Assembly (NCBI RefSeq): GCF_001571365.1
Contig: NZ_BCTQ01000001.1
Span: 186,001 to 250,000 of the forward strand
DNA: 64,000 nucleotides
From: Achromobacter denitrificans NBRC 15125
GTDB lineage: Bacteria; Pseudomonadota; Gammaproteobacteria; Burkholderiales; Burkholderiaceae_B
Reading direction: 5' to 3'
Shown piece after piece: positions 1 through 64,000 of this stretch. Position numbers and translations under genes: made by a program. Below the pieces are notes generated by a model. It saw nothing but the letters and a program-made list of their open reading frames with translations, was not told the DNA's origin and did no database searches. Numbering within the stretch: position 1 is the stretch's first letter; the number at the start of each line of letters is the position of its first letter.

Positions 1-925
1 TCTGCTTGATGTTGGGCAGCAGTTCGTTCAGGCGTTTCACGATGACCAGCGGGTTGCCCACCGGCGTGGCGTTCAGGCCGAAGTACACCGCCGGCTCGCC
101 GTCCATGAGGCCGCTGGAGTCCGTCGACGCCGCGCCCAGTTCCACCGTGGCCACGTCGCCCAGCCGCACGATGGCGTCGCCCTCGCGCTTGACCACCATG
201 TCGCGGAACTCCGCCACGTTGACCAGGTCGGTGTTGACCTGGATGTTGGATACGACGTACAGGCCCTTGGCCTGTCCCGGCGCGGCCTGCACGTTGTTCT
301 CGCGCAGCGCGTCGGCCAGCTCGCCCGCGGAAATGCCGCGCGCCGCCATCCGGTTGGGATCCAGCCAGACCCGCATGGCCAGCTTCTGCCCGCCGTACAG
401 TTCCACGCTGGCCACGCCGTCGATGGACGAAAGCTGCGGCTGCACCACGCGCGACAGGTAGTCGGTGAGCGCGGCCAGGGACAGGGTCGAGCTGGAGAAT
501 CCCACGTAGGCCACCGCGGTGGCCTCTCCGGCGGACTTCACCAGCACCGGATCGTAGACGTCCTGCGGCAGGCGGTACTTGACCTCGTTCACCTTGGCCA
601 TCACCTCGGTCATGGCCTTGTTCGAATCGGCGTTCAGCTTCATCCGCACCGTGATGACGCTGCGGCCCTGGGTGGAGGACGAGGACAGGTAGTCGATGCC
701 CTCCACGGTGGCCACGGACTGCGCGATCGGCTGGGTGACGAAGCCCTGCATCAGGTCGGGCGAGGCGCCCGGATACTGCGTGGTGATCGTGATGGTGGTG
801 CTTTCGGTCAAGGGATACTGCCGCACCGGCAGGCCGCTCAAGGCCTTGATGCCCAGAAGCAGGATCAGGGTGCTGACGACCAGGGCCAGCACCGGCCTGC
901 GCACGAAGAGATCGGTGAATTTCAT
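1..925 (-). CDS. RND multidrug efflux permease, 5' part only (pump I)
   Basis: This is the N-terminal part (about 308 residues) of an inner-membrane RND proton/drug antiporter; the rest lies beyond the left edge. Reading leftward from ATG at 925, the protein begins MKFTDLFVRRPVLALVVST, the usual cytoplasmic tip and first transmembrane helix. The periplasmic porter domain follows, with TTQYPGASPD, VEGIDYLSSSS and SIDGVASVELYGG as in AcrB/MexB/MexQ-type pumps. GGGAGC stands about 6 nt before the ATG. The gene follows the adaptor gene after a 16-bp gap, so the two form one transcription unit. The subfamily resembles MexQ/MdtB-like pumps, but the substrate cannot be read from this fragment. Confidence 0.93.
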   Translation of the reverse strand, partial: MKFTDLFVRRPVLALVVSTLILLLGIKALSGLPVRQYPLTESTTITITTQYPGASPDLMQGFVTQPIAQSVATVEGIDYLSSSSTQGRSVITVRMKLNADSNKAMTEVMAKVNEVKYRLPQDVYDPVLVKSAGEATAVAYVGFSSSTLSLAALTDYLSRVVQPQLSSIDGVASVELYGGQKLAMRVWLDPNRMAARGISAGELADALRENNVQAAPGQAKGLYVVSNIQVNTDLVNVAEFRDMVVKREGDAIVRLGDVATVELGAASTDSSGLMDGEPAVYFGLNATPVGNPLVIVKRLNELLPNIKQ

Positions 926-941
926 GTTCGCTCCCGCGCCC

Positions 942-2078
942 TCACCGTGCCTGCGCCACGGCTTGCCGCAAGCCGTCCAGCGCGACGGTGTCCTCGGCGC
1001 TTACCTCCACCGCCGCGCCGTTGTGCAGGCGCAGTTGGCCCGAGGTCACCACGCGGTCTCCGGCCTGCAGGCCTTCGGTCACGACGACCCGTCCGCGCGC
1101 GCGCTCCGCGGTCTTCACATAGGCCTGCCTGACGGTCGGCGGGGCGCCTTCCTGCCCCGGCTTGGGCGGCGTCAGCACGTAGACGGAATCGCCGTAGGCG
1201 CTGTAGCTGACCGCGGTTTCGGGCACCGTGATCACGTCCGGCCGGGCGGGCAGTCCGACCTCGCCGTGCGCGAACATGCCGGCCGCCAGCGCGCCGTCGG
1301 CATTGGGCAGGGTGGCCTGCACGCGCACGGTGCGCGAGCCTGGGTCCACCTGCGGTTCCACCGTGGTGACCTGGCCGGCGAAGACGCGTCCGGCATGGGC
1401 GTCCACCGTCACGGCCACGGGCTGGCCCACGCGCAGTGCCCCCAGGGCCTGCTCGGGCAACGTAATGTTGGCGTACATGGCGGAGCCGTCGGTCAGGGAC
1501 ACCAGCGGATCGCCCGCCCGGGCGAACTGGCCCAGGTTCACCCGGCGCACGCCGAGCACGCCGTCGAACGGCGCCTTGATGCGCTTCTGCTCGATCAGCG
1601 CCTGCATGCGCTTGATGTCTCCCGCCGCCTGGTCGTAGTCCGCCTGGGCCTGGTCCAGCTGCTCGCGCGTGGCCGCCTGTTGCGGCAGCAGGCGGCGCGT
1701 GCGTTCCAGCAAGGCGCGGGCGTTGCGGGCCTGGGCCTGCAGCCGCGCCAGTTCGCCCTGCTCGGGCGCGTCGTTCAACTGCACCAGCAACTGGCCGGCG
1801 CGGACCCGCTCGCCCGGCGTGAACAGGATCTGGGCCACCCGGCCGTCCACCTCGGCCGCCACCAGCACCTGACGCGTGGCCTCCAGCGAACCGATGCCGC
1901 CCAGGGCGACGGGGAAGTCCGCCTGCTCGGCGGCCGCGACGGCGACCTTGGCCGGCGCCATGGACCAGCCGCCGTTCTTCGGCGCGCCGCCGTACTTCCA
2001 GTACAGCCCGCCCCCCGCCAGCGCCACCGCCAGCGCGACGGCCCCTGCCGTCCATGCTCCTGAATTCGACTTCATCAT
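942..2078 (-). CDS. RND efflux periplasmic adaptor (membrane fusion protein, pump I)
   Basis: Periplasmic adaptor of about 378 residues that would bridge the RND permease at 1-925 to an outer-membrane factor. The N-terminus has a membrane anchor/signal (WTAGAVALAVALAGGGLYW). A lipoyl-like half-motif (VAAEVDGRVAQILFTPGERV) follows, then an alpha-helical hairpin rich in Ala, Gln and Arg (about 100-165), the second lipoyl half (KRIKAPFDGVLGVR) and the beta-barrel region (VDAHAGRVFAGQVTTVEPQVD). I chose the tandem ATGs at 2078/2075 because the longer frame from 2138 begins inside the promoter and lacks signal character. No outer-membrane gene follows in the window, so the pump may borrow one or have it further left. 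Confidence 0.92.
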   Translation of the reverse strand: MMKSNSGAWTAGAVALAVALAGGGLYWKYGGAPKNGGWSMAPAKVAVAAAEQADFPVALGGIGSLEATRQVLVAAEVDGRVAQILFTPGERVRAGQLLVQLNDAPEQGELARLQAQARNARALLERTRRLLPQQAATREQLDQAQADYDQAAGDIKRMQALIEQKRIKAPFDGVLGVRRVNLGQFARAGDPLVSLTDGSAMYANITLPEQALGALRVGQPVAVTVDAHAGRVFAGQVTTVEPQVDPGSRTVRVQATLPNADGALAAGMFAHGEVGLPARPDVITVPETAVSYSAYGDSVYVLTPPKPGQEGAPPTVRQAYVKTAERARGRVVVTEGLQAGDRVVTSGQLRLHNGAAVEVSAEDTVALDGLRQAVAQAR

Positions 2079-2095
2079 TCGCTCGCTATTTATCA

Positions 2096-2138
2096 AAGAA
2101 TATTCTTGGATAATCCACGATCTCGGCGATTTCGTCAA
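2096..2138 (-). promoter_or_regulatory. Sigma70-type promoter with palindrome for efflux pump I
   Basis: Reading the minus strand, TTGACG (2138-2133) and GATTAT (2115-2110) are separated by 17 bp, a good -35/-10 pair about 32 bp upstream of the adaptor ATG. Just downstream, near the expected start of transcription, lies the perfect 12-bp palindrome AAGAATATTCTT (2096-2107), a candidate repressor operator. No regulator gene is next to this pump inside the window. The element calls are from sequence; the function is inferred. Confidence 0.55.
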
Positions 2139-2192
2139 AAAGGCTTACACAATCCCCCGGATAGCGGCGGCCTATCGGCCGGCGACGAGACG

Positions 2193-2220
2193 AAAAAAAG
2201 CCGCCGGGAATCCCGGCGGC
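2193..2220 (-). terminator. Rho-independent terminator after the BCCT transporter gene
   Basis: On the minus strand a GC-rich hairpin with 10-bp arms GCCGCCGGGA/TCCCGGCGGC and a minimal loop is followed by seven T residues. It starts about 20 bp after the stop codon of the BCCT gene at 2241. It insulates that gene from the efflux operon transcribed in the same direction. Confidence 0.85.
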
Positions 2221-2240
2221 CGATGGAGCGGACAGCGCGC

Positions 2241-4208
2241 CTAGCGCACCATGTGCAGGTAATGGCGGTGGCGCTCGTATTGGTCGAGGATGTCGCCGAT
2301 GACGGCGTCGCGGCTCCAGCCCATGATGTCGTAGTCCTGCCCGCCCTCGCGCAGATGGACCTCGGCGCGGAAATACTTGCGCTCTTCTTCGTCGGCCGCC
2401 TCTTCCGGCGTCAGGCTCGGCCGCACGAAGGCTTCGGGCCGCACCGCGTACCAGAAGTCCAGGTAGTCCCCATGCGAGACCTCCAGGGTCACGGCCCCCT
2501 CGTCTTCATCCTCGCGCACGGCCACGGCATAGCCCTGGCGGCGCAGTTCCTCGGCCACGTCCTCCAGCGCCGGCCGCACCACGTCCGCGATGAAGCGCAG
2601 CACGTGGGCGCGGCGCGGCATCATGACCATGTTGCGCAGGCGGCGCTCCCAGGACTGGCCGCCGCGCGTGGGGCGCGACAGGGTCAGCGACTGGTAGCGT
2701 ATGCCGCGCTTGGTCGCGTCCAGCTTGAGCGCCTTGAACAGGCCCCACAAGGAAAGCAGCAGGATGACCGAGAACGGCAGCGCGCTGGCGATGGTCGCGG
2801 TCTGGAGGGCCGTCAGGCCGTCGGCCAGCAGCAGGGCGATCGCCACGGCGCCCATCAACAAGGACCAGAAAATCCGCTGCCACACCGGCGTGCGGTCCGA
2901 TCCGCCCGAGGCCAGCAGGTCCACCACCAGTGCCCCCGAGTCCGCCGAAGTGACGAAGAAGACCGCCACCATTGCGATCGCGATGACCGACAGCACGCTG
3001 CTCCAAGGCAATTGCTCCAGGAAGGCGAACAGCGCCAGCGACGAATCGGCCTCCACGACTTCGGCAAAACCCTGCACTTTGTCGACCAGGATCATGTGGA
3101 TGGCCGCATCGCCGAACACCGTCATCCAGAACAAGGTGAAGCCCGCCGGCACGAGCAGGACGCCGGTCACGAACTCCCGGATCGTGCGGCCGCGAGAGAT
3201 GCGCGCAATGAATAAGCCGACGAAGGGCGACCAGGCTATCCACCATCCCCAGTAGAACAGCGTCCAGCCGCCGATCCAGTCGGTGGGTTCATAGGCATAG
3301 AGGTTGAAGGTCTTGTTAACGATGTCGGACAGATAGGCGCCGGTGTTCTGGACGAAAGTCTGGAACAGGAACACCGTGGGCCCGACCACCAGCACGAACA
3401 GCAGCAGCACCGCGGCCAGCACCAGATTGGTTTCGGACAGGATGCGGATGCCCTTATCCAGGCCGCTGGCCACCGACAGGGTCGCCAGGCCGCAGGTCAC
3501 GATGATCAGGACGATCTGCGTGGGCACGCCGACGGGCGTGTCGAACAGATGATTGAGGCCGCTGTTGATCTGCGCCACGCCCAGCCCCAGGGACGTCGCT
3601 ACGCCCAGCACCGTGCCGATGATGGCGAAAATGTCGACGGCATGCCCGATGGGCCCATGGATGCGGTTCCCGATCAGGGGATACAGCGCCGAACGCAGCG
3701 TCAAGGGCAAGCCATGCCGATAGCTGAAGAAAGCCAGGATCAGCGCTACCACCGCGTAAATGGCCCAGGCGTGCAGCCCCCAGTGGAAGAAGGTAATTTT
3801 CATGGCCTCGCGGGCCGCCGCTACCGTGCCGCCTTCCCCTACCGGCGGCGACATGAAGTGCATGACGGGTTCGGCCACGCCGAAGAACATCAGCCCGATC
3901 CCCATGCCCGCGGAGAACAGCATGGCGAACCAGGTGAAATTGCGGTAGTCGGGCTCGCTATGGTCCGGTCCGAGCTTGATGTCGCCATAGCGGCTCACAG
4001 CGAGAAACACCACGGCCAGCAGGATGATGGCCACGACCAATATGTAGAACCAGCTGGCGTTACCCAGGATCCAGCCCTGCACGGACTCGAACAGGCTTTG
4101 CGCGGATTTCGGTGCCAGGATCGCGAAACCGACCAGCAGCAGCGTAAAAATGGCCGCCGGAAAAAACACCGGACGGTTGATGGTGGATGGTCGGGTTTCT
4201 GAAGACAT
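2241..4208 (-). CDS. betT: BCCT-family choline/betaine transporter (BetT type)
   Basis: Secondary transporter of 655 residues in the cytoplasmic membrane, predicted to import choline or a related betaine by ion symport. About twelve hydrophobic segments occupy residues 13-510. Family marks are the glycine-rich SAGMGIGLMFFGVAEP (99-114) and the Trp-rich signature near 320 (FYWGWWIAWSPFVGLF followed by ARISRGRTIREF). A long hydrophilic C-terminal tail (about 510-655) is typical of the BetT branch, where it acts as an osmosensing/regulatory domain, and is absent from shorter BCCT proteins. AAGGAG precedes the ATG at 4208. No betIBA genes are adjacent, so a stress-uptake or catabolic role cannot be decided here. 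Confidence 0.9.
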   Translation of the reverse strand: MSSETRPSTINRPVFFPAAIFTLLLVGFAILAPKSAQSLFESVQGWILGNASWFYILVVAIILLAVVFLAVSRYGDIKLGPDHSEPDYRNFTWFAMLFSAGMGIGLMFFGVAEPVMHFMSPPVGEGGTVAAAREAMKITFFHWGLHAWAIYAVVALILAFFSYRHGLPLTLRSALYPLIGNRIHGPIGHAVDIFAIIGTVLGVATSLGLGVAQINSGLNHLFDTPVGVPTQIVLIIVTCGLATLSVASGLDKGIRILSETNLVLAAVLLLFVLVVGPTVFLFQTFVQNTGAYLSDIVNKTFNLYAYEPTDWIGGWTLFYWGWWIAWSPFVGLFIARISRGRTIREFVTGVLLVPAGFTLFWMTVFGDAAIHMILVDKVQGFAEVVEADSSLALFAFLEQLPWSSVLSVIAIAMVAVFFVTSADSGALVVDLLASGGSDRTPVWQRIFWSLLMGAVAIALLLADGLTALQTATIASALPFSVILLLSLWGLFKALKLDATKRGIRYQSLTLSRPTRGGQSWERRLRNMVMMPRRAHVLRFIADVVRPALEDVAEELRRQGYAVAVREDEDEGAVTLEVSHGDYLDFWYAVRPEAFVRPSLTPEEAADEEERKYFRAEVHLREGGQDYDIMGWSRDAVIGDILDQYERHRHYLHMVR

Positions 4209-4326
4209 GCTGCCGCTCCTTTCGCCCGAGGGGTGGGTTATCGCAGCGCGTGCCCCCTCAGCCCGGCCGGCGCGCCGCTGGTATTACTATCACGGCCAGA
4301 GCCCGGCTGACAATACGGAGAGCTTC

Positions 4327-4707
4327 ATGATCGATCACCTCGACCACCTGGTGCTGACCTGCACCGACCCCGACGCCACGGTGGACTTCTACACCCGCAT
4401 CCTGGGCATGCGCCTGGAAACCTTCGGCGAAGGCCGGCAGGCGCTGCGCTTCGGCAACCAGAAGATCAACCTGCACGTGCGCGGCCGCGAATTCGAGCCC
4501 AAGGCCCACCTGCCGGTACCGGGCGCGCTGGACCTGTGTTTCATCGCCGACCGCCCGCTGGACGAGGTGATCGTCCGCCTGCGCGAAGCCGGCGCCGCCA
4601 TCATCGAAGGCCCCGTGCCGCGGACCGGCGCGACCGGCAAGATCCGCTCGGTCTACCTGCGGGACCCGGACCTCAACCTGATCGAGATATCGGAACTGCT
4701 GCCCTAG
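4327..4707 (+). CDS. VOC (glyoxalase/dioxygenase superfamily) protein
   Basis: Small soluble protein of 126 residues with one vicinal-oxygen-chelate module. It starts MIDHLDHLVLTCTDP, contains FYTRILGM, and ends with DPDLNLIEISE. Likely metal ligands are His7, a His near 50 (INLHV) and Glu120. Such single-module proteins dimerise to form the active site; the substrate is unknown. GGAG precedes the ATG by a good spacing, and upstream in-frame ATGs would extend into the 118-bp intergenic region shared with the divergent BCCT gene. It converges with the TetR gene, ending 18 bp away. Confidence 0.85.
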   Translation: MIDHLDHLVLTCTDPDATVDFYTRILGMRLETFGEGRQALRFGNQKINLHVRGREFEPKAHLPVPGALDLCFIADRPLDEVIVRLREAGAAIIEGPVPRTGATGKIRSVYLRDPDLNLIEISELLP

Positions 4708-4725
4708 CGGGGCCGCGATTTCCCG

Positions 4726-5349
4726 CTAGCGCGGGCTGGAATCGCCGAAGACCACGCGGCGGAAAAACCCCGCCAGCACCGCCTCGGTCATTTCCGGGGT
4801 GACGGCCTGGGGGTCGAAGGCGTAGCTGAATTGCATGCCGTCCGACAGGGCCAGCAGGCCCAGCGCCAGCTGCTCGGCCGGCAAGGGCAGCGGCGTGCCC
4901 ACCCGCGCCGAAAACTGGCGGATGTATTCGGTCGTGGCCTCGCGCAATTCGCGCAGACAGGTGGTGAAGCCCACCCGGAAATCCGGGTCGCGGGCGGCCT
5001 GCAGCTTGGCTTCCATCCACAGCAGGAAACAGTCGTTCTCGCGATAGTGCGTCGAGTAATACTCCAGCACGCGGGCTTCCATCTGGGCCCGCGATTCGCC
5101 GTCCTCGAAGATCGCGCGCATGTCGGCCATCACGCTTTCGTGGTCGCGCTTGAGCAACTGCAGGAACAACTCGGACTTGCTGGCGAAATTGGAATAGAAG
5201 GCCCCGCGCGTGTACCCCGCCTGCTCGGCGATGTCCTCGACGCTGGCGGCCACGAACCCCTTGGCAAGAAAAATCGATTGCGCAGCGTCGAGCAGACGCT
5301 GTCGCGTCTGATCACGGCTTTGCTCTCGCGTAAGACGGACTTTTGACAT
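4726..5349 (-). CDS. TetR-family repressor of the adjacent RND pump II
   Basis: Transcriptional regulator of 207 residues. The N-terminal TetR helix-turn-helix (about 14-60) reads QRLLDAAQSIFLAKGF then VEDIAEQAGYTRGAFYSNF and SKSELF, with the recognition-helix motif GYTRGAFYSNFASK well conserved. The rest is a helical ligand-binding/dimerisation domain with no recognisable ligand signature. It is transcribed divergently from the adaptor-permease-OMF operon at 5478-11304, the classic AcrR-like arrangement, so it most likely represses that operon and itself and is relieved by a pump substrate. Confidence 0.93.
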   Translation of the reverse strand: MSKVRLTREQSRDQTRQRLLDAAQSIFLAKGFVAASVEDIAEQAGYTRGAFYSNFASKSELFLQLLKRDHESVMADMRAIFEDGESRAQMEARVLEYYSTHYRENDCFLLWMEAKLQAARDPDFRVGFTTCLRELREATTEYIRQFSARVGTPLPLPAEQLALGLLALSDGMQFSYAFDPQAVTPEMTEAVLAGFFRRVVFGDSSPR

Positions 5350-5379
5350 GGCGCGAGTGTAGCACTGGGTGTCGTTTCA

Positions 5380-5418
5380 GATTCAACATTGAATCCAGAT
5401 ACATACCTGTATTAGAAT
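5380..5418 (+). promoter_or_regulatory. Candidate promoter and TetR operator for pump II
   Basis: The TetR/adaptor intergenic region holds the perfect inverted repeat GATTCAA-CA-TTGAATC (5380-5395). The right half overlaps a possible -35 TTGAAT (5389-5394), followed after 18 bp by TAGAAT (5413-5418). A second short inverted repeat, ATACA-TACC-TGTAT (5399-5412), lies in the spacer. A repressor bound here would block the pump promoter. Both elements are read from sequence; binding by this TetR protein is inference. Confidence 0.5.
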
Positions 5419-5477
5419 CCATGGCGTATCGGGCCGATCCGGCCCCTTTCCCCTGTTTCCGCGCCGCGAGGTGTTCC

Positions 5478-6665
5478 GTGAATTGCCCTGGCCCTTGCGC
5501 GCGTCCCGTCGCCCGCAACGCCGCCGCCGACGCGGCGCCGCTCTCTTCCCGACGCCGCCCCTGGCGCCGCATGCTGTCGCTGCCGGCCGCCGCGGCGCTG
5601 GTGCTGACGATCGCCGGCTGCGGCCGCGGCGAAGCGCCCGCGCCGGGGCCGCGCCCCGTCGTGGCCATGCCCGCGCAGGCGGACGAACGCCTGCCGGCCT
5701 GGACGCTGCCGGGCGAAGTGCAGGCGCGCTACAGCACGCCGCTGTCGTTCCGCGTGAGCGGCAAGATCATCGAACGCAACGTCCGGCTGGGCGATGCCGT
5801 CGTGCCCGGGCAGGTCGTGGCCCGGCTGGACCCGGCCGACGCGACCAAGAACGCCGCCAGCGCCCGCGCGCAGCTGACGGCGGCCCAGCACCAGCTCGAC
5901 TACGCGCGCCAGCAGCTGGACCGCGACCGCGCCCAGGCGCGCGAGAACCTGATTGCCACCACCCAGCTGGAACAGACCCGCAATGCCTACGCGGCGGCGC
6001 TGGCGCAGCGCGACCAGGCTGCCCAGCAGGCCGCGCTGTCGGCCGACCAGCTCAAGTACACGACGCTGCAGGCGGACCACGCGGGCGTGATCACCGCGGA
6101 GCAGGCCGACACCGGACAGAACGTGGCCGCGGGCGAGCCCGTCTACAACCTGGCCTGGTCCGGCGACATCGACGCCATCTGCGACGTGCCGGAAAGCGTG
6201 CTGGCGGGCCTGACTATCGGCCAGCGGGCCAGCGTCACGCTCGGGCCGCTGCCCGGCCAGGCGTACAGCGCCGTGCTGCGCGAAATCTCGCCGGCCGCGG
6301 ACCCGCGCAGCCGCACCTATCGCGCCAAGCTGACCCTGGAGGCCCCCTCCCCCGAAGTGCGGCTGGGCATGACGGCCAACATCAGCTTCGAGAACCCCGC
6401 GGGCGACGGATCGCCGACCTTTACGGTCCCCGCCACCGCGCTGTTCCATGACGGGCCGCGGCCCGCCGTCTGGATCGTGAAGGCCGGCGACGACACCCTG
6501 GAACTGCGCCGCGTCGAAGTGCTGCGCTACGACGCGCGCACCGTCACCCTGGCCCAGGGCCTGCGGGACGGCGAACGCGTGGTGTGGCAAGGCGTGCACA
6601 CGGTGACGGCCGGCGAAAAAGTGCGCCCCGTTCCTCCCCTGCATCCCGAGGACCACGCCTCATGA
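5478..6665 (+). CDS. RND efflux periplasmic adaptor lipoprotein (pump II)
   Basis: Membrane fusion protein of about 395 residues. A basic leader (SSRRRPWRRMLSL), a hydrophobic stretch and the lipobox LTIAGCG predict a lipid-anchored periplasmic adaptor. Further on are the lipoyl half-motifs (SFRVSGKIIERNVRLGDAV and TLQADHAGVITAEQADTGQ) around an Ala/Gln-rich helical hairpin, then the barrel domain. I chose GTG at 5478, preceded by GAGG at suitable spacing, because the basic residues needed for the signal lie before the internal ATG at 5571. ATG at 5421 would overlap the predicted transcription start. The stop overlaps the permease start (ATGA). Confidence 0.9.
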   Translation: MNCPGPCARPVARNAAADAAPLSSRRRPWRRMLSLPAAAALVLTIAGCGRGEAPAPGPRPVVAMPAQADERLPAWTLPGEVQARYSTPLSFRVSGKIIERNVRLGDAVVPGQVVARLDPADATKNAASARAQLTAAQHQLDYARQQLDRDRAQARENLIATTQLEQTRNAYAAALAQRDQAAQQAALSADQLKYTTLQADHAGVITAEQADTGQNVAAGEPVYNLAWSGDIDAICDVPESVLAGLTIGQRASVTLGPLPGQAYSAVLREISPAADPRSRTYRAKLTLEAPSPEVRLGMTANISFENPAGDGSPTFTVPATALFHDGPRPAVWIVKAGDDTLELRRVEVLRYDARTVTLAQGLRDGERVVWQGVHTVTAGEKVRPVPPLHPEDHAS

Positions 6666-9600
6666 GCCGCGCCGATCCGGACGTCCCGGCGCACCGTCAC
6701 GAGGAAGGCCGCTTCAACCTGTCGGCATGGGCCTTGCGCCACCAGCCGCTGGTCATCTTCATCATCACGCTGGTGACCCTCTTCGGCGTGCTGTCCTATT
6801 CCAAGCTGGCCCAGTCGGAAGACCCGCCCTTCACCTTCCGCGTCATGGTCATCAAGACGCTCTGGCCGGGCGCCACCGCCCAGCAGGTGCAGGAACAGGT
6901 CACCGACCGCATCGCCAAGAAGCTGCAGGAAGCCTCCAACACGGACTTCATGCGCAGCTATTCCCGGCCGGGCGAGTCCCTGATCTTCTACACCATGAAG
7001 GACTCCGCGCCCGCCAATACCGTCGCCGAGCAGTGGTACCAGGTCCGCAAGAAGGTCGGCGACATCGCGGCAACGCTGCCCCAGGGCGTGCAAGGACCGT
7101 TCTTCAATGACGAGTTCGGCGACGTCTACACCAACATCTACACACTGCAGGGCGACGGCTTTTCACCAGCCCAGCTGCGCGACTATGCCGACAAACTGCG
7201 CACGGTGCTGCTGCGCGTGCCCGGCGTGGGCAAGGTGGACTACTTCGGCGAACAGCCCGAACACGTCTACGTCGAAATCACCAATACCCAGCTGACCCGG
7301 CTGGGCGTGTCGCCCCAGCAGATCGCCCAGGCCATCAACAGCCAGAACGCCGTGGCGAACGCCGGCACGCTGACCACCGCCGACGACCGCGTCTTCGTGC
7401 GCCCCACGGGCCAGTACGCGAACAGCCGGGCGTTGGCGGACACCCTGATCCGGATCGACGGCAAGTCGGTCCGGCTGGGCGACATCGCCACGATCCGTCG
7501 CGGCTATGAGGATCCGCCCGTGGAGCAGATGCGGCTGGGCGGCCGCCTGGCGCTGGGCATCGGCATCACCATGCAGCCCGGCCGGGACGTGGTGCACCTG
7601 GGCAAGGCGCTGACCGCCAAGTTCGGCGAGCTGCAGGCCCAGTTGCCCGCCGGCCTCACGCTGAAGGAAGTTTCCAGCATGCCGCGGGCGGTATCGCACT
7701 CGGTCGACGACTTCCTGCGGTCGGTGGCGGAGGCGGTCGGCATCGTGCTGATCGTGAGCCTGGTCTCGCTGGGGCTGCGCACCGGCATGGTGGTGGTCAT
7801 TTCCATTCCGGTGGTGCTGGCGGTCACGGCGCTGTTCATGGACATGTTCGGCATCGGCCTGCACAAGGTGTCGCTGGGCACGCTGGTGCTGGCCCTGGGC
7901 CTGCTGGTGGACGACGCGATCATCGCCGTCGAGATGATGGCCGTGAAACTGGAACAGGGCTGGAGCCGGGCGCGCGCCGCCGCGTTCGCCTACACCAGCA
8001 CCGCCTTCCCCATGCTGACCGGCACGCTGGTCACGGTGGCGGGCTTCCTGCCGATCGCGCTGGCCAAGTCGAGCACGGGCGAGTACACCCGTTCGATCTT
8101 CCAGGTGTCCGCCATCGCGCTCATCACCTCCTGGTTCGCCGCCGTGGTGCTGATCCCGCTGCTGGGCTACCGGATGCTGCCCGAGCGCAAGCGCGAGGCC
8201 CATCTGCCCGACGGCCACGAGCACGACATCTACGACACCCGCTTCTACCGGCGCCTGCGGGGCTGGGTCGCGTGGTGCGTGGACCGCCGCTACCTGGTGC
8301 TGGGAGGCACGATAGTGACGTTCGCGGTGTCGATGGCAGGCTTCGGGCTGGTGCCCCAGCAGTTCTTCCCCAGTTCCGACCGCAGCGAACTGCTGGTGGA
8401 CGTCCGCCTGCAGGAAGGCGCCTCGTTCGCGGCCACGCTGCGCCAGGTGGAACGGCTGGAAAAGACGCTGGAAGGCCGCCCCGAGATCGAGCATTCGGTC
8501 AGCTTCGTGGGCACGGGCGCGCCGCGTTTCTACCTGCCGCTGGACCAGCAGCTCGCCACCCCCAACTTCGCCCAGCTGGTGATCACCGCCCACTCCGTGG
8601 AAGACCGCGAAAAGCTGGCCCAGTGGCTGCAGCCCATGCTGCGCGAGGAGTTCCCGGCCATCCGCACCCGCCTGTCGCGCCTCGAAAACGGGCCGCCCGT
8701 GGGCTTCCAGGTCCAGTTCCGCGTCAGCGGCGACCAGATCGCCGAAGTCCGCGCCGTGGCCGAGCGCGTGGCCGCCGAGGTCCGCGCCGACAAGCGCTCG
8801 ACGAACGTGCAATTCGACTGGGACGAGCCCTCCGAACGCTCGGTGCGCTTCGAGATCGACCAGCAGAAGGCGCGCGAGCTGGGCATCGCCTCCAGCGACG
8901 TGTCCGATTTCCTCGCCATGACGCTGTCCGGCTACGCGGTAACGCAATACCGCGAGCGCGACAAGCTGATCAACGTGAGCCTGCGCGCGCCGCTGGACGA
9001 ACGGATCGATCCGGCGCGCCTGGCGACGCTCGCCATGCCCACGCCCAATGGGCCGGTGCCGCTGGGCAGCCTGGGCCATGTCCGCTACGACCTGGAATAC
9101 GGCGTCATCTGGGAACGCGACCGCCAGCCCACCATCACGGTGCAGGCCGACGTGACCGCCGGCGCCCAAGGCATCGACGTCACCCGCGCCATCGATGCGA
9201 AGCTCGACGCCGTGCGCGCCGAGCTGCCCGTCGGCTACCGCATCGAGGTGGGCGGGCCGGTGGAGGAAAGCGGCAAGGGCCAATCCTCCATCAACGCCCA
9301 GATGCCGCTGATGGCGGTCGCGGTGCTGACGCTGCTGATGGTGCAGCTGCAGAGCTTCGCCAGGGTGCTGATGGTGGTGTTGACCGCCCCGCTGGGACTC
9401 ATCGGGGTGGTCGCCGCGCTGCTGATGTTCGGCAAGCCGTTCGGCTTCGTCGCCATGCTGGGCGTGATCGCCATGTTCGGCATCATCATGCGGAACTCGG
9501 TCATCCTGGTGGACCAGATCGAGCAGGACATCGGCGCAGGCCACAAGCGCGTGGACGCCATCGTCGGCGCCACGGTGCGGCGCTTCCGGCCCATCACGCT

Positions 9601-9829
9601 GACCGCCGCGGCCGCCGTGCTGGCCCTGATCCCGCTGTTGCGCAGCAACTTCTTCGGCCCCATGGCCACCGCCCTCATGGGCGGCATCACCAGCGCCACG
9701 GTGCTGACGCTGTTCTTCCTGCCCGCGCTCTACGCCGCCTGGTTCCGCGTCCGCCATGACGAGCGCGACGAACCCGAAGGCGTGCCGCCGGGCGCGAACG
9801 CCGGCGACACCGCGGAGCGGGGAGCATGA
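6662..9829 (+). CDS. RND efflux permease, inner-membrane pump (pump II)
   Basis: Full-length RND antiporter of 1055 residues. The pattern is TM1, a large periplasmic loop, TM2-6, a second tandem half with another large loop, then TM8-12. The TM4 proton-relay aspartates are visible in LGLLVDDAIIAVEMM, and the second half carries MFGIIMRNSVILVDQIEQD. The long N-terminus (MSRADPDVPAHRHEEGRFN) before the first membrane helix is more polar than in AcrB. The ATG at 6662 overlaps the adaptor stop, giving translational coupling, and the gene ends in an ATGA overlap with the OMF gene. Substrates are unknown; it resembles broad drug/biocide pumps rather than metal (CusA) pumps. Confidence 0.95.
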   Translation: MSRADPDVPAHRHEEGRFNLSAWALRHQPLVIFIITLVTLFGVLSYSKLAQSEDPPFTFRVMVIKTLWPGATAQQVQEQVTDRIAKKLQEASNTDFMRSYSRPGESLIFYTMKDSAPANTVAEQWYQVRKKVGDIAATLPQGVQGPFFNDEFGDVYTNIYTLQGDGFSPAQLRDYADKLRTVLLRVPGVGKVDYFGEQPEHVYVEITNTQLTRLGVSPQQIAQAINSQNAVANAGTLTTADDRVFVRPTGQYANSRALADTLIRIDGKSVRLGDIATIRRGYEDPPVEQMRLGGRLALGIGITMQPGRDVVHLGKALTAKFGELQAQLPAGLTLKEVSSMPRAVSHSVDDFLRSVAEAVGIVLIVSLVSLGLRTGMVVVISIPVVLAVTALFMDMFGIGLHKVSLGTLVLALGLLVDDAIIAVEMMAVKLEQGWSRARAAAFAYTSTAFPMLTGTLVTVAGFLPIALAKSSTGEYTRSIFQVSAIALITSWFAAVVLIPLLGYRMLPERKREAHLPDGHEHDIYDTRFYRRLRGWVAWCVDRRYLVLGGTIVTFAVSMAGFGLVPQQFFPSSDRSELLVDVRLQEGASFAATLRQVERLEKTLEGRPEIEHSVSFVGTGAPRFYLPLDQQLATPNFAQLVITAHSVEDREKLAQWLQPMLREEFPAIRTRLSRLENGPPVGFQVQFRVSGDQIAEVRAVAERVAAEVRADKRSTNVQFDWDEPSERSVRFEIDQQKARELGIASSDVSDFLAMTLSGYAVTQYRERDKLINVSLRAPLDERIDPARLATLAMPTPNGPVPLGSLGHVRYDLEYGVIWERDRQPTITVQADVTAGAQGIDVTRAIDAKLDAVRAELPVGYRIEVGGPVEESGKGQSSINAQMPLMAVAVLTLLMVQLQSFARVLMVVLTAPLGLIGVVAALLMFGKPFGFVAMLGVIAMFGIIMRNSVILVDQIEQDIGAGHKRVDAIVGATVRRFRPITLTAAAAVLALIPLLRSNFFGPMATALMGGITSATVLTLFFLPALYAAWFRVRHDERDEPEGVPPGANAGDTAERGA

Positions 9830-11304
9830 AGCCGATGACGATGACCCGATTCCCGATCCGTCCTTTTCGGTTGGCCGCCCTTCCGCTGACGCTTGCCCTG
9901 GGCGCCTGCGCCTTCGCCCCGGACGGCAAGCCGCCCGCCGTGGCGCCCCCCGCGCAATACGGCGTCGCCCCCACGCCCGCCGCGGGCGCCTCGGCCCAGG
10001 GGGTGGCGCAGCGTTTCGAACAGGGCGCCCGGCCGGTGCCCGAATGGTGGAAACGCTATGGCTCCGCCGCGCTCGACGCGCTGGTGGAGGAAGGTCTGGC
10101 CCACAGCCCGGACCTGGCGGCGGCGGAACGCAATCTTGCAGGCGCGCGCGAACAATTGCGCGGGCAGGTGAACTCGTCCATGCTGCCCTCGGTGGACGCC
10201 GGCGCGGACGCTTCGCGCAGGCGCGCGCTCACGATGCCGAACCTGCCCGAGCCGACGGCCCGCTACAACGTGTTCACCGGGCAGATCCACGCCCAGTACG
10301 ACCTGGACCTGTTCGGCGCGGCGCGCTTCGCCAACCTGTCCCTGGCCGCCCAGGTGGCGCAGCAGGCATTCCAGCTCGAATCCGCTCGGCGCTCGCTGGC
10401 CGGCAACATCGTCACCGGCGCCATCGCCGCCTCCGCGCTCGCGCAGCGCGTGGCCCTGACCGAAAAACAGGCGGTGCTGGCGCGCCAGGTGGCGCGCGAT
10501 ACGCAGCGCCGCTACGAGCTGGGCGCCGCCTCGCAGAACGACGCCCTCGACGCGGACCAGGACGCGGCCTCGCTGGAAGCCTCGCTGCCCGGATTGCGCG
10601 CGCGCTGGCATGCCACCCGCCACGCGCTGGCCGTGCTGCTGGGCCGCACGCCCGACCAGGCCCCGCCCGACCTGGATTTCGACATGCTGGCCGTGCCCGA
10701 GCAGGTGCCGGTGGTGGTGCCGTCCGAACTGCTGGCCTCGCGTCCGGACATCCTGCTGGCCGATGCCGTGGTGCAGGCCGCCGCGGCCGACGTGGGCGCG
10801 GCAACCGCGCAGCTGTTCCCCAGCCTGTCGCTGTCGGCCTCCATGGGCCAGGCGGGCTTCAACTGGCCGGCGGCGCTGTCGGGCGCCGGCTCCATCTGGG
10901 CCATCGGGGCGTCGCTGACGCAGCCCATCTTCCACGGCGGCGCGCTGCTGGCCGAGCGCAACGCGGCCAAGGAGCGCTACGAAGCGTCCCTGCTGCAGTA
11001 CAAGCAGACCGTGCTGACGGCATTCCGCGACGTGGCCGACACGCTGTCCCGGCTGGACGCGGGCGGGCAGGCGCTGGCCTCCGCCGAGTCGTCGCGGCAG
11101 GCGGCGGAGCAGTCGTACCGCAACACGGCCAGCCGCGTCCGCCTGGGCGCGCTGCCGCCCTATACCGAGTACGCGGCCGAGCAGCATTATGTCGCCGCCC
11201 GTTTGCGCGAAGTCGATTACGCCGACGCCCGCCTGACCGAAACCGCGGCGCTGTTCCAGGCCATGGGTTCGCCCGTGCGCGCGCAGGACCCCGCGCCGCG
11301 CTAG
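9826..11304 (+). CDS. NodT/OprM-type outer-membrane efflux lipoprotein (pump II)
   Basis: Outer-membrane channel subunit of 492 residues. The signal peptide ends in the lipobox LALGACA (Cys near residue 28), so it is a lipid-anchored TolC-like protein. The two repeated TolC/NodT modules are seen: WWKRYGSAALDALVEEGL with YDLDLFGAARFA, then ELLASRPDILLADA with QLFPSLSLSASMGQAGF and TQPIFHGGAL. Heptad-like Ala/Gln/Arg helices form the periplasmic barrel. ATG at 9826 overlaps the permease TGA by one base. With the adaptor and permease this completes a tripartite pump encoded in one operon. Confidence 0.94.
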   Translation: MKPMTMTRFPIRPFRLAALPLTLALGACAFAPDGKPPAVAPPAQYGVAPTPAAGASAQGVAQRFEQGARPVPEWWKRYGSAALDALVEEGLAHSPDLAAAERNLAGAREQLRGQVNSSMLPSVDAGADASRRRALTMPNLPEPTARYNVFTGQIHAQYDLDLFGAARFANLSLAAQVAQQAFQLESARRSLAGNIVTGAIAASALAQRVALTEKQAVLARQVARDTQRRYELGAASQNDALDADQDAASLEASLPGLRARWHATRHALAVLLGRTPDQAPPDLDFDMLAVPEQVPVVVPSELLASRPDILLADAVVQAAAADVGAATAQLFPSLSLSASMGQAGFNWPAALSGAGSIWAIGASLTQPIFHGGALLAERNAAKERYEASLLQYKQTVLTAFRDVADTLSRLDAGGQALASAESSRQAAEQSYRNTASRVRLGALPPYTEYAAEQHYVAARLREVDYADARLTETAALFQAMGSPVRAQDPAPR

Positions 11305-11477
11305 CCGGCGCGGGGTCGGAATTCCTCGCCCCGGCCGCCCAGGCCTGGGGCGCCTGTTCCCCATGCGCGACGCGAGCCCGGCAACGAATGAGCGCGCCCG
11401 CGCCCATGGGGACTACCCAGCTCGTCCGGCGCGCAACGTCCGTCCCTCCCTCCTGCCCTGGTAAACCCTGAGCAATA

Positions 11478-11487
11478 TTGGCGCCAA
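11478..11487. promoter_or_regulatory. Operator-like palindrome TTGGCGCCAA, site 1 of 3
   Basis: Perfect 10-bp palindrome inside ATATTGGCGCCAAAATAA, 71 bp before the ATG of the C45-family gene. The same 18-bp string occurs upstream of the second solute-binding-protein gene (16066 onward), and a longer palindrome with the same core lies before the transporter operon (21325-21340). I infer binding of the GntR repressor encoded at 16203-16823. A weak -10-like TAACAT lies downstream of the site. Confidence 0.65.
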
Positions 11488-11557
11488 AATAAGCTAACAT
11501 TTTTTGGCACTCATTTTTATTTCCCGATTCCGCGGCGCGCGGCGCCGCCTTCCGTCC

Positions 11558-12694
11558 ATGACCCAGATCACCCAATTCCCCTTCGTATCGGTTTCCGGTT
11601 CGCCCGAAGCCCGCGGCCGCTCCTATGGCCAACAAGCCGCCGACCGCGTGCGCAAGAGCGCCGCGATGTACGGCCAGACCCTGGTCGACCTGGGTTATGA
11701 CGCCATGGCGCGCACCCAGCTCATCACCGGCTTCGCCCGCGAGATCGAGAACTTCGCGCCCCATTACCTGGAAGAAATGCGCGGCATCGCCGCCGGCGCC
11801 GACGTGTCCTTCGAAGACATCGTCATGGTCAACGCGCGCACGGAAGTCATCGCCAAGGCCCGCGCCGAAAAGAAGAAGGCGGCCGAACTGGAGCCGGGCG
11901 ACGGCTGCACCGGCGCCATGATCCTGCCCACGCGCTCGGCCAACGGCCGCCTCATCCATGGCCAGAACTGGGATTGGCGCGCCGAGTGCGCCGAGACCGC
12001 CATCGTGCTGCGCGTGCGCAACGACAACGGCCCCGACATCCTGACCTTCGTCGAAGCGGGCGGCCTGGCGCGCAGCGGCCTCAACAGCGCCGGCGTCTCC
12101 ATCACCGCGAACTACCTGGAATCCGACCGCGACTTCCGCCAGCTCGGCGTGCCGCTGTCGCTGATCCGCCGCAAGGTGCTGGAGCAGGAACATTTCGCCC
12201 TCGCCATCAAGACGGTGGCGACCACGCCCAAGTCCTGCTCGAACAACATCATGATCGGCATGGCCGCCGGCTTCGGCGTGGACTACGAGTGCACGACCGA
12301 CGAAGCCTTCCCCATCTATCCGGGCAGCGACGACCTGATCGTCCACGCCAACCACTGGGTCAGCGAAGTCGCCCTGGGCAAGCTGCGCGACACCGGCCGC
12401 GCCAGCACGCCCGAGAGCGCCTACCGCGACTGGCGCGTGCGCCGCCTGCTCAACGAGCGCGAGCAACTGACGCGCGAAGACCTCAAGCGCGCCCTGTTCG
12501 ACGACTTCGGCGCGCCTTACTCGGTGTGCCGTCCGCCGCGCCCCGGCAGCCACGACAACCTGTCGGCCACGGTCGCCATGGTGATCATGGAGCCCGCCGC
12601 CGGCCTGATGGAAGTCGCCCCCCTGCCCGCCCTGAACCGCAGCTTCACGCGGTACAGCCTGAACGCCGAACCCGAACTGCTGGCCGCCGCCTGA
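11558..12694 (+). CDS. C45-family acyltransferase/amidohydrolase (penicillin acyltransferase-like)
   Basis: N-terminal-nucleophile hydrolase family protein of 378 residues. The hallmark is GDGCT, with Cys117 as expected nucleophile exposed by autocleavage after Gly116, followed by GRLIHGQNWDWR as in fungal isopenicillin-N acyltransferase and bacterial C45 homologues. Known members form or hydrolyse amide bonds of N-acyl compounds. The true substrate here is unknown; hydrolysis of an N-acyl amino acid or peptide imported by the neighbouring ABC system is plausible. I chose the ATG giving MTQITQFPFVSVSG because the longer frame from 11504 starts in the promoter region. No signal peptide is seen, so a cytoplasmic enzyme is likely. 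A solute-binding-protein gene follows 38 bp downstream. Confidence 0.88.
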   Translation: MTQITQFPFVSVSGSPEARGRSYGQQAADRVRKSAAMYGQTLVDLGYDAMARTQLITGFAREIENFAPHYLEEMRGIAAGADVSFEDIVMVNARTEVIAKARAEKKKAAELEPGDGCTGAMILPTRSANGRLIHGQNWDWRAECAETAIVLRVRNDNGPDILTFVEAGGLARSGLNSAGVSITANYLESDRDFRQLGVPLSLIRRKVLEQEHFALAIKTVATTPKSCSNNIMIGMAAGFGVDYECTTDEAFPIYPGSDDLIVHANHWVSEVALGKLRDTGRASTPESAYRDWRVRRLLNEREQLTREDLKRALFDDFGAPYSVCRPPRPGSHDNLSATVAMVIMEPAAGLMEVAPLPALNRSFTRYSLNAEPELLAAA

Positions 12695-12732
12695 ACCGGC
12701 GGGCGCTGGCGCAACCCGAGGAAGACGTAGCC

Positions 12733-14298
12733 ATGAAACTCCATTTACTGGGCGCCGCGCTGGCGCTGGCGCTGGGCGGCCTGTCGCTGCCCGCCGCCGC
12801 GCAGGCCGCCGCGCCGCTGCGCATTTCGCTTACGGCCGACATCCGTTCGACCGAACCCGGCGTCAACCGGGACAGCAATAGCGACGCGGTCGTGCTGCAT
12901 ATCGTCGAAGGCCTGGTGGCCTATGGCGAGGATGCGGAAGTCCGCCCGCTGCTGGCCAAGTCGGTCGACATCAGCCCGGATGGCAAGACCTACACGTTCA
13001 CGCTGCGCGACGGCGTGAAGTTCCACAATGGCGCGCCGCTGACCTCGGCGGACGTGCTGTGGAGCTGGCAGCACTACACGGCGGCCAAGTCGGGCTGGCG
13101 CTGCGCCAGCGAATTCGACGGACGCGGCACCGTGAAAGTGCTGGGCGTGGAAGCGCCGGACGCGAACACCGTCGTCTATCACCTGGAAAAGCCCAGCGCC
13201 CTGTTCCTGGCCTCGCTGGCACGCACCGATTGCGGCGGTGCCGGCATCCTGCACAAAGACTCCGTCAAGGCCGACGGCAGCTGGGACAAGCCCATCGGCA
13301 CCGGCCCGTTCTCGCTCGGCGAATGGAAGCGCGGCGAGTATGTAAGCCTGAAGAAGTTCGCCAACTATGCCAACCGTGGCGGCGCGCGTGACGGCTATAC
13401 CGGTTCCAAGCGCCCGCTCGTGGACGAGGTCCGGTTCGTGATCGTTCCCGACGACTCCACGGCCAAGGCCGCGCTGCAACGCGGCGATATCGACATCATC
13501 GAAGACGTCTCCAACAACGACGTCCCCGTGCTGCAGAAGACGCCGAACATCAAGGTGGCCTACGCCCCCGTGATGAGCATGACGGCGCTGCTGCTGCAGA
13601 CCAAGGATCCGGTGCTGTCCCACCCGAAGATGCGCCAGGCGCTGGCCCACGCCATCGACTACACGCAACTGGCCGCCGCCGTCACCGAAGGCCTGGCTCA
13701 GCCCAACAATTCCATCGTGCCCCTGGTGTCGCCGTACTACGACGCCACCCAGAAGCAGGGCTGGAGCTACGACGTCGCCAAGTCGCAGAAGCTGCTGCAG
13801 GAAGCCGGGTACAAGGGCCAGGAACTGGTGCTGCTGACGACCAAGCGCTATCCGCAGTCGTATAACTCGGCCGTGATCATCCAGGCCATGCTGCAATCGG
13901 CCGGCATCAACGCGCGCCTGTCGGTGGTGGAATGGGCCACGCAGCTGGACCGCTACAACGCCGGCACGTACCAGATGATGTCCTTCCCCTACTCCGCCCG
14001 CCTCGACGCGGCGCTGAGCTACGAGATGATGTCGGGCGACAAGGCCAAGCAGCCGCGCAAGGTTTGGGACAATCCGGAAGCGCTGAAGCTCATCGACGCA
14101 GCCTCGGTTGATTCCGAGTCGGCAAAGCGCCAGTCCTCGTTCGACCAACTGCACAAGCTGTTCCTCGCCGACGTTCCCAGCATCCCCCTGTACAACGGCC
14201 TCGATATCGGCGCCTTCCGCTCGGACATCAAGGGATACCAGCCGTGGGCAGTCAAGAAGCCGCGGGCCTGGGAAGTTGAGAGGGTTGCAACGCCCTGA
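12733..14298 (+). CDS. ABC transporter family-5 solute-binding protein, copy A
   Basis: Periplasmic peptide/dipeptide-type binding protein of 521 residues. The signal peptide MKLHLLGAALALALGGLSLPAAAQA is followed by LRISLTADIRSTEPGVNRDS and the SBP family 5 core: GKTYTFTLRDGVKFHNG, SADVLWSWQHY, KPIGTGPFSLGEWKRGEYV. It is a clear paralogue of the product at 14466-16025 (both have IRST.PGVNRD, GVKFHNGA.LTSADVLW and WATQLDRYN). It is probably co-transcribed with the C45 gene. No permease genes adjoin it, so it likely feeds the DppBC-like transporter at 16917-20331. Confidence 0.93.
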   Translation: MKLHLLGAALALALGGLSLPAAAQAAAPLRISLTADIRSTEPGVNRDSNSDAVVLHIVEGLVAYGEDAEVRPLLAKSVDISPDGKTYTFTLRDGVKFHNGAPLTSADVLWSWQHYTAAKSGWRCASEFDGRGTVKVLGVEAPDANTVVYHLEKPSALFLASLARTDCGGAGILHKDSVKADGSWDKPIGTGPFSLGEWKRGEYVSLKKFANYANRGGARDGYTGSKRPLVDEVRFVIVPDDSTAKAALQRGDIDIIEDVSNNDVPVLQKTPNIKVAYAPVMSMTALLLQTKDPVLSHPKMRQALAHAIDYTQLAAAVTEGLAQPNNSIVPLVSPYYDATQKQGWSYDVAKSQKLLQEAGYKGQELVLLTTKRYPQSYNSAVIIQAMLQSAGINARLSVVEWATQLDRYNAGTYQMMSFPYSARLDAALSYEMMSGDKAKQPRKVWDNPEALKLIDAASVDSESAKRQSSFDQLHKLFLADVPSIPLYNGLDIGAFRSDIKGYQPWAVKKPRAWEVERVATP

Positions 14299-14362
14299 TG
14301 GTTCTTCGTAGGTCGAGCCCGTGACGCCGCTGGACCTATGTATGTGAGAGGTTGATATGCCC

Positions 14363-14396
14363 GCCCAAAACGACCGCCCGCGCGGTCGTTTTGGGC
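14363..14396. terminator. Bidirectional terminator between the two convergent SBP genes
   Basis: A perfect inverted repeat with 15-bp arms (GCCCAAAACGACCGC and its complement) around a 4-nt loop. The A and T runs fall inside the arms, so either strand forms a GC-rich hairpin followed by TTTT. It sits 65 bp after the stop of copy A and 70 bp after that of copy B. Confidence 0.82.
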
Positions 14397-14465
14397 ATAC
14401 ACACATTCGGAAACTGACGCAGTGCTTGCTGCGCGGACACGGCCGGCGCCTAAAGAACCGAATCC

Positions 14466-16025
14466 TTACTTCCCGGCAACAATCTTCGTTTCCCACACTC
14501 GCGGCTTCCCCTCCCACACGGAGAAACCTTCCACGCGTTTGTTGTGCGCCCAGGCATCCGCGCCGTTGTACAGCACCAGCAGCGGCGTCTGTTCCAGCAT
14601 CAGGGTGTGCAGTTGGTCGAACAGGGCCTGGCGCTTGGCGGGGTCCGATTCCAGGAAGCTCTCGTCGATCAGCTTCTGGGCCGCAGGATCATCCCAGACC
14701 TTGCGCGGCTGCTTGGACTTGTCGCCGGCGAACTGCTCGAAGCTCAGGGCCGGGTCCAGGCGCGAGGAATAGGTGAAGGAGCTGATCTGGTACTTGCCGG
14801 TGTTGTAGCGGTCCAGCTGCGTGGCCCACTCCAGCACCTCGATCTTGGCGTTGATGCCCACCGCCTGCATCATGGCCTGGGCCATCACCGCCACCTGGTA
14901 GCTCGGCACGTGGGCGCGCTTGTTGGCGTAGATGACGATGGGCTCGCCCTTGTAGCCGGCTTCCTTCAGCAATTGCTGCGCGCGCGCCGGGTCGTACTTG
15001 TAGGTGCGCTTCTCCGAATCCTGATAGTAGGCCGACCCCGCGTGCACGGCGGAGTTGTTCAACTGGCCCAGGCCTTCGGAGGCCGCGGCCACCACTTGCG
15101 GGATGTCCAGCGAGGCCGCGATGGCCTGGCGCAGCTTCACGTTCTTCAGCACCGGATCCTGCGTCTGGAACAACAGCGTGTGCTTGGTGGCGTCGTGCGG
15201 ACCGAACACGGTCAGGTTGCGCGAATTCTTCAGTTCGGCGACGTCGGTGCTGGTGATCTGCCCGGCGTCGATCGCGCCCGAGGCCATGCCCGCCTTCGAA
15301 GTCGAGGGGTCCGGCACCACCAGGAACTTGACCTCGTCCACCAGCGGCCGTTTGGAGCCGACATAGCCGTCCGGTTTGTCGCCGGCGGGAGAGACGTAGT
15401 CCTTGAAGGCGGACAACAGCGCGTATTCGCCGCGTTTCCATTCCTTGAGGGTGAAGGGCCCGGTGCCCACCGGCTTGATCCAGGAACCGTCGGCCGCGAC
15501 GGAATCCTTGGAAAGGATGGCCGTCATGCCGCAATCGGTGCGCGCCAGCGAATCCAGGAACACCGCGGACTTGCGGTCCAGCTTCATCACCACGGTCCGG
15601 GCGTCGGGCGCGAACACCTCGGTCACTTTCAGCCCGTTGCGGCCGTCGAAATCGCTGCGGCAACGCCAATCCGTCTTCGGATCCATGTAGCGCTCCCAGT
15701 TCCACAGCACGTCGGCCGAGGTCAGCGTGGCGCCGTTATGGAACTTCACGCCGTCGCGCAGCTTGAAGGTGTAGGTCAGGCCGTCTTCCGACAAGTCCAC
15801 CGACTTGGCCAGCAAGGGCGCCACGGTGCCGTTCTCGCGATAGCCGACCAGGCCTTCGACGATATTGAGCACCACGCCGTCGGTCGTGTTGTCGCGGTTG
15901 ACGCCAGGATTGGTGGAGCGGATGTCGGCGGGTTGGGCGACGGTCAGCAGTTCTGCCTGGACCGGAGCGGCGGCAGCCAGCGCCAGGCTGAGCGCGAGCG
16001 CTCTGGGAACGAAAACGTGGTGCAT
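14466..16025 (-). CDS. ABC transporter family-5 solute-binding protein, copy B
   Basis: Second peptide-type binding protein, 519 residues. I start at MHHVFVPRALALSLALAAAAP, where GGGGAG lies upstream; the longer reading from 16151 crosses the operator and promoter. After the signal peptide (cleavage near PVQAE) comes VAQPADIRSTNPGVNRD, then TYTFKLRDGVKFHNGA, SADVLWNWERY, KPVGTGPFTLKEWKRGEYA and WATQLDRYNTGKYQ. Large parts align residue for residue with copy A, but the binding-pocket regions differ, suggesting two related ligands or affinities for one transporter. It is a single-gene unit bounded by the terminator at 14363 and the operator at 16068. Confidence 0.93.
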   Translation of the reverse strand: MHHVFVPRALALSLALAAAAPVQAELLTVAQPADIRSTNPGVNRDNTTDGVVLNIVEGLVGYRENGTVAPLLAKSVDLSEDGLTYTFKLRDGVKFHNGATLTSADVLWNWERYMDPKTDWRCRSDFDGRNGLKVTEVFAPDARTVVMKLDRKSAVFLDSLARTDCGMTAILSKDSVAADGSWIKPVGTGPFTLKEWKRGEYALLSAFKDYVSPAGDKPDGYVGSKRPLVDEVKFLVVPDPSTSKAGMASGAIDAGQITSTDVAELKNSRNLTVFGPHDATKHTLLFQTQDPVLKNVKLRQAIAASLDIPQVVAAASEGLGQLNNSAVHAGSAYYQDSEKRTYKYDPARAQQLLKEAGYKGEPIVIYANKRAHVPSYQVAVMAQAMMQAVGINAKIEVLEWATQLDRYNTGKYQISSFTYSSRLDPALSFEQFAGDKSKQPRKVWDDPAAQKLIDESFLESDPAKRQALFDQLHTLMLEQTPLLVLYNGADAWAHNKRVEGFSVWEGKPRVWETKIVAGK

Positions 16026-16061
16026 GCAAAAAACTCCCCGGCGTGCGGCGCAAAATTCACG

Positions 16062-16090
16062 CATATATTGGCGCCAAAATAATCTCGCAA
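16062..16090 (-). promoter_or_regulatory. Promoter with TTGGCGCCAA operator, site 2 of 3
   Basis: On the minus strand TTGCGA (16090-16085) and TATATG (16067-16062) lie 17 bp apart. The perfect palindrome TTGGCGCCAA (16068-16077) fills the promoter-proximal end of that spacer. This position is typical of repression by blocking RNA polymerase. The transcript would start about 30 nt before the ATG of SBP copy B at 16025. The regulator gene is about 40 bp beyond the SBP promoter region on the other side, making its GntR product the obvious candidate. Confidence 0.62.
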
Positions 16091-16202
16091 TTATGGACGG
16101 TCTGCCGCCCGCCGCCATACGGGGTATCCCTGAAACGCGCCCCAAATGCATCGCGGCGGCCCCTTTTCAGGAAGCCGCCGCGATGGCCGGAGTATCAGGC
16201 TT

Positions 16203-16823
16203 TCAGGAAATGTCCTGGCCGACGTGGGCCGCGATGATTTTCTGCAGCCGTTTCACGTCGCGCGCCTCCAGCGCCTCGACCATGTCGAAGTGCTCGCGGG
16301 CGGACGTTTCGATGCGCGAACGCGTCACCCACTCCTTGGCGGGCGCGGCCGGCCCGCGAGCGCGGGTTTCCTGGATCAGGGCGGCCAGCTCGCGGTTGCT
16401 GCACATCTCGTACATGCCAGCATGGAAAGCCAGGTTGACTTCATATTGCTCCAGCAGCGTGCCATCCTGGAGCAATTTGTCGAAGCGCTCGGCCAGGGCG
16501 CGCAACGCCCGCACCTTGGCGGCGGTGACGTTGGGCATGAGGTCCGCCGCCGCGCCGGTCTCCAGCAGGATGCGGATATCCCGGATCTGCAGGTGCAGGT
16601 CCGGGTCCATCGCGTAGACGTGGTAGCCCCGGTTCGGAATGTGCGCAATCAGCCGCTTCGCGGCCAATTGGTCTAGCGCCCGCCGGACGTCCAGGCGCTT
16701 GGCCTCGTAACGTTCCTGCAGGTCGATCTGTTTCAGCCAGGCGCCGGGACCATATACGCCCGCTTGAATATCATGGGCAATACGATCAACCAGGCCGGGC
16801 CGTGTCGCCGCCGCTTTCGGCAT
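16203..16823 (-). CDS. GntR-family (FadR/FCD subfamily) regulator
   Basis: Transcription factor of 206 residues. The N-terminal winged helix (about 8-68) contains DIQAGVYGPGAWLKQIDL, DVRRALDQLAAKRLI and the wing HIPNRGYHVYAMD. The C-terminal all-helical FCD domain (about 75-200) includes IRILLETGAAADLM and the likely metal/ligand-site histidines in LAFHAGMYEMCSN and SAREHFDMVEAL. GGGAGG precedes the ATG at 16823. It is the last gene of the minus-strand cluster, 93 bp after the ATPase gene, and lies between the three copies of the TTGGCGCCAA palindrome. It is most likely their repressor, released by a transported compound or its hydrolysis product. Confidence 0.92.
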   Translation of the reverse strand: MPKAAATRPGLVDRIAHDIQAGVYGPGAWLKQIDLQERYEAKRLDVRRALDQLAAKRLIAHIPNRGYHVYAMDPDLHLQIRDIRILLETGAAADLMPNVTAAKVRALRALAERFDKLLQDGTLLEQYEVNLAFHAGMYEMCSNRELAALIQETRARGPAAPAKEWVTRSRIETSAREHFDMVEALEARDVKRLQKIIAAHVGQDIS

Positions 16824-16916
16824 GGACCCCTCCCGTCAATCAAATCCGAAGCGCGTATTTTAGGGGCAAGTGCGCGCCGCGCCAGCAGGCGCGCGCGCGA
16901 CGCCTCGCCCCAGGGC

Positions 16917-18572
16917 TTACGCGGTGGCCCTCAAGGCCTCCTGCCCCTCCAGCCGCCAGCGCAGGCGGACCCCGCCGGCGTCGGTGGATTCCAGCGCCGG
17001 GATCGCCGACAGCAGGCTGCGGGTGTAGTCCTCGCGCGGGCGGTCGAACACTTCGTCGCGGGAGCCCTGCTCCACGATGCCGCCGTCGCGCATGACCACC
17101 ACGCGGTCGGCCACCTGCTCCACCACGCCCAGGTCGTGGCTGATGAACAGGCAGGAGAAGCCGTGGCGCTCCTGCAGGTCGGCGAACAGGTCCAGCACCT
17201 GCGCCCGCACCGTCACGTCCAGCGCCGAAACCGGCTCGTCGGCGATCACGAAGGCGGGCCGCCGGACGACGGCGCGCGCGATCGCCACGCGCTGGCGCTG
17301 GCCGCCGGACAACTCGTGCGGGAAGCGCTTGGCATACTCGGAGCCCAGGCCCACTTCGGCCAGCACCTCGTCCACGCGCCGCCGCTTGTCGGCCGCCGGC
17401 ATGTCGTCCAGCATCCGCAGGCCCTCGCCCACCAACTGCCCGATGGTCATGCGCGGGTCCAGCGAGGAATACGGATCCTGGAACACCATCTGGCAATTCA
17501 GCCGGTAATCGCGCCAGGCGGGCGAACGGCGCGCGACCTGCTGGCCGCGGAACAGGATCTGGCCCGAGGTCGGCGTCAGCAGCCCGGCGATGGCCCGGCC
17601 CAGCGTCGTCTTGCCCGAGCCGGACCCTCCCACCACTGCCACGACTTCCCGCGGCTTGACGTGCAGGTCGATGCCGTTGAGCGCCCGCTTGGCGCCCGTG
17701 CGGGAGAACAGCCGCTGGTGGCCCGCGTAGTCCACGATCAGGTTGCGGACCTCGACGATGGGCGCTTCCTTGGTCTGCGGACGCGCCGGCTGCCGGCGCG
17801 GCATGGCGTCCAGCAGCTTGCGGGTGTAGGGATGCTGCGGCCGTTCCAGGATGCCGGCCGTGGTGCCGGTTTCCAGCACCTTGCCGTGCTGCATCACCAC
17901 CATGCGCTCGGTGTAGCGCGCCACCATCGGCAGGTCGTGGCTGATCATCAGCACGGCCGTATGGTGCTCGCGGGTCAGGTCCACCATCAGTTCCAGCACG
18001 TCCCGCTGCACCACGGCGTCCAGCGCGGTGGTGGGCTCGTCGGCGATCAGGAGCGCGGGTTCGAGCAGCATCACCGAGGCCAGCATCATGCGCTGGCGCA
18101 TGCCGCCCGAGAACTCGTGCGGCCAGGCCTCGGTCGCGCCCTTGGGATCGCGGATGCCCACGCGCCGCAGCATCTCCAGAATGCGTTCGCGGCGCGCTGC
18201 CCCGGACAGATCGCGGCGGTGCAGCTTCAGGCCTTCGTCCAGCTGGCGCCCGATGGGCATGGAAGGGTTGAGCGAAGTCATGGGTTCCTGGAACACCATG
18301 CCGATGCGCGCGCCCCGCAACTTGCGCAGGGCGGACTGGCTCGCCTTGGTGACGTCGATGCCCTCGAACAGGATGGAGCCGCCCGCCGCCACCAAAGGCT
18401 GCGGGGTCAGGCCCATGATGGCGCGAGCCGCCTGAGTCTTGCCGCTGCCGGATTCCCCCACGATGCCGACCATCTCGCCGGGCGCCACCTCGAAGGACAC
18501 CCCGCCGACGATCTCGCGCCCGCCCGGGCCCACCGTCAGCGACAGATTCGATACGGATACCAGTGCGCTCAT
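16917..18572 (-). CDS. Fused dipeptide-type ABC transporter ATPase (DppD-DppF fusion)
   Basis: Two complete ABC ATPase domains in one 551-residue polypeptide. The N-half has Walker A GESGSGKT (39-46), signature FSGGMRQR and Walker [13 protein letters not shown]. The C-half has Walker A GGSGSGKT, signature LSGGQRQRVAIARA and Walker B FVIADEPVSALD. Each half ends in the oligopeptide-transport C-terminal extension (RPQHPYTRKLLDAMP; RPREDYTRSLLSAIP). The fused form replaces separate DppD and DppF subunits and energises the permease pair encoded just upstream, whose stop overlaps this ATG (TAATG). Confidence 0.95.
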   Translation of the reverse strand: MSALVSVSNLSLTVGPGGREIVGGVSFEVAPGEMVGIVGESGSGKTQAARAIMGLTPQPLVAAGGSILFEGIDVTKASQSALRKLRGARIGMVFQEPMTSLNPSMPIGRQLDEGLKLHRRDLSGAARRERILEMLRRVGIRDPKGATEAWPHEFSGGMRQRMMLASVMLLEPALLIADEPTTALDAVVQRDVLELMVDLTREHHTAVLMISHDLPMVARYTERMVVMQHGKVLETGTTAGILERPQHPYTRKLLDAMPRRQPARPQTKEAPIVEVRNLIVDYAGHQRLFSRTGAKRALNGIDLHVKPREVVAVVGGSGSGKTTLGRAIAGLLTPTSGQILFRGQQVARRSPAWRDYRLNCQMVFQDPYSSLDPRMTIGQLVGEGLRMLDDMPAADKRRRVDEVLAEVGLGSEYAKRFPHELSGGQRQRVAIARAVVRRPAFVIADEPVSALDVTVRAQVLDLFADLQERHGFSCLFISHDLGVVEQVADRVVVMRDGGIVEQGSRDEVFDRPREDYTRSLLSAIPALESTDAGGVRLRWRLEGQEALRATA

Positions 18573-19390
18573 TACACGCCCCTCATGCGGGGATCGAAGC
18601 GGTCTCGCACCGCGTCGCCCAGCAGGTTGATCCCCAGCAGCGCGAGCGCGATGGCCAGGCCGGGAAGAATGGATAGATAGGATGCCTGCGCCATGAACGG
18701 CCGCGCCGCCGCGAGCATATTGCCCCAGGTGGGCGCGGGCGGCGGCACGCCCAGGCCCAGGAAGGACAGCGCGCTTTCCGCCAGGATCACCCAGCCGAAC
18801 ATGGACGTGGCCAGCACCGTCAACGGCGCGACGCAGTTGGGCAGCACGTGGCGGAACATGGTGTAGAGCTCGGAGTTTCCCAACACGCGGGAAGACTCGA
18901 TGAACTCCTTTTCGCGCAGGGACAGCACCGTGCCCCGCACGATGCGCGTCACCGAGGGCGTGTAGGCCAGCCCCAGCGCGAGGATGATGCCGTACTTGTT
19001 GGCGCCCACCACGGCCAGCAGGCCGAGCGCCAGCAGCAGGCCGGGAAAGGCCAGCAGCGCGTTGTTGAAGGCCATGATGATGCGGTCGGTCCAGCCCCGC
19101 ACGAAGCCCGTCAGGGTGCCGATCGCCGTGCCCGCCACGATGGCGAAGCTGACGGTCAGCAGGCTGATCCAGACGCTGCTCGACGCCCCCGCCAGCAGGC
19201 GGGACAGTTCGTCGCGGCCGAACTCGTCGGTGCCCAGCAGGAATTCCCCGCCGGGCGGCCGCAGGCGGGCCGCAAAATTGATCTTGAGCGGGTCATAGGG
19301 AGTCCAGAAGGCGCCCATGATCGCCGCGACGATCATCAGCGCCACGATCGCGCCGCCCAGCAGCGCGTTGGCCGGAATTCGCTTTTTCAT
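18572..19390 (-). CDS. Dipeptide-type ABC transporter permease (DppC-like)
   Basis: Inner-membrane permease of 272 residues with an N-terminal membrane helix (ALLGGAIVALMIVAAIMGAFW) and a BPD transporter domain. DppC marks are LRPPGGEFLLGTDEFGRDELSRLLAGA near the N-terminus and the coupling-helix EAA region (SSRVLGNSELYTMFRHVLPN). The ATG at 19390 overlaps the DppB-like stop (ATGA). A longer in-frame reading to 20059 only overlaps that permease gene and was rejected. Confidence 0.94.
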   Translation of the reverse strand: MKKRIPANALLGGAIVALMIVAAIMGAFWTPYDPLKINFAARLRPPGGEFLLGTDEFGRDELSRLLAGASSSVWISLLTVSFAIVAGTAIGTLTGFVRGWTDRIIMAFNNALLAFPGLLLALGLLAVVGANKYGIILALGLAYTPSVTRIVRGTVLSLREKEFIESSRVLGNSELYTMFRHVLPNCVAPLTVLATSMFGWVILAESALSFLGLGVPPPAPTWGNMLAAARPFMAQASYLSILPGLAIALALLGINLLGDAVRDRFDPRMRGV

Positions 19391-20331
19391 TCGGCGGTCA
19401 CTCTCGGGTCGAAAAGGGGATAGCAGAGATCGATCAGCAGGTTCACGATCACGTAGACCACGCCCACGAACAGCAGGCAGCCCTGGATCACGGGATAGTC
19501 GCGGGCGAAGATCGAATCCACGAGCAGACGGCCCAGGCCGGGAATCGTGAACACCGTTTCCACGACGGCGATGCCGCCCAGCAGGTTGCCCAGCACCAGG
19601 CCGATCAGCGTCCAGGTGGGGCCGAAGGCGTTGCGGAAGGCATGGCGCGTCAGCACGGCGAATTCGGACAGGCCCTTGGCTCGCGCATGAGTGATGTAGT
19701 CCAGCCGCAGCACTTCCAGCGTGCTGGCCCGGGCCATGCGCATCAGCACGCCGATCTCGTGCAGGAACAGCGTGGCGATCGGCATGACCAGGTACAGCAG
19801 GCCGGCCTTCCAGTCGTCGCCGATGGATACGTAGCCCACCACCGGCAGCCATTGCAGCTTCAGGCCGAAGAAGATCAGCAGCAGCAGGCCCAGCCAGAAG
19901 GTCGGGATGGACACCAGCAGCGTGGCGGTCCCCACCAGGAACAGGTCGGGCGCCTTGTTCTGCTTCCAGGCCGCGATCATGCCGGCCGGCACCGCCACCA
20001 TCGCGGCAAACAGCACCGCCACCAGCACCACGCGGCCGCTGATCAGGAAACGGTCCCACACCAGCGGCAGCACGGGCTGGCCGGTATTGATGGAGGCGCC
20101 CAGGTCGCCGTGCAGCATGTTGCCGAACCAGATGCCGAACTGCGTGGCCCAGGTCTGGTCCAGGCCCAGCCTGCCGCGCAGGTCGGCCAGCGCGGCAGGC
20201 GTGGCCAGATCGCCCAGCAGCAGCTGGGCCGGATCGCCGGGAATGAGCCGGATCATTACGAACACGGCCACCGCCACGATCAGCAGCGTGGGCACGGCCA
20301 TGACGATACGGGATAGCGCGAAACGCAACAT
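19387..20331 (-). CDS. Dipeptide-type ABC transporter permease (DppB-like)
   Basis: Inner-membrane permease of 314 residues. The DppB-type N-terminus is MLRFALSRIVMAVPTLLIVAVAVFVMIRLIPGDPAQLLLGD. Six hydrophobic segments follow, with the EAA loop (THARAKGLSEFAVLTRHAFRN) and the C-terminal VVETVFTIPGLGRLLVDSIFARDYPVIQG. It is the first transport gene after the hydrolase at 20393 on the same strand, 61 bp downstream, and overlaps the DppC-like gene. It forms the translocation channel for ligands bound by the nearby family-5 binding proteins. Confidence 0.95.
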   Translation of the reverse strand: MLRFALSRIVMAVPTLLIVAVAVFVMIRLIPGDPAQLLLGDLATPAALADLRGRLGLDQTWATQFGIWFGNMLHGDLGASINTGQPVLPLVWDRFLISGRVVLVAVLFAAMVAVPAGMIAAWKQNKAPDLFLVGTATLLVSIPTFWLGLLLLIFFGLKLQWLPVVGYVSIGDDWKAGLLYLVMPIATLFLHEIGVLMRMARASTLEVLRLDYITHARAKGLSEFAVLTRHAFRNAFGPTWTLIGLVLGNLLGGIAVVETVFTIPGLGRLLVDSIFARDYPVIQGCLLFVGVVYVIVNLLIDLCYPLFDPRVTAE

Positions 20332-20392
20332 GGCCCTCTCCTATCGCCCGGCGCGGACGCTGCCGCGCCGCGGGCTCTTCAAGAATTCAGTG

Positions 20393-21256
20393 TTACGCAT
20401 TGCGCAGCCTGGCCAGCGCCGACGCCAGGAAGTCCTGGACTTCGCCCACGCACTTCAGGCCGTCGTGCGGCACGTTGTCCACCAGGTCGAGCGTGACGTT
20501 CACGCCCGCCGCCTCGAACGAGCGGCGCAGCGATTCCAGCCGCTCCGGACGATTCCGGCCGGCGGAGTTGGCGCCCGGCATGAAGAACTTGCCGCCTTCG
20601 CGATGGGTGATTTCCCAGGTTTCCAGGTCGGCCTTGCCGACCACCATGTGCACGGCCACGCGGCGCAGGGCGTCCACGTCGATGCCCTTGCCGAAGCGGG
20701 TTTCGGCGTCGCGCACGCCCACCCACCAGTCCTGCTCGGGATCCAGCAGCGTCACCGAACCCGGCGCGCCGATCGATACCGCCCACAGGCGTTCCGGATG
20801 GAGCAATGCGAAGCGGTTCACGAACTGGCCGCCGCCCGAATAGCCGAACAGGGCGAACTGCTCGAAATCGCGGCCGAACTTCTCGCCCACTTCCGCCACC
20901 ATGTCCAGCAGGATATGGTCATAGCGGATTTCCCCTTCGCGCAGCTGCTTGAAGCCGTCGCGGTTGCCGTCGCCCAGCGGGCCGACGGGGAACAGCGGGC
21001 AGAGCACGATGCAATCGTTCCAGCGGGCGAACTCGGCGAACGCGTCGCGGTACTCCACGAAGGCCCGGCCCGTGCCGTGCATGATCACGACCAGTTCCAT
21101 CGGGTGCCGGGCCGCGTCGATGTGCGGCGGCACGTACATGCAATAGGAAAAGCGCGGATCGGTGCGCGCGGCGAAGACGGTGCTGTGCCCCAGGTCGTAG
21201 ATGGCGCGGGCGCGGGCGGCGTCGGGTTGGATGGCGAGTGCTGCGTCGGACTGCAT
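20393..21256 (-). CDS. Alpha/beta-hydrolase (esterase/PHB-depolymerase-like)
   Basis: Predicted cytoplasmic hydrolase of 287 residues. The nucleophile elbow is FGYSGGGQFVNRFALLHPE; the oxyanion segment is MELVVIMHGTGRAF; a late His (DNVPHDGLKC) is a likely catalytic residue. I start at MQSDAALAIQPD, where GAGGAAACC precedes the ATG; the longer reading from 21337 runs back through the operator. It is the promoter-proximal gene of the hydrolase-permease-permease-ATPase unit and lies 71 bp downstream of operator site 3. It therefore probably acts on the imported compound or on the C45 enzyme's product. The substrate is unknown. Confidence 0.88.
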   Translation of the reverse strand: MQSDAALAIQPDAARARAIYDLGHSTVFAARTDPRFSYCMYVPPHIDAARHPMELVVIMHGTGRAFVEYRDAFAEFARWNDCIVLCPLFPVGPLGDGNRDGFKQLREGEIRYDHILLDMVAEVGEKFGRDFEQFALFGYSGGGQFVNRFALLHPERLWAVSIGAPGSVTLLDPEQDWWVGVRDAETRFGKGIDVDALRRVAVHMVVGKADLETWEITHREGGKFFMPGANSAGRNRPERLESLRRSFEAAGVNVTLDLVDNVPHDGLKCVGEVQDFLASALARLRNA

Positions 21257-21318
21257 GGTTTCCTCGTTTCCATGGCCGCGTCGCGGGCCATGGTCTGTGC
21301 CGGTGGTCAAAACAATGA

Positions 21319-21347
21319 TCACATAAATTGGCGCCAATTTTAGGCAT
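21319..21347 (-). promoter_or_regulatory. TTGGCGCCAA operator, site 3 of 3, before the transporter operon
   Basis: The strongest copy: AAATTGGCGCCAATTT (21325-21340) is a perfect 16-bp palindrome. On the minus strand the core sits in a 17-bp spacer between weak hexamers GATGCC (21347-21342) and TATGTG (21324-21319), the same geometry as site 2. It precedes the alpha/beta-hydrolase gene, the first of the transporter operon. Confidence 0.6.
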
Positions 21348-21415
21348 CAGTGATCCGACACAACAAGGCAGGGGATTCCCTAGGGCGGCTGGTCCGGCAG
21401 GCGGAAGGCCGGGGC

Positions 21416-22333
21416 TCAGCCCTTGCCCAGCAGCCGCTTGGCCAGGCCGACCGCGCCCAGCACCACGGCCCCGGCCACCACGCCGAACAACGCGTTGAGC
21501 ACGGTGGACACCAGTGCAGGCACCACGCCGCCCTCGCCCACCGCCGCGGCGGCGCCTTCGATGGCGGCGTACAAGGGCGCGATGCCGTGCGTCAGAATGG
21601 CGCCGCCGACCATGAACATGGCGGCCGTCCCCACCACGGACAGCGTTTTCATCAGGTAGGGCGCGGCGCCCACGATGCGCCGGCCCAGCCAGGCCAGCGC
21701 CTGCGAGGACTTGCGGCTGAGGTACAGGCCCAGGTCGTCGAGCTTGACGATGCCGGCCACCAGCCCATAGACGCCGACCGTCATGGCGATGGCGATGATG
21801 GACAGCACCATGACCTGGCGGGTGAAGTCGGCGTCCGCCACCGCCCCCAGGCTGATGACGATGATTTCCGCCGACAGGATGAAATCGGTGCGCACCGCGC
21901 CTTTGATCTTGCCGCGCTCGAAGGCCACCATGTCGACCGCCTGGTCCTGCAGCGCGTCGGCGCGCGCCGCGTGGTGGTTTTCGGCGGAGTCGCCGTGCGA
22001 CAGGTATTTGTGGGCCAGCTTTTCGACGCCCTCGTAGCAGAGGAAGGCGCCGCCCAGCATCAATAGCGGCGTGATGGCCCAGGGCGCGAAGGCGCTGATG
22101 AGCAGCGCCGCCGGCACCAGGATCAGCTTGTTGACGAAGGAGCCCTTGGCAACCGCCCAGACCACCGGCAGCTCGCGGTTGACGGGGACGCCGGTGACCT
22201 GCTGCGCATTGAGCGCCAGGTCGTCGCCCAGCACGCCGGCGGTTTTCTTGGCGGCCACCTTGGTCATGACGGATACGTCGTCCAGTATGGTGGCGATGTC
22301 GTCGAACAATGCGAAAAAGCTGCTTCCGGCCAT
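21416..22333 (-). CDS. yedI: DUF808 inner-membrane protein (YedI-like)
   Basis: Conserved membrane protein of 305 residues. The family N-terminus [48 protein letters not shown] is diagnostic for DUF808. Several membrane segments follow ([33 protein letters not shown] and others), with the conserved EKLAHKYL and [14 protein letters not shown]. The function of the family is not known; in E. coli it is annotated only as an inner-membrane protein. The ATG at 22333 is preceded by GGGG at workable spacing. It appears monocistronic. Confidence 0.9.
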
Positions 22334-22495
22334 CAAGAATCCCCGTCGCCTCGTAAGGTTTTCCGAGTGTACAGGCGGCCGCGGCCATCGATGCGCGCGG
22401 CGCATGGCCGTTTTCATTCCTTTTTTGTCCGGATCGGCGCGGCCGGCGGCGCCACGAGCGCCTATTCTGGCCTATTCCCGCCCCAGGAGCCCGCC

Positions 22496-22804
22496 ATGCT
22501 CGCCTTGCGTCCCACCTGCGAACACTGCGACGCCGCGCTGCCGCCGGCATCGGCCCAGGCCAGGATATGCAGTTTCGAATGCACGTTCTGCGCCGATTGC
22601 GCGGAGGGGCTGCTGGGCAACGTCTGCCCCAATTGCGGCGGCGGCTTCGCGCCGCGCCCGGTGCGGCCGGCCAGCGACCGCAAGGGCGGCAACTTCCTGG
22701 GCCGGTATCCCGCCAGCGCGGAGCGCAAGCATCGCCCCGTCGACCTGACCGCCCACGCGGCCTTGCTCCGCAGTCTGGAAGGCATCCCGCCCGAAGCGCG
22801 CTAG
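22496..22804 (+). CDS. DUF1272 small cysteine-rich (zinc-ribbon-like) protein
   Basis: Protein of 102 residues starting MLALRPTCEHCDAALPP. Cysteines fall in pairs: CEHC (8, 11), C25, C29 and C32 (CSFECTFCADC), then CPNC near 45-48, so one or two bound zinc ions are likely. This arrangement and LRPTCEHCD identify DUF1272. AGGAG precedes the ATG. It is divergent from the DUF808 gene, with a 162-bp interval in which no clear regulatory repeat is seen. Function unknown. Confidence 0.85.
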   Translation: MLALRPTCEHCDAALPPASAQARICSFECTFCADCAEGLLGNVCPNCGGGFAPRPVRPASDRKGGNFLGRYPASAERKHRPVDLTAHAALLRSLEGIPPEAR

Positions 22805-22900
22805 GGCCTGTTCCCCCCAAAAGGAGCCTCGCGCAGGCCGGCAATCGGCCGCCAGGCCAGGCGTGGTCGCCACCGCGTGGCTTGGCCACGCAACTGGGCG

Positions 22901-23311
22901 CTACATCGCTTCGATGCGGGGGTAGAGATCGCGGTTTTCGCGCTGCATGCGCTCGTGGACCCGCCGCAGCACCACGTTGGCGTCGGCCCGGAAGCCGGCC
23001 TCGTCCCGTTCCAGGCTGCCCGCGTTGTTCCAGCGCCGGGCGAAGTCCTCGTAGCTGCGCGCGATCTCGTCCATTTCGTCCTGGAAGGCGCGGCCCGTGC
23101 TCGCCAGATCCGCGTCGGCGCAGCGCGCCAGCGCGGGATACAGGGCGCGGTCTTCGACGGCCAGGTGCAGCTTGATGATGGCGCTGATCGACACGATGCC
23201 GCGCGCGATCTGCGCGGCGTTGCGGGCCACGCCCGCGTGCGCCAGGCGGCGCAGCGAGGCGATGCCCTCCAGGATGTCCACGTGTTGCTGTTTGAATTTA
23301 TCGATGTTCAT
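22901..23311 (-). CDS. Hemerythrin-domain protein
   Basis: Single four-helix hemerythrin-like domain of 136 residues. Candidate di-iron ligands are His10 (KQQHVDILEGI), His49 and Glu53 (IKLHLAVEDRALYP), and His119 with a C-terminal Glu/Asp (RRVHERMQRENRDLYP). Members bind O2 or NO or sense them. It lies 55 bp downstream of the YtfE-like gene on the same strand, so it may be the second gene of the NorR-controlled unit. That position favours a role in NO or iron-centre protection. Confidence 0.88.
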   Translation of the reverse strand: MNIDKFKQQHVDILEGIASLRRLAHAGVARNAAQIARGIVSISAIIKLHLAVEDRALYPALARCADADLASTGRAFQDEMDEIARSYEDFARRWNNAGSLERDEAGFRADANVVLRRVHERMQRENRDLYPRIEAM

Positions 23312-23366
23312 GCCGGATTTCCTCTCCCGGGCGGCGGGGCCGATCGCCCCGCCCCGCCCGCTGCCT

Positions 23367-24062
23367 TCAGCCCGCCGCCCGCAGGCCGTGCGCGGGCTCG
23401 GTGGAGCCGCCGGCGTTCTCGAACAGGATGTTGTTCTCCAGGTGGATGTGCGCCATCAGGTCCTCCTTGAAGGTCCGGATGCCCAGATAGAGCGCGCGCC
23501 AGGTATTGCAGGCGGCGCGCGGCAGCGTCACGCCATTGGTCAGCGCCAGCAGGCGTTCCAGCGCCACGCCGTGGTCGTCGTGCTCCATGCGCATGACCCG
23601 GATGGGCATGGTCGCCATGGCGCCGTGCCCGCGGGCCAGCATCGGGAACAGCACCTGCTCTTCTTTCTGCATGTGGCTTTCCAGTTCCTGCTGCATGACG
23701 CGCAGGTGGTCGGCCAGCCCGGTCGGACAATCCGGGCTGTCGGCATGCACCTGCTCCACCTTCAGCGCCAGGCGGATCAGTTCGGGCAGCTGCTGGCGGT
23801 GCACCTCGTGGTAGCGCTCCAGGATGTGGTCGATCAGTTCCGCCGGCGAGGCCAGGCCCCAGTCCGTTTCCTGGGCGGGGTTCTGCGCCAGCGCGGTCAG
23901 GCGCGCTTCGATCTGCGCCACGTCCAGCGAGCGCTCGGCGGCGGCCGCGGCCAGGCTTTTCTTGCCGCCACAGCAGAAGTCCAGCTCATACTCATGAAAC
24001 ACCTGGGTGGCGCCGGGAATGCTGCGGGCCAGTTGGCCCAGGGATTGCTCAACCATGCTCAT
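23367..24062 (-). CDS. ytfE: YtfE/RIC-family di-iron protein (iron-sulfur cluster repair, NO stress)
   Basis: Protein of 231 residues matching the RIC family (YtfE/ScdA/DnrN; NorA in Ralstonia). The N-terminal ScdA-type domain carries the family motif ELDFCCGGKKSL (Cys30-Cys31). The C-terminal hemerythrin-like domain has the ligand pattern H79...H130...H161 (MRMEHDDHG) and H205xH207xE209 (AHIHLENNILF). RIC proteins repair nitrosatively damaged Fe-S clusters or remove NO. I chose the third ATG (MSMVEQSLG) because GGAGAAG precedes it at ideal spacing; ATG at 24074 is the alternative. It is divergent from norR and has a sigma54 promoter. Confidence 0.92.
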   Translation of the reverse strand: MSMVEQSLGQLARSIPGATQVFHEYELDFCCGGKKSLAAAAAERSLDVAQIEARLTALAQNPAQETDWGLASPAELIDHILERYHEVHRQQLPELIRLALKVEQVHADSPDCPTGLADHLRVMQQELESHMQKEEQVLFPMLARGHGAMATMPIRVMRMEHDDHGVALERLLALTNGVTLPRAACNTWRALYLGIRTFKEDLMAHIHLENNILFENAGGSTEPAHGLRAAG

Positions 24063-24099
24063 CGTCTTCTCCATTGATCGTGACGGGTACCTGGATAAG

Positions 24100-24116
24100 A
24101 GCGAAAACCGTGCCAG
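24100..24116 (-). promoter_or_regulatory. Sigma54 (-24/-12) promoter for ytfE
   Basis: The minus strand reads CTGGCACGGTTTTCGCT, matching the sigma54 consensus YTGGCACGRNNNTTGCW at every fixed position except one (TCGC for TTGC). It lies 38 bp upstream of the ytfE start codon and downstream of three NorR-type sites. Sigma54 promoters need an AAA+ activator, which the adjacent norR gene supplies. Confidence 0.85.
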
Positions 24117-24154
24117 GAAAAAGTTGTGATTTATCAAACACCTGCAAATTAAAG

Positions 24155-24212
24155 GGTGAATATCACCCTTCGCTGGCTGGGTGATATTCACCTGGCAAGG
24201 GTAAAATTCACC
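24155..24212. promoter_or_regulatory. Three NorR enhancer sites, GGT-N7-ACC
   Basis: GGTGAATATCACC (24155-24167), GGTGATATTCACC (24180-24192) and GGTAAAATTCACC (24200-24212) all match the GGT-N7-ACC site reported for Ralstonia eutropha NorR. E. coli NorR likewise needs three sites. They lie about 40-110 bp upstream of the sigma54 promoter. The last ends 2 bp before the norR ATG, so NorR probably also represses its own expression. Confidence 0.87.
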
Positions 24213-24214
24213 CC

Positions 24215-25744
24215 ATGCAAAACCTCCTGCTCGCCGATCTGGTCGTCGACCTGCCCCCCGCCGTCCGCCTGCAGCGGCTGGTCTCCAGCCTGCGCACGCA
24301 TTTCCGTTGCGGCGCCGTGGCGCTGCTGCAGCTGGAGGAAGACCACCTGCGCCCCATCGCGGTGGACGGCCTGACGCAGGATGCGCTCGGCCGCCGCTTC
24401 GCGGTGCAGCAGCATCCCCGGCTGGCGGCCATCCTGGCGCGGCGCGGCGTCACCTGCTTCCATCACGACAGCACCCTGCCGGACCCCTACGACGGGCTGA
24501 TCAACGGCATGGCGGGCGAACCCCTGCCGGTGCACGACTGCATGGGCACCAGCCTGCACATCGAAGGGCGGCCCTGGGGCGTGCTGACGCTGGACGCGCT
24601 GGAAGTCGGCACATTCGACGGCGACGCCCAATCCGACCTGCGCGACTACATCGTCCTGCTGGAAGCCGCGCTGCGGACGACGCGGCTGGAGGCCGAGATC
24701 CGCGCGCTGCGCGTGGCGCGCGGGGCCGAGCCGGCGGACAGCGCCGCGCCCGACAGCAACGAGATCCTGGGGCAAAGCGAATCCATCGGGCGGCTGCTGC
24801 ACGAGATCGAGGTGGTGGCGGATTCGGAGCTGCCCATCCTGCTGCTGGGCGAGACCGGCGTGGGCAAGGAGCTGTTCGCGCATCGCGTGCACCGCCTGTC
24901 GCGCCGCCGCGACAAACCGCTGGTCCACGTGAACTGCGCCGCGTTGCCCGAATCCCTGGCCGAAAGCGAATTGTTCGGCCATGCCAAGGGCGCGTTCTCG
25001 GGCGCGGTCACCGACCGCCCCGGGCGCTTCGAAGCCGCCAACGGCGGCACCCTGTTCCTGGACGAAGTGGGCGAACTGCCGCTCCTGGTGCAGGCCAAGC
25101 TGCTGCGCACCCTGCAGAACGGCGAAATCCAGCGGCTGGGCGACGACCGCCCGCGCCGGGTCGACGTGCGCATCGTGGCCGCCACCAACCGCAGCCTGCG
25201 CGACCTGGTGCGCGCGGGCGACTTCCGCGCCGACCTCTATCACCGCCTGTCCGTCTATCCGATCCCGATCCCGCCGCTGCGCGACCGCGGCAACGACGTG
25301 CTGCTGCTGGCCGGCCGCTACCTGGAGCTGAACCGGGCCCGCCTGGGATTGCGCAGCCTGAGGCTGTCGCCGGAAGCCGAGGAAATGATGCGCCGCTACC
25401 GCTGGCCCGGCAACGTGCGCGAACTTGAACACGTCATCAGCCGAGCCGCCATCAAGGCCGTCAGCCATGGCGCCAGCCGCAACGAGATCGTGACGCTGGG
25501 CGCCAAGCTGCTGGATTTGTCCGACGGCGACATGCCGTCCGCCCCGCTCGAAGACGAGGATGCCGGCGCGGACGCCGCGAGCGCGACGCCGTCGCTGCGC
25601 GCGGCCGTCGACGCCTGCCAGCGCCAGGCGATCCGCCGCGCCCTGGACGCCAACCAGGGCAACTGGGCCAATGCGGCGCGAGCGCTGGAAGTCGATCCCA
25701 GCAACCTGCACAAGCTCGCCCGGCGCATCGGCCTGAAGGGATGA
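24215..25744 (+). CDS. norR: NorR, nitric-oxide-responsive sigma54 activator
   Basis: Protein of 509 residues. The N-terminal GAF domain (about 15-160) retains the NorR iron-site pattern: Asp90 and Asp93 in LPDPYDGLI, Cys109 in VHDCMG, Asp127 in LTLDAL. The AAA+ domain (about 185-420) has Walker A GETGVGKE (212-219), SELFGHAKGAFSGA (251-264), Walker B TLFLDEVGELP and arginine-finger region RADLYHRLSVYPIPIPPLRDR. The C-terminal Fis-type helix-turn-helix is NWANAARALEVDPSNLHKLARRIG. The usual GAFTGA loop that contacts sigma54 reads GAFSGA here, a conservative Thr-to-Ser change. It ends 9 bp from the convergent Bug gene; no norB reductase gene is adjacent. Confidence 0.95.
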   Translation: MQNLLLADLVVDLPPAVRLQRLVSSLRTHFRCGAVALLQLEEDHLRPIAVDGLTQDALGRRFAVQQHPRLAAILARRGVTCFHHDSTLPDPYDGLINGMAGEPLPVHDCMGTSLHIEGRPWGVLTLDALEVGTFDGDAQSDLRDYIVLLEAALRTTRLEAEIRALRVARGAEPADSAAPDSNEILGQSESIGRLLHEIEVVADSELPILLLGETGVGKELFAHRVHRLSRRRDKPLVHVNCAALPESLAESELFGHAKGAFSGAVTDRPGRFEAANGGTLFLDEVGELPLLVQAKLLRTLQNGEIQRLGDDRPRRVDVRIVAATNRSLRDLVRAGDFRADLYHRLSVYPIPIPPLRDRGNDVLLLAGRYLELNRARLGLRSLRLSPEAEEMMRRYRWPGNVRELEHVISRAAIKAVSHGASRNEIVTLGAKLLDLSDGDMPSAPLEDEDAGADAASATPSLRAAVDACQRQAIRRALDANQGNWANAARALEVDPSNLHKLARRIGLKG

Positions 25745-25753
25745 GCGGCGCCG

Positions 25754-26722
25754 CTACTCGATCTTGATTCCCGTATCCCGTATCAGTTTCCCCCAGCGCT
25801 GCGATTCCGCCTGCACGCGCTCCTGGAATTCCTCGGGGGAACTGGACACGATGTTGAAGCCGCCCTGCTCCATGCTGTTCTTGACCTGCGGCGTCGCCAG
25901 GGTGTCGCGCAGCGCCTGCTGCACGCGCTCTCGCACCGCCGGCGGCAGGCCGGCGGGCGCCAGCATGCCCACCCAGGAATAGGCCTCGAAGCCGGGCACG
26001 AGCGCGGCGATGGGCGGCACGTCCGGCAGCGCCGGCGAGGGCTGGGCGGTGCCGATGGCCAGGGCGTTCAGCCGCCCGCCCTGCACGAAGCCGACGATCG
26101 TGGGCAGGCTGGCGATCACGACGTCCACCTCGCCGCCCAGCACCGCATTGAACATCGGCCCGCCGCCGCGGTAAGGCACGTGCGTCACCTTGATGTCCGT
26201 GCGCGCGGCCAGCGCCGCCAGGTTGAGGTGGTTCGAGCCTCCCACTCCGGACGAGCCGTAATTCACCTGGCCAGGATGCGCCCGCGCATAGTCGAGGAAC
26301 TGCTGCAGCGTGGTGATGCCGGTCTTCTTGGCTGTGAGCAGCACGGCGGGCATGGTGCCGATCAGGCTGATGTAGTCGAACGACTTGATGGTGTCGTATT
26401 GCAGGTTCTTGTAGAGCGAGCCGTTGACCGCGTGCGAGTCGAAGGCCAGCATCAGGGTGTAGCCGTCGGCCGGCGCGCGCGCCAGCTCCGCCGTGCCGAT
26501 GGTGCCGGACGCGCCGCCCTTGTTGTCCACCACCACGGTCTGCCCCAGTTTCTGCGACAGCACCGGCGCGATGTTGCGCGCCACGTAGTCGACCGAGCCG
26601 CCCGGCGGAAACGGCACGATCAACCGCAACGGCCTATCCGGATACCCTTGCCCCCATGCCGCCCCGGCGGCGGCGAAAAGCGCCCCCGCCGCGATGACGG
26701 ACCGCCATCGTTGCTTCATCAT
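25754..26722 (-). CDS. Bug-family tripartite tricarboxylate transporter receptor
   Basis: Periplasmic solute receptor of 322 residues. The signal peptide ends near AAWGQG, followed by the Bug signature YPDRPLRLIVPFPPGGSVDYVAR, then VVVDNKGGASGTIG, YGSSGVGGSNHL and THVPYRGGGP. Bug proteins bind carboxylates and related small ligands by water-mediated contacts and serve TctAB permeases encoded elsewhere. GGAG precedes the ATG. It lies 44 bp after the fused dehydrogenase gene on the same strand and is probably the third gene of the CoA-transferase operon, so its ligand may be the acid that becomes the CoA ester. Confidence 0.92.
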   Translation of the reverse strand: MMKQRWRSVIAAGALFAAAGAAWGQGYPDRPLRLIVPFPPGGSVDYVARNIAPVLSQKLGQTVVVDNKGGASGTIGTAELARAPADGYTLMLAFDSHAVNGSLYKNLQYDTIKSFDYISLIGTMPAVLLTAKKTGITTLQQFLDYARAHPGQVNYGSSGVGGSNHLNLAALAARTDIKVTHVPYRGGGPMFNAVLGGEVDVVIASLPTIVGFVQGGRLNALAIGTAQPSPALPDVPPIAALVPGFEAYSWVGMLAPAGLPPAVRERVQQALRDTLATPQVKNSMEQGGFNIVSSSPEEFQERVQAESQRWGKLIRDTGIKIE

Positions 26723-26746
26723 GCCCAGTCTCCTTTGGTGGTGTGC

Positions 26747-26766
26747 GGGCCGCTATGCTGCGGCCC
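26747..26766. other. Intercistronic stem-loop between fusion gene and Bug gene
   Basis: GGGCCGC (26747-26753) and GCGGCCC (26760-26766) form a perfect 7-bp stem with a 6-nt loop immediately after the stop codon of the fusion gene. No T-run follows on the minus strand, so it is more likely an mRNA-stability or attenuation element within the operon than a terminator. Confidence 0.4.
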
Positions 26767-28977
26767 TTATCGGTTCACATCGACGACGATGCGGCCTCGT
26801 ATCCTGCCCTCCAGCAACGGCGCCGCGGCCGCTTCGATCTCCGACAAGCCCAGTTCGCGGGTGTTGCCGTCCAGCATGCCTCGCGGCAGTTCCCGGGCCA
26901 GTCTGTTCCACGCCTCGGCGCGCAGCGCCATTGGCGCGTAGACGCTATCCACCCCGACCAGCGTCACGCCGCGCAGGATGAAAGGCGCCACTGTCGCCGG
27001 CAGGTCCATGCCCTGGGCCAGTCCGCAAGCCGCCACCGGGGCGCCGTAGCGCATGCCGGCCAGTACATTGGCCAGCGTGTGGCTGCCGACGCAATCCACC
27101 GCCGCCGCCCACGCCTCCTTCTGCAGAGGCTTGCCCGGCGCCGAGAGCGCGACGCGATCCAGGATGCCGCTGGCGCCCAGGCTGCGCAGATAGTCCGCTT
27201 CCTGCGGCCGTCCGGTGCTGGCCGTTACCGTATAGCCCTTGCCCGCCAGCAACGCGATGGCGACGGTGCCCACCCCTCCATTGGCGCCCGTGACGAGCAC
27301 CGGGCCGCCGTCGGGCGTGGCGTTGTGGCGTTCGAGCGCCATTACGCAGAGCATCGCCGTATAGCCCGCCGTGCCGATGGCCATGGCCTGCCGCGCATCC
27401 ATGCCCTCGGGCAGGGGCAGCAGCCAGTCGGCGGGCACTCGCGCGGCCTGCGCCAGGCCGCCCCAACGCGTTTCGCCCAGGCCCCAGCCATTGAGCAGCA
27501 CCGCGTCGCCCGGCTTGAAGCGCGGGTCGGCGCTGCGCCGCACCCGGCCCGCGAAATCGATGCCCGGCACCATGGGAAAGCTGCGCACGACGGGCGACCG
27601 GCCGGTGATCGCCAGCGCGTCCTTGTAGTTGAGCGACGAGTACGCCACGTCCACCAGCACCTCGCCCTCCGGCAACTCCTCCTCGGCGATGCGTTCCAAC
27701 CTGACCAGCGTCGCGCCCCCTTCGCCCTTCGCCAACTTCAATGCCCGATACGGCATGCCTGTCTCCCTCTCGGTGGCGCCGGCGGCCGTTGCAGCCGACG
27801 GCGCCGAGGCATAGCGCGACGCCAAGCCGGCCGCGATGCGCTCGTTCATCATTTCGGTGGTGCCATCCGCGTAGCAGAGCGCCTTGGCCGCCAACAGCCG
27901 CCGCGCCATGCCCTGGGCCGGCAACAGCCCGCCCGCGCCCAGGACCTGCACGCAGGCGGACACCGCGTCCAGGCATTCGTCGCCGGCGTACTTCTTGGCC
28001 ATGGCCGCGGCGGGCACGGCCTCGTCGGACTCCGCGTCGATCAGGCCGGCCGCCCGGTCGGTCAGCATCCGCAGGACCTGCAGCCGCAACGCCACGTCCG
28101 CCAGCGACCAGCGCAGCCCCTGCTGCTCGATGATGGGACGGCCGAAGGCCTGCCGGGAGGAGGCGTGGCGCACCGCCGCCCGCAGCGCGCTGTCCAGCAG
28201 CCCCGTGGCCATCGCCGCGATATGCGTGCGCGCCTTGTTGACACCGGCCAGCGCCATGGAGAAACCCTGTCCGGGCGCATAGAGGACATCACTGTCTTCG
28301 GCCGGATATCCCGTCAAGCGGAAGCCGCCGATGCCTGCCGCGCCCAGCCCTTCCAGCGGCTCGCCCGCGACGCGCTCGCACTGCGGCGCGCGCAGGTCGA
28401 CGATGAAGCAGGCGATGCCTGCGGACCCGCGGGCCGGCTCCGTTTGCGCGAACACCAGCGCCAGTTCGCCGCCAGCGGCGTTGGCCACCCAGGCCTTCTC
28501 GCCGTCCAGGATCCAGCCGCCCCCGTCGCGTCGCCGCGCACGCGTGGCGATGGCGGCGAAATCGCTGCCCGCGCGCGGCTCCGACATCGCGGTGCCGCCG
28601 ATCAGGTCGCCGGCCAACAGCCCCGGCAGGTAGCGCTTGCGGGCCGCATCGCTGCCGTGCTCCGCAATGCGCAGCGCCACGTTGTGCTGGTTGATGAAGG
28701 CGAAGGCGAAAGCGAAATCCGTTGCCCCCAGGACTTCGGCCACCCTGGCTCGCATGCGGTAAGGCAGGCCCAGCCCGCCTTGCTCGACCGGGATCTCGAT
28801 GCCCGCATGGCCCAGCCGGCACGCCTGGCGGATCAACCCGCCGGCCCAGGGCTGAGCGCCGCAGCCCGCCGCCGCGAGCGGCGCCACCTCGTCCCGCGCG
28901 AATGCCGCCACGCCGCGCAGCAGCGCGAGCGCCTCGTCGCTCAATCCCGCGTCGCGCTCGTCCAAGGCGGCATTCAT
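26767..28977 (-). CDS. Acyl-CoA dehydrogenase fused to acrylyl-CoA reductase-like (AcuI/YhdH) MDR domain
   Basis: One uninterrupted 736-residue reading frame carrying two enzymes. Residues 1 to about 390 are an acyl-CoA dehydrogenase ([79 protein letters not shown]). An Ala/Thr/Ser/Gly-rich linker follows. From Met408 comes a zinc-free medium-chain reductase of the AcuI/YhdH group ([48 protein letters not shown]). There is no stop between them, yet AGGGAG precedes the internal ATG at 27756, so separate initiation is also possible. The usual YEGT active-site segment reads YADGT. The first ATG overlaps the CoA-transferase stop. A combined desaturation/reduction role on short acyl-CoAs is inferred. 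Confidence 0.88.
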
Positions 28978-30185
28978 CGCGCCGCTCCGGCAACTTCCAC
29001 GCCGGTCCGTATGGCGCCCGCCTCCCGCAGCGCAGCCAGGCTGGCGTCGTCGTAGCCGGCCATGCCGCGCAATAGCGCCTCGGTATCCTGCCCCAGCGCC
29101 GGCGGATATCCCAGCACAGGCTGGCCGTCGAATTTGAAGGGGTTGCCCAGCATGCGCACCGACTCTCCGCCTTGCGGGCGGGCCACGGCCTCGACCATGC
29201 CGCGAGACGCCGCCAGGGGATGCGCCAAGGCTTCGTCCACGCCCAGCACCAGCGCGGCGGGCACGCGCTGCGCGTCGAAGATGTCCAGCCATTCCTGCGC
29301 AGTGCGCCGGCTGATGGCGCCCGCCAGGTCGCCGGTCAGGGCGTCCACGTTCGCCACCCGCGCCGCCGGTGTGGCGTAACGGGCGTCCGACGCCAGTTCC
29401 GGCCTCCCGATGGCCGAGCACAAGGCCTGCCAGAATGCGTCGCCGGTGGGCGCCAGCGCGATCCAGCGGCCATCCGAACTGCGGTAGATATCGCTGGGAG
29501 CGATCATCGCGTGGCGCGCCCCGCTCGCGCGCGGCGCGGGGCCGCCCTGCAGGTAGCCTTGCGCCTGCCACGTCAGCATGGCCACCTGCGCATCGAACAG
29601 GGACACCTGGACGCGCTCGCCCACGCCGCAAGCCTGCGCCTGCACCAGCCCCGCCGCCACGCCCAGGGCCAGGTAGAGCCCGCCCGCCAGGTCCGCCACC
29701 TGATAGCCCACGCGCACCGGCTTGCCGCCCGCCTCGCCCGTGATGCTCATCAAGCCCGACATGGCCTGCAGCATCAAGTCGAAGGCCGGCGCGCCCGCAT
29801 AGGCGCCCCGGTCGTCCAGCCCGATCAGTTGGCCGACCACGATGCGCGGATTGATCGCCGCCAGCGTAGCGTGGTCCAGCCCCAGGCGGGCCGGCACATC
29901 CGAGGCGAACCCATAGATCACGGCATCGGCCTCGCGCACCAGGTCCTGGAAGGCCTGGCGGCCCAATGGATGTTTCAGGTCCAGCGCCACGCTGCGCTTG
30001 CCTCGGTTCACCGACAGAAAGAACGGCGAATCCAGCGCGTCGGATACCGGCGGCACCGAGCGCGCGTAATCGCCGCCCACCGGCTCCACCTTGATGACCT
30101 CGGCGCCCAGCTGGGCCAGCAGCTGGCCGGCAAACGGCCCGCCCAGCACCCAAGTCAGATCCAGTACGACCTTGCCCTGCAGCAT
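28974..30185 (-). CDS. Family III CoA-transferase (CaiB/BaiF, formyl-CoA transferase type)
   Basis: Protein of 403 residues that moves CoA between carboxylic acids. Family features are the N-terminal [48 protein letters not shown], and the catalytic-Asp segment [16 protein letters not shown] start at MLQGKVVLD because GGAGGGG precedes that ATG; the longer reading to 30296 passes through the regulator sites. It is first in the operon with the dehydrogenase-reductase fusion and the Bug receptor, and probably activates the imported acid to its CoA ester. Confidence 0.93.
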
Positions 30186-30200
30186 GCCTGCGCCCCTCCA

Positions 30201-30339
30201 GTGAGTTAAATTCACAGCGTCTCGCGGCATGGCGTCCGTCGCCGCGATTCCCCGGTCTGCAACCATGGGGCGTATTCCAGCATGGGGCACGCGCAAGGGC
30301 CAGGCATCATTTCTCGCGACTGTTGTGAGGTAATTTCAC
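30201..30339. promoter_or_regulatory. Paired GTGA-N7-TCAC palindromes in the LysR/CoA-transferase divergent region
   Basis: Two near-identical 15-bp inverted repeats, GTGAGTTAAATTCAC (30201-30215) and GTGAGGTAATTTCAC (30325-30339), lie 16 bp before the CoA-transferase ATG and directly against the LysR ATG. The second extends to TTGTGA-N7-TCACAA. Both match the T-N11-A architecture of LysR sites. Binding by the divergent LysR protein to both would control the catabolic operon and autoregulate the regulator. Confidence 0.6.
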
Positions 30340-30340
30340 A

Positions 30341-31252
30341 ATGAAACCCAGACTGCCGCCGCTGACTTCCATCCGCGCCTTCGAATCCGCCGGCCGCCAG
30401 TTGAGCTTTACGCAGGCCGCCGACGAGCTGTCGGTCACGCATGGGGCGATCAGCCACCAGATCAAGGCGCTGGAAGACTGGCTGGGCGTAAAGCTGTTCC
30501 GGCGCCTGGGCAAGAAGATAGAGCTGACGGACCAGGGGCGGCTGTACCTGGACACCATCAGCCCCGCGCTCAACGCCATCGCCTCGGCTTCGCGCAGCCT
30601 GCGCTCGCGCGAGGTGCTGCGCGTCAACGCCTTGCCCACGTTCACCATGCGCTGGCTGTTCCCACGCCTGGCGCGATTCCGCGAGCAATACCCGGAGGTG
30701 GAGGTGGAGATTTCCACCGGGCTGGAGCCCTACCGCCGCCTCCCGTCGAACCTGGACGTGGTGATACGCCGCGAGGCCGAGCCGGTGCCGGGCCTCTACA
30801 AGCGCCGCGTGCTCAACGAGAGTTTCTTTCCGGTATGCGCCCCCGGCCTGCTGCAGCGGCTGCCGCTGGCGCGCATCACCGATCTGTCGCGCCACACTTT
30901 CCTGCACTGCCATGCGCGGCGCAGCGCGTGGAGCGACTGGCTCGCCAGCGTGCAGCACAGCCGGGTCGTGCCGGCCGAATCGCTGGAACTGGAGCACCTG
31001 TACTTCGCGCTGCAAGCCGCGCTGGACGGCCTGGGCATGACCATCGGCTATTCATCGCTGGTGGCCAGCGACATCGAGGACGGGCGGCTGGTCGCGCCGT
31101 TCGGGCCGCTCACCGTCCAGTCGCCCGGCTACTTCATCATCATCCGCGAAGAGCGGCGCCACGACCCGCTCTTGAAAACGTTCTGCGACTGGCTGATGGT
31201 GGAAGGCGAGCGCTTCAACAAGCATATGGAAACGCTGGTGCCGGGCGGCTGA
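30341..31252 (+). CDS. LysR-family regulator (GcvA-like) of the CoA-transferase operon
   Basis: Transcription factor of 303 residues. The winged helix (about 8-68) reads PLTSIRAFESAGRQLSFTQAADELSVTHGAISHQIKALEDWLG then LFRRLGKKIELTDQG, of the GcvA/AmpR branch. The effector domain (about 95-290) includes ALPTFTMRWLFPRLARF and LQAALDGLGMTIGY. It is transcribed away from the CoA-transferase operon across a 155-bp region holding two matched palindromes. It probably senses the operon's acid substrate or CoA ester. Confidence 0.93.
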   Translation: MKPRLPPLTSIRAFESAGRQLSFTQAADELSVTHGAISHQIKALEDWLGVKLFRRLGKKIELTDQGRLYLDTISPALNAIASASRSLRSREVLRVNALPTFTMRWLFPRLARFREQYPEVEVEISTGLEPYRRLPSNLDVVIRREAEPVPGLYKRRVLNESFFPVCAPGLLQRLPLARITDLSRHTFLHCHARRSAWSDWLASVQHSRVVPAESLELEHLYFALQAALDGLGMTIGYSSLVASDIEDGRLVAPFGPLTVQSPGYFIIIREERRHDPLLKTFCDWLMVEGERFNKHMETLVPGG

Positions 31253-31341
31253 GCCCGCCTCGGGCCGCCGGCATGGCGCAACGCGCCTTGCCGCCCGGGC
31301 GGCCCTGTTAGTATGGGCACGCCGCAAACCTACTCGCCGCC

Positions 31342-32280
31342 ATGCTCAACACTGCCCTGCGCTATTTCCTGGAAGTCGTGGACTCCGGCTCGCTGACCGT
31401 CGCCGCGCAGAAGCTGCACGTGGCGCCCTCGGCGGTCAGCCGAATGGTGCGCAAGCTGGAAGAAGAACACCAGACCCTGCTGTTCGACCGCCACGCGCGC
31501 GGCATGGTGCTGACCGAAGCCGGCCAGCTGCTGAAGGCCTATGCGCGCCGCGCCTCGCTGGAGGCCGAACGCGCCCGCGCCGAAATCCGCGACCTGAGCG
31601 AGATCGGCCAGAAGCTCATCCGCATCTCGGCCAACCAGGCCTTCGGGCGCGAGCTGCTGCCGCGCGTGATCGGCGAAATGCGCGCGCTCGAACCGGCGCT
31701 GCGATTCGAGCTCAATATCCTGCAATCCTCGGAAATCAACCGGCGCGTGCGCGAAGGCGAGGACGATATCGGCATGAGCTACAACCTGTCTCCGCCGCAG
31801 GGGGTGCACGTGCAGTATGCGCGCCGCATGCCGGTCTTCGCCGTGATGGCGCCGGATCATCCCCTGGCCGGCAGCAAGACGCTCTCGATGCGGGACATCG
31901 GCCAGTATCCGGTGGCGCTGATGGGCCCCGGCAGCACCATACGCTTCATCATCGACCTGTGCTGCATGCACGAGAAGTTCGAACTCAACGTGGCGATGAC
32001 CTGCAATAACCAGGGCGCGATCCAGACCAGTTGCCAGCAGTGGGGCGCGATCAGCTTTTCCGGCGACCTGACGGTCATGACCTCGACCGAGCGCGGCGAG
32101 CTGATCGCGATCCCCATGTCCAACGCCGATCTGCACCAGCGCAATATGCACATCCAGACGATGGCCGGCCGCCAGCTGCCGCCCAGCGTCACCCGCTTCG
32201 TCGAGGCGCTGACGGCGCACATCGACGCCGCCTACGCCGACCCGGCCTGGCTGGCGGTGGGGCCCGACGCCGCCCGCTAG
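31342..32280 (+). CDS. LysR-family regulator
   Basis: Transcription factor of 312 residues. The N-terminal helix-turn-helix reads ALRYFLEVVDSGSLTVAAQKLHVAPSAVSRMVRKLEEEH, and the effector domain includes FGRELLPRVIGEM and the Cys-containing stretch IIDLCCMHEKFELNVAMTCNNQGAI. It converges on the M81-peptidase gene, ending 28 bp from it, so by position it is a candidate regulator of the peptide-transport operon running 39118 to 32309. The LysR at 39379 is a second candidate. No operator could be assigned. Confidence 0.92.
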   Translation: MLNTALRYFLEVVDSGSLTVAAQKLHVAPSAVSRMVRKLEEEHQTLLFDRHARGMVLTEAGQLLKAYARRASLEAERARAEIRDLSEIGQKLIRISANQAFGRELLPRVIGEMRALEPALRFELNILQSSEINRRVREGEDDIGMSYNLSPPQGVHVQYARRMPVFAVMAPDHPLAGSKTLSMRDIGQYPVALMGPGSTIRFIIDLCCMHEKFELNVAMTCNNQGAIQTSCQQWGAISFSGDLTVMTSTERGELIAIPMSNADLHQRNMHIQTMAGRQLPPSVTRFVEALTAHIDAAYADPAWLAVGPDAAR

Positions 32281-32308
32281 GCAGGCGGCGGCGAGCCGTG
32301 CCGTCGGG

Positions 32309-33853
32309 CTACTCGCGCAGTTCGGCCGCCCAGTCGGGCTCGCGCCAGGCCGCCGCGTCGTCCAGCGGCCAGACGGGCCGGGGCAGGCCCTTGAACGAGA
32401 TCTGCTTGAGGTTCGGCGTGGTCAGGCCCGGGCTGTCGACGTCGTGGATGCACTCGTTCGGGAAGAACTCGTCGAAGCCCGCCCGGTAATGGCCGCGGCT
32501 TTTGACGATGACGTGCCCCGCCCGCGCGATGTCGATGCCGTGCATCTCCAGCATCGCGGGTTCGGCCAGTTGGCGGCGCAGGCTGCCCACCACGATCTTC
32601 ATGCCCGAATCGACCAGCTCCAGCAGGCAGGTGTCGCCCATCGAGAACTTGCGCCCCTTCAGGATCCCGCGCCGGCCCATGCCTTCGCCGTCGGTCAGCT
32701 TCAGCACCCGCGCCCGCGCCGCGTAGCGCCGCGAGTACTCGGTTTCGACCCGGTTGAACACCGCCTCGAATTCCGCGCCCGCGCCCAGCGCCGTCGCCTG
32801 CTCCACCAGCTGCGGGTCGACGAACACGCCCAGCACCACGCCCGGGATGCGCGCCTCGTCGAAGGCCTTGAGCAACCAGGTGGTGTTGCCCCGCCCGCCG
32901 CCGCCCGGATTGTCGGCCACGTCGGCGAACAGCAGCGGCCGGGACGCGTCGCGCGCCAGTTCGACCGCGCGCGCCACCTCGACGGTGTTGGCCACATAGC
33001 GGCCGCGATCGGCCCAGCCCGCGCGCGCCACCTGCAAGGCCTTGCTGCGCGCCGCCTGCAGGTCGCCGCGGGCGGTGACCGTGATGGTCACGCCGCATTT
33101 CGGCAGGTCGGAGAATACGAAGCCCGCGCACACCGCCACGTTGGCGATCGGCCCTTCTTCCGGCTTCTGCGTCAGCGAGGCGCCCAGCGCCACCAGATCG
33201 GCGTAGGGCCCGCTGGCCGTCGACAGCGTGACGGACGGCGGCGTCAGCGGCAGGCGCACGTAAGCGGTGACCATGCGGGTTCCGCCCAGGATCTCGTGGA
33301 TCATGTCCGCGGCTTCCGCCGCCCGCTCCCGCTGATCCACGTGCGGGTTGGTGCGATAGGCGATCAGGCCGTCCAGCGCCGCCACGGTCTCGGCCGAGAC
33401 GTTGCAGTGCAGGTCGTGCGTGGCCACGACGGGAACGTCGGGGCCGACGATCTCTCGCAGCAGGCGCATCAGCACGCCCTCGGTATCGTTCTCGCCCACC
33501 GCGGACGAGGCGCCATGGTTGGCCACGTACACTGCGTCCACGGGCAGGGCCGCCCGCAGGCGCCGCTCCACCTCGGCCAGGAAGGTGGCCCACACGCTGG
33601 CGCCGGCCGGGCCGCCCGGCGGCGCGCCGATCACGATCAGCGGCGCCGGGGTCCAGTCGCCGAGCTGGTTCATGCGGTCATAGAACCCCGCCACCTCGCT
33701 GGGCAGGCGGCTGGGCCCCCGCACCAACTCGCTGATCGCATCGCCCTCCTCCCAGCACTGCGCCAGGAAGTCGGCTTCGACCGAGGGCGGGCAAAACGCG
33801 TTGGATTCCAGGTGGAAGCCCAGAATGGCTACTTTCGGAGCCTTGCTGCTCAT
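32309..33853 (-). CDS. M81-family metallopeptidase (MlrC/microcystinase C-like)
   Basis: Predicted zinc hydrolase of 514 residues. The M81 N-terminal domain has VAILGFHLESNAFCPP, VYVANHGASSA and VATHDLHCNVS with the likely metal-ligand Asp/His residues. The C-terminal MlrC domain has FADVADNPGGGGRGNTTWLL and IVKSRGHYRAGFDEFFP. MlrC opens small linear peptides from microcystin degradation, but most relatives act on unknown compounds. It is the last gene after a peptide-type ABC transporter and its Tat-exported binding protein (15-bp gap), so it probably degrades what that system imports. The ATG at 33853 was chosen at the conserved start MSSKAPKVAILGFH. Confidence 0.92.
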   Translation of the reverse strand: MSSKAPKVAILGFHLESNAFCPPSVEADFLAQCWEEGDAISELVRGPSRLPSEVAGFYDRMNQLGDWTPAPLIVIGAPPGGPAGASVWATFLAEVERRLRAALPVDAVYVANHGASSAVGENDTEGVLMRLLREIVGPDVPVVATHDLHCNVSAETVAALDGLIAYRTNPHVDQRERAAEAADMIHEILGGTRMVTAYVRLPLTPPSVTLSTASGPYADLVALGASLTQKPEEGPIANVAVCAGFVFSDLPKCGVTITVTARGDLQAARSKALQVARAGWADRGRYVANTVEVARAVELARDASRPLLFADVADNPGGGGRGNTTWLLKAFDEARIPGVVLGVFVDPQLVEQATALGAGAEFEAVFNRVETEYSRRYAARARVLKLTDGEGMGRRGILKGRKFSMGDTCLLELVDSGMKIVVGSLRRQLAEPAMLEMHGIDIARAGHVIVKSRGHYRAGFDEFFPNECIHDVDSPGLTTPNLKQISFKGLPRPVWPLDDAAAWREPDWAAELRE

Positions 33854-33867
33854 ACGGACATCCTCGG

Positions 33868-35460
33868 TCAGGCTTTGTGCAGGGTGTAGAACAGCGACAT
33901 CTGCGGCTGGAAATCCTTCCAGTTGCTGCGCAGCGCGCTGACCGGGTAGCTGGCGCCCAGCGGAATGTAGGGCACGTCCTCGAATACCTGCAACTGGATC
34001 TCGCGGCAGATCTTCTTCTGGGCGTCCAGGTCGGCCGCGTTGAACCAGTCCAGCCGCAATTGTTCGAGGCGTTCGCTGGTGGGCCAGCCGAACCAGGCCT
34101 GCTTGCCGTTGCCCCGCAGCGCCAGGTGGCCGGCCGGGTCCAGGTTGTTGGGGCCGGTGTTGCCGGTGAACGCCACGCTCCAGCCGCCCGCGGTGGGCGC
34201 TTCCTGGTTGTTGCGGCGCTGCACGGCGGTGCCCCAGTCCATGGTCTGCACGTCCACCTTGAAACCGAGGCGCTTGAACAGGTCGGCGGTGACCAGGGCC
34301 GCGGCGTGCCAGGTCGGGAAATCCACCGGATCCAGCAGCACCACGGTCTCGCCGTTGTAGCCGGCCGCCTTGATCGCGGCGCGGGCCGCGTCGATATCCC
34401 GCTTGCCGGTGAGCGTTTCCATGCCGGCGTCGCTGTCCATGGGCGAGCCCGGGACGAACACGCCGCAACGGTCGCTCCAGTATTCGGGAAAGTCGGCGCC
34501 GTTCATCGCCGTCATGTACTCGGTCTGGTTGACCGCGCTCAGCACCGCGCGGCGGATCGCCGGGTTGTTGAACGGGGCATGCAGGTGGTTGAAACGCATC
34601 ACGCCGATGGTGGGCAGGCTGCGCTTGACCAGGCGGATGTTGGGGTCCTGGCTCAGGATGGGCAGGAAGTCGCTGTCCACCATTTCCACGCCGTCGACCT
34701 CATTGGCCTGCAGGGCCGCGATCGCGGTCGCGCGGTCCGGGATGATGTGCCAGTGCACTTCGTCCACGTGCGCCAGCTTGGGGCCGGCCGTGAACACGGG
34801 CTTCTTCTCGTCCTTGCGCGGCACGTAGCCGGCGAACTTCTCGTACACCACGCGCGAGCCGGAGACCCATTTGCCGGAGGCGAAGGTGAAGGGGCCGCTG
34901 CCGACCATTTCCTTGACGGCCTCGGTCTCCGGCAGCTTCGCCAGGCGCTCGGGCATGATGCAGGCCATGTTGCCCGACTGCCGGCCCAGCGCGTGCAGGA
35001 TCAGCGGAAAGGGCTTCTTGAGCTGGAACTGGATGGTCTTGTCGTCCGTCGCGGTCAGCGATTCGGTCGCCTGCATCAGCGAACGGCCCATCAGGTCCTT
35101 CTTGGCCCAGCGCTGGATGCTGGCGACCGCGTCCTGCGCGCGCACCGGCGCGCCGTCGTGGAAGGCCAGGCCGTCGCGAAGCGTGATTTTCCACAGCAGG
35201 CCGTCGTTCTCGCTGACGTGGCCGGCGGCCATCTGGGGGCTGGGCTGGTACTGCTCGTCCAGGCCGTAGAGCGTGTCGAACACCAACTGGGCGTGCACCT
35301 GGGTCATGGCCACCGTGGTGAACATCGGGTCCAGCAAGGTCAGGTCCGCCTGGGGAACCCAGCGGAACGACGTCTTCGCGGGCGCGGCCCAGGACAGGCC
35401 GGGCAAGGCCCAGGCGGCCGCCGAAGCGGACGAAGCCAACAGGAAATTCCTACGATCCAT
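33868..35460 (-). CDS. ABC transporter family-5 solute-binding protein (Tat-type signal)
   Basis: Periplasmic binding protein of 530 residues. The signal peptide MDRRNFLLASSASAAAWALP carries a twin-arginine motif (RRNFL) with a moderately hydrophobic core, suggesting Tat export of a folded precursor. The SBP-5 core is present: DGLLWKITLRDGLAFHDGAPVRAQD, EMVGSGPFTFASGKWV, HWHIIPDRATAIAALQ. It is distinct in sequence from the two SBPs at 12733 and 14466. It lies between the fused ATPase and M81 genes of the same operon, and delivers its ligand to the DppBC-like permeases at 37344-39118. Confidence 0.94.
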   Translation of the reverse strand: MDRRNFLLASSASAAAWALPGLSWAAPAKTSFRWVPQADLTLLDPMFTTVAMTQVHAQLVFDTLYGLDEQYQPSPQMAAGHVSENDGLLWKITLRDGLAFHDGAPVRAQDAVASIQRWAKKDLMGRSLMQATESLTATDDKTIQFQLKKPFPLILHALGRQSGNMACIMPERLAKLPETEAVKEMVGSGPFTFASGKWVSGSRVVYEKFAGYVPRKDEKKPVFTAGPKLAHVDEVHWHIIPDRATAIAALQANEVDGVEMVDSDFLPILSQDPNIRLVKRSLPTIGVMRFNHLHAPFNNPAIRRAVLSAVNQTEYMTAMNGADFPEYWSDRCGVFVPGSPMDSDAGMETLTGKRDIDAARAAIKAAGYNGETVVLLDPVDFPTWHAAALVTADLFKRLGFKVDVQTMDWGTAVQRRNNQEAPTAGGWSVAFTGNTGPNNLDPAGHLALRGNGKQAWFGWPTSERLEQLRLDWFNAADLDAQKKICREIQLQVFEDVPYIPLGASYPVSALRSNWKDFQPQMSLFYTLHKA

Positions 35461-35489
35461 TTTTCATCTCCGGGATAAAAAGGAAAAAA

Positions 35490-37340
<1,851 letters not shown>

Positions 37341-37343
37341 GGT

Positions 37344-38177
37344 TCAGATCCTCTTGGCCATGCGCGGATCCACCGCGTCGCGCAGTCCGTCGCCCAGCAT
37401 GTTGATCGCCAGGATCGTGATCGACAGGAACACCGCCGGGAAGGCGATCAGGTGCGGCTTGATCTGCCACAGCGCGCGCCCTTCGGCCATGATGTTGCCC
37501 CACGACGGCACCGACGGCGGCACGCCCGCGCCGATGAACGACAGGCTGGCCTCGGCCAGGATCGCCACGCCGCAGATATAGGTGGCCTGCACCATCAGGG
37601 CGGCCAGCGTGTTCGGGAAAATGTGCCGCAGCACGATGCGCACGCGGCTGGCCCCCGCGGCCACCGCCGCCTCCACGTAGGGCTGCTCGCGCAGCGACAG
37701 CACCAGCCCGCGCACCAGCCGCACCACGCGGGGCACCTCCGCGATGGTGATGGCGATGATCACGTTCTGCAGGGAAGCGCGGGTCAGCGCGATCAGCGCG
37801 ATGGCCAGCAGGATGGTCGGGATGGACATGAAGCCGTCCATGATCCGCATCACCACCGCGTCCACCCAGCGCACGAAGCCGGCCGCCAGGCCGATCAGCA
37901 CGCCGATGACCGTGGACAGCGCCGCCACCGTGAAGCCCACGATCAGCGAAACGCGCGCGCCGTAGATCACCCGCGAGTACACGTCGCGCCCCAGCAGGTC
38001 CGTGCCGAACCAGAATTGCGCGTTCGGCGAGCGGGTGCGGTGGATGGGAGACAGCGCCGTCGGATCCACCGTGCCCAGCCAGGGCGCGCACAGCGCCACC
38101 AGGAACAGCAGGAGCAGCAGCGCGCCGCCCACGGCAGTGGTGGGATGCCGCTTGAGAAAGCCGGTATAGGTATTCAT
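37344..38177 (-). CDS. Dipeptide-type ABC transporter permease (DppC-like)
   Basis: Inner-membrane permease of 277 residues. A cytoplasmic start MNTYTGFLKRHPTTAVGG and a first membrane helix are followed by the DppC motif PNAQFWFGTDLLGRDVYSRVIYGARVSL and the EAA loop (AAVAAGASRVRIVLRHIFPN). It ends with the typical LGDGLRDAVDPRM. Its start overlaps the stop of the DppB-like gene. Confidence 0.94.
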   Translation of the reverse strand: MNTYTGFLKRHPTTAVGGALLLLLFLVALCAPWLGTVDPTALSPIHRTRSPNAQFWFGTDLLGRDVYSRVIYGARVSLIVGFTVAALSTVIGVLIGLAAGFVRWVDAVVMRIMDGFMSIPTILLAIALIALTRASLQNVIIAITIAEVPRVVRLVRGLVLSLREQPYVEAAVAAGASRVRIVLRHIFPNTLAALMVQATYICGVAILAEASLSFIGAGVPPSVPSWGNIMAEGRALWQIKPHLIAFPAVFLSITILAINMLGDGLRDAVDPRMAKRI

Positions 38178-39118
38178 CAGTACTTGATCCTCGGGTCAAA
38201 GGCGCGGTAAAGCAGATCGACCAGAAGGTTGACCAGCACGTACATGAAGCTGAACAGCAGGATCACGCCCTGGATGACGGGGTAGTCGCGCCGCAGGATG
38301 GCGTCGACCACGAGGCGTCCCAGGCCGGGGATGGAGAACACGGTTTCGGTCACGACCGTGCCGCTGATCAGCAGGGCCACGCCGCTGCCGATCACCGTGA
38401 TGATGGGCACCGCCGCGTTCTTCAGCGCATGGCGGAACAGCAGGCCGCGGTTGCCGACGCCCTTGGCGCGCGCGGTGCGCACGTAATCCTGGCTGAGCGT
38501 TTCCAGCAGCGTCGCCCGGGTGATGCGAGTGATCAGCGCCACGTAGACGCTGCCCAGCGCCAGGGCCGGCAGCACCAGGGTGTGCACGGACGCCCAGAAC
38601 CCGGCGGATAGCGGCGCGTAGCCCTGCACCGGGAACCAGCGCAGCTGCAGGCCGAAGATCCAGGCCAGCAGATAGCCCACCGCGAAGGAAGGCACGGAGA
38701 AGCTGAATACGGCCAGGACCATGATGCCGCGGTCCTGCAGGCGGTTGTGCTTCCAGGCCGCCAGCGCACCGATCGGAATGGCCACGACCACCGACACGAT
38801 CAGCGTCATCACCATCAGCGAGAAAGTCGGCACCAGGCGCTGGCCGATCATGTGGCTGACCGGCAGCCCGGTGAACAGCGACGTGCCCAGGTCCCCGTGC
38901 AGCACGCTCCAGCCCCATTCGCCGAAGCGGTGCAGGAACGGCTGGTCCAGGCCCAGCGTGGCGCGGATGCGCGCGATGTCCTGCGGCGTGGCGTCTTCGC
39001 CGGCCAGCAGCGCCGCCGGATCGCCCGGCGCCAGGTCCAGCAGGCCGAATACGAACAGCGCGACGAACAGCATGACGGGCAACGTCATGAGCAGCCGTCG
39101 CAATGTGTACGAGAGCAT
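38177..39118 (-). CDS. Dipeptide-type ABC transporter permease (DppB-like), first gene of the operon
   Basis: Inner-membrane permease of 313 residues with the DppB N-terminus MLSYTLRRLLMTLPVMLFVALFVFGLLDLAPGDPAALLAGE, the EAA loop YVRTARAKGVGNRGLLFRHALKN and C-terminal TVVTETVFSIPGLGRLVVDAILRRDYPVIQG. It heads a five-gene unit: DppB, DppC, fused ATPase, SBP, M81 peptidase. The 260-bp upstream region contains an AT-rich inverted repeat at 39251-39281. Confidence 0.94.
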   Translation of the reverse strand: MLSYTLRRLLMTLPVMLFVALFVFGLLDLAPGDPAALLAGEDATPQDIARIRATLGLDQPFLHRFGEWGWSVLHGDLGTSLFTGLPVSHMIGQRLVPTFSLMVMTLIVSVVVAIPIGALAAWKHNRLQDRGIMVLAVFSFSVPSFAVGYLLAWIFGLQLRWFPVQGYAPLSAGFWASVHTLVLPALALGSVYVALITRITRATLLETLSQDYVRTARAKGVGNRGLLFRHALKNAAVPIITVIGSGVALLISGTVVTETVFSIPGLGRLVVDAILRRDYPVIQGVILLFSFMYVLVNLLVDLLYRAFDPRIKY

Positions 39119-39250
39119 TGATTCCCCTTGTCTAGTAGTGCCGCGGCCCGGTGCGGTGCCTGGCCGTGTTCCCGGACGTCGCGCGGCGGCAGCGCGCAGC
39201 GCGACTTGCGGCGGATTCTAGATAGCGGGGAGGATTCGAACCATATCAAT

Positions 39251-39281
39251 ATTCTTAAAAAAGTATTGCCTTTTTTAGAAT
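39251..39281. repeat. AT-rich imperfect inverted repeat upstream of the peptide-transport operon
   Basis: ATTCTTAAAAAAG (39251-39263) and CTTTTTTAGAAT (39270-39281) are complementary apart from one bulged base. The tract stands out in GC-rich surroundings. It lies 133 bp before the DppB-like gene and about 100 bp after the LysR stop on the same strand. It could be a weak terminator for the LysR gene or a bent/regulatory element. The rest of the 39119-39378 interval shows no gene. Confidence 0.4.
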
Positions 39282-39378
39282 CGTCTTGGAAAGCGTTGCC
39301 ACGGCTGGATCCCCGCCAGGCCTGCGCGGACCGCCGCTAGGGAATTCCCCTAGGCCGAAAGAGAGCCGGACCGGCGCC

Positions 39379-40284
39379 TCAGGACGACTCCGCGCCTTGC
39401 CGCGCGCGGTCCAGGACCGCCGCGCGGAATTCCTGCATCAGCGGCGACCAGGTCGCGCCATGGCGCGTGACCAGCGCCATGCAGCGCCGCAGCGGCCGGC
39501 CCAGCGACACCGGCAGTTCCGCGATGTCGCCGTTCAAGGCGCTCTGCGGCATGAGGGCCAGCAGGTCCGACGCCGCCAGCAAGGCCAGCGCGCCCCCGGA
39601 AAAGTGCTGGACCTCCAGCGCCGCCGGCGGCATCGCCAGGCCGGCCTCGGCATAGCCGGCCTCCATCGCCTGGCGCGCGACGGACCCGGGCATGGGCAGG
39701 ATCCAGCGCTGGCCGTCGAGATCGCGCAGCGCCAGCTTGCGCCGCGATGCCAGCGGATGCTTGCGGCTGGCGGCCACGCACAGGCCGTCCTCCCGTATCG
39801 GTTCGTGGTGCAGCGTGCCCGGCACGTCGGCATAGATCGGCGTCACGGCCAGGTCGAGCTTGCCGCCCGCGACCTGCTCGTTGAGATCGTCCGACTGCCC
39901 CTGCGTGAGCTGCACCCGCAGCGCGGGCCGGCGCGGCAGCAACAGCCGCAGGGCAGGCATTACCACGCTGTCCACGGTAGCGCCGGTGGCGCCGATCCGC
40001 AGCAGGCCCGCCTCCCCCACCCGCAGCTCCATGGCGTTGCGCACCGCGTCCCGATACTCGGCCCACAACCGCTGCGCGTGCTCGCGGAACGCCAGCCCGG
40101 CCGACGTCAGGCGCAGGCCGCGCCCGCCCCTGTCCAGCAGCGCCAGGCCCGTGTCCGCCTCCAGCCTTTGCAGGGACTTGGACACCGCCGGCTGGCTGAC
40201 GCCGCAGGCGGAAGCGGCCCGATCCAGGTTGCCGTGTTCCACCACGGCCAGGAAATACTCAATGTCCCGCAGCGACAGATTCAT
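39379..40284 (-). CDS. LysR-family regulator
   Basis: Transcription factor of 301 residues. The helix-turn-helix reads LRDIEYFLAVVEHGNLDRAASACGVSQPAVSKSLQRLEADTG then LLDRGGRGLRLTSAG. The effector domain (about 92-290) follows. It is divergent from the sulfatase gene at 40386 and upstream of the peptide-transport operon in the same orientation, so either could be its target. The inverted repeat CATAA-N7-TTATG covers its own start codon and faces the sulfatase promoter, favouring the sulfatase/Bug pair. Confidence 0.92.
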   Translation of the reverse strand: MNLSLRDIEYFLAVVEHGNLDRAASACGVSQPAVSKSLQRLEADTGLALLDRGGRGLRLTSAGLAFREHAQRLWAEYRDAVRNAMELRVGEAGLLRIGATGATVDSVVMPALRLLLPRRPALRVQLTQGQSDDLNEQVAGGKLDLAVTPIYADVPGTLHHEPIREDGLCVAASRKHPLASRRKLALRDLDGQRWILPMPGSVARQAMEAGYAEAGLAMPPAALEVQHFSGGALALLAASDLLALMPQSALNGDIAELPVSLGRPLRRCMALVTRHGATWSPLMQEFRAAVLDRARQGAESS

Positions 40285-40298
40285 AATCAGTAGTTATG
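40282..40298. promoter_or_regulatory. Candidate LysR box CATAA-N7-TTATG
   Basis: A perfect 5-bp inverted repeat with 7-bp spacing, containing AT-N11-AT, overlaps the LysR start codon and lies 88 bp upstream of the sulfatase ATG. This is the expected place for an autoregulatory and activating LysR site. Confidence 0.42.
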
Positions 40299-40385
40299 CA
40301 TTAGCTCATCTTAAGGAATATTACGCCGAGCCGGCGATCCTAGAATTTCCGGCATGACCCTGAAGCAACACAAGAGGCGCAGCGC

Positions 40386-41717
40386 ATGGAAAAGAAGCCC
40401 AACATCGTATTGATCGTGGCCGACAACCTGGGATGGGGGGAATTGGGCTGTTATGGCGGCGGCGCCTTGCGCGGCGCCCCCACGCCCCACATCGACCGCC
40501 TCGCCACCGAAGGCCTGCTGCTGCAGAACTTCAATGTGGAAAGCGATTGCGTGCCGACGCGCTCGGCGCTGATGAGCGGCCGCCATCCCATCCGCACCGG
40601 TTGCCTGCAATCGGTGCCGCCGGGCCTGCCCCAAGGGCTGGCGCGCGACGAGATCACCCTGGCGCAGCAGCTGTCGGCGCAGGGGTACGCCACGGCGCAC
40701 TATGGCAAATGGCACCTGGGCGATATCCCCGGGCGCTACCCATCCGACCGCGGCTTCGACGAGTGGTACGGCATTCCGCGCACCACCGACGAAAGCCAGT
40801 TCACCTCGTCGATCGGCTTCGATCCGGCCGTGGCGGACCTCCCGCACATCATGCAGGGCCAGGCGGGCGAGCCGTCGGAGAACGTCAAGGTCTACGACCT
40901 GGACTCCCGCCGCGGGATCGACGCCGAACTGGTGGACCGATCCGTGGGCTTCATGCGCAAGCATGCCGAGGCGGGCCGCCCCTTCTTCCTCTATCTGCCC
41001 CTGGTGCACCTGCATTTCCCCACCCTGCCGCACCCCGACTTCGCGGGCCGCACCGGCGCCGGCGACTTCGCCGACTCCATGGTGGAAATGGACCACCGCG
41101 TGGGACAGGTGGCCAGCGCCGTGGACGAACTGGGCCTGCGCGAAGACACCGTCTTCATTTTCTGCAGCGATAACGGCCCGGAGTTCCGCAAGCCGTACCG
41201 CGGCACCGCCGGCCCCTGGACCGGCACCTACCACACGGCCATGGAAGGCAGCCTGCGCGTGCCTTTCATCATCCGCTGGCCCGGCAAGGTGAAGCCGGGG
41301 CAGGTGTCCAACGAGATCGTCCACGTGACGGACCTGTACACCACGCTATCGCGGATCGGCGGCGCGCCCATTCCGCAGGACCGGCCCATCGACGGCGTGG
41401 ACCAGACCGACTTCTTCACCGGCGCCAGCGCGGCCTCGCCGCGCGAGGGCTTCCTGTTCTACATCAAGAACGACCTGCGCGCGGTCAAGTGGCGCGACTG
41501 GAAGCTGCACTTTTACTGGGAACCGGAAGTCAACGAAGGCAAGGGCAAGCTGGAATCGCCGTACCTGTTCAACCTGAAGCAGGATCCCAAGGAAGAGAGC
41601 GACATCCTGATCTTCAACACCTGGGTGCTCGGCCCTATCCTGAAAATGGTGCAGGCGTTCAACCAGTCGTGCATCGCGCATCCGAACACCCCGCCCGGCA
41701 AGCTGGATCCCAGCTGA
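40386..41717 (+). CDS. Sulfatase (Cys-type, formylglycine-dependent)
   Basis: Alkaline-phosphatase-fold sulfatase of 443 residues. The N-terminal metal site is IVLIVADNLGWGELGCYGG (Asp13; Asn14 where many members have Asp). The maturation motif is C55-V-P-T-R59 followed by ALMSGRHP, so Cys55 would be oxidised to formylglycine by an FGE or anSME encoded elsewhere. GKWHLGD and FIFCSDNGPEF supply the remaining active-site and metal residues. No signal peptide is visible, so a cytoplasmic enzyme acting after uptake is likely. The downstream Bug receptor, 40 bp away, probably brings in the sulfate ester or its carboxylate product. Confidence 0.92.
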   Translation: MEKKPNIVLIVADNLGWGELGCYGGGALRGAPTPHIDRLATEGLLLQNFNVESDCVPTRSALMSGRHPIRTGCLQSVPPGLPQGLARDEITLAQQLSAQGYATAHYGKWHLGDIPGRYPSDRGFDEWYGIPRTTDESQFTSSIGFDPAVADLPHIMQGQAGEPSENVKVYDLDSRRGIDAELVDRSVGFMRKHAEAGRPFFLYLPLVHLHFPTLPHPDFAGRTGAGDFADSMVEMDHRVGQVASAVDELGLREDTVFIFCSDNGPEFRKPYRGTAGPWTGTYHTAMEGSLRVPFIIRWPGKVKPGQVSNEIVHVTDLYTTLSRIGGAPIPQDRPIDGVDQTDFFTGASAASPREGFLFYIKNDLRAVKWRDWKLHFYWEPEVNEGKGKLESPYLFNLKQDPKEESDILIFNTWVLGPILKMVQAFNQSCIAHPNTPPGKLDPS

Positions 41718-41757
41718 CGCCCAGGCGGCAGACCGACAAAAACAGCAGGGGAAAAAC

Positions 41758-42723
41758 ATGAAATTCGCTATCCATTGCGGCGCGCTGCTGCTCGGCGCCG
41801 CGGTCTCTTCCGCCGCCGTCGCGGCGGACGTCAAGCTGGACTGGCCCGGCAAGCAGATCACCTGGGTCGTCGGCTTCGTGCCGGGCGGCACCGCGGACGT
41901 GCTGACCCGCATCGCCGCCCAGGAGCTGGCCCGGCAGAGCGGGCTGAACGTCGTCGTGGAAAACCGCCCGGGCGCGGCGGGCGCCATCGCCCTGCAGCTG
42001 GTGGCGCGCAGCAAGGCCGCCGACGGCTACCTGCTGACCGTGCCCGGACCGCTGATCTATCCCACGCCCCAGCCGCAGATCGGCCGCGAGCTGTCGCCTG
42101 TCATCCTGATGGCCCAGGGGCCGATGGTCATCGTCGGCCCGGCCAAGGACGCGCGGGCATCGCTGCAGGACGTGCTGGAAGACGCCCGGCGCCGGCCCGA
42201 GGCCTGGAGCTACGGCAGTTCGGGCAACGGCACCTCGCAGAACCTGGCCGGCGAACTGCTCAACCAGTATGCCGGCACCCGCATCGTGCACGTGCCCTAC
42301 AAGGGCGGCGGCCAGGCGGTGGCCGACGTGGCCGGCGGCCAGATTCCGCTGGCCATCCTCGGGTCGGCCCCGGTCATGCCGCAGATCAAGGCGGGCACGC
42401 TCAAGGCCTACGCGGTCACCACGCCCTACCGGCTGGACAGCCTGCCCGGCGTGCCCACCGTGGAGGAGTCCGGATTCAAGGGCTATGCGGCCACGCAGTG
42501 GTTCTCCGTGGCCGCCGGCAAGGCCATCCCCGAGGCGCAGCTGGAACAGGTCAACGCGGCGCTGCAGGCCGCCATTCGCGCGCCGGAATTCAAGGCCGCC
42601 GTCGACAACGCAGGCATGATCGCGGGCGGCGGCTCGCGGGCGGACCTGCAGGCCTTCATCCAGGCGGACGACGCCAAGTGGAAGAAGCTGCTGGACAGCG
42701 GCGCGGTCAAGCTGGAGAACTGA
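41758..42723 (+). CDS. Bug-family tripartite tricarboxylate transporter receptor
   Basis: Periplasmic receptor of 321 residues. The signal peptide ends near SSAAVAAD, then WPGKQITWVVGFVPGGTADVLTRI, VVVENRPGAAGAIALQ, YGSSGNGTSQNLAGELL and HVPYKGGGQAVADV. It is probably co-transcribed with the sulfatase. No TctAB membrane genes are in the window, so it must work with permeases elsewhere, as is usual for the many orphan Bug proteins of this lineage. It converges with the SDR gene 7 bp away. Confidence 0.93.
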   Translation: MKFAIHCGALLLGAAVSSAAVAADVKLDWPGKQITWVVGFVPGGTADVLTRIAAQELARQSGLNVVVENRPGAAGAIALQLVARSKAADGYLLTVPGPLIYPTPQPQIGRELSPVILMAQGPMVIVGPAKDARASLQDVLEDARRRPEAWSYGSSGNGTSQNLAGELLNQYAGTRIVHVPYKGGGQAVADVAGGQIPLAILGSAPVMPQIKAGTLKAYAVTTPYRLDSLPGVPTVEESGFKGYAATQWFSVAAGKAIPEAQLEQVNAALQAAIRAPEFKAAVDNAGMIAGGGSRADLQAFIQADDAKWKKLLDSGAVKLEN

Positions 42724-42730
42724 GCAGGCC

Positions 42731-43471
42731 CTAGCTCATGTACACGCCGCCGTTGATCGCGTAGTTCGCGCCCGTGACGAAGGCGGCCTCGTCGGAGGCC
42801 AGCCAGGCGCACAGGCCCGCCAGGTCCTGGGCGGTGCCCAGCCGGCCCACGGGCACGCTTTCGACGATGCGGTCCAGCAGCGCCGGCGGAAACGCCTTCA
42901 CGGTGTCGTCGGCGATGAAGCCCGGCGACACCAGGTTGACGGTCACGCCGCGCGCCGCCACCTCCTGAGCCAGCGAGCGCGTGAAGCCGATGACCGCGCC
43001 CTTGGCCGTGGCGTAGTTGATCTGGCCGATCTGGCCCTTCTCGGCCGCGACGGAACCGATGTTCACGATGCGGCCCCAGCCCCGGTCGGCCATGCTGTCG
43101 ACGACCTGCTTGGTGCTGTTGAACAGCGTGTCCAGATTGCTGCGCAGCACCGCCGACCAGTCCGCGTGGGTCATCTGGCGAAAGCGCATGTCCAGCATCG
43201 AGCCGGCATTGTTGACCAGCACGTCGATCTCGCCGACCTCGCGCCGCACCTTGTCGAAAGCCGCCTCGGTCGAGGCCCAGTCGGTGGCGTCGCCTTCGGA
43301 CGCGATGAAGTCGTAGCCCAGCGACTTCTGTTCCTCCAGCCAATGACGCTTGCGCGAGGAACGCGGCCCGCAGCCCGCCACGACGCGATGCCCCGCGCGG
43401 TGCAGCGCCTGGCAGATCGCGGTGCCGGTATGGCCCATACCGCTGGTGACATAAGCAATGCGCAAAGCCAT
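42731..43471 (-). CDS. Short-chain dehydrogenase/reductase (PhaB-like) with altered nucleotide-binding motif
   Basis: SDR of 246 residues closely resembling acetoacetyl-CoA reductase PhaB in length and layout (RIAYVT, AICQAL, VVAGCGP, YDFIASEGD, MADRGWGRIVNI, QEVAARGVTVN). The catalytic set Ser140, Tyr153 and Lys157 matches PhaB numbering. The usual TGGMGGIG cofactor loop reads TSGMGHTG (9-16): the first Gly is Ser and the next invariant Gly is His. Activity or cofactor preference may therefore differ. AAGGA precedes the ATG, overlapping the end of the CitMHS gene, so it is the second gene of that operon. Confidence 0.9.
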   Translation of the reverse strand: MALRIAYVTSGMGHTGTAICQALHRAGHRVVAGCGPRSSRKRHWLEEQKSLGYDFIASEGDATDWASTEAAFDKVRREVGEIDVLVNNAGSMLDMRFRQMTHADWSAVLRSNLDTLFNSTKQVVDSMADRGWGRIVNIGSVAAEKGQIGQINYATAKGAVIGFTRSLAQEVAARGVTVNLVSPGFIADDTVKAFPPALLDRIVESVPVGRLGTAQDLAGLCAWLASDEAAFVTGANYAINGGVYMS

Positions 43472-43480
43472 GATGCGTCC

Positions 43481-44821
43481 TTAGGAAGATTGACCGACGA
43501 GAGGGAACAGGCCGAACGCCAGCGCGGCGGCCAACATCACCAGGCAGACCATCGTCGCCCACTTCAGCGAGTAGCGCTGGTGGTCGCCGAAGTCCACGCC
43601 GGCCAGACCCACCAGGAGATAGGTGGACGGCACCAGCGGGCTCAGCAAGTGCACCGGCTGGCCCACCAGCGACGCGCGCGCCATCTCGACCGCCGAAATC
43701 CCGTAGCCCTGGGCCGCTTCGCTCAGGATGGGCAGCACGCCGAAGTAGAAGGCGTCGTTGGACATGAAGAAAGTGAACGGCAGGCTGACCAGCGCGGTAA
43801 TGCCGGCCAGATACGGCCCCATCGCGTCGGGAATCACCGCCAGCAGGCTGCGCGACATGGCCTCGACCATGCCCGTGCCCGACAGGATGCCGGTGAAGAT
43901 CCCGGCCGCGAAAATCAGCGATACCACCGACAGCACATTGCCCGCGTGCTGCGCGACGCGACGGCGCTGCTCGGCCAGGTCGGGATAGTTGATGACCAGC
44001 GCGATCGCGAAGGCAATCATGAACAGCACCGGCAAGGGCAGCACGCCCAGCACCAGGCTCACCATCAGCGCCAGCGTCAGGCCCGCGTTCACCCACAGCA
44101 GCTTGGGGCGGCGCAGATCGTGGTCGACCTCGATCTCGGGCAGCGTCTTGGGGCCGTCCTCGTCGTAGCCCGCGTGCAGCGACGCGCCCCCGGGCAGGGA
44201 CAGCACGCCCAGCCGGCGGCGCTCGCGCAGGCCCAGGAAGAACGCCAGGACCAGGATGGCCACGATCGCCACGCCCATCACCGGCACCAGCGGCACGAAG
44301 ATGTCGCCCGCGTCCACGTGCAGGGCGCTGGCGGCGCGCGCCGTCGGCCCGCCCCAGGGCGTGAGGTTCATCACGCCGCTGGCCAGCATCGCCAGACAGG
44401 TCATGGACAAGGCATTCATCTTCAGGCGGCGGTACAGCGGCAGCATCGACGCCACCACGATCATGTAGGTGGTCGAGCCGTCGCCATCCAGCGAAATCAC
44501 CAGCGCCAGCACGGTCGTGCCCACCACGATCTTCAACGGGTCGCCCTTCACCGCGCGCAGGATGCGGCCGACGATGGGGTCGAACAGGCCGGCGTCGATC
44601 ATGACGCCGAAGTACAGGATGGCGAACATCAGCATCACGCCCGTCGGTGCGATCTTGCGGATTCCGTCCAGCATCATCTTGTCGATCCCCGCCCCGAACC
44701 CGCCCAGCAAGGCGAAGATAATGGGGACAAGGATGAGCGCCACCAGGGGCGACAGGCGCTTGGTCATGATCAGCGTCATGAACGTGATCACCATGCCGAA
44801 GCCAAGCAGGGTCAATAGCAT
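43481..44821 (-). CDS. CitMHS-family citrate/carboxylate transporter
   Basis: Secondary transporter of 446 residues with about eleven to twelve membrane segments. CitMHS features include MLLTLLGFGMVITFMTLIMTKRLSPLVALILVPI, ISLDGDGSTTYMIVVASMLPLY, NLTPWGGPTARAASAL and TFFMSNDAFYFGVLPIL. The family takes up metal-citrate complexes or related carboxylates by proton symport. It is followed after 9 bp by the SDR gene. It is divergent from the response regulator/kinase/binding-protein trio at 45069-48290, which probably switches it on. Confidence 0.92.
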   Translation of the reverse strand: MLLTLLGFGMVITFMTLIMTKRLSPLVALILVPIIFALLGGFGAGIDKMMLDGIRKIAPTGVMLMFAILYFGVMIDAGLFDPIVGRILRAVKGDPLKIVVGTTVLALVISLDGDGSTTYMIVVASMLPLYRRLKMNALSMTCLAMLASGVMNLTPWGGPTARAASALHVDAGDIFVPLVPVMGVAIVAILVLAFFLGLRERRRLGVLSLPGGASLHAGYDEDGPKTLPEIEVDHDLRRPKLLWVNAGLTLALMVSLVLGVLPLPVLFMIAFAIALVINYPDLAEQRRRVAQHAGNVLSVVSLIFAAGIFTGILSGTGMVEAMSRSLLAVIPDAMGPYLAGITALVSLPFTFFMSNDAFYFGVLPILSEAAQGYGISAVEMARASLVGQPVHLLSPLVPSTYLLVGLAGVDFGDHQRYSLKWATMVCLVMLAAALAFGLFPLVGQSS

Positions 44822-44925
44822 GAGGGTTATCTCCGACTCGTCGTTGTTATGCGATGCCTCCGGCGGGGGAAGCCGGCCCGCAAGACTAGGAACAAAACCT
44901 GTCTACAACCTGTCGTTTTTCCCAA

Positions 44926-45043
44926 CAGCAAGCGAGCGTAGCGAGCGCGGCGTGGGGGCCCCTTCCGCCGCCGGGCCGCCCCAAGGCGGAAGCGTCCCCT
45001 CGGGGGGCAGCAAGCGAGCGCAGCGAGCGCGGCGTGGGGGCCC
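44926..45043. repeat. Pair of 36-bp direct repeats around a GC-rich spacer
   Basis: Two copies of a 36-bp unit (44926-44961 and 45008-45043), identical except for one T/C difference, each beginning CAGCAAGCGAGCG and ending GGCGTGGGGGCCC. The 46-bp spacer contains CCGCCCCAAGGCGG and CCCCTCGGGGGG, which can pair locally. The unit looks like a dispersed intergenic repeat of the Bordetella/Achromobacter group (from memory, not searched). It lies between the divergent CitMHS and response-regulator genes, so it occupies their regulatory region. Confidence 0.7.
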
Positions 45044-45068
45044 TCCACACCCATGCGACAATTCCCTC

Positions 45069-45764
45069 ATGCGCATATTGGTGATCGAAGACGACGAGGA
45101 CCTGGCCGACGCCATCGTGCGCCGGCTGCGCCGGCTCGGCCATGCCGTGGACCGCCAGGGCGACGGCATGAGCGCCGACGGGGTCCTGCAATACGAGTCC
45201 TTCGATCTCGTCATCCTGGACATCGGCCTGCCCCGAATGTCGGGCTTCGAGATCCTGCACCGCCTGCGCGACCGGGGCAGCAAGACGCCAGTGCTCGCCC
45301 TGACCGCCCGCATCGACATCGAAGACCGCGTCCACGCCCTGGATACCGGCGCCGACGACTATCTCGCCAAGCCGTTCGACTTCCGCGAACTGGAAGCCCG
45401 CTGCCGCGCCCTGCTGCGCCGGCCGATCGCCCAGGCCGCGGGCGTGCTCCGCTTCGGCGACCTGGTCATCGACAGCGCCGCGCGCCAGGTTACGCTGGCG
45501 GGCCAGCGCATCGAGCTTCCCAAGCGCGAATACAGCCTGCTGGAAATTCTGCTGGCCGGCATGAACCGCGCGGTCAGCAAGACGGAAATCGCCAACAAGC
45601 TGTTCGCCTTCGACGACGACGCCGCCCCCAACGCCATCGAGGTCTACATCGCGCGGCTGCGCCGCAAACTGGAAGGCTCGCCCCTGCGCATCGAAACGCA
45701 GCGCGGCACCGGCTATCTGCTCACGGCCGCCGAGGACGCGGCCGACGGCTCCGAATCGCCTTAG
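45069..45764 (+). CDS. OmpR/TctD-type response regulator
   Basis: Two-domain regulator of 231 residues. The receiver (1-115) has acidic Glu7, Asp8 and Asp9, phosphorylation site Asp51 (VILDIGLPRMSGF), Thr79 and Lys101 (AKPFDF). The winged-helix DNA-binding domain (about 125-222) includes LPKREYSLLEILLAG, AIEVYIARLRRKLEG and QRGTGYLL. No strong Shine-Dalgarno is visible before the ATG. The kinase gene starts 2 bp after the stop. The gene is divergent from CitMHS and its architecture resembles TctD, so control of that transporter is likely. Confidence 0.93.
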   Translation: MRILVIEDDEDLADAIVRRLRRLGHAVDRQGDGMSADGVLQYESFDLVILDIGLPRMSGFEILHRLRDRGSKTPVLALTARIDIEDRVHALDTGADDYLAKPFDFRELEARCRALLRRPIAQAAGVLRFGDLVIDSAARQVTLAGQRIELPKREYSLLEILLAGMNRAVSKTEIANKLFAFDDDAAPNAIEVYIARLRRKLEGSPLRIETQRGTGYLLTAAEDAADGSESP

Positions 45765-45766
45765 CC

Positions 45767-47170
45767 GTGCAGCACGGCCGCATTTCCGTCCGCCGCCGGC
45801 TGCTGGCCACCCTGCTGGCGCTGTTCGCCGCCGCCCTGGCGGCGCTCTACCTGCTGGTGCGCGGCTATGCCCACCAGACCGCCGACACCACCTACGACCA
45901 ATTGCTGCGGGCCTCGGTCCTGTCCATCGCGGACAGCCTGCAGCTGGTGCAGGGCGAATGGCGCATGGACATGCCCTACGCCTCGCTCGCGCTGCTGGAA
46001 CAGGCCCCCCGCGACCGCGTCTTCTACCGCGTCGTCGCCACGGGCGGCGAGCTGGTTTCGGGCTATGCGGACCTGCCTTCGCCGCCGGCGCGCGGCGACG
46101 CCGGCCCGGCGGATACGCCGCGCCTCTACGACGCCCGCTACCAGGACGAACCCGTGCGCGTCGCCTGGATGGAGCGCAAGATCGCCGGCCCGCGCGACGC
46201 CGAAACCGCCGTCATCCAGGTGGCCCAGACCCGCGAGGCCCGCAACGCGCTGGCGGCCGGCATCCTCTGGCAAGGCACGCTCGCCCTGATCGGCTTCGCC
46301 GCCGCGGCGCTGGCGCTGGCCTACTGGGGCCTGCAGCGCTCGCTCTCGCCCATCCAGCGCATCGAACGCGAGCTGGCCGCCCGCAACGCTTCGGACCTGC
46401 ACCCCATCGCCGCGCCCGTGCCGGAAGAACTGGATACGCTGGTGCATGCGCTGGACGGCTTCATGGCCCGCCTGTCGGAGAACCTGGACACGCTGCGGCT
46501 CTTCATCGCCGAGGCCGCGCACCAACTGCGCACGCCGCTGGCCGCCCTGCACGCGCAAATGGAAGTGGCGCTGGACGAGGAAGACCCGGCCGAGCAACGC
46601 CGCAGCCTGCTGGCGGTACTGCGCAACGCCGAGAAACTCTCGCGCCTGGTCAACCAGCTGCTCAGCGACGCCAGCGTCATCCACCGCAGCAACGTCCGGC
46701 AGTTCCAGCCCGTCGACCTGGCGGAACTGCTAAGCCAGGCGCTCTACGACACCGTGCCGCAGGCCGATCCCCAGCCCGACGTGCGCCTCAGCCTGCCCGC
46801 CGCCGCGAATCCGCCGCGCATCATGGGCGACAGCCTGATGCTGCGCGAGGCCTTCAAGAATCTCATCGACAACGCGCTGCGCCACGGCGCCACCGAAGAC
46901 GGCCACATCGACGTCCGGCTGGAAGCCGATGGCGCGGACTGGCGCGTCATCGTGTCCGACCAGGGCCCCGGCATTGCCCCCGCCCTGGCCAACACCGCGT
47001 TCGAGCGCTTTGCCCGCGGCCCCAATCCGCGTTCGCCCGGCGCGGGCCTCGGACTGTCCATCATCAAGCGCGTCGTCGATATCCATCAGGGCAGGCTGGT
47101 CCTGAGCAACCGCGTGGGCGGCGGCCTGGAGGCCGCGATCACGCTGCCGGGGATGCCGCAGGATGCGTAA
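45767..47170 (+). CDS. TctE-type sensor histidine kinase
   Basis: Membrane kinase of 467 residues beginning at GTG 45767, directly after the regulator stop; no good Shine-Dalgarno is seen, so translation is probably coupled. TM1 is about 12-31. A periplasmic sensor of about 130 residues of the TctE N-terminal type follows, then TM2 at about 165-187 and a HAMP-like linker. The H-box is AEAAHQLRTPLAAL with His252; the N-box is FKNLIDNALRHG; the G-boxes are DQGPGI and GAGLGLSIIK. The kinase probably works with the periplasmic binding protein encoded next, whose start overlaps its last codons. Confidence 0.93.
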   Translation: MQHGRISVRRRLLATLLALFAAALAALYLLVRGYAHQTADTTYDQLLRASVLSIADSLQLVQGEWRMDMPYASLALLEQAPRDRVFYRVVATGGELVSGYADLPSPPARGDAGPADTPRLYDARYQDEPVRVAWMERKIAGPRDAETAVIQVAQTREARNALAAGILWQGTLALIGFAAAALALAYWGLQRSLSPIQRIERELAARNASDLHPIAAPVPEELDTLVHALDGFMARLSENLDTLRLFIAEAAHQLRTPLAALHAQMEVALDEEDPAEQRRSLLAVLRNAEKLSRLVNQLLSDASVIHRSNVRQFQPVDLAELLSQALYDTVPQADPQPDVRLSLPAAANPPRIMGDSLMLREAFKNLIDNALRHGATEDGHIDVRLEADGADWRVIVSDQGPGIAPALANTAFERFARGPNPRSPGAGLGLSIIKRVVDIHQGRLVLSNRVGGGLEAAITLPGMPQDA

Positions 47171-48290
47171 GACTCTCGCGGCCCTGCGCCGCCTCGCCGC
47201 CGCGGCCGCCCTGCTGCTGCCCATCGCGCTCCAGGCCGCCGAGACCAGCGGCGGTGGACTCACGCTGGGGCCGGCGGACGGCAACAACGTGCTGGTCGTG
47301 CACGCCTCCAACAGCGTGCAGGTATTCCGCGGCGTGCTGGAGGACTTCAGCAGGCTGAATCCCGCCATCCGCCTGGAATACACCGAGCTGTCGACGCAGG
47401 ACCTGTATGCGCAGACCGTGGCGCGCGCGTGGCAATCGCCCGCCGCCAGGATCGGCCCGGACATCGTCATCAGCAGCGCCATGGACCTGCAGACCAAGCT
47501 GGTCAACGACGGCTACGCGCAGGCCCACGTCTCGCCCGAGACCCGCGCCCTGCCCGGCTGGGCGAACTGGCGCGACGAGGTCTTCAGTATCGGCACCGAC
47601 CCCATCGTCATGGTCTACAACACCGACAGGCTCGACGCCGCGCGGGCGCCCCGCACCCGGCGCGAACTGCTGTCCCTGCTGCAGGCGCCCGACCAGCCGC
47701 TGGCCGGGGGCATCTCCACCTACGACGTGGAAGGCAGCGGCATCGGCTACCTGGCCGCCACCCAGGACACCCGCCTGGACAGCATGGCGGGCGCGCTGCT
47801 GGCGGCCCTGGGCCGCAATGGCGTCACGGTCCACGAATCGACCGAACACGCGCTGGACCGCCTCGAACGCGGCGAGATCACGCTGGCCTACAACCTGCTG
47901 GAATCCTATACGCGGCATCGCATCGACCGGGGCGCCCCGCTGGCCATCGTGTACCCCCAGGACTACACGCTGATGCTGTCGCGTTCCGCCATCATCCCGA
48001 AGCAGGCGCCGCGCGCGGACCTGGGCCGGCTGTTCCTCGACTACCTGCTATCGCCCCGGGGACAGGAAATGGTGGCCCAGCAGTCGGGCATGCGGCCGGT
48101 GAGCGCCTCCGTCATCGCCGCCGCCGGCGTGCGGCCGATGGGGCTGGGGGTGGGCCTGCTGGTGTACCTGGATCCCCTGAAGAAAAAGCACTTCCTCGAC
48201 CTGTGGAAGGCGGCCATCCAGCCGGCGGCCGCCGGCCCGGGCGCGCCTCCCGCCGCGGGCGGCCCCGGCCCTGGCGGCCCGATTGATTGA
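47163..48290 (+). CDS. Periplasmic extracellular solute-binding protein (family 1 / iron-type fold)
   Basis: Binding protein of 375 residues. The signal peptide MRKTLAALRRLAAAAALLLPIALQAAE is followed by NVLVVHASNSVQVFRGVLEDFSRLNPAIRLEY, GPDIVISSAMDLQTKLVND and DPIVMVYNTDRLDA. The fold resembles Fe3+/thiamine-type ABC receptors, but no permease or ATPase is nearby. The C-terminus is a Pro/Gly/Ala-rich tail. Its 8-bp overlap with the kinase gene and lack of transporter partners suggest a ligand-loaded co-sensor for the TctE-like kinase; a receptor for a distant transporter is the alternative. Confidence 0.88.
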   Translation: MRKTLAALRRLAAAAALLLPIALQAAETSGGGLTLGPADGNNVLVVHASNSVQVFRGVLEDFSRLNPAIRLEYTELSTQDLYAQTVARAWQSPAARIGPDIVISSAMDLQTKLVNDGYAQAHVSPETRALPGWANWRDEVFSIGTDPIVMVYNTDRLDAARAPRTRRELLSLLQAPDQPLAGGISTYDVEGSGIGYLAATQDTRLDSMAGALLAALGRNGVTVHESTEHALDRLERGEITLAYNLLESYTRHRIDRGAPLAIVYPQDYTLMLSRSAIIPKQAPRADLGRLFLDYLLSPRGQEMVAQQSGMRPVSASVIAAAGVRPMGLGVGLLVYLDPLKKKHFLDLWKAAIQPAAAGPGAPPAAGGPGPGGPID

Positions 48291-48525
48291 AACGCTCCGG
48301 TACGGGCGCACCAGATCGATGATTTTCTTCCGGAACGCGGATTTGCGAGGATAATTTCCGTTGGGATCCCCGGCGGCCGACAGCCATTCGCGATCGACCG
48401 CCCTGCCCCGCCCGCGCGTGCGCACCATCGCCGCGCGCCGCTCCCCCCGACGAGGCCGGAGCCGTCCATAACAATCTGTGATGCCCGGCGGCGATAGCTG
48501 CCTGAACCAGAGCCGGAGGCACCAA

Positions 48526-49611
48526 ATGGCCGAACACCCGATTGCGGTCCGGCGGGCCGTGGAAGCCGTCAGCCATCTTGTCGATCCCGCCCCCCCGTGG
48601 CTGGACATCCTGCGCACCGCGCGGGACATGGTGGGCGCCGATAGCGGCACGCTCATCGTCTTCGATGCCCGGCACAACCTCCTGAACCTCGCCTCCATCG
48701 GCTTCTCCGAGGCCTGCGCGGCGGACTACCAGAACCACTACTACCGCTGCGACATCCTCGAACGCGACTCCCGGCTGTCGCCCAGCGGGACCTGGCTCGA
48801 CACCGCCCGGATGTACCCGCGCGGCCAGCTCCAGCGCTCCGAGTTCTACACCGACTTCATGGTCAAGCACCGCATGGCGCAGATCCTGTCCCTGGTGGTC
48901 GAATCGAACGCCGTGGTGCACGCGGCCATCGGCTTCCAGCGCTCGACCGAGGACGGCGGCGCCAGCGACCGCCTCCAGACGGGCGCTTTCGGCCAATACT
49001 TCCGCACGCTGCGCAGCCAGCTGGCGCAGCGCGAAAAAGCGCTCGCGATCGGATGGCGCTCCATCGAAAGCGCGTTCACCGACGTGGGCGAAGCCGTCCT
49101 GCTGATCAGCAAGGACGCCATGGTCGACAAGATGTCCACGCTGGCCATGCGCTACCTGGACGACGGGCATGGATGGCACGTGCGCGCCGGCAGGCTGCGC
49201 CACGCCAACGGCAAGATACAGGCGCTGTTCGACACCCATTGCCAGGCCGTGGCGCGCGACGGAAAAGCGCGTTCCCTGGCGGCCGCCTCCGGCTGGGGGG
49301 AATTGTTCTGGATCGACATCAGCGCGGCGCCCGAAGCGCTCAACCTGATCGGCGGCGCGATGCTGCTCGTGCGCATGCGGCGCAAGAGCGCGTTCGCGCC
49401 GCCCGACATCGACCGGCTGGAATCCGTGTTCGCCATCACGCACGCCGAAGCGGCCGTGCTGGCCGGGCTGGCCACCGGCCACAGCGTGGAGGAAGTCGCC
49501 ACGCTGCGCAACGCCTCGGTGCTGACGGTGCGCAAGCAGGTCGCCTCCCTGCTCAACAAGATGGAATGCAGCCGCCAATCCGAGCTGGTCAGATTGGCCT
49601 CTTTGCTGTAG
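48526..49611 (+). CDS. LuxR-type helix-turn-helix regulator with unrecognised sensor region
   Basis: Protein of 361 residues. The last 60 residues are a LuxR-type helix-turn-helix (ITHAEAAVLAGLATGHSVEEVATLRNASVLTVRKQVASLLNKMECSRQSELVRLASLL). The N-terminal 290 residues may include a GAF-like fold (MVGADSGTLIVFDARHNLLNLASIG) and a PAS-like central part, but neither match is strong. No receiver domain is present. I chose ATG at 48526, preceded by GGAGG at 7 bp. No obvious target lies beside it other than the small DUF4148 gene. The 235-bp interval upstream holds no gene. Confidence 0.88.
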   Translation: MAEHPIAVRRAVEAVSHLVDPAPPWLDILRTARDMVGADSGTLIVFDARHNLLNLASIGFSEACAADYQNHYYRCDILERDSRLSPSGTWLDTARMYPRGQLQRSEFYTDFMVKHRMAQILSLVVESNAVVHAAIGFQRSTEDGGASDRLQTGAFGQYFRTLRSQLAQREKALAIGWRSIESAFTDVGEAVLLISKDAMVDKMSTLAMRYLDDGHGWHVRAGRLRHANGKIQALFDTHCQAVARDGKARSLAAASGWGELFWIDISAAPEALNLIGGAMLLVRMRRKSAFAPPDIDRLESVFAITHAEAAVLAGLATGHSVEEVATLRNASVLTVRKQVASLLNKMECSRQSELVRLASLL

Positions 49612-49832
49612 CCGGCCCCGGCTTCGCCCCGGCGGGCGCCATCCGCCCGCGGCGGCATACTCCATTTTGGGTATGCGGCGCCCCCCGTACACGACCTACG
49701 ATGGCTCCGAAGGCATGAAGCCAGGGAGGACATGCCGGTCGCGCAGCTGTCCTTGCCCAAGACTGCCTTGCCGTGAGCCCAAGGACACCGGGTCCCAATG
49801 CTGCGTTCTCTCTTGCCATCGAGGAGCACTTC

Positions 49833-50123
49833 ATGAAGACCGCCCTATTTCTCCGCGCCGCCGTTCCGGTCGCCCTGGCGACTGCCGCGTTGCTCTCGGG
49901 CCCGGCAGGCGCGCAAACGGCCTCCACCTCGTCCGACACCAGCGCAACGGTCACCCGCGAAGACGTGATGCGCGACCTGGCCGCATGGAAGCAGGCCGGC
50001 TTGGAAAACAACTGGAACAGCGAAAACACGCCGGACATCAACAGCCCGGAGTACGTCGCCAGCTACAAGAAGTACGTGGATACGGTCAAGCCCGCCTCGG
50101 CGCCGCCGGTCCGGACCCAGTGA
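49833..50123 (+). CDS. DUF4148 small secreted protein
   Basis: Protein of 96 residues. The signal peptide MKTALFLRAAVPVALATAALLSGPAGAQ (cleavage near GAQTA) is followed by the DUF4148 pattern VTREDVMRDLAAWKQAGLENNW and SPEYVASYKKYVDTVKPA. These small periplasmic proteins abound in Burkholderiales and have no known function. GAGGAG precedes the ATG; the longer reading from 49773 adds no signal character. The 221-bp upstream interval holds a GC-rich inverted repeat after the LuxR stop but no further gene. Confidence 0.82.
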   Translation: MKTALFLRAAVPVALATAALLSGPAGAQTASTSSDTSATVTREDVMRDLAAWKQAGLENNWNSENTPDINSPEYVASYKKYVDTVKPASAPPVRTQ

Positions 50124-50204
50124 GCCGGCCCAGCGCCGGACACCCCGCGACGATCCGCGGCACGCGGGAACGGGCGCAGGCCCGTTCCCGCGCCGCGCGG
50201 CGCG

Positions 50205-51173
50205 TCAGATCCGCCTGCCGTCCCGCGAGGATGTCCCCGCGCGCTCGCTGCCCGGCGATCGGCCGTACTGCGCGCGGTAGGCCCGATTGAACGTCGAGAC
50301 TTCCTCGAAGCCCCAGCTGGCGGCGATGTCCGCGATGGACCGGCCGGACTGCGTTTCGATCGCCAGCCGGCATTGTTCCAGCCGGCACTGGCGCACGTGG
50401 GCGCTGAAACTCAGGCCGTGTTCGGCCATGACCTTGAACAGATAGCTGCGCGAAATGCCGAGTTCTTCGCTGGCCGAGGCCGGCGTCAGGGCCCGGTCGG
50501 CGAGGCGGCGCTGCACCAGCGCCAGGATGCGCTCCAGCACTTCGTATCTCACCCGTTCGGCGATCTGCGCGCCCGCGTCTTCCAGCTGGGTGCGCGACAG
50601 CAACTCGCCGCAATGCTTGATCATCAGCGCCTGCACCTGCTGCAGCTCGTTCGCCGGCAATTCGCTGACCAGGCGCATGTAGCTCGCCAGCACGCGCCCC
50701 GCGCCCGAGCTGCCGTCCACCACGGGCAGGGCCAGGCGTCCGCTGCGGCCCAGTTGCGGGCGCAGCAGGCCTTCGGGGATCTCGATGCAGAACATGCGGA
50801 AATCCGTGCGGAAATCCACTTCCCAGGGCGATGCGCAATCGACGACGTAGACATCGCCCGCCCGCGCGCGCTGGGTGCTGCCGCCTTGCGACACCACGGC
50901 CTCGCCTGCACACAGCAGGTTGGCGAAAAAAGGAGAATGCGCGCGGGCCGCCAGCCCGGTCGGCGATAGGCGGACCACATGCGACTGCGCCGTGATGGTG
51001 GATCCGTGCAGGTCGGGCAGCAGCAGTCCGTCGATCTGGCCGCGGAAGCTGGGGGCCGCGCTGCGTTCCGGTTCGAGCGGCACGTAGGCGTCGCAGATCG
51101 CGTCGCGCCAGTATGCGAACTGGTCCTGCGGCGCGATGACATCGGTGGTGTGGCGATAGGCCTGGGCGCTCAT
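50205..51173 (-). CDS. AraC/FeaR-type transcriptional regulator
   Basis: Regulator of about 322 residues. The N-terminal AraC-binding-like domain begins QFAYWRDAICDAYVPLE, continues through DVYVVDCASPWEVDF, and resembles FeaR/NphR-type activators. The C-terminal AraC helix-turn-helix pair reads LTPASASEELGISRSYLFKVMAEHGLSFSAHV and RSIADIAASWGFEEVSTFNRAYRAQYG. I prefer MSAQAYRHTT at 51173; MAAPSTRSP at 51209 is possible, and both have weak ribosome sites. It is divergent from the dioxygenase/ligase/transporter operon and most likely activates it in response to the imported compound. Confidence 0.9.
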   Translation of the reverse strand: MSAQAYRHTTDVIAPQDQFAYWRDAICDAYVPLEPERSAAPSFRGQIDGLLLPDLHGSTITAQSHVVRLSPTGLAARAHSPFFANLLCAGEAVVSQGGSTQRARAGDVYVVDCASPWEVDFRTDFRMFCIEIPEGLLRPQLGRSGRLALPVVDGSSGAGRVLASYMRLVSELPANELQQVQALMIKHCGELLSRTQLEDAGAQIAERVRYEVLERILALVQRRLADRALTPASASEELGISRSYLFKVMAEHGLSFSAHVRQCRLEQCRLAIETQSGRSIADIAASWGFEEVSTFNRAYRAQYGRSPGSERAGTSSRDGRRI

Positions 51174-51353
51174 CCTGGATACCGGGGATCGTGTCGATGG
51201 GGCCGCCATCCTGGCGCGGATGGACGCTTTGCGCCATTGCCGTGGACGCTTAGCGCTGGCAAGGCAAGGACTACCGGCCGATTATACGCACAGACCTATA
51301 TCGCCGGACGCTAGAGCCAGGCGCCGCCGGCCGGAACAGCCAGGAGACAAACG

Positions 51354-52202
51354 ATGTCCACACCCGAACCGCTCGACGAGCGGATCGCTGCCTTTCAACG
51401 CGACGGATTCGTGGTGCTGGACGGCATCATCCCGCCCGCCCAGGTCAGCCAGCTCCAGGAAGCGCTGATCCGGGTCGAGGCCGAGCACGATCTCGGCTTC
51501 GCCAAGACCTCCTTCGAAGGGCGCAGGACGGTGCGCATCAACAATCTGCTGGTCTACGACCCCCGCTTCTGGGATGTGCCGCTGCAGCCCGACGTGCTGT
51601 CGCTGGCCGAACGCCTGCTGGACCGCGAGCTGCTGCTGTCGTCGCTGTGTTCGCTGACGCTGGCGCCCGGCCAGGGCGCCCAGCCGCTGCACGAAGACAC
51701 GCAGCAGCTGGCCTTGCCGCGGCCGCGGCCGCCGCTGGCCGTCAACGCCATCTGGGCGCTGAGCGACTTCACGCCCGAAAACGGCGCCACCCACCTCGTG
51801 CCCGGCAGCCATCGCTACGACAGCGCGCCGCCGTACGGCGCGCAGGACGTGGAAACCGTGCAAGCCACCATGAAGGCAGGCAGCGTCATGCTGTTCGACA
51901 GCGCGCTGTGGCACAAGGGCGGCGCCAACGAGAGCAATGCGCGCCGCTACGCCCTGTCGTGCTACTACTGCGCCGGCTGGATGCGCCAGCAGGAAAACCT
52001 GCAGCTCGGCATCCCGGCCGACGTGGCGCGGCGCTTCCCGCGCCGGCTGCAGGAGCTGTGCGGCTACAGCATCTACAAAGGCCAGTACGGCCATATCGAC
52101 AACGCCGACCCCATCACCCTGCTCGGCGGCGAAGGCAGGCCCACCGTCTGGCAGGCTACCGACGCCAAGGCCGCCCGCAACGCCGGAGGCGGCCAGGCAT
52201 GA
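51354..52202 (+). CDS. Phytanoyl-CoA dioxygenase (PhyH) family protein, copy 1
   Basis: Fe(II)/2-oxoglutarate-dependent oxygenase of 282 residues. The iron triad is His113 and Asp115 in PLHEDTQQL and His187 in SALWHKGGAN. The 2-oxoglutarate arginine is in ESNARRYAL, and PENGATHLVPGSH is the conserved PhyH strand pair. Family members hydroxylate acyl-CoAs, amino acids or natural products. AGGAG precedes the ATG. Its stop overlaps the ligase start (ATGA). It is the first gene of a long unit divergent from the AraC regulator; the substrate is unknown. Confidence 0.92.
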   Translation: MSTPEPLDERIAAFQRDGFVVLDGIIPPAQVSQLQEALIRVEAEHDLGFAKTSFEGRRTVRINNLLVYDPRFWDVPLQPDVLSLAERLLDRELLLSSLCSLTLAPGQGAQPLHEDTQQLALPRPRPPLAVNAIWALSDFTPENGATHLVPGSHRYDSAPPYGAQDVETVQATMKAGSVMLFDSALWHKGGANESNARRYALSCYYCAGWMRQQENLQLGIPADVARRFPRRLQELCGYSIYKGQYGHIDNADPITLLGGEGRPTVWQATDAKAARNAGGGQA

Positions 52203-53755
52203 ATGCGGACATGCCCGCGCCCGCCCTGCCCGTCGTGGCGGACTCGGTGGTTCATCTGTTGCGCGACGCGGCAAGGGAAACGCCAGCGTTGCCCGCCCTG
52301 TCGTTCGAGGGCGCGCGCCTGGACTACGCCCAGTACGCGGGCCTGGCCGGCGCGCTGGCGCAGCGCCTGGGGCAACGAGTCGGCCCGGGCGAGCGCATCG
52401 CGCTGCTGATGCAGAATTCGCTGGACCTGGCCGTCGCCACCTTCGCCGTGCACGCGTTGCGGGCGCAAGCCGTGCCGCTCAATCCCGGCTACCGCGAACG
52501 CGAGCTGGCCTTCATGCTGGAAGACGCGGCGCCCTGCATGGTGCTGCATGACGACAGCGTGAAAGCCGACCTGCGCGCCCTCTGCCCGTGGCTGGACGCC
52601 GATGCCATCGTCCGCACCGGCGACGGCGCGGGGCTGCTTGCGTTGCTGCCGCAGGCCTGCGCGCTGCCCGACGACCTGCCGCGCCATGAAGACCTGGCCA
52701 CGCTGCAATACACCGGCGGCACCACCGGCCGCCCCAAGGGCGTGAATATCCTGCATCGCCAGATCGCCTACAACATCGCCCAACGCGAGGCCTGGCTGCC
52801 CACGCGGCGCGGCGCCGAAGTCGTGCTTTGCGTGATGCCGCTGTTCCACGTGTCCGCGGTGTCGATGTCGCTCTACCTCAGCCTGCACGCGCGCGGGGAA
52901 CTGGTGATCCTGCGGCGCTTCGACGCCGCCCGCACCCTGGAAGCCGTCGCCGCCCACGGCGCGACGCTGCTGCCCGGCGCCCCCGCCATCTTCCATGACC
53001 TGCTGCGCTGTCCGGCATTGGGCACGGAGCGGCTGGGCACCTTGCGCGCCTGCTTCTCCGGCGCGGCGCCGCTGCCCCGTGAAGTGCTGGCCCGCTTCGA
53101 GGAACGCACCGGCTGCCCGATCTACGAAGGCTATGGCATGAGCGAGGCCGGCCCATGCCTGGCGTTCAATCCCATGCACCGGCCGCGCAGGCCGGGGTCG
53201 GTGGGCCTGCCCGTGCCCGGCGGCGAGCTGCAAGTGGTGGACCTGGACAACGGCGGGAAAGGCATGCCGCCGGGCCAGCCCGGCGAGATCCGGGTGCGGG
53301 GGCCGCACGTGATGGCCGGCTACCGCCGGGCCGCTCCCGACGCGGGACAGGCGCTGCGCGAAGGCTGGTTCCATACCGGCGACGTGGCGGTCATGGATGC
53401 CGACGGCTATCTCCATCTACAGGGACGCCGCCACGACTGCATCAACGTGGGCGGCTTCAAGGTCTATCCGCTGGAGGTCGAACAGGTGCTGCTTTCCCGG
53501 CCGGAGGTCGGCGAGGCCGCCGCCTTCGGCGTGCTCGACGAACGTCTCGGCCAGGTGGTCCACGCGTGGGTGACGCCCGCACCCGGCCAACGGCTGGACC
53601 TGGACGCGCTGCAAGCGCATTGCGCGGCGCACCTGGCAGGCTACAAAGTGCCGCGCCGCATCGGCGCGGCCGGCGCGCTGCCGCGCACCAGCATAGGCAA
53701 GCTTGCGCGCAACGCGCTGGAGCCCGTCTCCGCGCCCGATCCGATTTCGCAGTGA
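52199..53755 (+). CDS. AMP-dependent acyl-CoA synthetase/ligase
   Basis: Class I adenylate-forming enzyme of 518 residues that activates a carboxylic acid with ATP, probably to a CoA thioester. Core motifs are LQYTGGTTGRPKG (P-loop), CFSGAAPLP, IYEGYGMSEAGP, FHTGDVAVMDADGYLHLQGRRHDCINVGGFKVYPLEVE and the C-terminal catalytic lysine in TSIGKLARNAL. No carrier-protein domain is attached. ATG at 52199 overlaps the PhyH stop, so the oxygenase and ligase are translationally coupled. A PhyH-type enzyme next to a ligase suggests alpha-oxidation or side-chain attack on a branched or aromatic acid. Confidence 0.93.
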   Translation: MNADMPAPALPVVADSVVHLLRDAARETPALPALSFEGARLDYAQYAGLAGALAQRLGQRVGPGERIALLMQNSLDLAVATFAVHALRAQAVPLNPGYRERELAFMLEDAAPCMVLHDDSVKADLRALCPWLDADAIVRTGDGAGLLALLPQACALPDDLPRHEDLATLQYTGGTTGRPKGVNILHRQIAYNIAQREAWLPTRRGAEVVLCVMPLFHVSAVSMSLYLSLHARGELVILRRFDAARTLEAVAAHGATLLPGAPAIFHDLLRCPALGTERLGTLRACFSGAAPLPREVLARFEERTGCPIYEGYGMSEAGPCLAFNPMHRPRRPGSVGLPVPGGELQVVDLDNGGKGMPPGQPGEIRVRGPHVMAGYRRAAPDAGQALREGWFHTGDVAVMDADGYLHLQGRRHDCINVGGFKVYPLEVEQVLLSRPEVGEAAAFGVLDERLGQVVHAWVTPAPGQRLDLDALQAHCAAHLAGYKVPRRIGAAGALPRTSIGKLARNALEPVSAPDPISQ

Positions 53756-53777
53756 ACCGCAATAAAAGGGGAGGAAC

Positions 53778-54707
53778 ATGAAGACAATCGATCTGCAGGC
53801 GTTGCAGAATCAGCTCACCGAAGAAGGCTACGCCGTCATCGAGAACGTTCTGGACGCCGAAGCGCTGGCCCGCGCGCGCGAGCGGGTGGCGGGCTTGATG
53901 GCCGCCGAGCGCGCCGATCCTTTCCCGCTCGACGACGAACGGCACGAGGACGACGACGAAATCCTGGCCTACTACAAGAAGCACTACACGGTCAGCGACC
54001 AGGAAGCCCGGCGCATGGTCGCGCGCATCCACCAGTATCGCCGCGACAATCAGGGCACGCGTTGGCCGGTGCCGATCAGCAAGGTCTCGAAGAATTTCCT
54101 GCACCTGCCCACGCTGTTCGACGACGATAAGTCCCAGCGCATCTGGAACCTGCTGAACAAGGCCCCGGACATGATCCCGCTGATCGAGCACCCGCAGGTG
54201 CTGCCGATGGTGCGGCATGTGATGGGCGCGGACTGCAATCTGCACGATTTCCAGGCCACCAGCATCGGGCCGGGCACCGGCGGCGGCGCCTGGCACGTGG
54301 ACGCGCCGCTGGGCCAGATCGCCGAACCGCTGCCGGAATTTCCGCTGACGCTGCAGAATGTCTGGATGCTGGATGACTTCACCGCCGACAACGGCGCCAC
54401 TCGCGTCATGCCGCGCAGCCACAAGCTGCGCAAATCGCCACCGTGGGGCAGCGGCCCGCTGGACGGCGAGGTCACCCTGACCGCCCCCGCGGGTTCGGTC
54501 GCCATCTGGCTGTCCAATACCTGGCACCGCTCGGGGCCCAACCACACCGGCCGCGAGCGCCGCGCCATTCTCTGCAATTACAACGTGTCCTGGCTGCGCG
54601 GCTTTGCCGACTTCACCAGCACGCTGGCGCCCGACGTGGCCGCCGGGCTGTCCAACGACGCGCGCTATCTGCTGGGCTACGGCGCCCGCGCGCCATTGAC
54701 GCGCTAG
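53778..54707 (+). CDS. Phytanoyl-CoA dioxygenase (PhyH) family protein, copy 2
   Basis: Second Fe(II)/2-oxoglutarate oxygenase, 309 residues. The iron ligands are His173 and Asp175 (AWHVDAPLG) and His250 (NTWHRSGPN); the 2-oxoglutarate arginine is around 259-262 (GRERRAIL); DFTADNGATRVMPRSH is the PhyH signature. It differs from copy 1 outside the core and has a longer N-terminal acidic insert (LDDERHEDDDE). GGGGAGG precedes the ATG. Two different oxygenases in one operon suggest successive hydroxylations. Confidence 0.92.
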   Translation: MKTIDLQALQNQLTEEGYAVIENVLDAEALARARERVAGLMAAERADPFPLDDERHEDDDEILAYYKKHYTVSDQEARRMVARIHQYRRDNQGTRWPVPISKVSKNFLHLPTLFDDDKSQRIWNLLNKAPDMIPLIEHPQVLPMVRHVMGADCNLHDFQATSIGPGTGGGAWHVDAPLGQIAEPLPEFPLTLQNVWMLDDFTADNGATRVMPRSHKLRKSPPWGSGPLDGEVTLTAPAGSVAIWLSNTWHRSGPNHTGRERRAILCNYNVSWLRGFADFTSTLAPDVAAGLSNDARYLLGYGARAPLTR

Positions 54708-54709
54708 CC

Positions 54710-55936
54710 ATGGCGACCGCAACTTTCCCCGAAGCCGCCGACGCGGCGGAGGTGGCCGTGCACGGCTACTGCGCCCCCGGGTTCGACGCCGTGCGCGCAG
54801 CCTTCGCGCGCAACTTCCTGGACGCCGACGAACTGGGCGCGTCCGTCGCCATCGAAGTCGACGGACGCCTCGTGGTGGACCTGTGGGCCGGCTGGGCCGA
54901 CGCGCAACGCCAGCGTCCCTGGGAACGCGACACCGTCTGTATTGTGTTCTCCAATACCAAGCCCGCCACCGCCCTGTGCGCCCACATGCTGGCCGAGGCC
55001 GGCGAACTGGACCTGGACGCGCCGGTCTCCCGCTACTGGCCGGCGTTCGGATCGGCGGGCAAGGACGGCATCACCCCGCGCATGCTGCTCAACCACACGG
55101 CGGGGCTGCCGGCGCTGCGCGACCCGCTGCCGCCGGGCGCCGCCTTCGACTGGGAGGAGATGACCGGCCGGTTGGCGCGGGCCGCCCCCTTCTGGGCGCC
55201 CGGCTCTCGCGTGGCCTACCACGGGCTGACCTACGGCTGGCTGGTGGGCGAACTGGTTCGCAGACAGGGCGGCTGCATGCCCGGGGAGTTCTTCCGCCGC
55301 CACGTCGCCCAGCCGCTGGACCTGGACTTCTGGATCGGCCTGCCCGAAAGCGAGGAAGCGCGCGTCGCTCCCATCGTGCCGCCGCCGGCGCCGCAACCGC
55401 CCCTGAGTCCCTTCGAGCAGTCGCTGAACGAGGCGCACAGCCCCACCGCCCTCTATGCCAAGAACACGGGCGGCTGGCGTCCTTCCGGCTTCAATAGCCG
55501 CGCCGGCCATGCCGCCGGGCTGTGCGCGGCCGGCGGCATCGGCAATGCGCGCAGCCTGGCGCGGCTGTACGGGGCGCTGGCGCTGGGCGGCGCGCGCGAC
55601 GGCGTGCGCCTGCTGCGCGAAGACACGCTGGCCTCGGCCACCGCGCTGTCGGCCCAGTCGGACGACGACGCCTGCCTGCGCGTGCCCACGCGCTTTGCCA
55701 GCGGCTTCATGCGGCAGATGGACAACCGCGGGCGCGGGCTGGACAGCGCCTGCTTCGGCGAGGAAGCCTTCGGCCACACGGGGGCCGGCGGATCGCTGGC
55801 TTTCGCATGGCCCCGGCGACGCCTTTCCTTCGCCTACACGATGAACCGGATGGGCCGCACCGTGCTGCTCGACGAGCGCGCGCACCGACTGGTCCGCGCG
55901 GCGCATGCCGCCATCGGCGTGCCGCCGCCATGCTGA
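54710..55936 (+). CDS. Serine hydrolase of the beta-lactamase/EstB family
   Basis: Predicted esterase or lactamase-fold hydrolase of 408 residues. The nucleophile motif S-x-x-K is Ser81-Asn-Thr-Lys84 (IVFSNTKPATAL), a likely catalytic Tyr is in VAYHGLTYGWL, and HTGAGGS takes the place of the KTG box. Absence of a signal peptide points to a cytoplasmic EstB-type esterase rather than a secreted beta-lactamase. It begins 2 bp after the PhyH stop. It could hydrolyse an ester or lactone produced or imported by the operon. Confidence 0.9.
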   Translation: MATATFPEAADAAEVAVHGYCAPGFDAVRAAFARNFLDADELGASVAIEVDGRLVVDLWAGWADAQRQRPWERDTVCIVFSNTKPATALCAHMLAEAGELDLDAPVSRYWPAFGSAGKDGITPRMLLNHTAGLPALRDPLPPGAAFDWEEMTGRLARAAPFWAPGSRVAYHGLTYGWLVGELVRRQGGCMPGEFFRRHVAQPLDLDFWIGLPESEEARVAPIVPPPAPQPPLSPFEQSLNEAHSPTALYAKNTGGWRPSGFNSRAGHAAGLCAAGGIGNARSLARLYGALALGGARDGVRLLREDTLASATALSAQSDDDACLRVPTRFASGFMRQMDNRGRGLDSACFGEEAFGHTGAGGSLAFAWPRRRLSFAYTMNRMGRTVLLDERAHRLVRAAHAAIGVPPPC

Positions 55937-55989
55937 CGCCATCCCGGCGTGCACCGGAAACACCACAAGAAAACCTGGAGACAACCCCC

Positions 55990-57255
55990 ATGAATGCAAG
56001 CGCACCCCACCGCCCGGCCGCCCTCCGGCGCCTGTTCGCCGCCGCCGGCGCCTGCCTGCTGCTGAACGGCGCCGCCGGCGCCGCCGAGCCCGTCAAGATC
56101 GGCTATCTGATCCCGCTGTCGGGCAGCGCCACCGCCTCCATCGGCAAGGACATGTCGCGCGCCACCCACCTGGCCGTCAAGCACATCAACGCCGCGGGCG
56201 GGATCCAATCGCTGGGCGGCGCCCAGCTGGAGCTGGTCGAGGTCGACACCCGCGGCGACGCCAAGGTCGCCATGACCGAGGTCGAGCGCCTGATCACGCG
56301 CGAGAAAACGCCGGTGCTGCTGGGCGCCTTCCAGAGCGGAGTGACCTTCCCCGCCACCGCCGTCGCCGAAAAGAACCGGGTGCCATGGGTGGTCGACCTG
56401 GCCGCCAAGGCCGACATCACCGAGCGCGGCTTCAAATACGTGTTCCGCCCCACCCAGATCCCGGCGTCCGGCAACGCCGAGAGCATGGCCGACTTCATCC
56501 AGTACGCGGGCAAGACCACCGGCAAGCCGGCCAAGACCGTGGCCATGGTCTACGAGAACACCGACTGGGGCCAGGACATGGCCAACACGCTGCGCGCCAA
56601 GTTCAAGGCGGCGGGCATCGACCTGGTGCTGGACGAGGGCTACCCGCCCAACTCCCCCGACCTGCGCCCGCTGGTCCTGAAGATCAAGGGCAAGAAGCCC
56701 GACGTCGTCACGGTGACGTCCTACGGCGCCGACGCCGTGCAGCTGCACAAGCTGCTGGCGCAACTGCGCGTGGGCGCGACCTTCATCGGCAGCGCCGCCG
56801 GCCAGATCGACAGCACCTTCATCCCGCTGGTCGGCAAGGACATCGCCAGCCAGGTCTACACGACCAACGGCTGGGCGGGCTACGAGTCTTCCATCACCAC
56901 GCCGTTCGCCAAGAAGTTCTGGGACGACTTCGTGGCTGCCTACAAGGTGGACCCCAACGAGCTGTCCGTCAGCGCCTACGCCGCCGTATGGGTCATCAAG
57001 GATGCGCTGGAACGCGCGGGCCGCGCCGACCCCGAAGCGATCCGCGACGCCCTCGCCCAGACGCGCCTGCAAGGCACCGACCTGAACAAGCTGGTGGGCT
57101 ACGACATCGTGATCGACGCCAAGGGCCAGAACCCCGAGAAGCGCTACGTCATGCAGCAGATCACCGCCGACGGCCAGTACCGCACCGTATGGCCGGAGAA
57201 CCTGGCGTCCAAATCCTACAAGATGACCTGGCCGGCCACTCCCGCCAAGCCCTGA
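55990..57255 (+). CDS. LIV-type ABC transporter substrate-binding protein
   Basis: Periplasmic binding protein of 421 residues. The signal peptide runs to about GAAGAAEP. The branched-chain-amino-acid receptor fold follows: KIGYLIPLSGSATASIGKDMSRATHLAVKHINAAGG, TPVLLGAFQSGVTFP, KTVAMVYENTDWGQDM. Proteins of this type also carry aromatic acids, amides and other hydrophobic acids. GGAG precedes the ATG. It is followed by the two permease and two ATPase genes of the same transporter. Confidence 0.94.
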   Translation: MNASAPHRPAALRRLFAAAGACLLLNGAAGAAEPVKIGYLIPLSGSATASIGKDMSRATHLAVKHINAAGGIQSLGGAQLELVEVDTRGDAKVAMTEVERLITREKTPVLLGAFQSGVTFPATAVAEKNRVPWVVDLAAKADITERGFKYVFRPTQIPASGNAESMADFIQYAGKTTGKPAKTVAMVYENTDWGQDMANTLRAKFKAAGIDLVLDEGYPPNSPDLRPLVLKIKGKKPDVVTVTSYGADAVQLHKLLAQLRVGATFIGSAAGQIDSTFIPLVGKDIASQVYTTNGWAGYESSITTPFAKKFWDDFVAAYKVDPNELSVSAYAAVWVIKDALERAGRADPEAIRDALAQTRLQGTDLNKLVGYDIVIDAKGQNPEKRYVMQQITADGQYRTVWPENLASKSYKMTWPATPAKP

Positions 57256-57281
57256 CCCCGTTCCCGCAAGGAGCCTCTCCC

Positions 57282-58163
57282 TTGACCACTACCCTGCTCC
57301 AGGCGCTGCTCGGCGGCATCGCCAGCGGCGCCGTCTACGGCCTGATCGCGCTCGGGCTGAGCCTGCAATTCGGCGTGATGAAGATCATCAACTTCGCGCA
57401 CGGCGCGTTCCTGATGATGTCGATGTACGTCTGTTTCGCGCTCACCAGCCGCTATGGCCTGCACCCCCTGGCCGCGATGCCGCTGACGGCCGTCGTGTTG
57501 TTCGCGGTCGGATACGCCTGCCAGCGCTGGCTGATCGACGGCATCTACCGCAAGGAGACTTCCCGCGAGCCCATCGGGGTGCTGATCTTCACCACCGGCC
57601 TGTGGATCTTTCTCGACAACGCCTTCCTCGCCCTGGCGGGCCCGGACAGCCGCACGATCGATGCGCCCTGGGCCAACGAAGTGTGGATGCCCGGCGACCT
57701 GATCTTCACCTATCCCCAGATCGCCGGCCTGGTATTCGCCAGCCTGATCACCGCCGCGCTGGTGCTGTTCCTGCGCCATACCCGCACGGGCCGGGCCATT
57801 CGCGCCACCGGCCAGGACCGCGAGGCCGCCAGCGTGCTCGGCATCGACAGCGTCCGCGTCTACCGGCTGTCCTTCGCCATCGGGCTGCTGGTGCTGGGCG
57901 CGGCCGGCGCGCTGCTGCTGCCGCTCTATCCCGTGAATCCCTTCGTCGGCGACATCTTCGGCCTGCGCGCCTTCGTCATCGTCGTGCTGGGCGGCATCGG
58001 CTCGGTGGCCGGCGCCTTCTGGGGCGGCATCCTGGTGGGCGTGCTGGAATCGGTCGGCAGCCAGCTGATCCCGATCACCTACGCCGAGGCCCTCATCTTC
58101 CTGCTGTTTCTCGCCACCATGTATTTCCGCCCCAGCGGGCTGTTCGGCGTGGAGAACGAATAA
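57282..58163 (+). CDS. LIV-type ABC transporter permease (LivH-like)
   Basis: Inner-membrane permease of 293 residues. I assign TTG at 57282 as start because AGGAG stands 8 bp before it and no suitable ATG exists at the conserved N-terminus (TTTLLQALLGGIASGAVYGLIALGLSLQFGVMKIINFAHGAF). The LivH signature GQDREAASVLGIDSVRVYRLSFAIG and LGGIGSVAGAFWGGILVGVLES are present. The stop overlaps the next ATG. Confidence 0.92.
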   Translation: MTTTLLQALLGGIASGAVYGLIALGLSLQFGVMKIINFAHGAFLMMSMYVCFALTSRYGLHPLAAMPLTAVVLFAVGYACQRWLIDGIYRKETSREPIGVLIFTTGLWIFLDNAFLALAGPDSRTIDAPWANEVWMPGDLIFTYPQIAGLVFASLITAALVLFLRHTRTGRAIRATGQDREAASVLGIDSVRVYRLSFAIGLLVLGAAGALLLPLYPVNPFVGDIFGLRAFVIVVLGGIGSVAGAFWGGILVGVLESVGSQLIPITYAEALIFLLFLATMYFRPSGLFGVENE

Positions 58164-59176
58164 TGGCCATGAACAAATTGCCTGCGTCGGCCGGCGCCGT
58201 CATTTTCGGCGTGCTGGCGCTGCTGCCGCTGGCGAGCGGCAGCCAGTACATCCTGTCGGTCGGCGCGATGACCCTGTTGTACGCGTACCTGGCGTTGTCC
58301 TGGAACATCCTGGGCGGCATCGCCGGTCAGCTTTCGCTGGGCCATGCGGCCTACTTCGGCCTGGGCGCCTATACCTCGACCTGGCTGTTCGTGAACCTGG
58401 GCATCAGCCCGTGGCTGGGCATGTGGGCCGGCGCGGCAGTGGCGATCGCCGCGGCGCTGCTCGTCGGCATCTCCTGCCTGCAACTGCGCGGCGCCTACTT
58501 CGCGCTGGCCTCGATCGCCTCGTGCATGGTGCTCAAGACCCTCGTGGAGAACGCCGATACGCTGCTGGGCGGGCCGCGCGGCATGGAAGTGACCCTGCTG
58601 CGCGACGCCCCGCTGTACTTCCAGCATACGGGCAAGGCCTTCTACTACATCGTGGCCCTGGTCTTTACCGTCGCCGCCCTGCTGGTCAACCGCCACGTGC
58701 TGCGCAGCCGCTTCGGCTACTGCCTGACGGCGGTGCGCAACGACCAGGAGGCGGCAATGGCGCTGGGGGTGCCGGTGCGACGCTACAAGCTGTCGGCGGC
58801 CGCGCTGAGCGCCGCCATGACGGCGCTGGGCGGCACCTTCTATGCCCAGTTCGTGCTGTACATCAGCCCGGACAAGGTGTTCGGCGCCAACCTCGGGGTC
58901 ATCATCGCCGTGGTCTGCATCATCGGCGGCCGCGGCACGCTGTGGGGGCCGGTGCTGGGCGCCGTGCTGCTGCTGCCCGGCGAAGAGCTGGCGCGCTCGC
59001 TGACCGGAGGCATGGTCGGGGCCGACATGATGCTGTACGGCCTGCTGCTGATGATCATCATCCGCTGGGAGCCGCGCGGTCTGATGGCATTGCTCACCCG
59101 GCGGGCCGGCGCGCCGATCCGCCACGGCGGCGGCGCGACCAAACCCCTCGGACAAGCCGCGGGGGGAACGCGATGA
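58163..59176 (+). CDS. LIV-type ABC transporter permease (LivM-like)
   Basis: Inner-membrane permease of 337 residues with about nine to ten hydrophobic segments. LivM marks are LALSWNILGGIAGQLSLGHAAYFGLGAYTS, CLTAVRNDQEAAMALGVPVRRYKLSAAALSAAMTALGG and CIIGGRGTLWGPVLGAVLL. It ends in a short basic tail. It overlaps genes on both sides by one to four bases, indicating tight co-translation. Confidence 0.94.
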   Translation: MAMNKLPASAGAVIFGVLALLPLASGSQYILSVGAMTLLYAYLALSWNILGGIAGQLSLGHAAYFGLGAYTSTWLFVNLGISPWLGMWAGAAVAIAAALLVGISCLQLRGAYFALASIASCMVLKTLVENADTLLGGPRGMEVTLLRDAPLYFQHTGKAFYYIVALVFTVAALLVNRHVLRSRFGYCLTAVRNDQEAAMALGVPVRRYKLSAAALSAAMTALGGTFYAQFVLYISPDKVFGANLGVIIAVVCIIGGRGTLWGPVLGAVLLLPGEELARSLTGGMVGADMMLYGLLLMIIIRWEPRGLMALLTRRAGAPIRHGGGATKPLGQAAGGTR

Positions 59177-59892
59177 GCCTGCTCGAATTCCTGGACGTCA
59201 GCCGCAACTTCGGCGGAGTGCAAGCCTCCGACCGGGTCAGCTTCACCGTGGGGGCCGATGAAATCGTCGGCCTGATCGGCCCGAACGGCGCCGGCAAGAC
59301 CACCCTGTTCTCCATGGCATCCGGTTTCGTGCCGCCCAGCAGCGGAGACATCCGCTTCAACGGCGACCGCATCAATGGCAAGGACCCCGCGCGCATCTGC
59401 GCCGCCGGCCTGGCGCGCACCTTCCAGATCGTGAAGCCCTTCGGCGACATGACCGTGCTGGAGAACGCCATGATCGGCGCCTTCCTGCGGCATCGCGCTC
59501 CGGCAGAGGCCGCCGAGGCCGCGCAGGCCGTGCTGTCCCGCGTCGGGCTGGCAGGGCGCGAGCACCAGGTGGCGCGCACCCTGACCCTGTCCGGCCGCAA
59601 GCGCCTGGAAGTCGCCAAGGCCCTGGCGACCCAGCCGCGCCTGCTGCTGCTCGACGAGGTGATGGCCGGGCTCACGCCGGTCGAAACCGAAGAGATGGTG
59701 GCGCTGATCCTGTCGCTGCGCGGCGACGGCATCAGCGTCCTGGTGATCGAACACAATATGAAGGCCATCATGCAGTTATCCGACCGCATCGTCGTCATCC
59801 AGCAAGGACGCAAGATCGCCGACGGCCTGCCCCAGCAGGTCGCCAACGATCCGCTGGTGGTGCGGGCCTATCTTGGGGAGGCCGCGGCATGA
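59173..59892 (+). CDS. LIV-type ABC transporter ATPase (LivG-like)
   Basis: ATPase of 239 residues. Walker A GPNGAGKT is near residues 36-43. ARTFQIVKPFGDMTVLENAMIGA is the LivG-type Q-loop region, TLSGRKRLEVAKALA the signature and LLLLDEVMAGLTPVE the Walker B. The signature reads LSGRK where most family members have LSGGQ, a known variation among LivG-like proteins. Coupled by ATGA to the permease before it and by four bases to the ATPase after it. Confidence 0.94.
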   Translation: MSLLEFLDVSRNFGGVQASDRVSFTVGADEIVGLIGPNGAGKTTLFSMASGFVPPSSGDIRFNGDRINGKDPARICAAGLARTFQIVKPFGDMTVLENAMIGAFLRHRAPAEAAEAAQAVLSRVGLAGREHQVARTLTLSGRKRLEVAKALATQPRLLLLDEVMAGLTPVETEEMVALILSLRGDGISVLVIEHNMKAIMQLSDRIVVIQQGRKIADGLPQQVANDPLVVRAYLGEAAA

Positions 59893-60596
59893 TGCTGGAA
59901 ATACGGCAACTCGACGCGGGCTACGGCGACGTGCAGGTGCTGCGCGGCGTGGACATGCACGTCGGCGAAGGCGAGATCGTCAGCCTGGTCGGCGCCAACG
60001 GCGCCGGGAAAAGCACGCTCATCCGCACGGTCATGGGCTCGCTGCCAGCGCTGTCGGGCGAAGTCCGTTTCCTGGGCGAACGCATCAGCGGCCTGCCGGC
60101 CCACCAGGTGGCCCGGCTGGGCATGGCGCAGGTCATGGAGGGCCGCCGGCTGTTCGGCCACATGGACGTCGAAGACAACCTGCTGGTGGGCGCCGACGTG
60201 CTGCGCGACAAGCGCCGCAGCCGCGAAAACCTGGACTGGGTCTACCAGCTGTTTCCGCGCCTGCGCGAACGGCGCCGCCAGCTCGCCCGCTCGTTCAGCG
60301 GCGGCGAACAGCAGATGCTGGCCATCGGCCGCGCCCTCATGACTTCGCCCAAGCTGCTGCTCCTGGACGAACCCTCGATCGGGCTGGCTCCCATCATGGT
60401 CAAGGACATCTTCGACAAGCTTCCGCTGATCAACGCGCGCGGCATCACCATCCTGCTCGTCGAGCAGGACGTGCACCGCTCGCTCAGCATGGCTGGACGC
60501 GGCTACGTGCTGGAACACGGCGAAATCGTGATGTCGGGCCGAGGCGCGGACCTGCTGGCCGACGAAGGCCTGCGCCGCGCCTACCTGGGGGTGTAG
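59889..60596 (+). CDS. LIV-type ABC transporter ATPase (LivF-like)
   Basis: ATPase of 235 residues. Walker A GANGAGKS (near 38-45), MAQVMEGRRLFGHMDVEDNL, signature SFSGGEQQMLAIGRALM, and Walker B LLLLDEPSIGLAP are all intact. It is the last gene of the operon; the VOC gene converges 22 bp beyond its stop. Confidence 0.95.
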   Translation: MMLEIRQLDAGYGDVQVLRGVDMHVGEGEIVSLVGANGAGKSTLIRTVMGSLPALSGEVRFLGERISGLPAHQVARLGMAQVMEGRRLFGHMDVEDNLLVGADVLRDKRRSRENLDWVYQLFPRLRERRRQLARSFSGGEQQMLAIGRALMTSPKLLLLDEPSIGLAPIMVKDIFDKLPLINARGITILLVEQDVHRSLSMAGRGYVLEHGEIVMSGRGADLLADEGLRRAYLGV

Positions 60597-60617
60597 CCAG
60601 GCCGGCGCGGCGCCCCG

Positions 60618-61046
60618 TCAGAAAGTCACCTTGACCGACGGCGCGCTGCGCCGCGCCTCGCCGTGGAACACGGCTTCGATATTGTTGCCGTCCGGATCCA
60701 GCACGAAGGCGCCGTAATAGCCCGGGTGATAGTCGCGAAAGCCCGGCGCGCCGTTGTCCTTGCCGCCGTGAGCCATCGCCGCCCGGTAGAACGCGTCCAC
60801 CATTGCCTGGTCCTGCGCCTGGAACGCCAGATGGTGCCTGCCGGTCAACTGGCCCAGCGCGGCCTTGCTGTCCGCCGTGGACACGAACAGCTCATCGGCC
60901 CAGAAATAGTCCTCGCCCGTGCCGCCCATCGGCACCTTCAAGGCATCGAACACCGCCTGGTAGAACCGCTGGCTGGCGGCCAGGTCCCGCACCACCAGCT
61001 GAATGTGGTCGATCAGCCGGCCACGATGGATTTCATGGGTTTCCAT
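60618..61046 (-). CDS. VOC-family (glyoxalase/bleomycin-resistance-like) protein
   Basis: Protein of 142 residues with one VOC module: LIDHIQLVVRDLAASQRFYQAVFDAL and, at the end, FVLDPDGNNIEAVFHGE. Candidate metal ligands are His14, His72 (GRHHLAFQA) and Glu124. CAGGAG precedes the ATG at 61046, and the longer reading from 61307 has no supporting signal. It is a single gene converging on the LIV operon; the substrate is unknown. Confidence 0.87.
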   Translation of the reverse strand: METHEIHRGRLIDHIQLVVRDLAASQRFYQAVFDALKVPMGGTGEDYFWADELFVSTADSKAALGQLTGRHHLAFQAQDQAMVDAFYRAAMAHGGKDNGAPGFRDYHPGYYGAFVLDPDGNNIEAVFHGEARRSAPSVKVTF

Positions 61047-61199
61047 GAGACGCTCCTGTCGGAAGGGGGAGCTTTCGACTATACCGTCCGCCCGCCGGGC
61101 CGGACCGCAACAAAGCGCAACCCCAGGCGAAATAGACCCAGCTCCTGCCGGGCGGCGCGGCTTTCGCCAGGAATCGCTCGGCATGCCGCGCCGCGATTT

Positions 61200-61262
61200 C
61201 TGGACAGGAATTGTCCAGAGGCACCTCCACAGTGGGAACTCCCCTACTTGAACGGAGTTCCC
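61200..61262 (+). promoter_or_regulatory. Palindrome and Shine-Dalgarno-sequestering hairpin before an unknown gene
   Basis: Two elements lie within 65 bp of the GTG at 61264. CTGGACA-N5-TGTCCAG (61200-61218) is a perfect 7-bp inverted repeat, an operator candidate. GGGAACTCC (61234-61242) and GGAGTTCCC (61254-61262) form a perfect 9-bp stem with an 11-nt loop. The second arm contains the GGAG ribosome-binding site and touches the start codon, so folding would hide the translation start. Confidence 0.55.
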
Positions 61263-61263
61263 T

Positions 61264-61998
61264 GTGCCCCTCGCCCAATCGCTCGCTACCTTCGACAAAG
61301 CCGTCATTCACCTGGAAGGCTGGGGCATGTCCACCGATGACGTACTGGCCCTGACGGGTCGGCTCAATCAATCGCTCCCGCACATTCATTGGCATGCCGG
61401 AGAGGTCGCCGCCTCGGGCGCGTTGACGCTGCTGCTGGTGGACATCGCGGCGCTGACGGGCGGCAAGGGCCATGCCTTCTGGAATGCCCTCGGCCCCTTC
61501 CAATCCATGGAGCGCGCGCGTCGGGCCGGAGAACCCGCCCTGGCCCTCTGCCGAGGACGTGTCAGCGAACTTCCCGCCCTGCGTGACGGGGTGTGGATCA
61601 CCACCCACGCCGAGAGCTGGGAAAGCAAACTTCTGACGGTGGCCCGGGCACTGGCCGCGCTGGAGTGGAATGCACAGGATGGATACCGCGCCATGCAGGG
61701 CTGGCGCGCGGTGCGAACCCTGGCACGCGCCGATCTTCTGGCTATCACCGCCTCCGGCACCGAGGCGGAGGAGTTCCCCGCCATGCTGCGCGAGATTTGC
61801 GCGGCGTCCCTGATGCATCCGACGGCCCTGGTCGCCGCCGGCGTACCGGCCCGGACCTATGGCCGCACCTTGGTACAGGCGGGCCTGCAGGACATCACGC
61901 TACAGGCCGCCGCGCCCATGACCCTCGATGGCGCCGTCCGTGTCGACACGCTCGTGGGGTTCGCCTGGCCCGGCGCGAATCAACCCTCAGGATCTTGA
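61264..61998 (+). CDS. Protein of unknown function
   Basis: A 244-residue protein with a GTG start and GGAG at correct spacing. I recognise no family. It is soluble by appearance, with no signal peptide or membrane segment and many Ala, Leu, Trp and His residues. Early segments are LPHIHWHAGEVAASGALTLLLVDIAALTGGKGHAFWNAL; later ones are HAESWESKLLTVARALAALEWN and AEEFPAMLREICAASL. It overlaps the end of the convergent WYL-regulator gene by 19 bp. The association with a WYL regulator and the compositional change to the right suggest an accessory locus, but nothing shows its activity. Confidence 0.7.
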   Translation: MPLAQSLATFDKAVIHLEGWGMSTDDVLALTGRLNQSLPHIHWHAGEVAASGALTLLLVDIAALTGGKGHAFWNALGPFQSMERARRAGEPALALCRGRVSELPALRDGVWITTHAESWESKLLTVARALAALEWNAQDGYRAMQGWRAVRTLARADLLAITASGTEAEEFPAMLREICAASLMHPTALVAAGVPARTYGRTLVQAGLQDITLQAAAPMTLDGAVRVDTLVGFAWPGANQPSGS

Positions 61999-63077
61999 GA
62001 GAACGCGCCGCGGGAGTATGCCGACGCGGCGGACCCCAGGATTTTTTGCAGATCCCGTCGCAGCTTCGCCGGCTTGACGAGTATGACGTCGGGCGCGAGG
62101 CCGAGCAGGAACTGCCTGAGCGTCAGCGACGGGCGCACGGTAGCGGTCAGCTCGAAACCTCCGGCGGTTTCCTTGATGACCTGGTCGGTGGAAAGCCGGT
62201 AATGCCGCAAGCGGCTCTGAAATTCGCGTTCGCGCACTTTCAATGTGATTCGTTGCGGCGCCTCGGGAAAGAACAGCAGGGTGTGCTCATGGCGCAAGAA
62301 CCGCTCAAGGTCAAAACTCGGGTCGATATCGGCGGGATCGGACGTGACGGCCGCGTCGACGATCCGGTCTATTCGGTGCAAATAACGCGTGAACCGCCCG
62401 CTGCGCCGCGACAGACGACCGGAAACCAGATACAGCACGCTGCCGCGCTCGACCAGCGCCAACGGAGATACTTGATAATGGGCCGGCTCGCCGGTCGACA
62501 AAGCGCCGTTCTGGTAGCGCAACGCCAGCTTCTGGCCTCGATAGAGCGCATCGGCGAGCGTCTGCATCAGGGTTTCATCGTGCTCGGGCGGCACCAGCGG
62601 ATAACCCGAATCGATAATGGCTGCCTTGCCGAGCCAGGCCCTGCCTTCCACATAGCGAGGGAAAGAGGGGTGGCTATTGAGCAGTTCGCGGCTGCGGCTG
62701 CAATACTCGCGCATGATTTTCAGCGAGTCGGGAGGCAACTGATTGGCGGCGAATTGCTCAAGCTGCAGCAGGGCTACCGCGAGTTCCACGCTTTTCACCT
62801 CGACTCGCGCGGGCGCGCTATCCGGGTTGAGTCGCCAGCAGCGAGCACTGCCCTGGCCGCGGCCATCGATGTGGCCTGCCTCGAAAAGCCGCTGCATGCC
62901 GCGCTGCATGGTCTTGGCCGACGCCGCGGACCGACCATACTTCGGCCGCAGCCACCCATAAAGAATGCGCGACGGCACCCAATCACCGTCGCGCCGCAGG
63001 CATTCGAGAATGTCCCAGTGCAAAGGGCCTAATTCGCCCGCAGTGGCGCTCGACGTCTTGAAAGAAGCATTTGCCAA
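61980..63077 (-). CDS. WYL-domain transcriptional regulator (YafY/PafBC-like)
   Basis: Regulator of 365 residues. An N-terminal winged helix (about 15-80, LGPLHWDILECLRRDGDWVPSRILYGWLR) is followed by a WYL domain (about 175-265, GQKLALRYQNG, VSPLALVERGSVLYLVSGR, RYLHRIDRI) and a WCX extension (ITLKVREREFQSRLRHYRLS to LVKPAKLRRDLQKIL). WYL proteins sense nucleic acids or nucleotides. Many sit beside and repress antiphage loci (BrxR, CapW), while others control DNA-damage genes. It is divergent from the Gly-rich membrane-protein gene at 63331 and overlaps the end of the convergent unknown gene at 61264. Confidence 0.9.
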   Translation of the reverse strand: MANASFKTSSATAGELGPLHWDILECLRRDGDWVPSRILYGWLRPKYGRSAASAKTMQRGMQRLFEAGHIDGRGQGSARCWRLNPDSAPARVEVKSVELAVALLQLEQFAANQLPPDSLKIMREYCSRSRELLNSHPSFPRYVEGRAWLGKAAIIDSGYPLVPPEHDETLMQTLADALYRGQKLALRYQNGALSTGEPAHYQVSPLALVERGSVLYLVSGRLSRRSGRFTRYLHRIDRIVDAAVTSDPADIDPSFDLERFLRHEHTLLFFPEAPQRITLKVREREFQSRLRHYRLSTDQVIKETAGGFELTATVRPSLTLRQFLLGLAPDVILVKPAKLRRDLQKILGSAASAYSRGAFSQDPEG

Positions 63078-63330
63078 ACCAGATCCTGCCTTGTCCCGCC
63101 GCTATAGATACCGCCGCCAAAATCATGCGCGCAAAGCACGGGGTTAATCGAAGTTGTTTTTTATTATAAATAGTTGTATTTTGTCACGCGAAGTTTGGCG
63201 TCCGACGGATCTGAAAATGTTGGCGTCATCAACGCTGCTTTCCATTACGCGCAGGCTTATCGACGAAGGCCACATTTTTCATCCATGTCGCCCATCGACC
63301 GCCTCTCTCTTTCACGATAGATAACACGCG

Positions 63331-64000
63331 ATGCCCCTTCCACTAATCATCGGCGCCGCGGCATTGGCCGCGGCTGGCTTCGGCGCCAAGAAAGGCTATA
63401 CCGGCTATCGGAAACACTCCGAAGCCGACGATATCGTCGACCAGGCCAAGACAGCCTATAACGAGCAGCGGAAAATTTTCGATGAGCAGGAGAACAAGTC
63501 GGCAAAAGCACTTGTCGCCTTGGGAAAACTGGAACTGAAAATCGGCAAGAGTTTTGAAAAATTCAAAAACCTGGCCGATGACTTGATCGCGCAGGTCAAC
63601 GCCAGCTCCCGAAAAAAGCTGGAAATCGATTTCCCCGAACGCGAACTTAAAAAGATCGAAAACTATAGTTTTTCGGCCGTGAGCGTGCTGGGCAGCGTTG
63701 CAGGTGCGGGCGCCGCGGGAGCGGCCGCGGGCTTTGCCGTGTATGGCGGGGTCATGGCCCTGGGCGCCGCCTCGACCGGCACCGCCATCTCTTCGCTGGC
63801 CGGCGTCGCCGCCACCAACGCGACCCTGGCCGCGCTGGGGGGCGGATCATTGGCGGCTGGGGGCCTGGGCATGGCCGGCGGCACCGCCGTCCTGGGAACC
63901 GCCGTGGCAGCGCCGATCCTGGCTATCGCTGGCTGGGCCTATGACAGCCATGGCGAAGCCGCGTTGAAAAATGCGCGGAAAGCATCCAGGGAAGCCAAAA
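63331..64000 (+). CDS. Glycine/alanine-rich membrane protein with coiled-coil-like N-terminal region, cut by window end
   Basis: The first 223 residues of a gene that continues past the right edge. After a short hydrophobic start (MPLPLIIGAAALAAAGFGAKKG) comes a charged helical region (about 28-110) rich in Lys, Glu, Asp and Gln. From about 114 to 200 follow long Gly/Ala/Ser/Thr-rich hydrophobic stretches (AVSVLGSVAGAGAAGAAAGF, GTAISSLAGVAATNATLAAL, GLGMAGGTAVLGTAVAAPIL), resembling glycine-zipper or two-helix membrane insertion segments. A charged stretch (KNARKASREAK) resumes at the edge. The first 350 bases are visibly richer in A+T than the rest of the window. No Shine-Dalgarno is obvious. 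Function unknown; a membrane-active effector is conceivable. Confidence 0.75.
   Translation, partial: MPLPLIIGAAALAAAGFGAKKGYTGYRKHSEADDIVDQAKTAYNEQRKIFDEQENKSAKALVALGKLELKIGKSFEKFKNLADDLIAQVNASSRKKLEIDFPERELKKIENYSFSAVSVLGSVAGAGAAGAAAGFAVYGGVMALGAASTGTAISSLAGVAATNATLAALGGGSLAAGGLGMAGGTAVLGTAVAAPILAIAGWAYDSHGEAALKNARKASREAK

Follow-up and report, generated by a model that had tools for sequence, protein, structure and literature searches.

Three gene units of Achromobacter denitrificans NBRC 15125 are each preceded by the same short palindrome, which raises the question of which protein reads it and whether the units form a single regulon. The DNA stretch analysed (GCF_001571365.1, contig NZ_BCTQ01000001.1, 186,001-250,000 of the forward strand) spans 64 kb and is referred to as the window; all coordinates are positions within it. 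Exact copies of TTGGCGCCAA are located at 11478..11487, ahead of the C45 unit, at 16068..16077 (42 bp before the start inferred for SBP-B) and at 21328..21337 (71 bp before that inferred for the hydrolase), with no further copy in the window. The first-pass annotation had described these candidate operators, to which no strand is assigned, and an 18-bp string common to two of them, and both observations hold: sites 1 and 2 have ATATTGGCGCCAAAATAA in common, and the palindrome is extended to AAATTGGCGCCAATTT at site 3. As judged from sequence comparisons, the palindrome is very probably the operator of an autoregulated VanR-group FCD/GntR repressor for the C45 gene, the hydrolase, a Dpp-type importer and two solute-binding proteins.

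The gene assignments of the first-pass annotation were borne out. On the plus strand, the inferred ATG of the C45 autoproteolytic acyltransferase/hydrolase gene opens 11558..12694, within a mechanical open reading frame that starts at 11504. The C45 family comprises acyl-CoA:6-APA acyltransferase-like Ntn hydrolases, in which a conserved cysteine is expected at the N-terminus once the protein has cleaved itself. The product (NF040521, PF03417) scored 291.5 bits against NF040521 (cut-off 85), and the conserved cysteine is in place, its DGCT motif aligning with that of 2x1d. The C45 gene is apparently co-transcribed with the gene for SBP-A (12733..14298, plus strand, inferred ATG start), a periplasmic solute-binding protein (SBP_bac_5, PF00496) that is 57% identical over 493 columns to SBP-B (14466..16025, minus strand, same family, inferred ATG start). 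Among solved chains, SBP-B is most similar to AgaA and then to DppA.

The third unit, also on the minus strand, is headed by an alpha/beta-hydrolase-like protein (20393..21256, inferred ATG start), followed by ABC permease B (19387..20331; PF00528 and PF19300), ABC permease C (18572..19480; PF00528), the start of which is unsettled, with a mechanical open reading frame that reaches 20059, and a fused ATPase of the Dpp/Opp D+F type (16917..18572; two PF00005 stretches), and it ends with the 206-residue FCD/GntR regulator (16203..16823; PF00392 and PF07729). The hydrolase contains a GYSGGG motif, as seen by eye, and by the same means no signal peptide was evident in either this protein or the C45 protein. 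Its likeness to alpha/beta hydrolases is weak: poly(Asp) hydrolase-1 (about 40 bits) and LpqC were the matches, no Pfam family was found at 1e-3, and the score against the PHA depolymerase/poly(Asp) hydrolase-like model NF050058 was 27.4 bits, below the cut-off of 150. With an SBP_bac_5 protein, two BPD_transp_1 permeases and two ATPase domains, the transporter has the make-up of a Dpp/Opp/Nik importer. SBP-B and permeases B and C stayed under the cut-off of every substrate equivalog listed in their NCBIfam scan. The two-domain ATPase exceeded the cut-offs of several single-domain models (such as CntD, CntF, NikD and NikE) among the best 25 of 195 matches, which were not counted as substrate evidence. 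These gene families fit the proposal that an N-acyl or peptide-like substance is imported and cleaved.

Could the palindromes have clustered by chance? Matches to TTGGCGCCAA with one mismatch numbered 8 in the window, only modestly above the shuffle mean of 3.59 (8 or more in 3 of 100 shuffles), so that the window by itself is weak evidence. The first-pass annotation had named a frequent and randomly placed palindrome as grounds for giving up the regulon, and the genome scan run on this point found only seven exact copies in 6,699,273 bases (97 contigs), three of them at the locus, and one copy of the reversed control pattern. When seven sites were placed at random, three fell inside the locus span in 40 of 200,000 simulations. 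Three of the four non-local copies lie in-frame inside open reading frames, as IGAN, IGAK and VGAK codons. The copy at C24:990 (extended; G000 C24:988-1001) was set aside as a regulon member because another genome of the set (G014), which is devoid of the GntR gene, keeps the palindrome in the same stretch.

Within the genus, the palindrome was retained before the C45 gene in 18 of 18 checkable promoters, before SBP-B in 33 of 33 and before the hydrolase in 31 of 31, counts that include the window and are drawn from close relatives. Every one of the 43 genus genomes contains the bare 10-mer, in 2-30 copies, with up to 25 in genomes that lack the GntR gene, and it was rejected as a genus-wide marker. 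We used the A/T-flanked form instead, since only this form tracks the regulator: WWTTGGCGCCAAWW is found in 3-6 copies in each of the 33 GntR-positive genomes, as compared to none (seven genomes) or one (three genomes) in the 10 GntR-negative ones. The hydrolase and the C45 orthologue are missing from the latter too; part of the association thus stems from loss of the locus as a whole, and this contrast was set aside as independent proof. A gene for an S12-like hydrolase was found in only 2 of the 43 genomes, each time downstream of the palindrome. Genes for a TonB receptor and AsnC-like proteins have palindromes in some Achromobacter genomes; they were not considered part of the core, the window having none of them at the same place, and one locus (L082) carries AsnC-like and cyclodeaminase-like genes with no extra site.

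To look beyond the genus, we examined 59 distant named loci, chosen by their GntR peptides (47-74% identity) from the best 80 of 220. The core TTGGNNCCAA was present in all 59, as compared to about 11 expected, and within 400 bp upstream of the GntR gene in 43, as compared to 0.4 expected; in these upstream regions it ranks first among 256 palindromes. All 20 loci of the family and plasmid set, which partly coincides with the 59, had it as well. In 31 of the 59 loci an M20 peptidase module replaces the C45 and hydrolase genes and the palindrome is still there, accompanied by extra CCAA/TTGG boxes. At one locus (L088), the regulator of which is 58% identical, the centre has changed to CA/TG at all three sites together. 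The idea that no dedicated protein reads the palindrome, and that it is a repeat due to chance or structure, such as a hairpin or a methylation site, draws on the modest window count and on the abundance of the bare 10-mer across the genus; set against exact retention at three orthologous promoters, the occurrence in every distant locus and the concerted change of centre, it is hardly credible, and chance clustering was rejected on the genome count, the genus promoters and the distant loci.

The layout of the sites varies among relatives. In three Pandoraea loci, the genes for C45, hydrolase, transporter, GntR and SBP-B are on one strand behind a single site. Both enzymes are encoded in 21 of the distant loci: a site stands immediately ahead of the C45 gene in 11 and is missing there in nine (Candidimonas L120 and L121; L126, L127, L129-L132 and L136 in Microvirga, Chelatococcus and Mesorhizobium), while in L134 the C45 gene comes after the GntR gene. 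No site was found in the hydrolase/GntR promoter of two Pseudomonas loci (L158, L161). These missing sites count against the proposed regulon.

A different objection is that the palindrome is read by an unlinked regulator, perhaps a second FCD protein of the genome, and that the local GntR is a mere passenger of the cassette. The genome does encode at least one other FCD regulator that adjoins a ATTGGNNCCAAT palindrome (ATTGGATCCAAT, L190), so that the motif families overlap. The centre of that palindrome, however, is AT rather than CG, and the motif accompanies the GntR subfamily across the loci with different structural genes, while it was absent from all eight Achromobacter loci that hold paralogues of C45 or of the hydrolase (only about 1.5 expected by chance). 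We therefore consider an unlinked reader very unlikely. Because in relatives the mark goes with the regulator and not with the enzymes, the local GntR very likely reads it, and the first-pass proposal of a three-unit regulon under this protein gains support from the exchanged enzymes, the paralogue loci and the joint shift of the three centres alike.

The regulator scored 36.8 bits against PF00392 (cut-off 27) and 75.2 bits against PF07729 (cut-off 24.3), as expected for an FCD/GntR protein. Its structure model (pLDDT 89) has predicted effector-domain helices at residues 74-98, 101-120, 123-138, 144-155, 168-186 and 190-201 and a short one at 160-163; six helices with no additional one would place it in the VanR group. 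The effector domain of AlkR is likewise described, in the part of PMC12042122 consulted, as running from alpha4 to alpha9. Across 19 sequences, R43 and R47 in the helix-turn-helix region and H134, H178 and H200 in the FCD domain are invariant. The nearest folds were 7u5q, Atu1419, DhdR and McbR; no closest relative is named because many FCD regulators tie in the comparison. The inferred operator TTGGNNCCAA, with its inner GG/CC step, does not fit the FadR-subfamily consensus NyGTNxACNy, a fit that is a frequent and non-defining feature of the subfamily; the exceptions given in the consulted part of PMC4494728 include NanR and BioR.

Promoter geometry is less telling. The -35/-10 pair with a 17-bp spacer that had been read at site 2 can be found as TTGCGA-17-TATATG on the minus strand, but TTGCGA is not kept across the 33 genus rows, and a scan of 11300-21600 gave one match against a shuffle mean of 1.0. 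The conserved element at site 2 is CATAAT, 5' of the palindrome, and at site 3 a TAAAAT box overlaps its left edge; neither the genus rows nor the promoter scan settled a -35 box at the sites. With CATAAT upstream of the palindrome and no settled -35 box, the geometry leaves repression unproven, and the same features would suit an activator or dual regulator. Yet the overlap at site 3 is the geometry of a blocking site, and Atu1419 and AlkR are repressors with palindromes at the -10 box or between the promoter boxes, as described in the parts consulted of PMC7797058 and PMC12042122, so that we regard activation or dual control as unlikely.

For the repressor, we envisage that a GntR dimer would occupy each TTGG-CG-CCAA site with one half-site per winged helix. 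Placed at the promoters of C45 and SBP-A, of SBP-B, and of hydrolase-permease B-permease C-ATPase-GntR, or a little downstream of them, the bound sites would silence all three units, the regulator's own operon among them. An imported compound or its breakdown product could fill the FCD pocket and release the dimer; to judge from FCD regulators in general, this ligand is probably a small carboxylate or resembles an amino acid. The two binding proteins would then supply one Dpp-type importer, and a cytoplasmic C45 amidase and the hydrolase might cleave the imported product.

It is possible, although we put this forward as a rather doubtful extension, that one FCD subfamily with the ATTGG-NN-CCAAT frame governs two unrelated uptake-and-hydrolysis modules across Alpha-, Beta- and Gammaproteobacteria: C45 with the alpha/beta hydrolase and a Dpp importer, or M20 (with M28) peptidase with a polar amino-acid importer. 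If the effector was kept while the enzymes were exchanged, one compound class would follow for both. Family resemblances hint that these compounds are basic or omega-amino acids in conjugated form. HmrA is the top match of the M20 protein, ahead of Xaa-Arg dipeptidase, and the binding protein of its module is nearest to the lysine/arginine/ornithine family (under the cut-off). In one Achromobacter, about 100 bp separate a palindrome from a gene that passes the cut-off for ornithine cyclodeaminase. An omega-aminotransferase comes after a paralogous cassette. The amide/peptide catabolic cassette is widespread, and its probable operator and regulator offer a handle on the substrate, through compounds that release the repressor from the 10-bp site; the exchange of modules under a constant regulator amounts to a natural experiment on the signal that it recognises.

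A local FCD/GntR repressor with palindromic operators is a known kind of system; no description of the C45/hydrolase/importer/GntR gene set turned up in the open-licence literature searched, nor did a substrate of the cassette. Strings of TTGGCGCCAA in PMC12724174 belong to a primer sequence. FadR-subfamily regulons reconstructed by comparative genomics similarly join a local regulator, few operons and palindromic sites, and their additional half-boxes 7-12 nt from the centre recall the extra CCAA/TTGG boxes of the M20 loci, although the inner GG/CC step differs from their consensus (PMC4494728, in part; the word acyltransferase is absent from its main text). Atu1419 of Agrobacterium fabrum, a VanR-group FCD repressor, also has 10-bp perfect palindromes at the promoters of one catabolic region, its own gene's included, but the palindrome is ATGTATACAT rather than TTGGCGCCAA and the region serves hydroxycinnamic acid degradation (PMC7797058, in part); its fold matches the GntR model at a Foldseek E of 7e-9 with 18% identity. 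AlkR of Pseudomonas aeruginosa, a GntR/VanR repressor with a palindrome over the promoter and release by ligand, differs in its site (ATTGTCAGACAAT), its alkane monooxygenase target and its acyl-CoA ligands (PMC12042122, in part), and its structure 9isw, a VanR-group fold, is among the fold matches. DhdR (9jpj, 9jpk, 9vkn) is likewise an FCD/GntR protein and has a domain that binds an inducer, with 9jpk_B aligning over 126 residues at 2.1 A, but it is 21-25% identical and binds another ligand, L2HG according to the structure entry title. VanR of Caulobacter crescentus acts on the vanillate genes through the operator vanO, ATTGGATCCAAT. This string is also found in 5'UTR inserts behind a vanillate promoter, where it is not termed an operator in the part of PMC6538847 consulted. 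Likened by site only, vanO has the ATTGG-NN-CCAAT frame of the sites studied here with the centre AT instead of CG, and the fact that a single genome has two FCD regulators next to sites with such differing centres bears on how sites are kept separate within the family.

Three exact copies of the palindrome TTGGCGCCAA were identified, at positions 11478-11487 (site 1), 16068-16077 (site 2) and 21328-21337 (site 3), and there is no other exact copy within the 64-kb window. Sites 1 and 2 have an 18-bp string in common, and a longer palindrome is found at site 3, as described in the first-pass annotation. Site 1 is located upstream of the genes for C45 and the binding protein SBP-A on the plus strand, site 2 upstream of the gene for SBP-B (57% identity to SBP-A) on the minus strand, and site 3 upstream of a minus-strand run for an alpha/beta-hydrolase-like protein (hereafter hydrolase), permease B, permease C, a two-domain ATPase and the FCD/GntR regulator (GntR, 16203-16823). 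Since GntR is the last gene in the run behind site 3, the regulator would control its own run. A DUF808 gene is located beyond site 3, and an RND pump (ACR_tran) and an outer-membrane channel (6584-11304), which have no palindrome of their own, are located directly upstream of site 1.

The first-pass annotation had proposed a three-unit regulon run by the local GntR, a reading that a palindrome frequent and randomly placed in the genome would contradict. Only seven exact copies were found in the assembly (6,699,273 bases), three of which are those described here, as compared to one copy of a reversed control pattern. When seven sites were placed at random, three fell within so short a span in 40 of 200,000 simulations. 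Matches with one mismatch were also more numerous in the window (8) than the shuffle mean of 3.59, a difference that is weak taken by itself. Three of the four other copies in the genome are within reading frames, coding for IGAN, IGAK and VGAK. A conserved intergenic stretch containing TTGGCGCCAA (G000:C24:988-1001 in the same genome, locus L007; also L090, L091, L092 and L095) is some other conserved element, and is also present in G014, a genome without GntR.

We sampled 43 genomes of the genus, of which 33 contain GntR (E <= 1e-30), and fetched stretches from the 32 GntR-positive genomes other than our own. Counting only promoters for which the gene start and the upstream stretch were within the fetched DNA, and including the window each time, the exact palindrome was located upstream of C45 in 18/18, SBP-B in 33/33 and the hydrolase in 31/31 genes. 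For 15 further C45 genes the fetched stretch was too short, and among the places listed a match to the form WWTTGGCGCCAAWW was found at most 70 bp from the C45 match in at least nine. This form was present in 3-6 copies in each GntR-positive genome, with no control matches, whereas the GntR-negative genomes had no copy (seven genomes) or one (three genomes). The contrast partly reflects loss of the whole locus, since the ten negative genomes also lack the hydrolase and an orthologous C45; one has a C45 of 46% identity. The bare 10-mer is less specific, with 2-30 copies in all 43 genomes (reversed control, 0-8). In the conserved flanks of the genus sequences, site 2 has a CATAAT box on its 5' side, while the left edge of the site 3 palindrome is overlapped by a TAAAAT box. 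These flanks show no certain -35 hexamer, and the -35/-10 pair previously suggested for site 2 is not conserved. Such positions, at -10 boxes or immediately downstream of them, suit repression, without being proof of it.

A family search of 268 genomes gave 47 with GntR (E <= 1e-45), of which 14 are from outside the genus, and TTGGNNCCAA was present at every one of these loci (14/14). It was also present at all six alphaproteobacterial plasmid loci chosen among 478 GntR-matching plasmid records. In locus L088 (58% identity in GntR), the sequences of the three sites are TTGGCACCAA, TTGGTGCCAA and TTGGTGCCAA, and have thus shifted together, as expected if a single protein reads them. From a scan of named genomes with a GntR alignment we took the best 80 of 220 loci and set aside 21 close Achromobacter loci (L096-L115, L119), leaving 59 with GntR 47-74% identical to that of the window, several of which are the same records as the family and plasmid loci. 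TTGGNNCCAA was present somewhere in 59/59, as compared to 11.15 on average across 20 first-order Markov resamples, but GC-rich palindromes nearly equal it at whole-locus scale (58/59). In the 400 bp preceding the GntR match it was found in 43/59 loci (0.4 expected), ranking first of 256 palindromes of the same form. The second, CCAANNTTGG (33/59), is overlapped by extra half-boxes, which account for at least part of its frequency. In 14 of the 16 loci without a site in this stretch, GntR is an internal or the final gene of a run and the site is at a greater distance; in the other two, from Pseudomonas, it is upstream of C45.

The hydrolase was encoded in 28 of the 59 loci, 21 of these also with C45, while the remaining 31 had neither within the fetched stretch and contained an M20 peptidase instead (with an M28 peptidase in 17); the motif was present in 31/31 of the latter. 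In 28 of these 31, a third half-box (CCAANNTTGGNNCCAA or its mirror) was observed, some 140-300 bp ahead of the matched GntR sequence (L142-L175), which suggests a protein-DNA complex larger than one dimer. Conversely, eight Achromobacter loci with paralogues of C45 (49-68% identity) or the hydrolase (52-67%), mostly alongside importer genes, contained neither TTGGNNCCAA (about 1.5 chance matches expected) nor a match to the window GntR at E <= 1e-8; one of the eight is the C45 paralogue alone from our own genome. Genes were listed for three of them; L180 has LysR-like genes close to the cassette, and L176 encodes a different type of GntR-like protein. The motif thus tracks the regulator rather than the enzymes. 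Together with the joint shift of the L088 sites, this makes control of the palindrome-marked units by the local GntR a well-supported, probable reading of the sequences. The L176 regulator (12586-13491), which adjoins the paralogous C45 operon, appears by eye to consist of two winged-helix segments and, after them, an FCD-like region. In Chelatococcus (L070), C45 is adjoined by a GntR gene (12525-13406) of about the same length. Two C45 paralogues (G015:C1:854098-855213, G030:C4:264948-266063) contain one in-frame TAG each.

Among the 21 distant loci that encode C45 as well as the hydrolase, the site was directly upstream of C45 in 11 and missing there in nine (Candidimonas L120, L121; alphaproteobacterial L126, L127, L129-L132, L136). 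In the seven alphaproteobacterial exceptions the only such site at the cassette promoters is upstream of the hydrolase. C45 is downstream of GntR on the same strand in L134; Pseudomonas L158 and L161 have a site at C45 and none at the hydrolase, which is divergent to GntR; and three loci from Pandoraea have a single site in front of the entire one-strand set, SBP-B having none of its own. The separate control of each unit proposed for Achromobacter would therefore not always apply to the cassette in other genera. These exceptions and the bare 10-mer counts concern relatives and a short motif, and leave the odds of the regulatory reading unchanged.

One or two further palindromes occur beyond site 3 in 8 of the 32 genus loci (L044, L046, L048, L053, L057, L058, L067, L069). 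Where genes were read, the extra palindrome was at an AsnC-like gene (L046, L048, L053, L067 and Bordetella-type L078, L079), which is divergent to a FecA-like TonB receptor (L046, L048) or an ornithine cyclodeaminase-like gene (L067). In L082, AsnC-like and cyclodeaminase-like genes are likewise present, but no additional palindrome accompanies them. In some Achromobacter species (L046, 13055-15929, and similar loci) palindromes are upstream of both the AsnC-like and receptor genes. The palindrome-marked receptor is an outer-membrane arm, which the window lacks at the corresponding place. An S12-like (beta-lactamase-fold) serine hydrolase with a palindrome upstream was found in 2/43 genus genomes (L093, 1856-3346; L094), possibly a recent recruit to the regulon; by eye, L082 has a related frame next to SBP-A.

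SBP-B is similar to AgaA and DppA, C45 to acyl-CoA:6-APA acyltransferase and, weakly, the hydrolase to poly(Asp) hydrolase-1, and an amide- or peptide-like compound would be a reasonable substrate class; none of the equivalog profiles names a substrate for the cassette. As no signal peptide was evident by eye in C45 or the hydrolase, cleavage would be cytoplasmic. In the alternative module, the M20 protein best matches HmrA, followed by Xaa-Arg dipeptidase, and the binding protein is closest to the lysine/arginine/ornithine family, below its cut-off; these matches suggest, without proving, that conjugates of basic amino acids may be the substrate.

In the structure model of GntR (mean pLDDT 89), a winged helix is combined with an FCD domain of six long helices, the same count as alpha4 to alpha9 in the VanR-group regulator AlkR (PMC12042122). 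Among solved structures, the closest folds are those of FCD regulators, with 14-26% identity in the top 35 Foldseek rows. Residues invariant in 19 sequences are R43 and R47 (HTH region) and H134, H178 and H200 (FCD domain); in Atu1419, a helix 3 arginine reads an essential G of the 10-bp palindrome (PMC7797058). In our own genome, ATTGGATCCAAT (G000:C8:171524-171535, L190) is the single W-flanked copy of the frame whose centre is AT. It is located between the gene for a second FCD/GntR protein (25% identity) and a divergent binding-protein gene, TctC-like by eye. The ATTGG-NN-CCAAT frame may hence be shared, with the centre possibly setting specificity. No description of the cassette with its operator was found in the open-licence PMC literature searched. 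The candidate operator differs by GG/CC from the FadR-subfamily consensus NyGTNxACNy (PMC4494728). The kind of system is already familiar.
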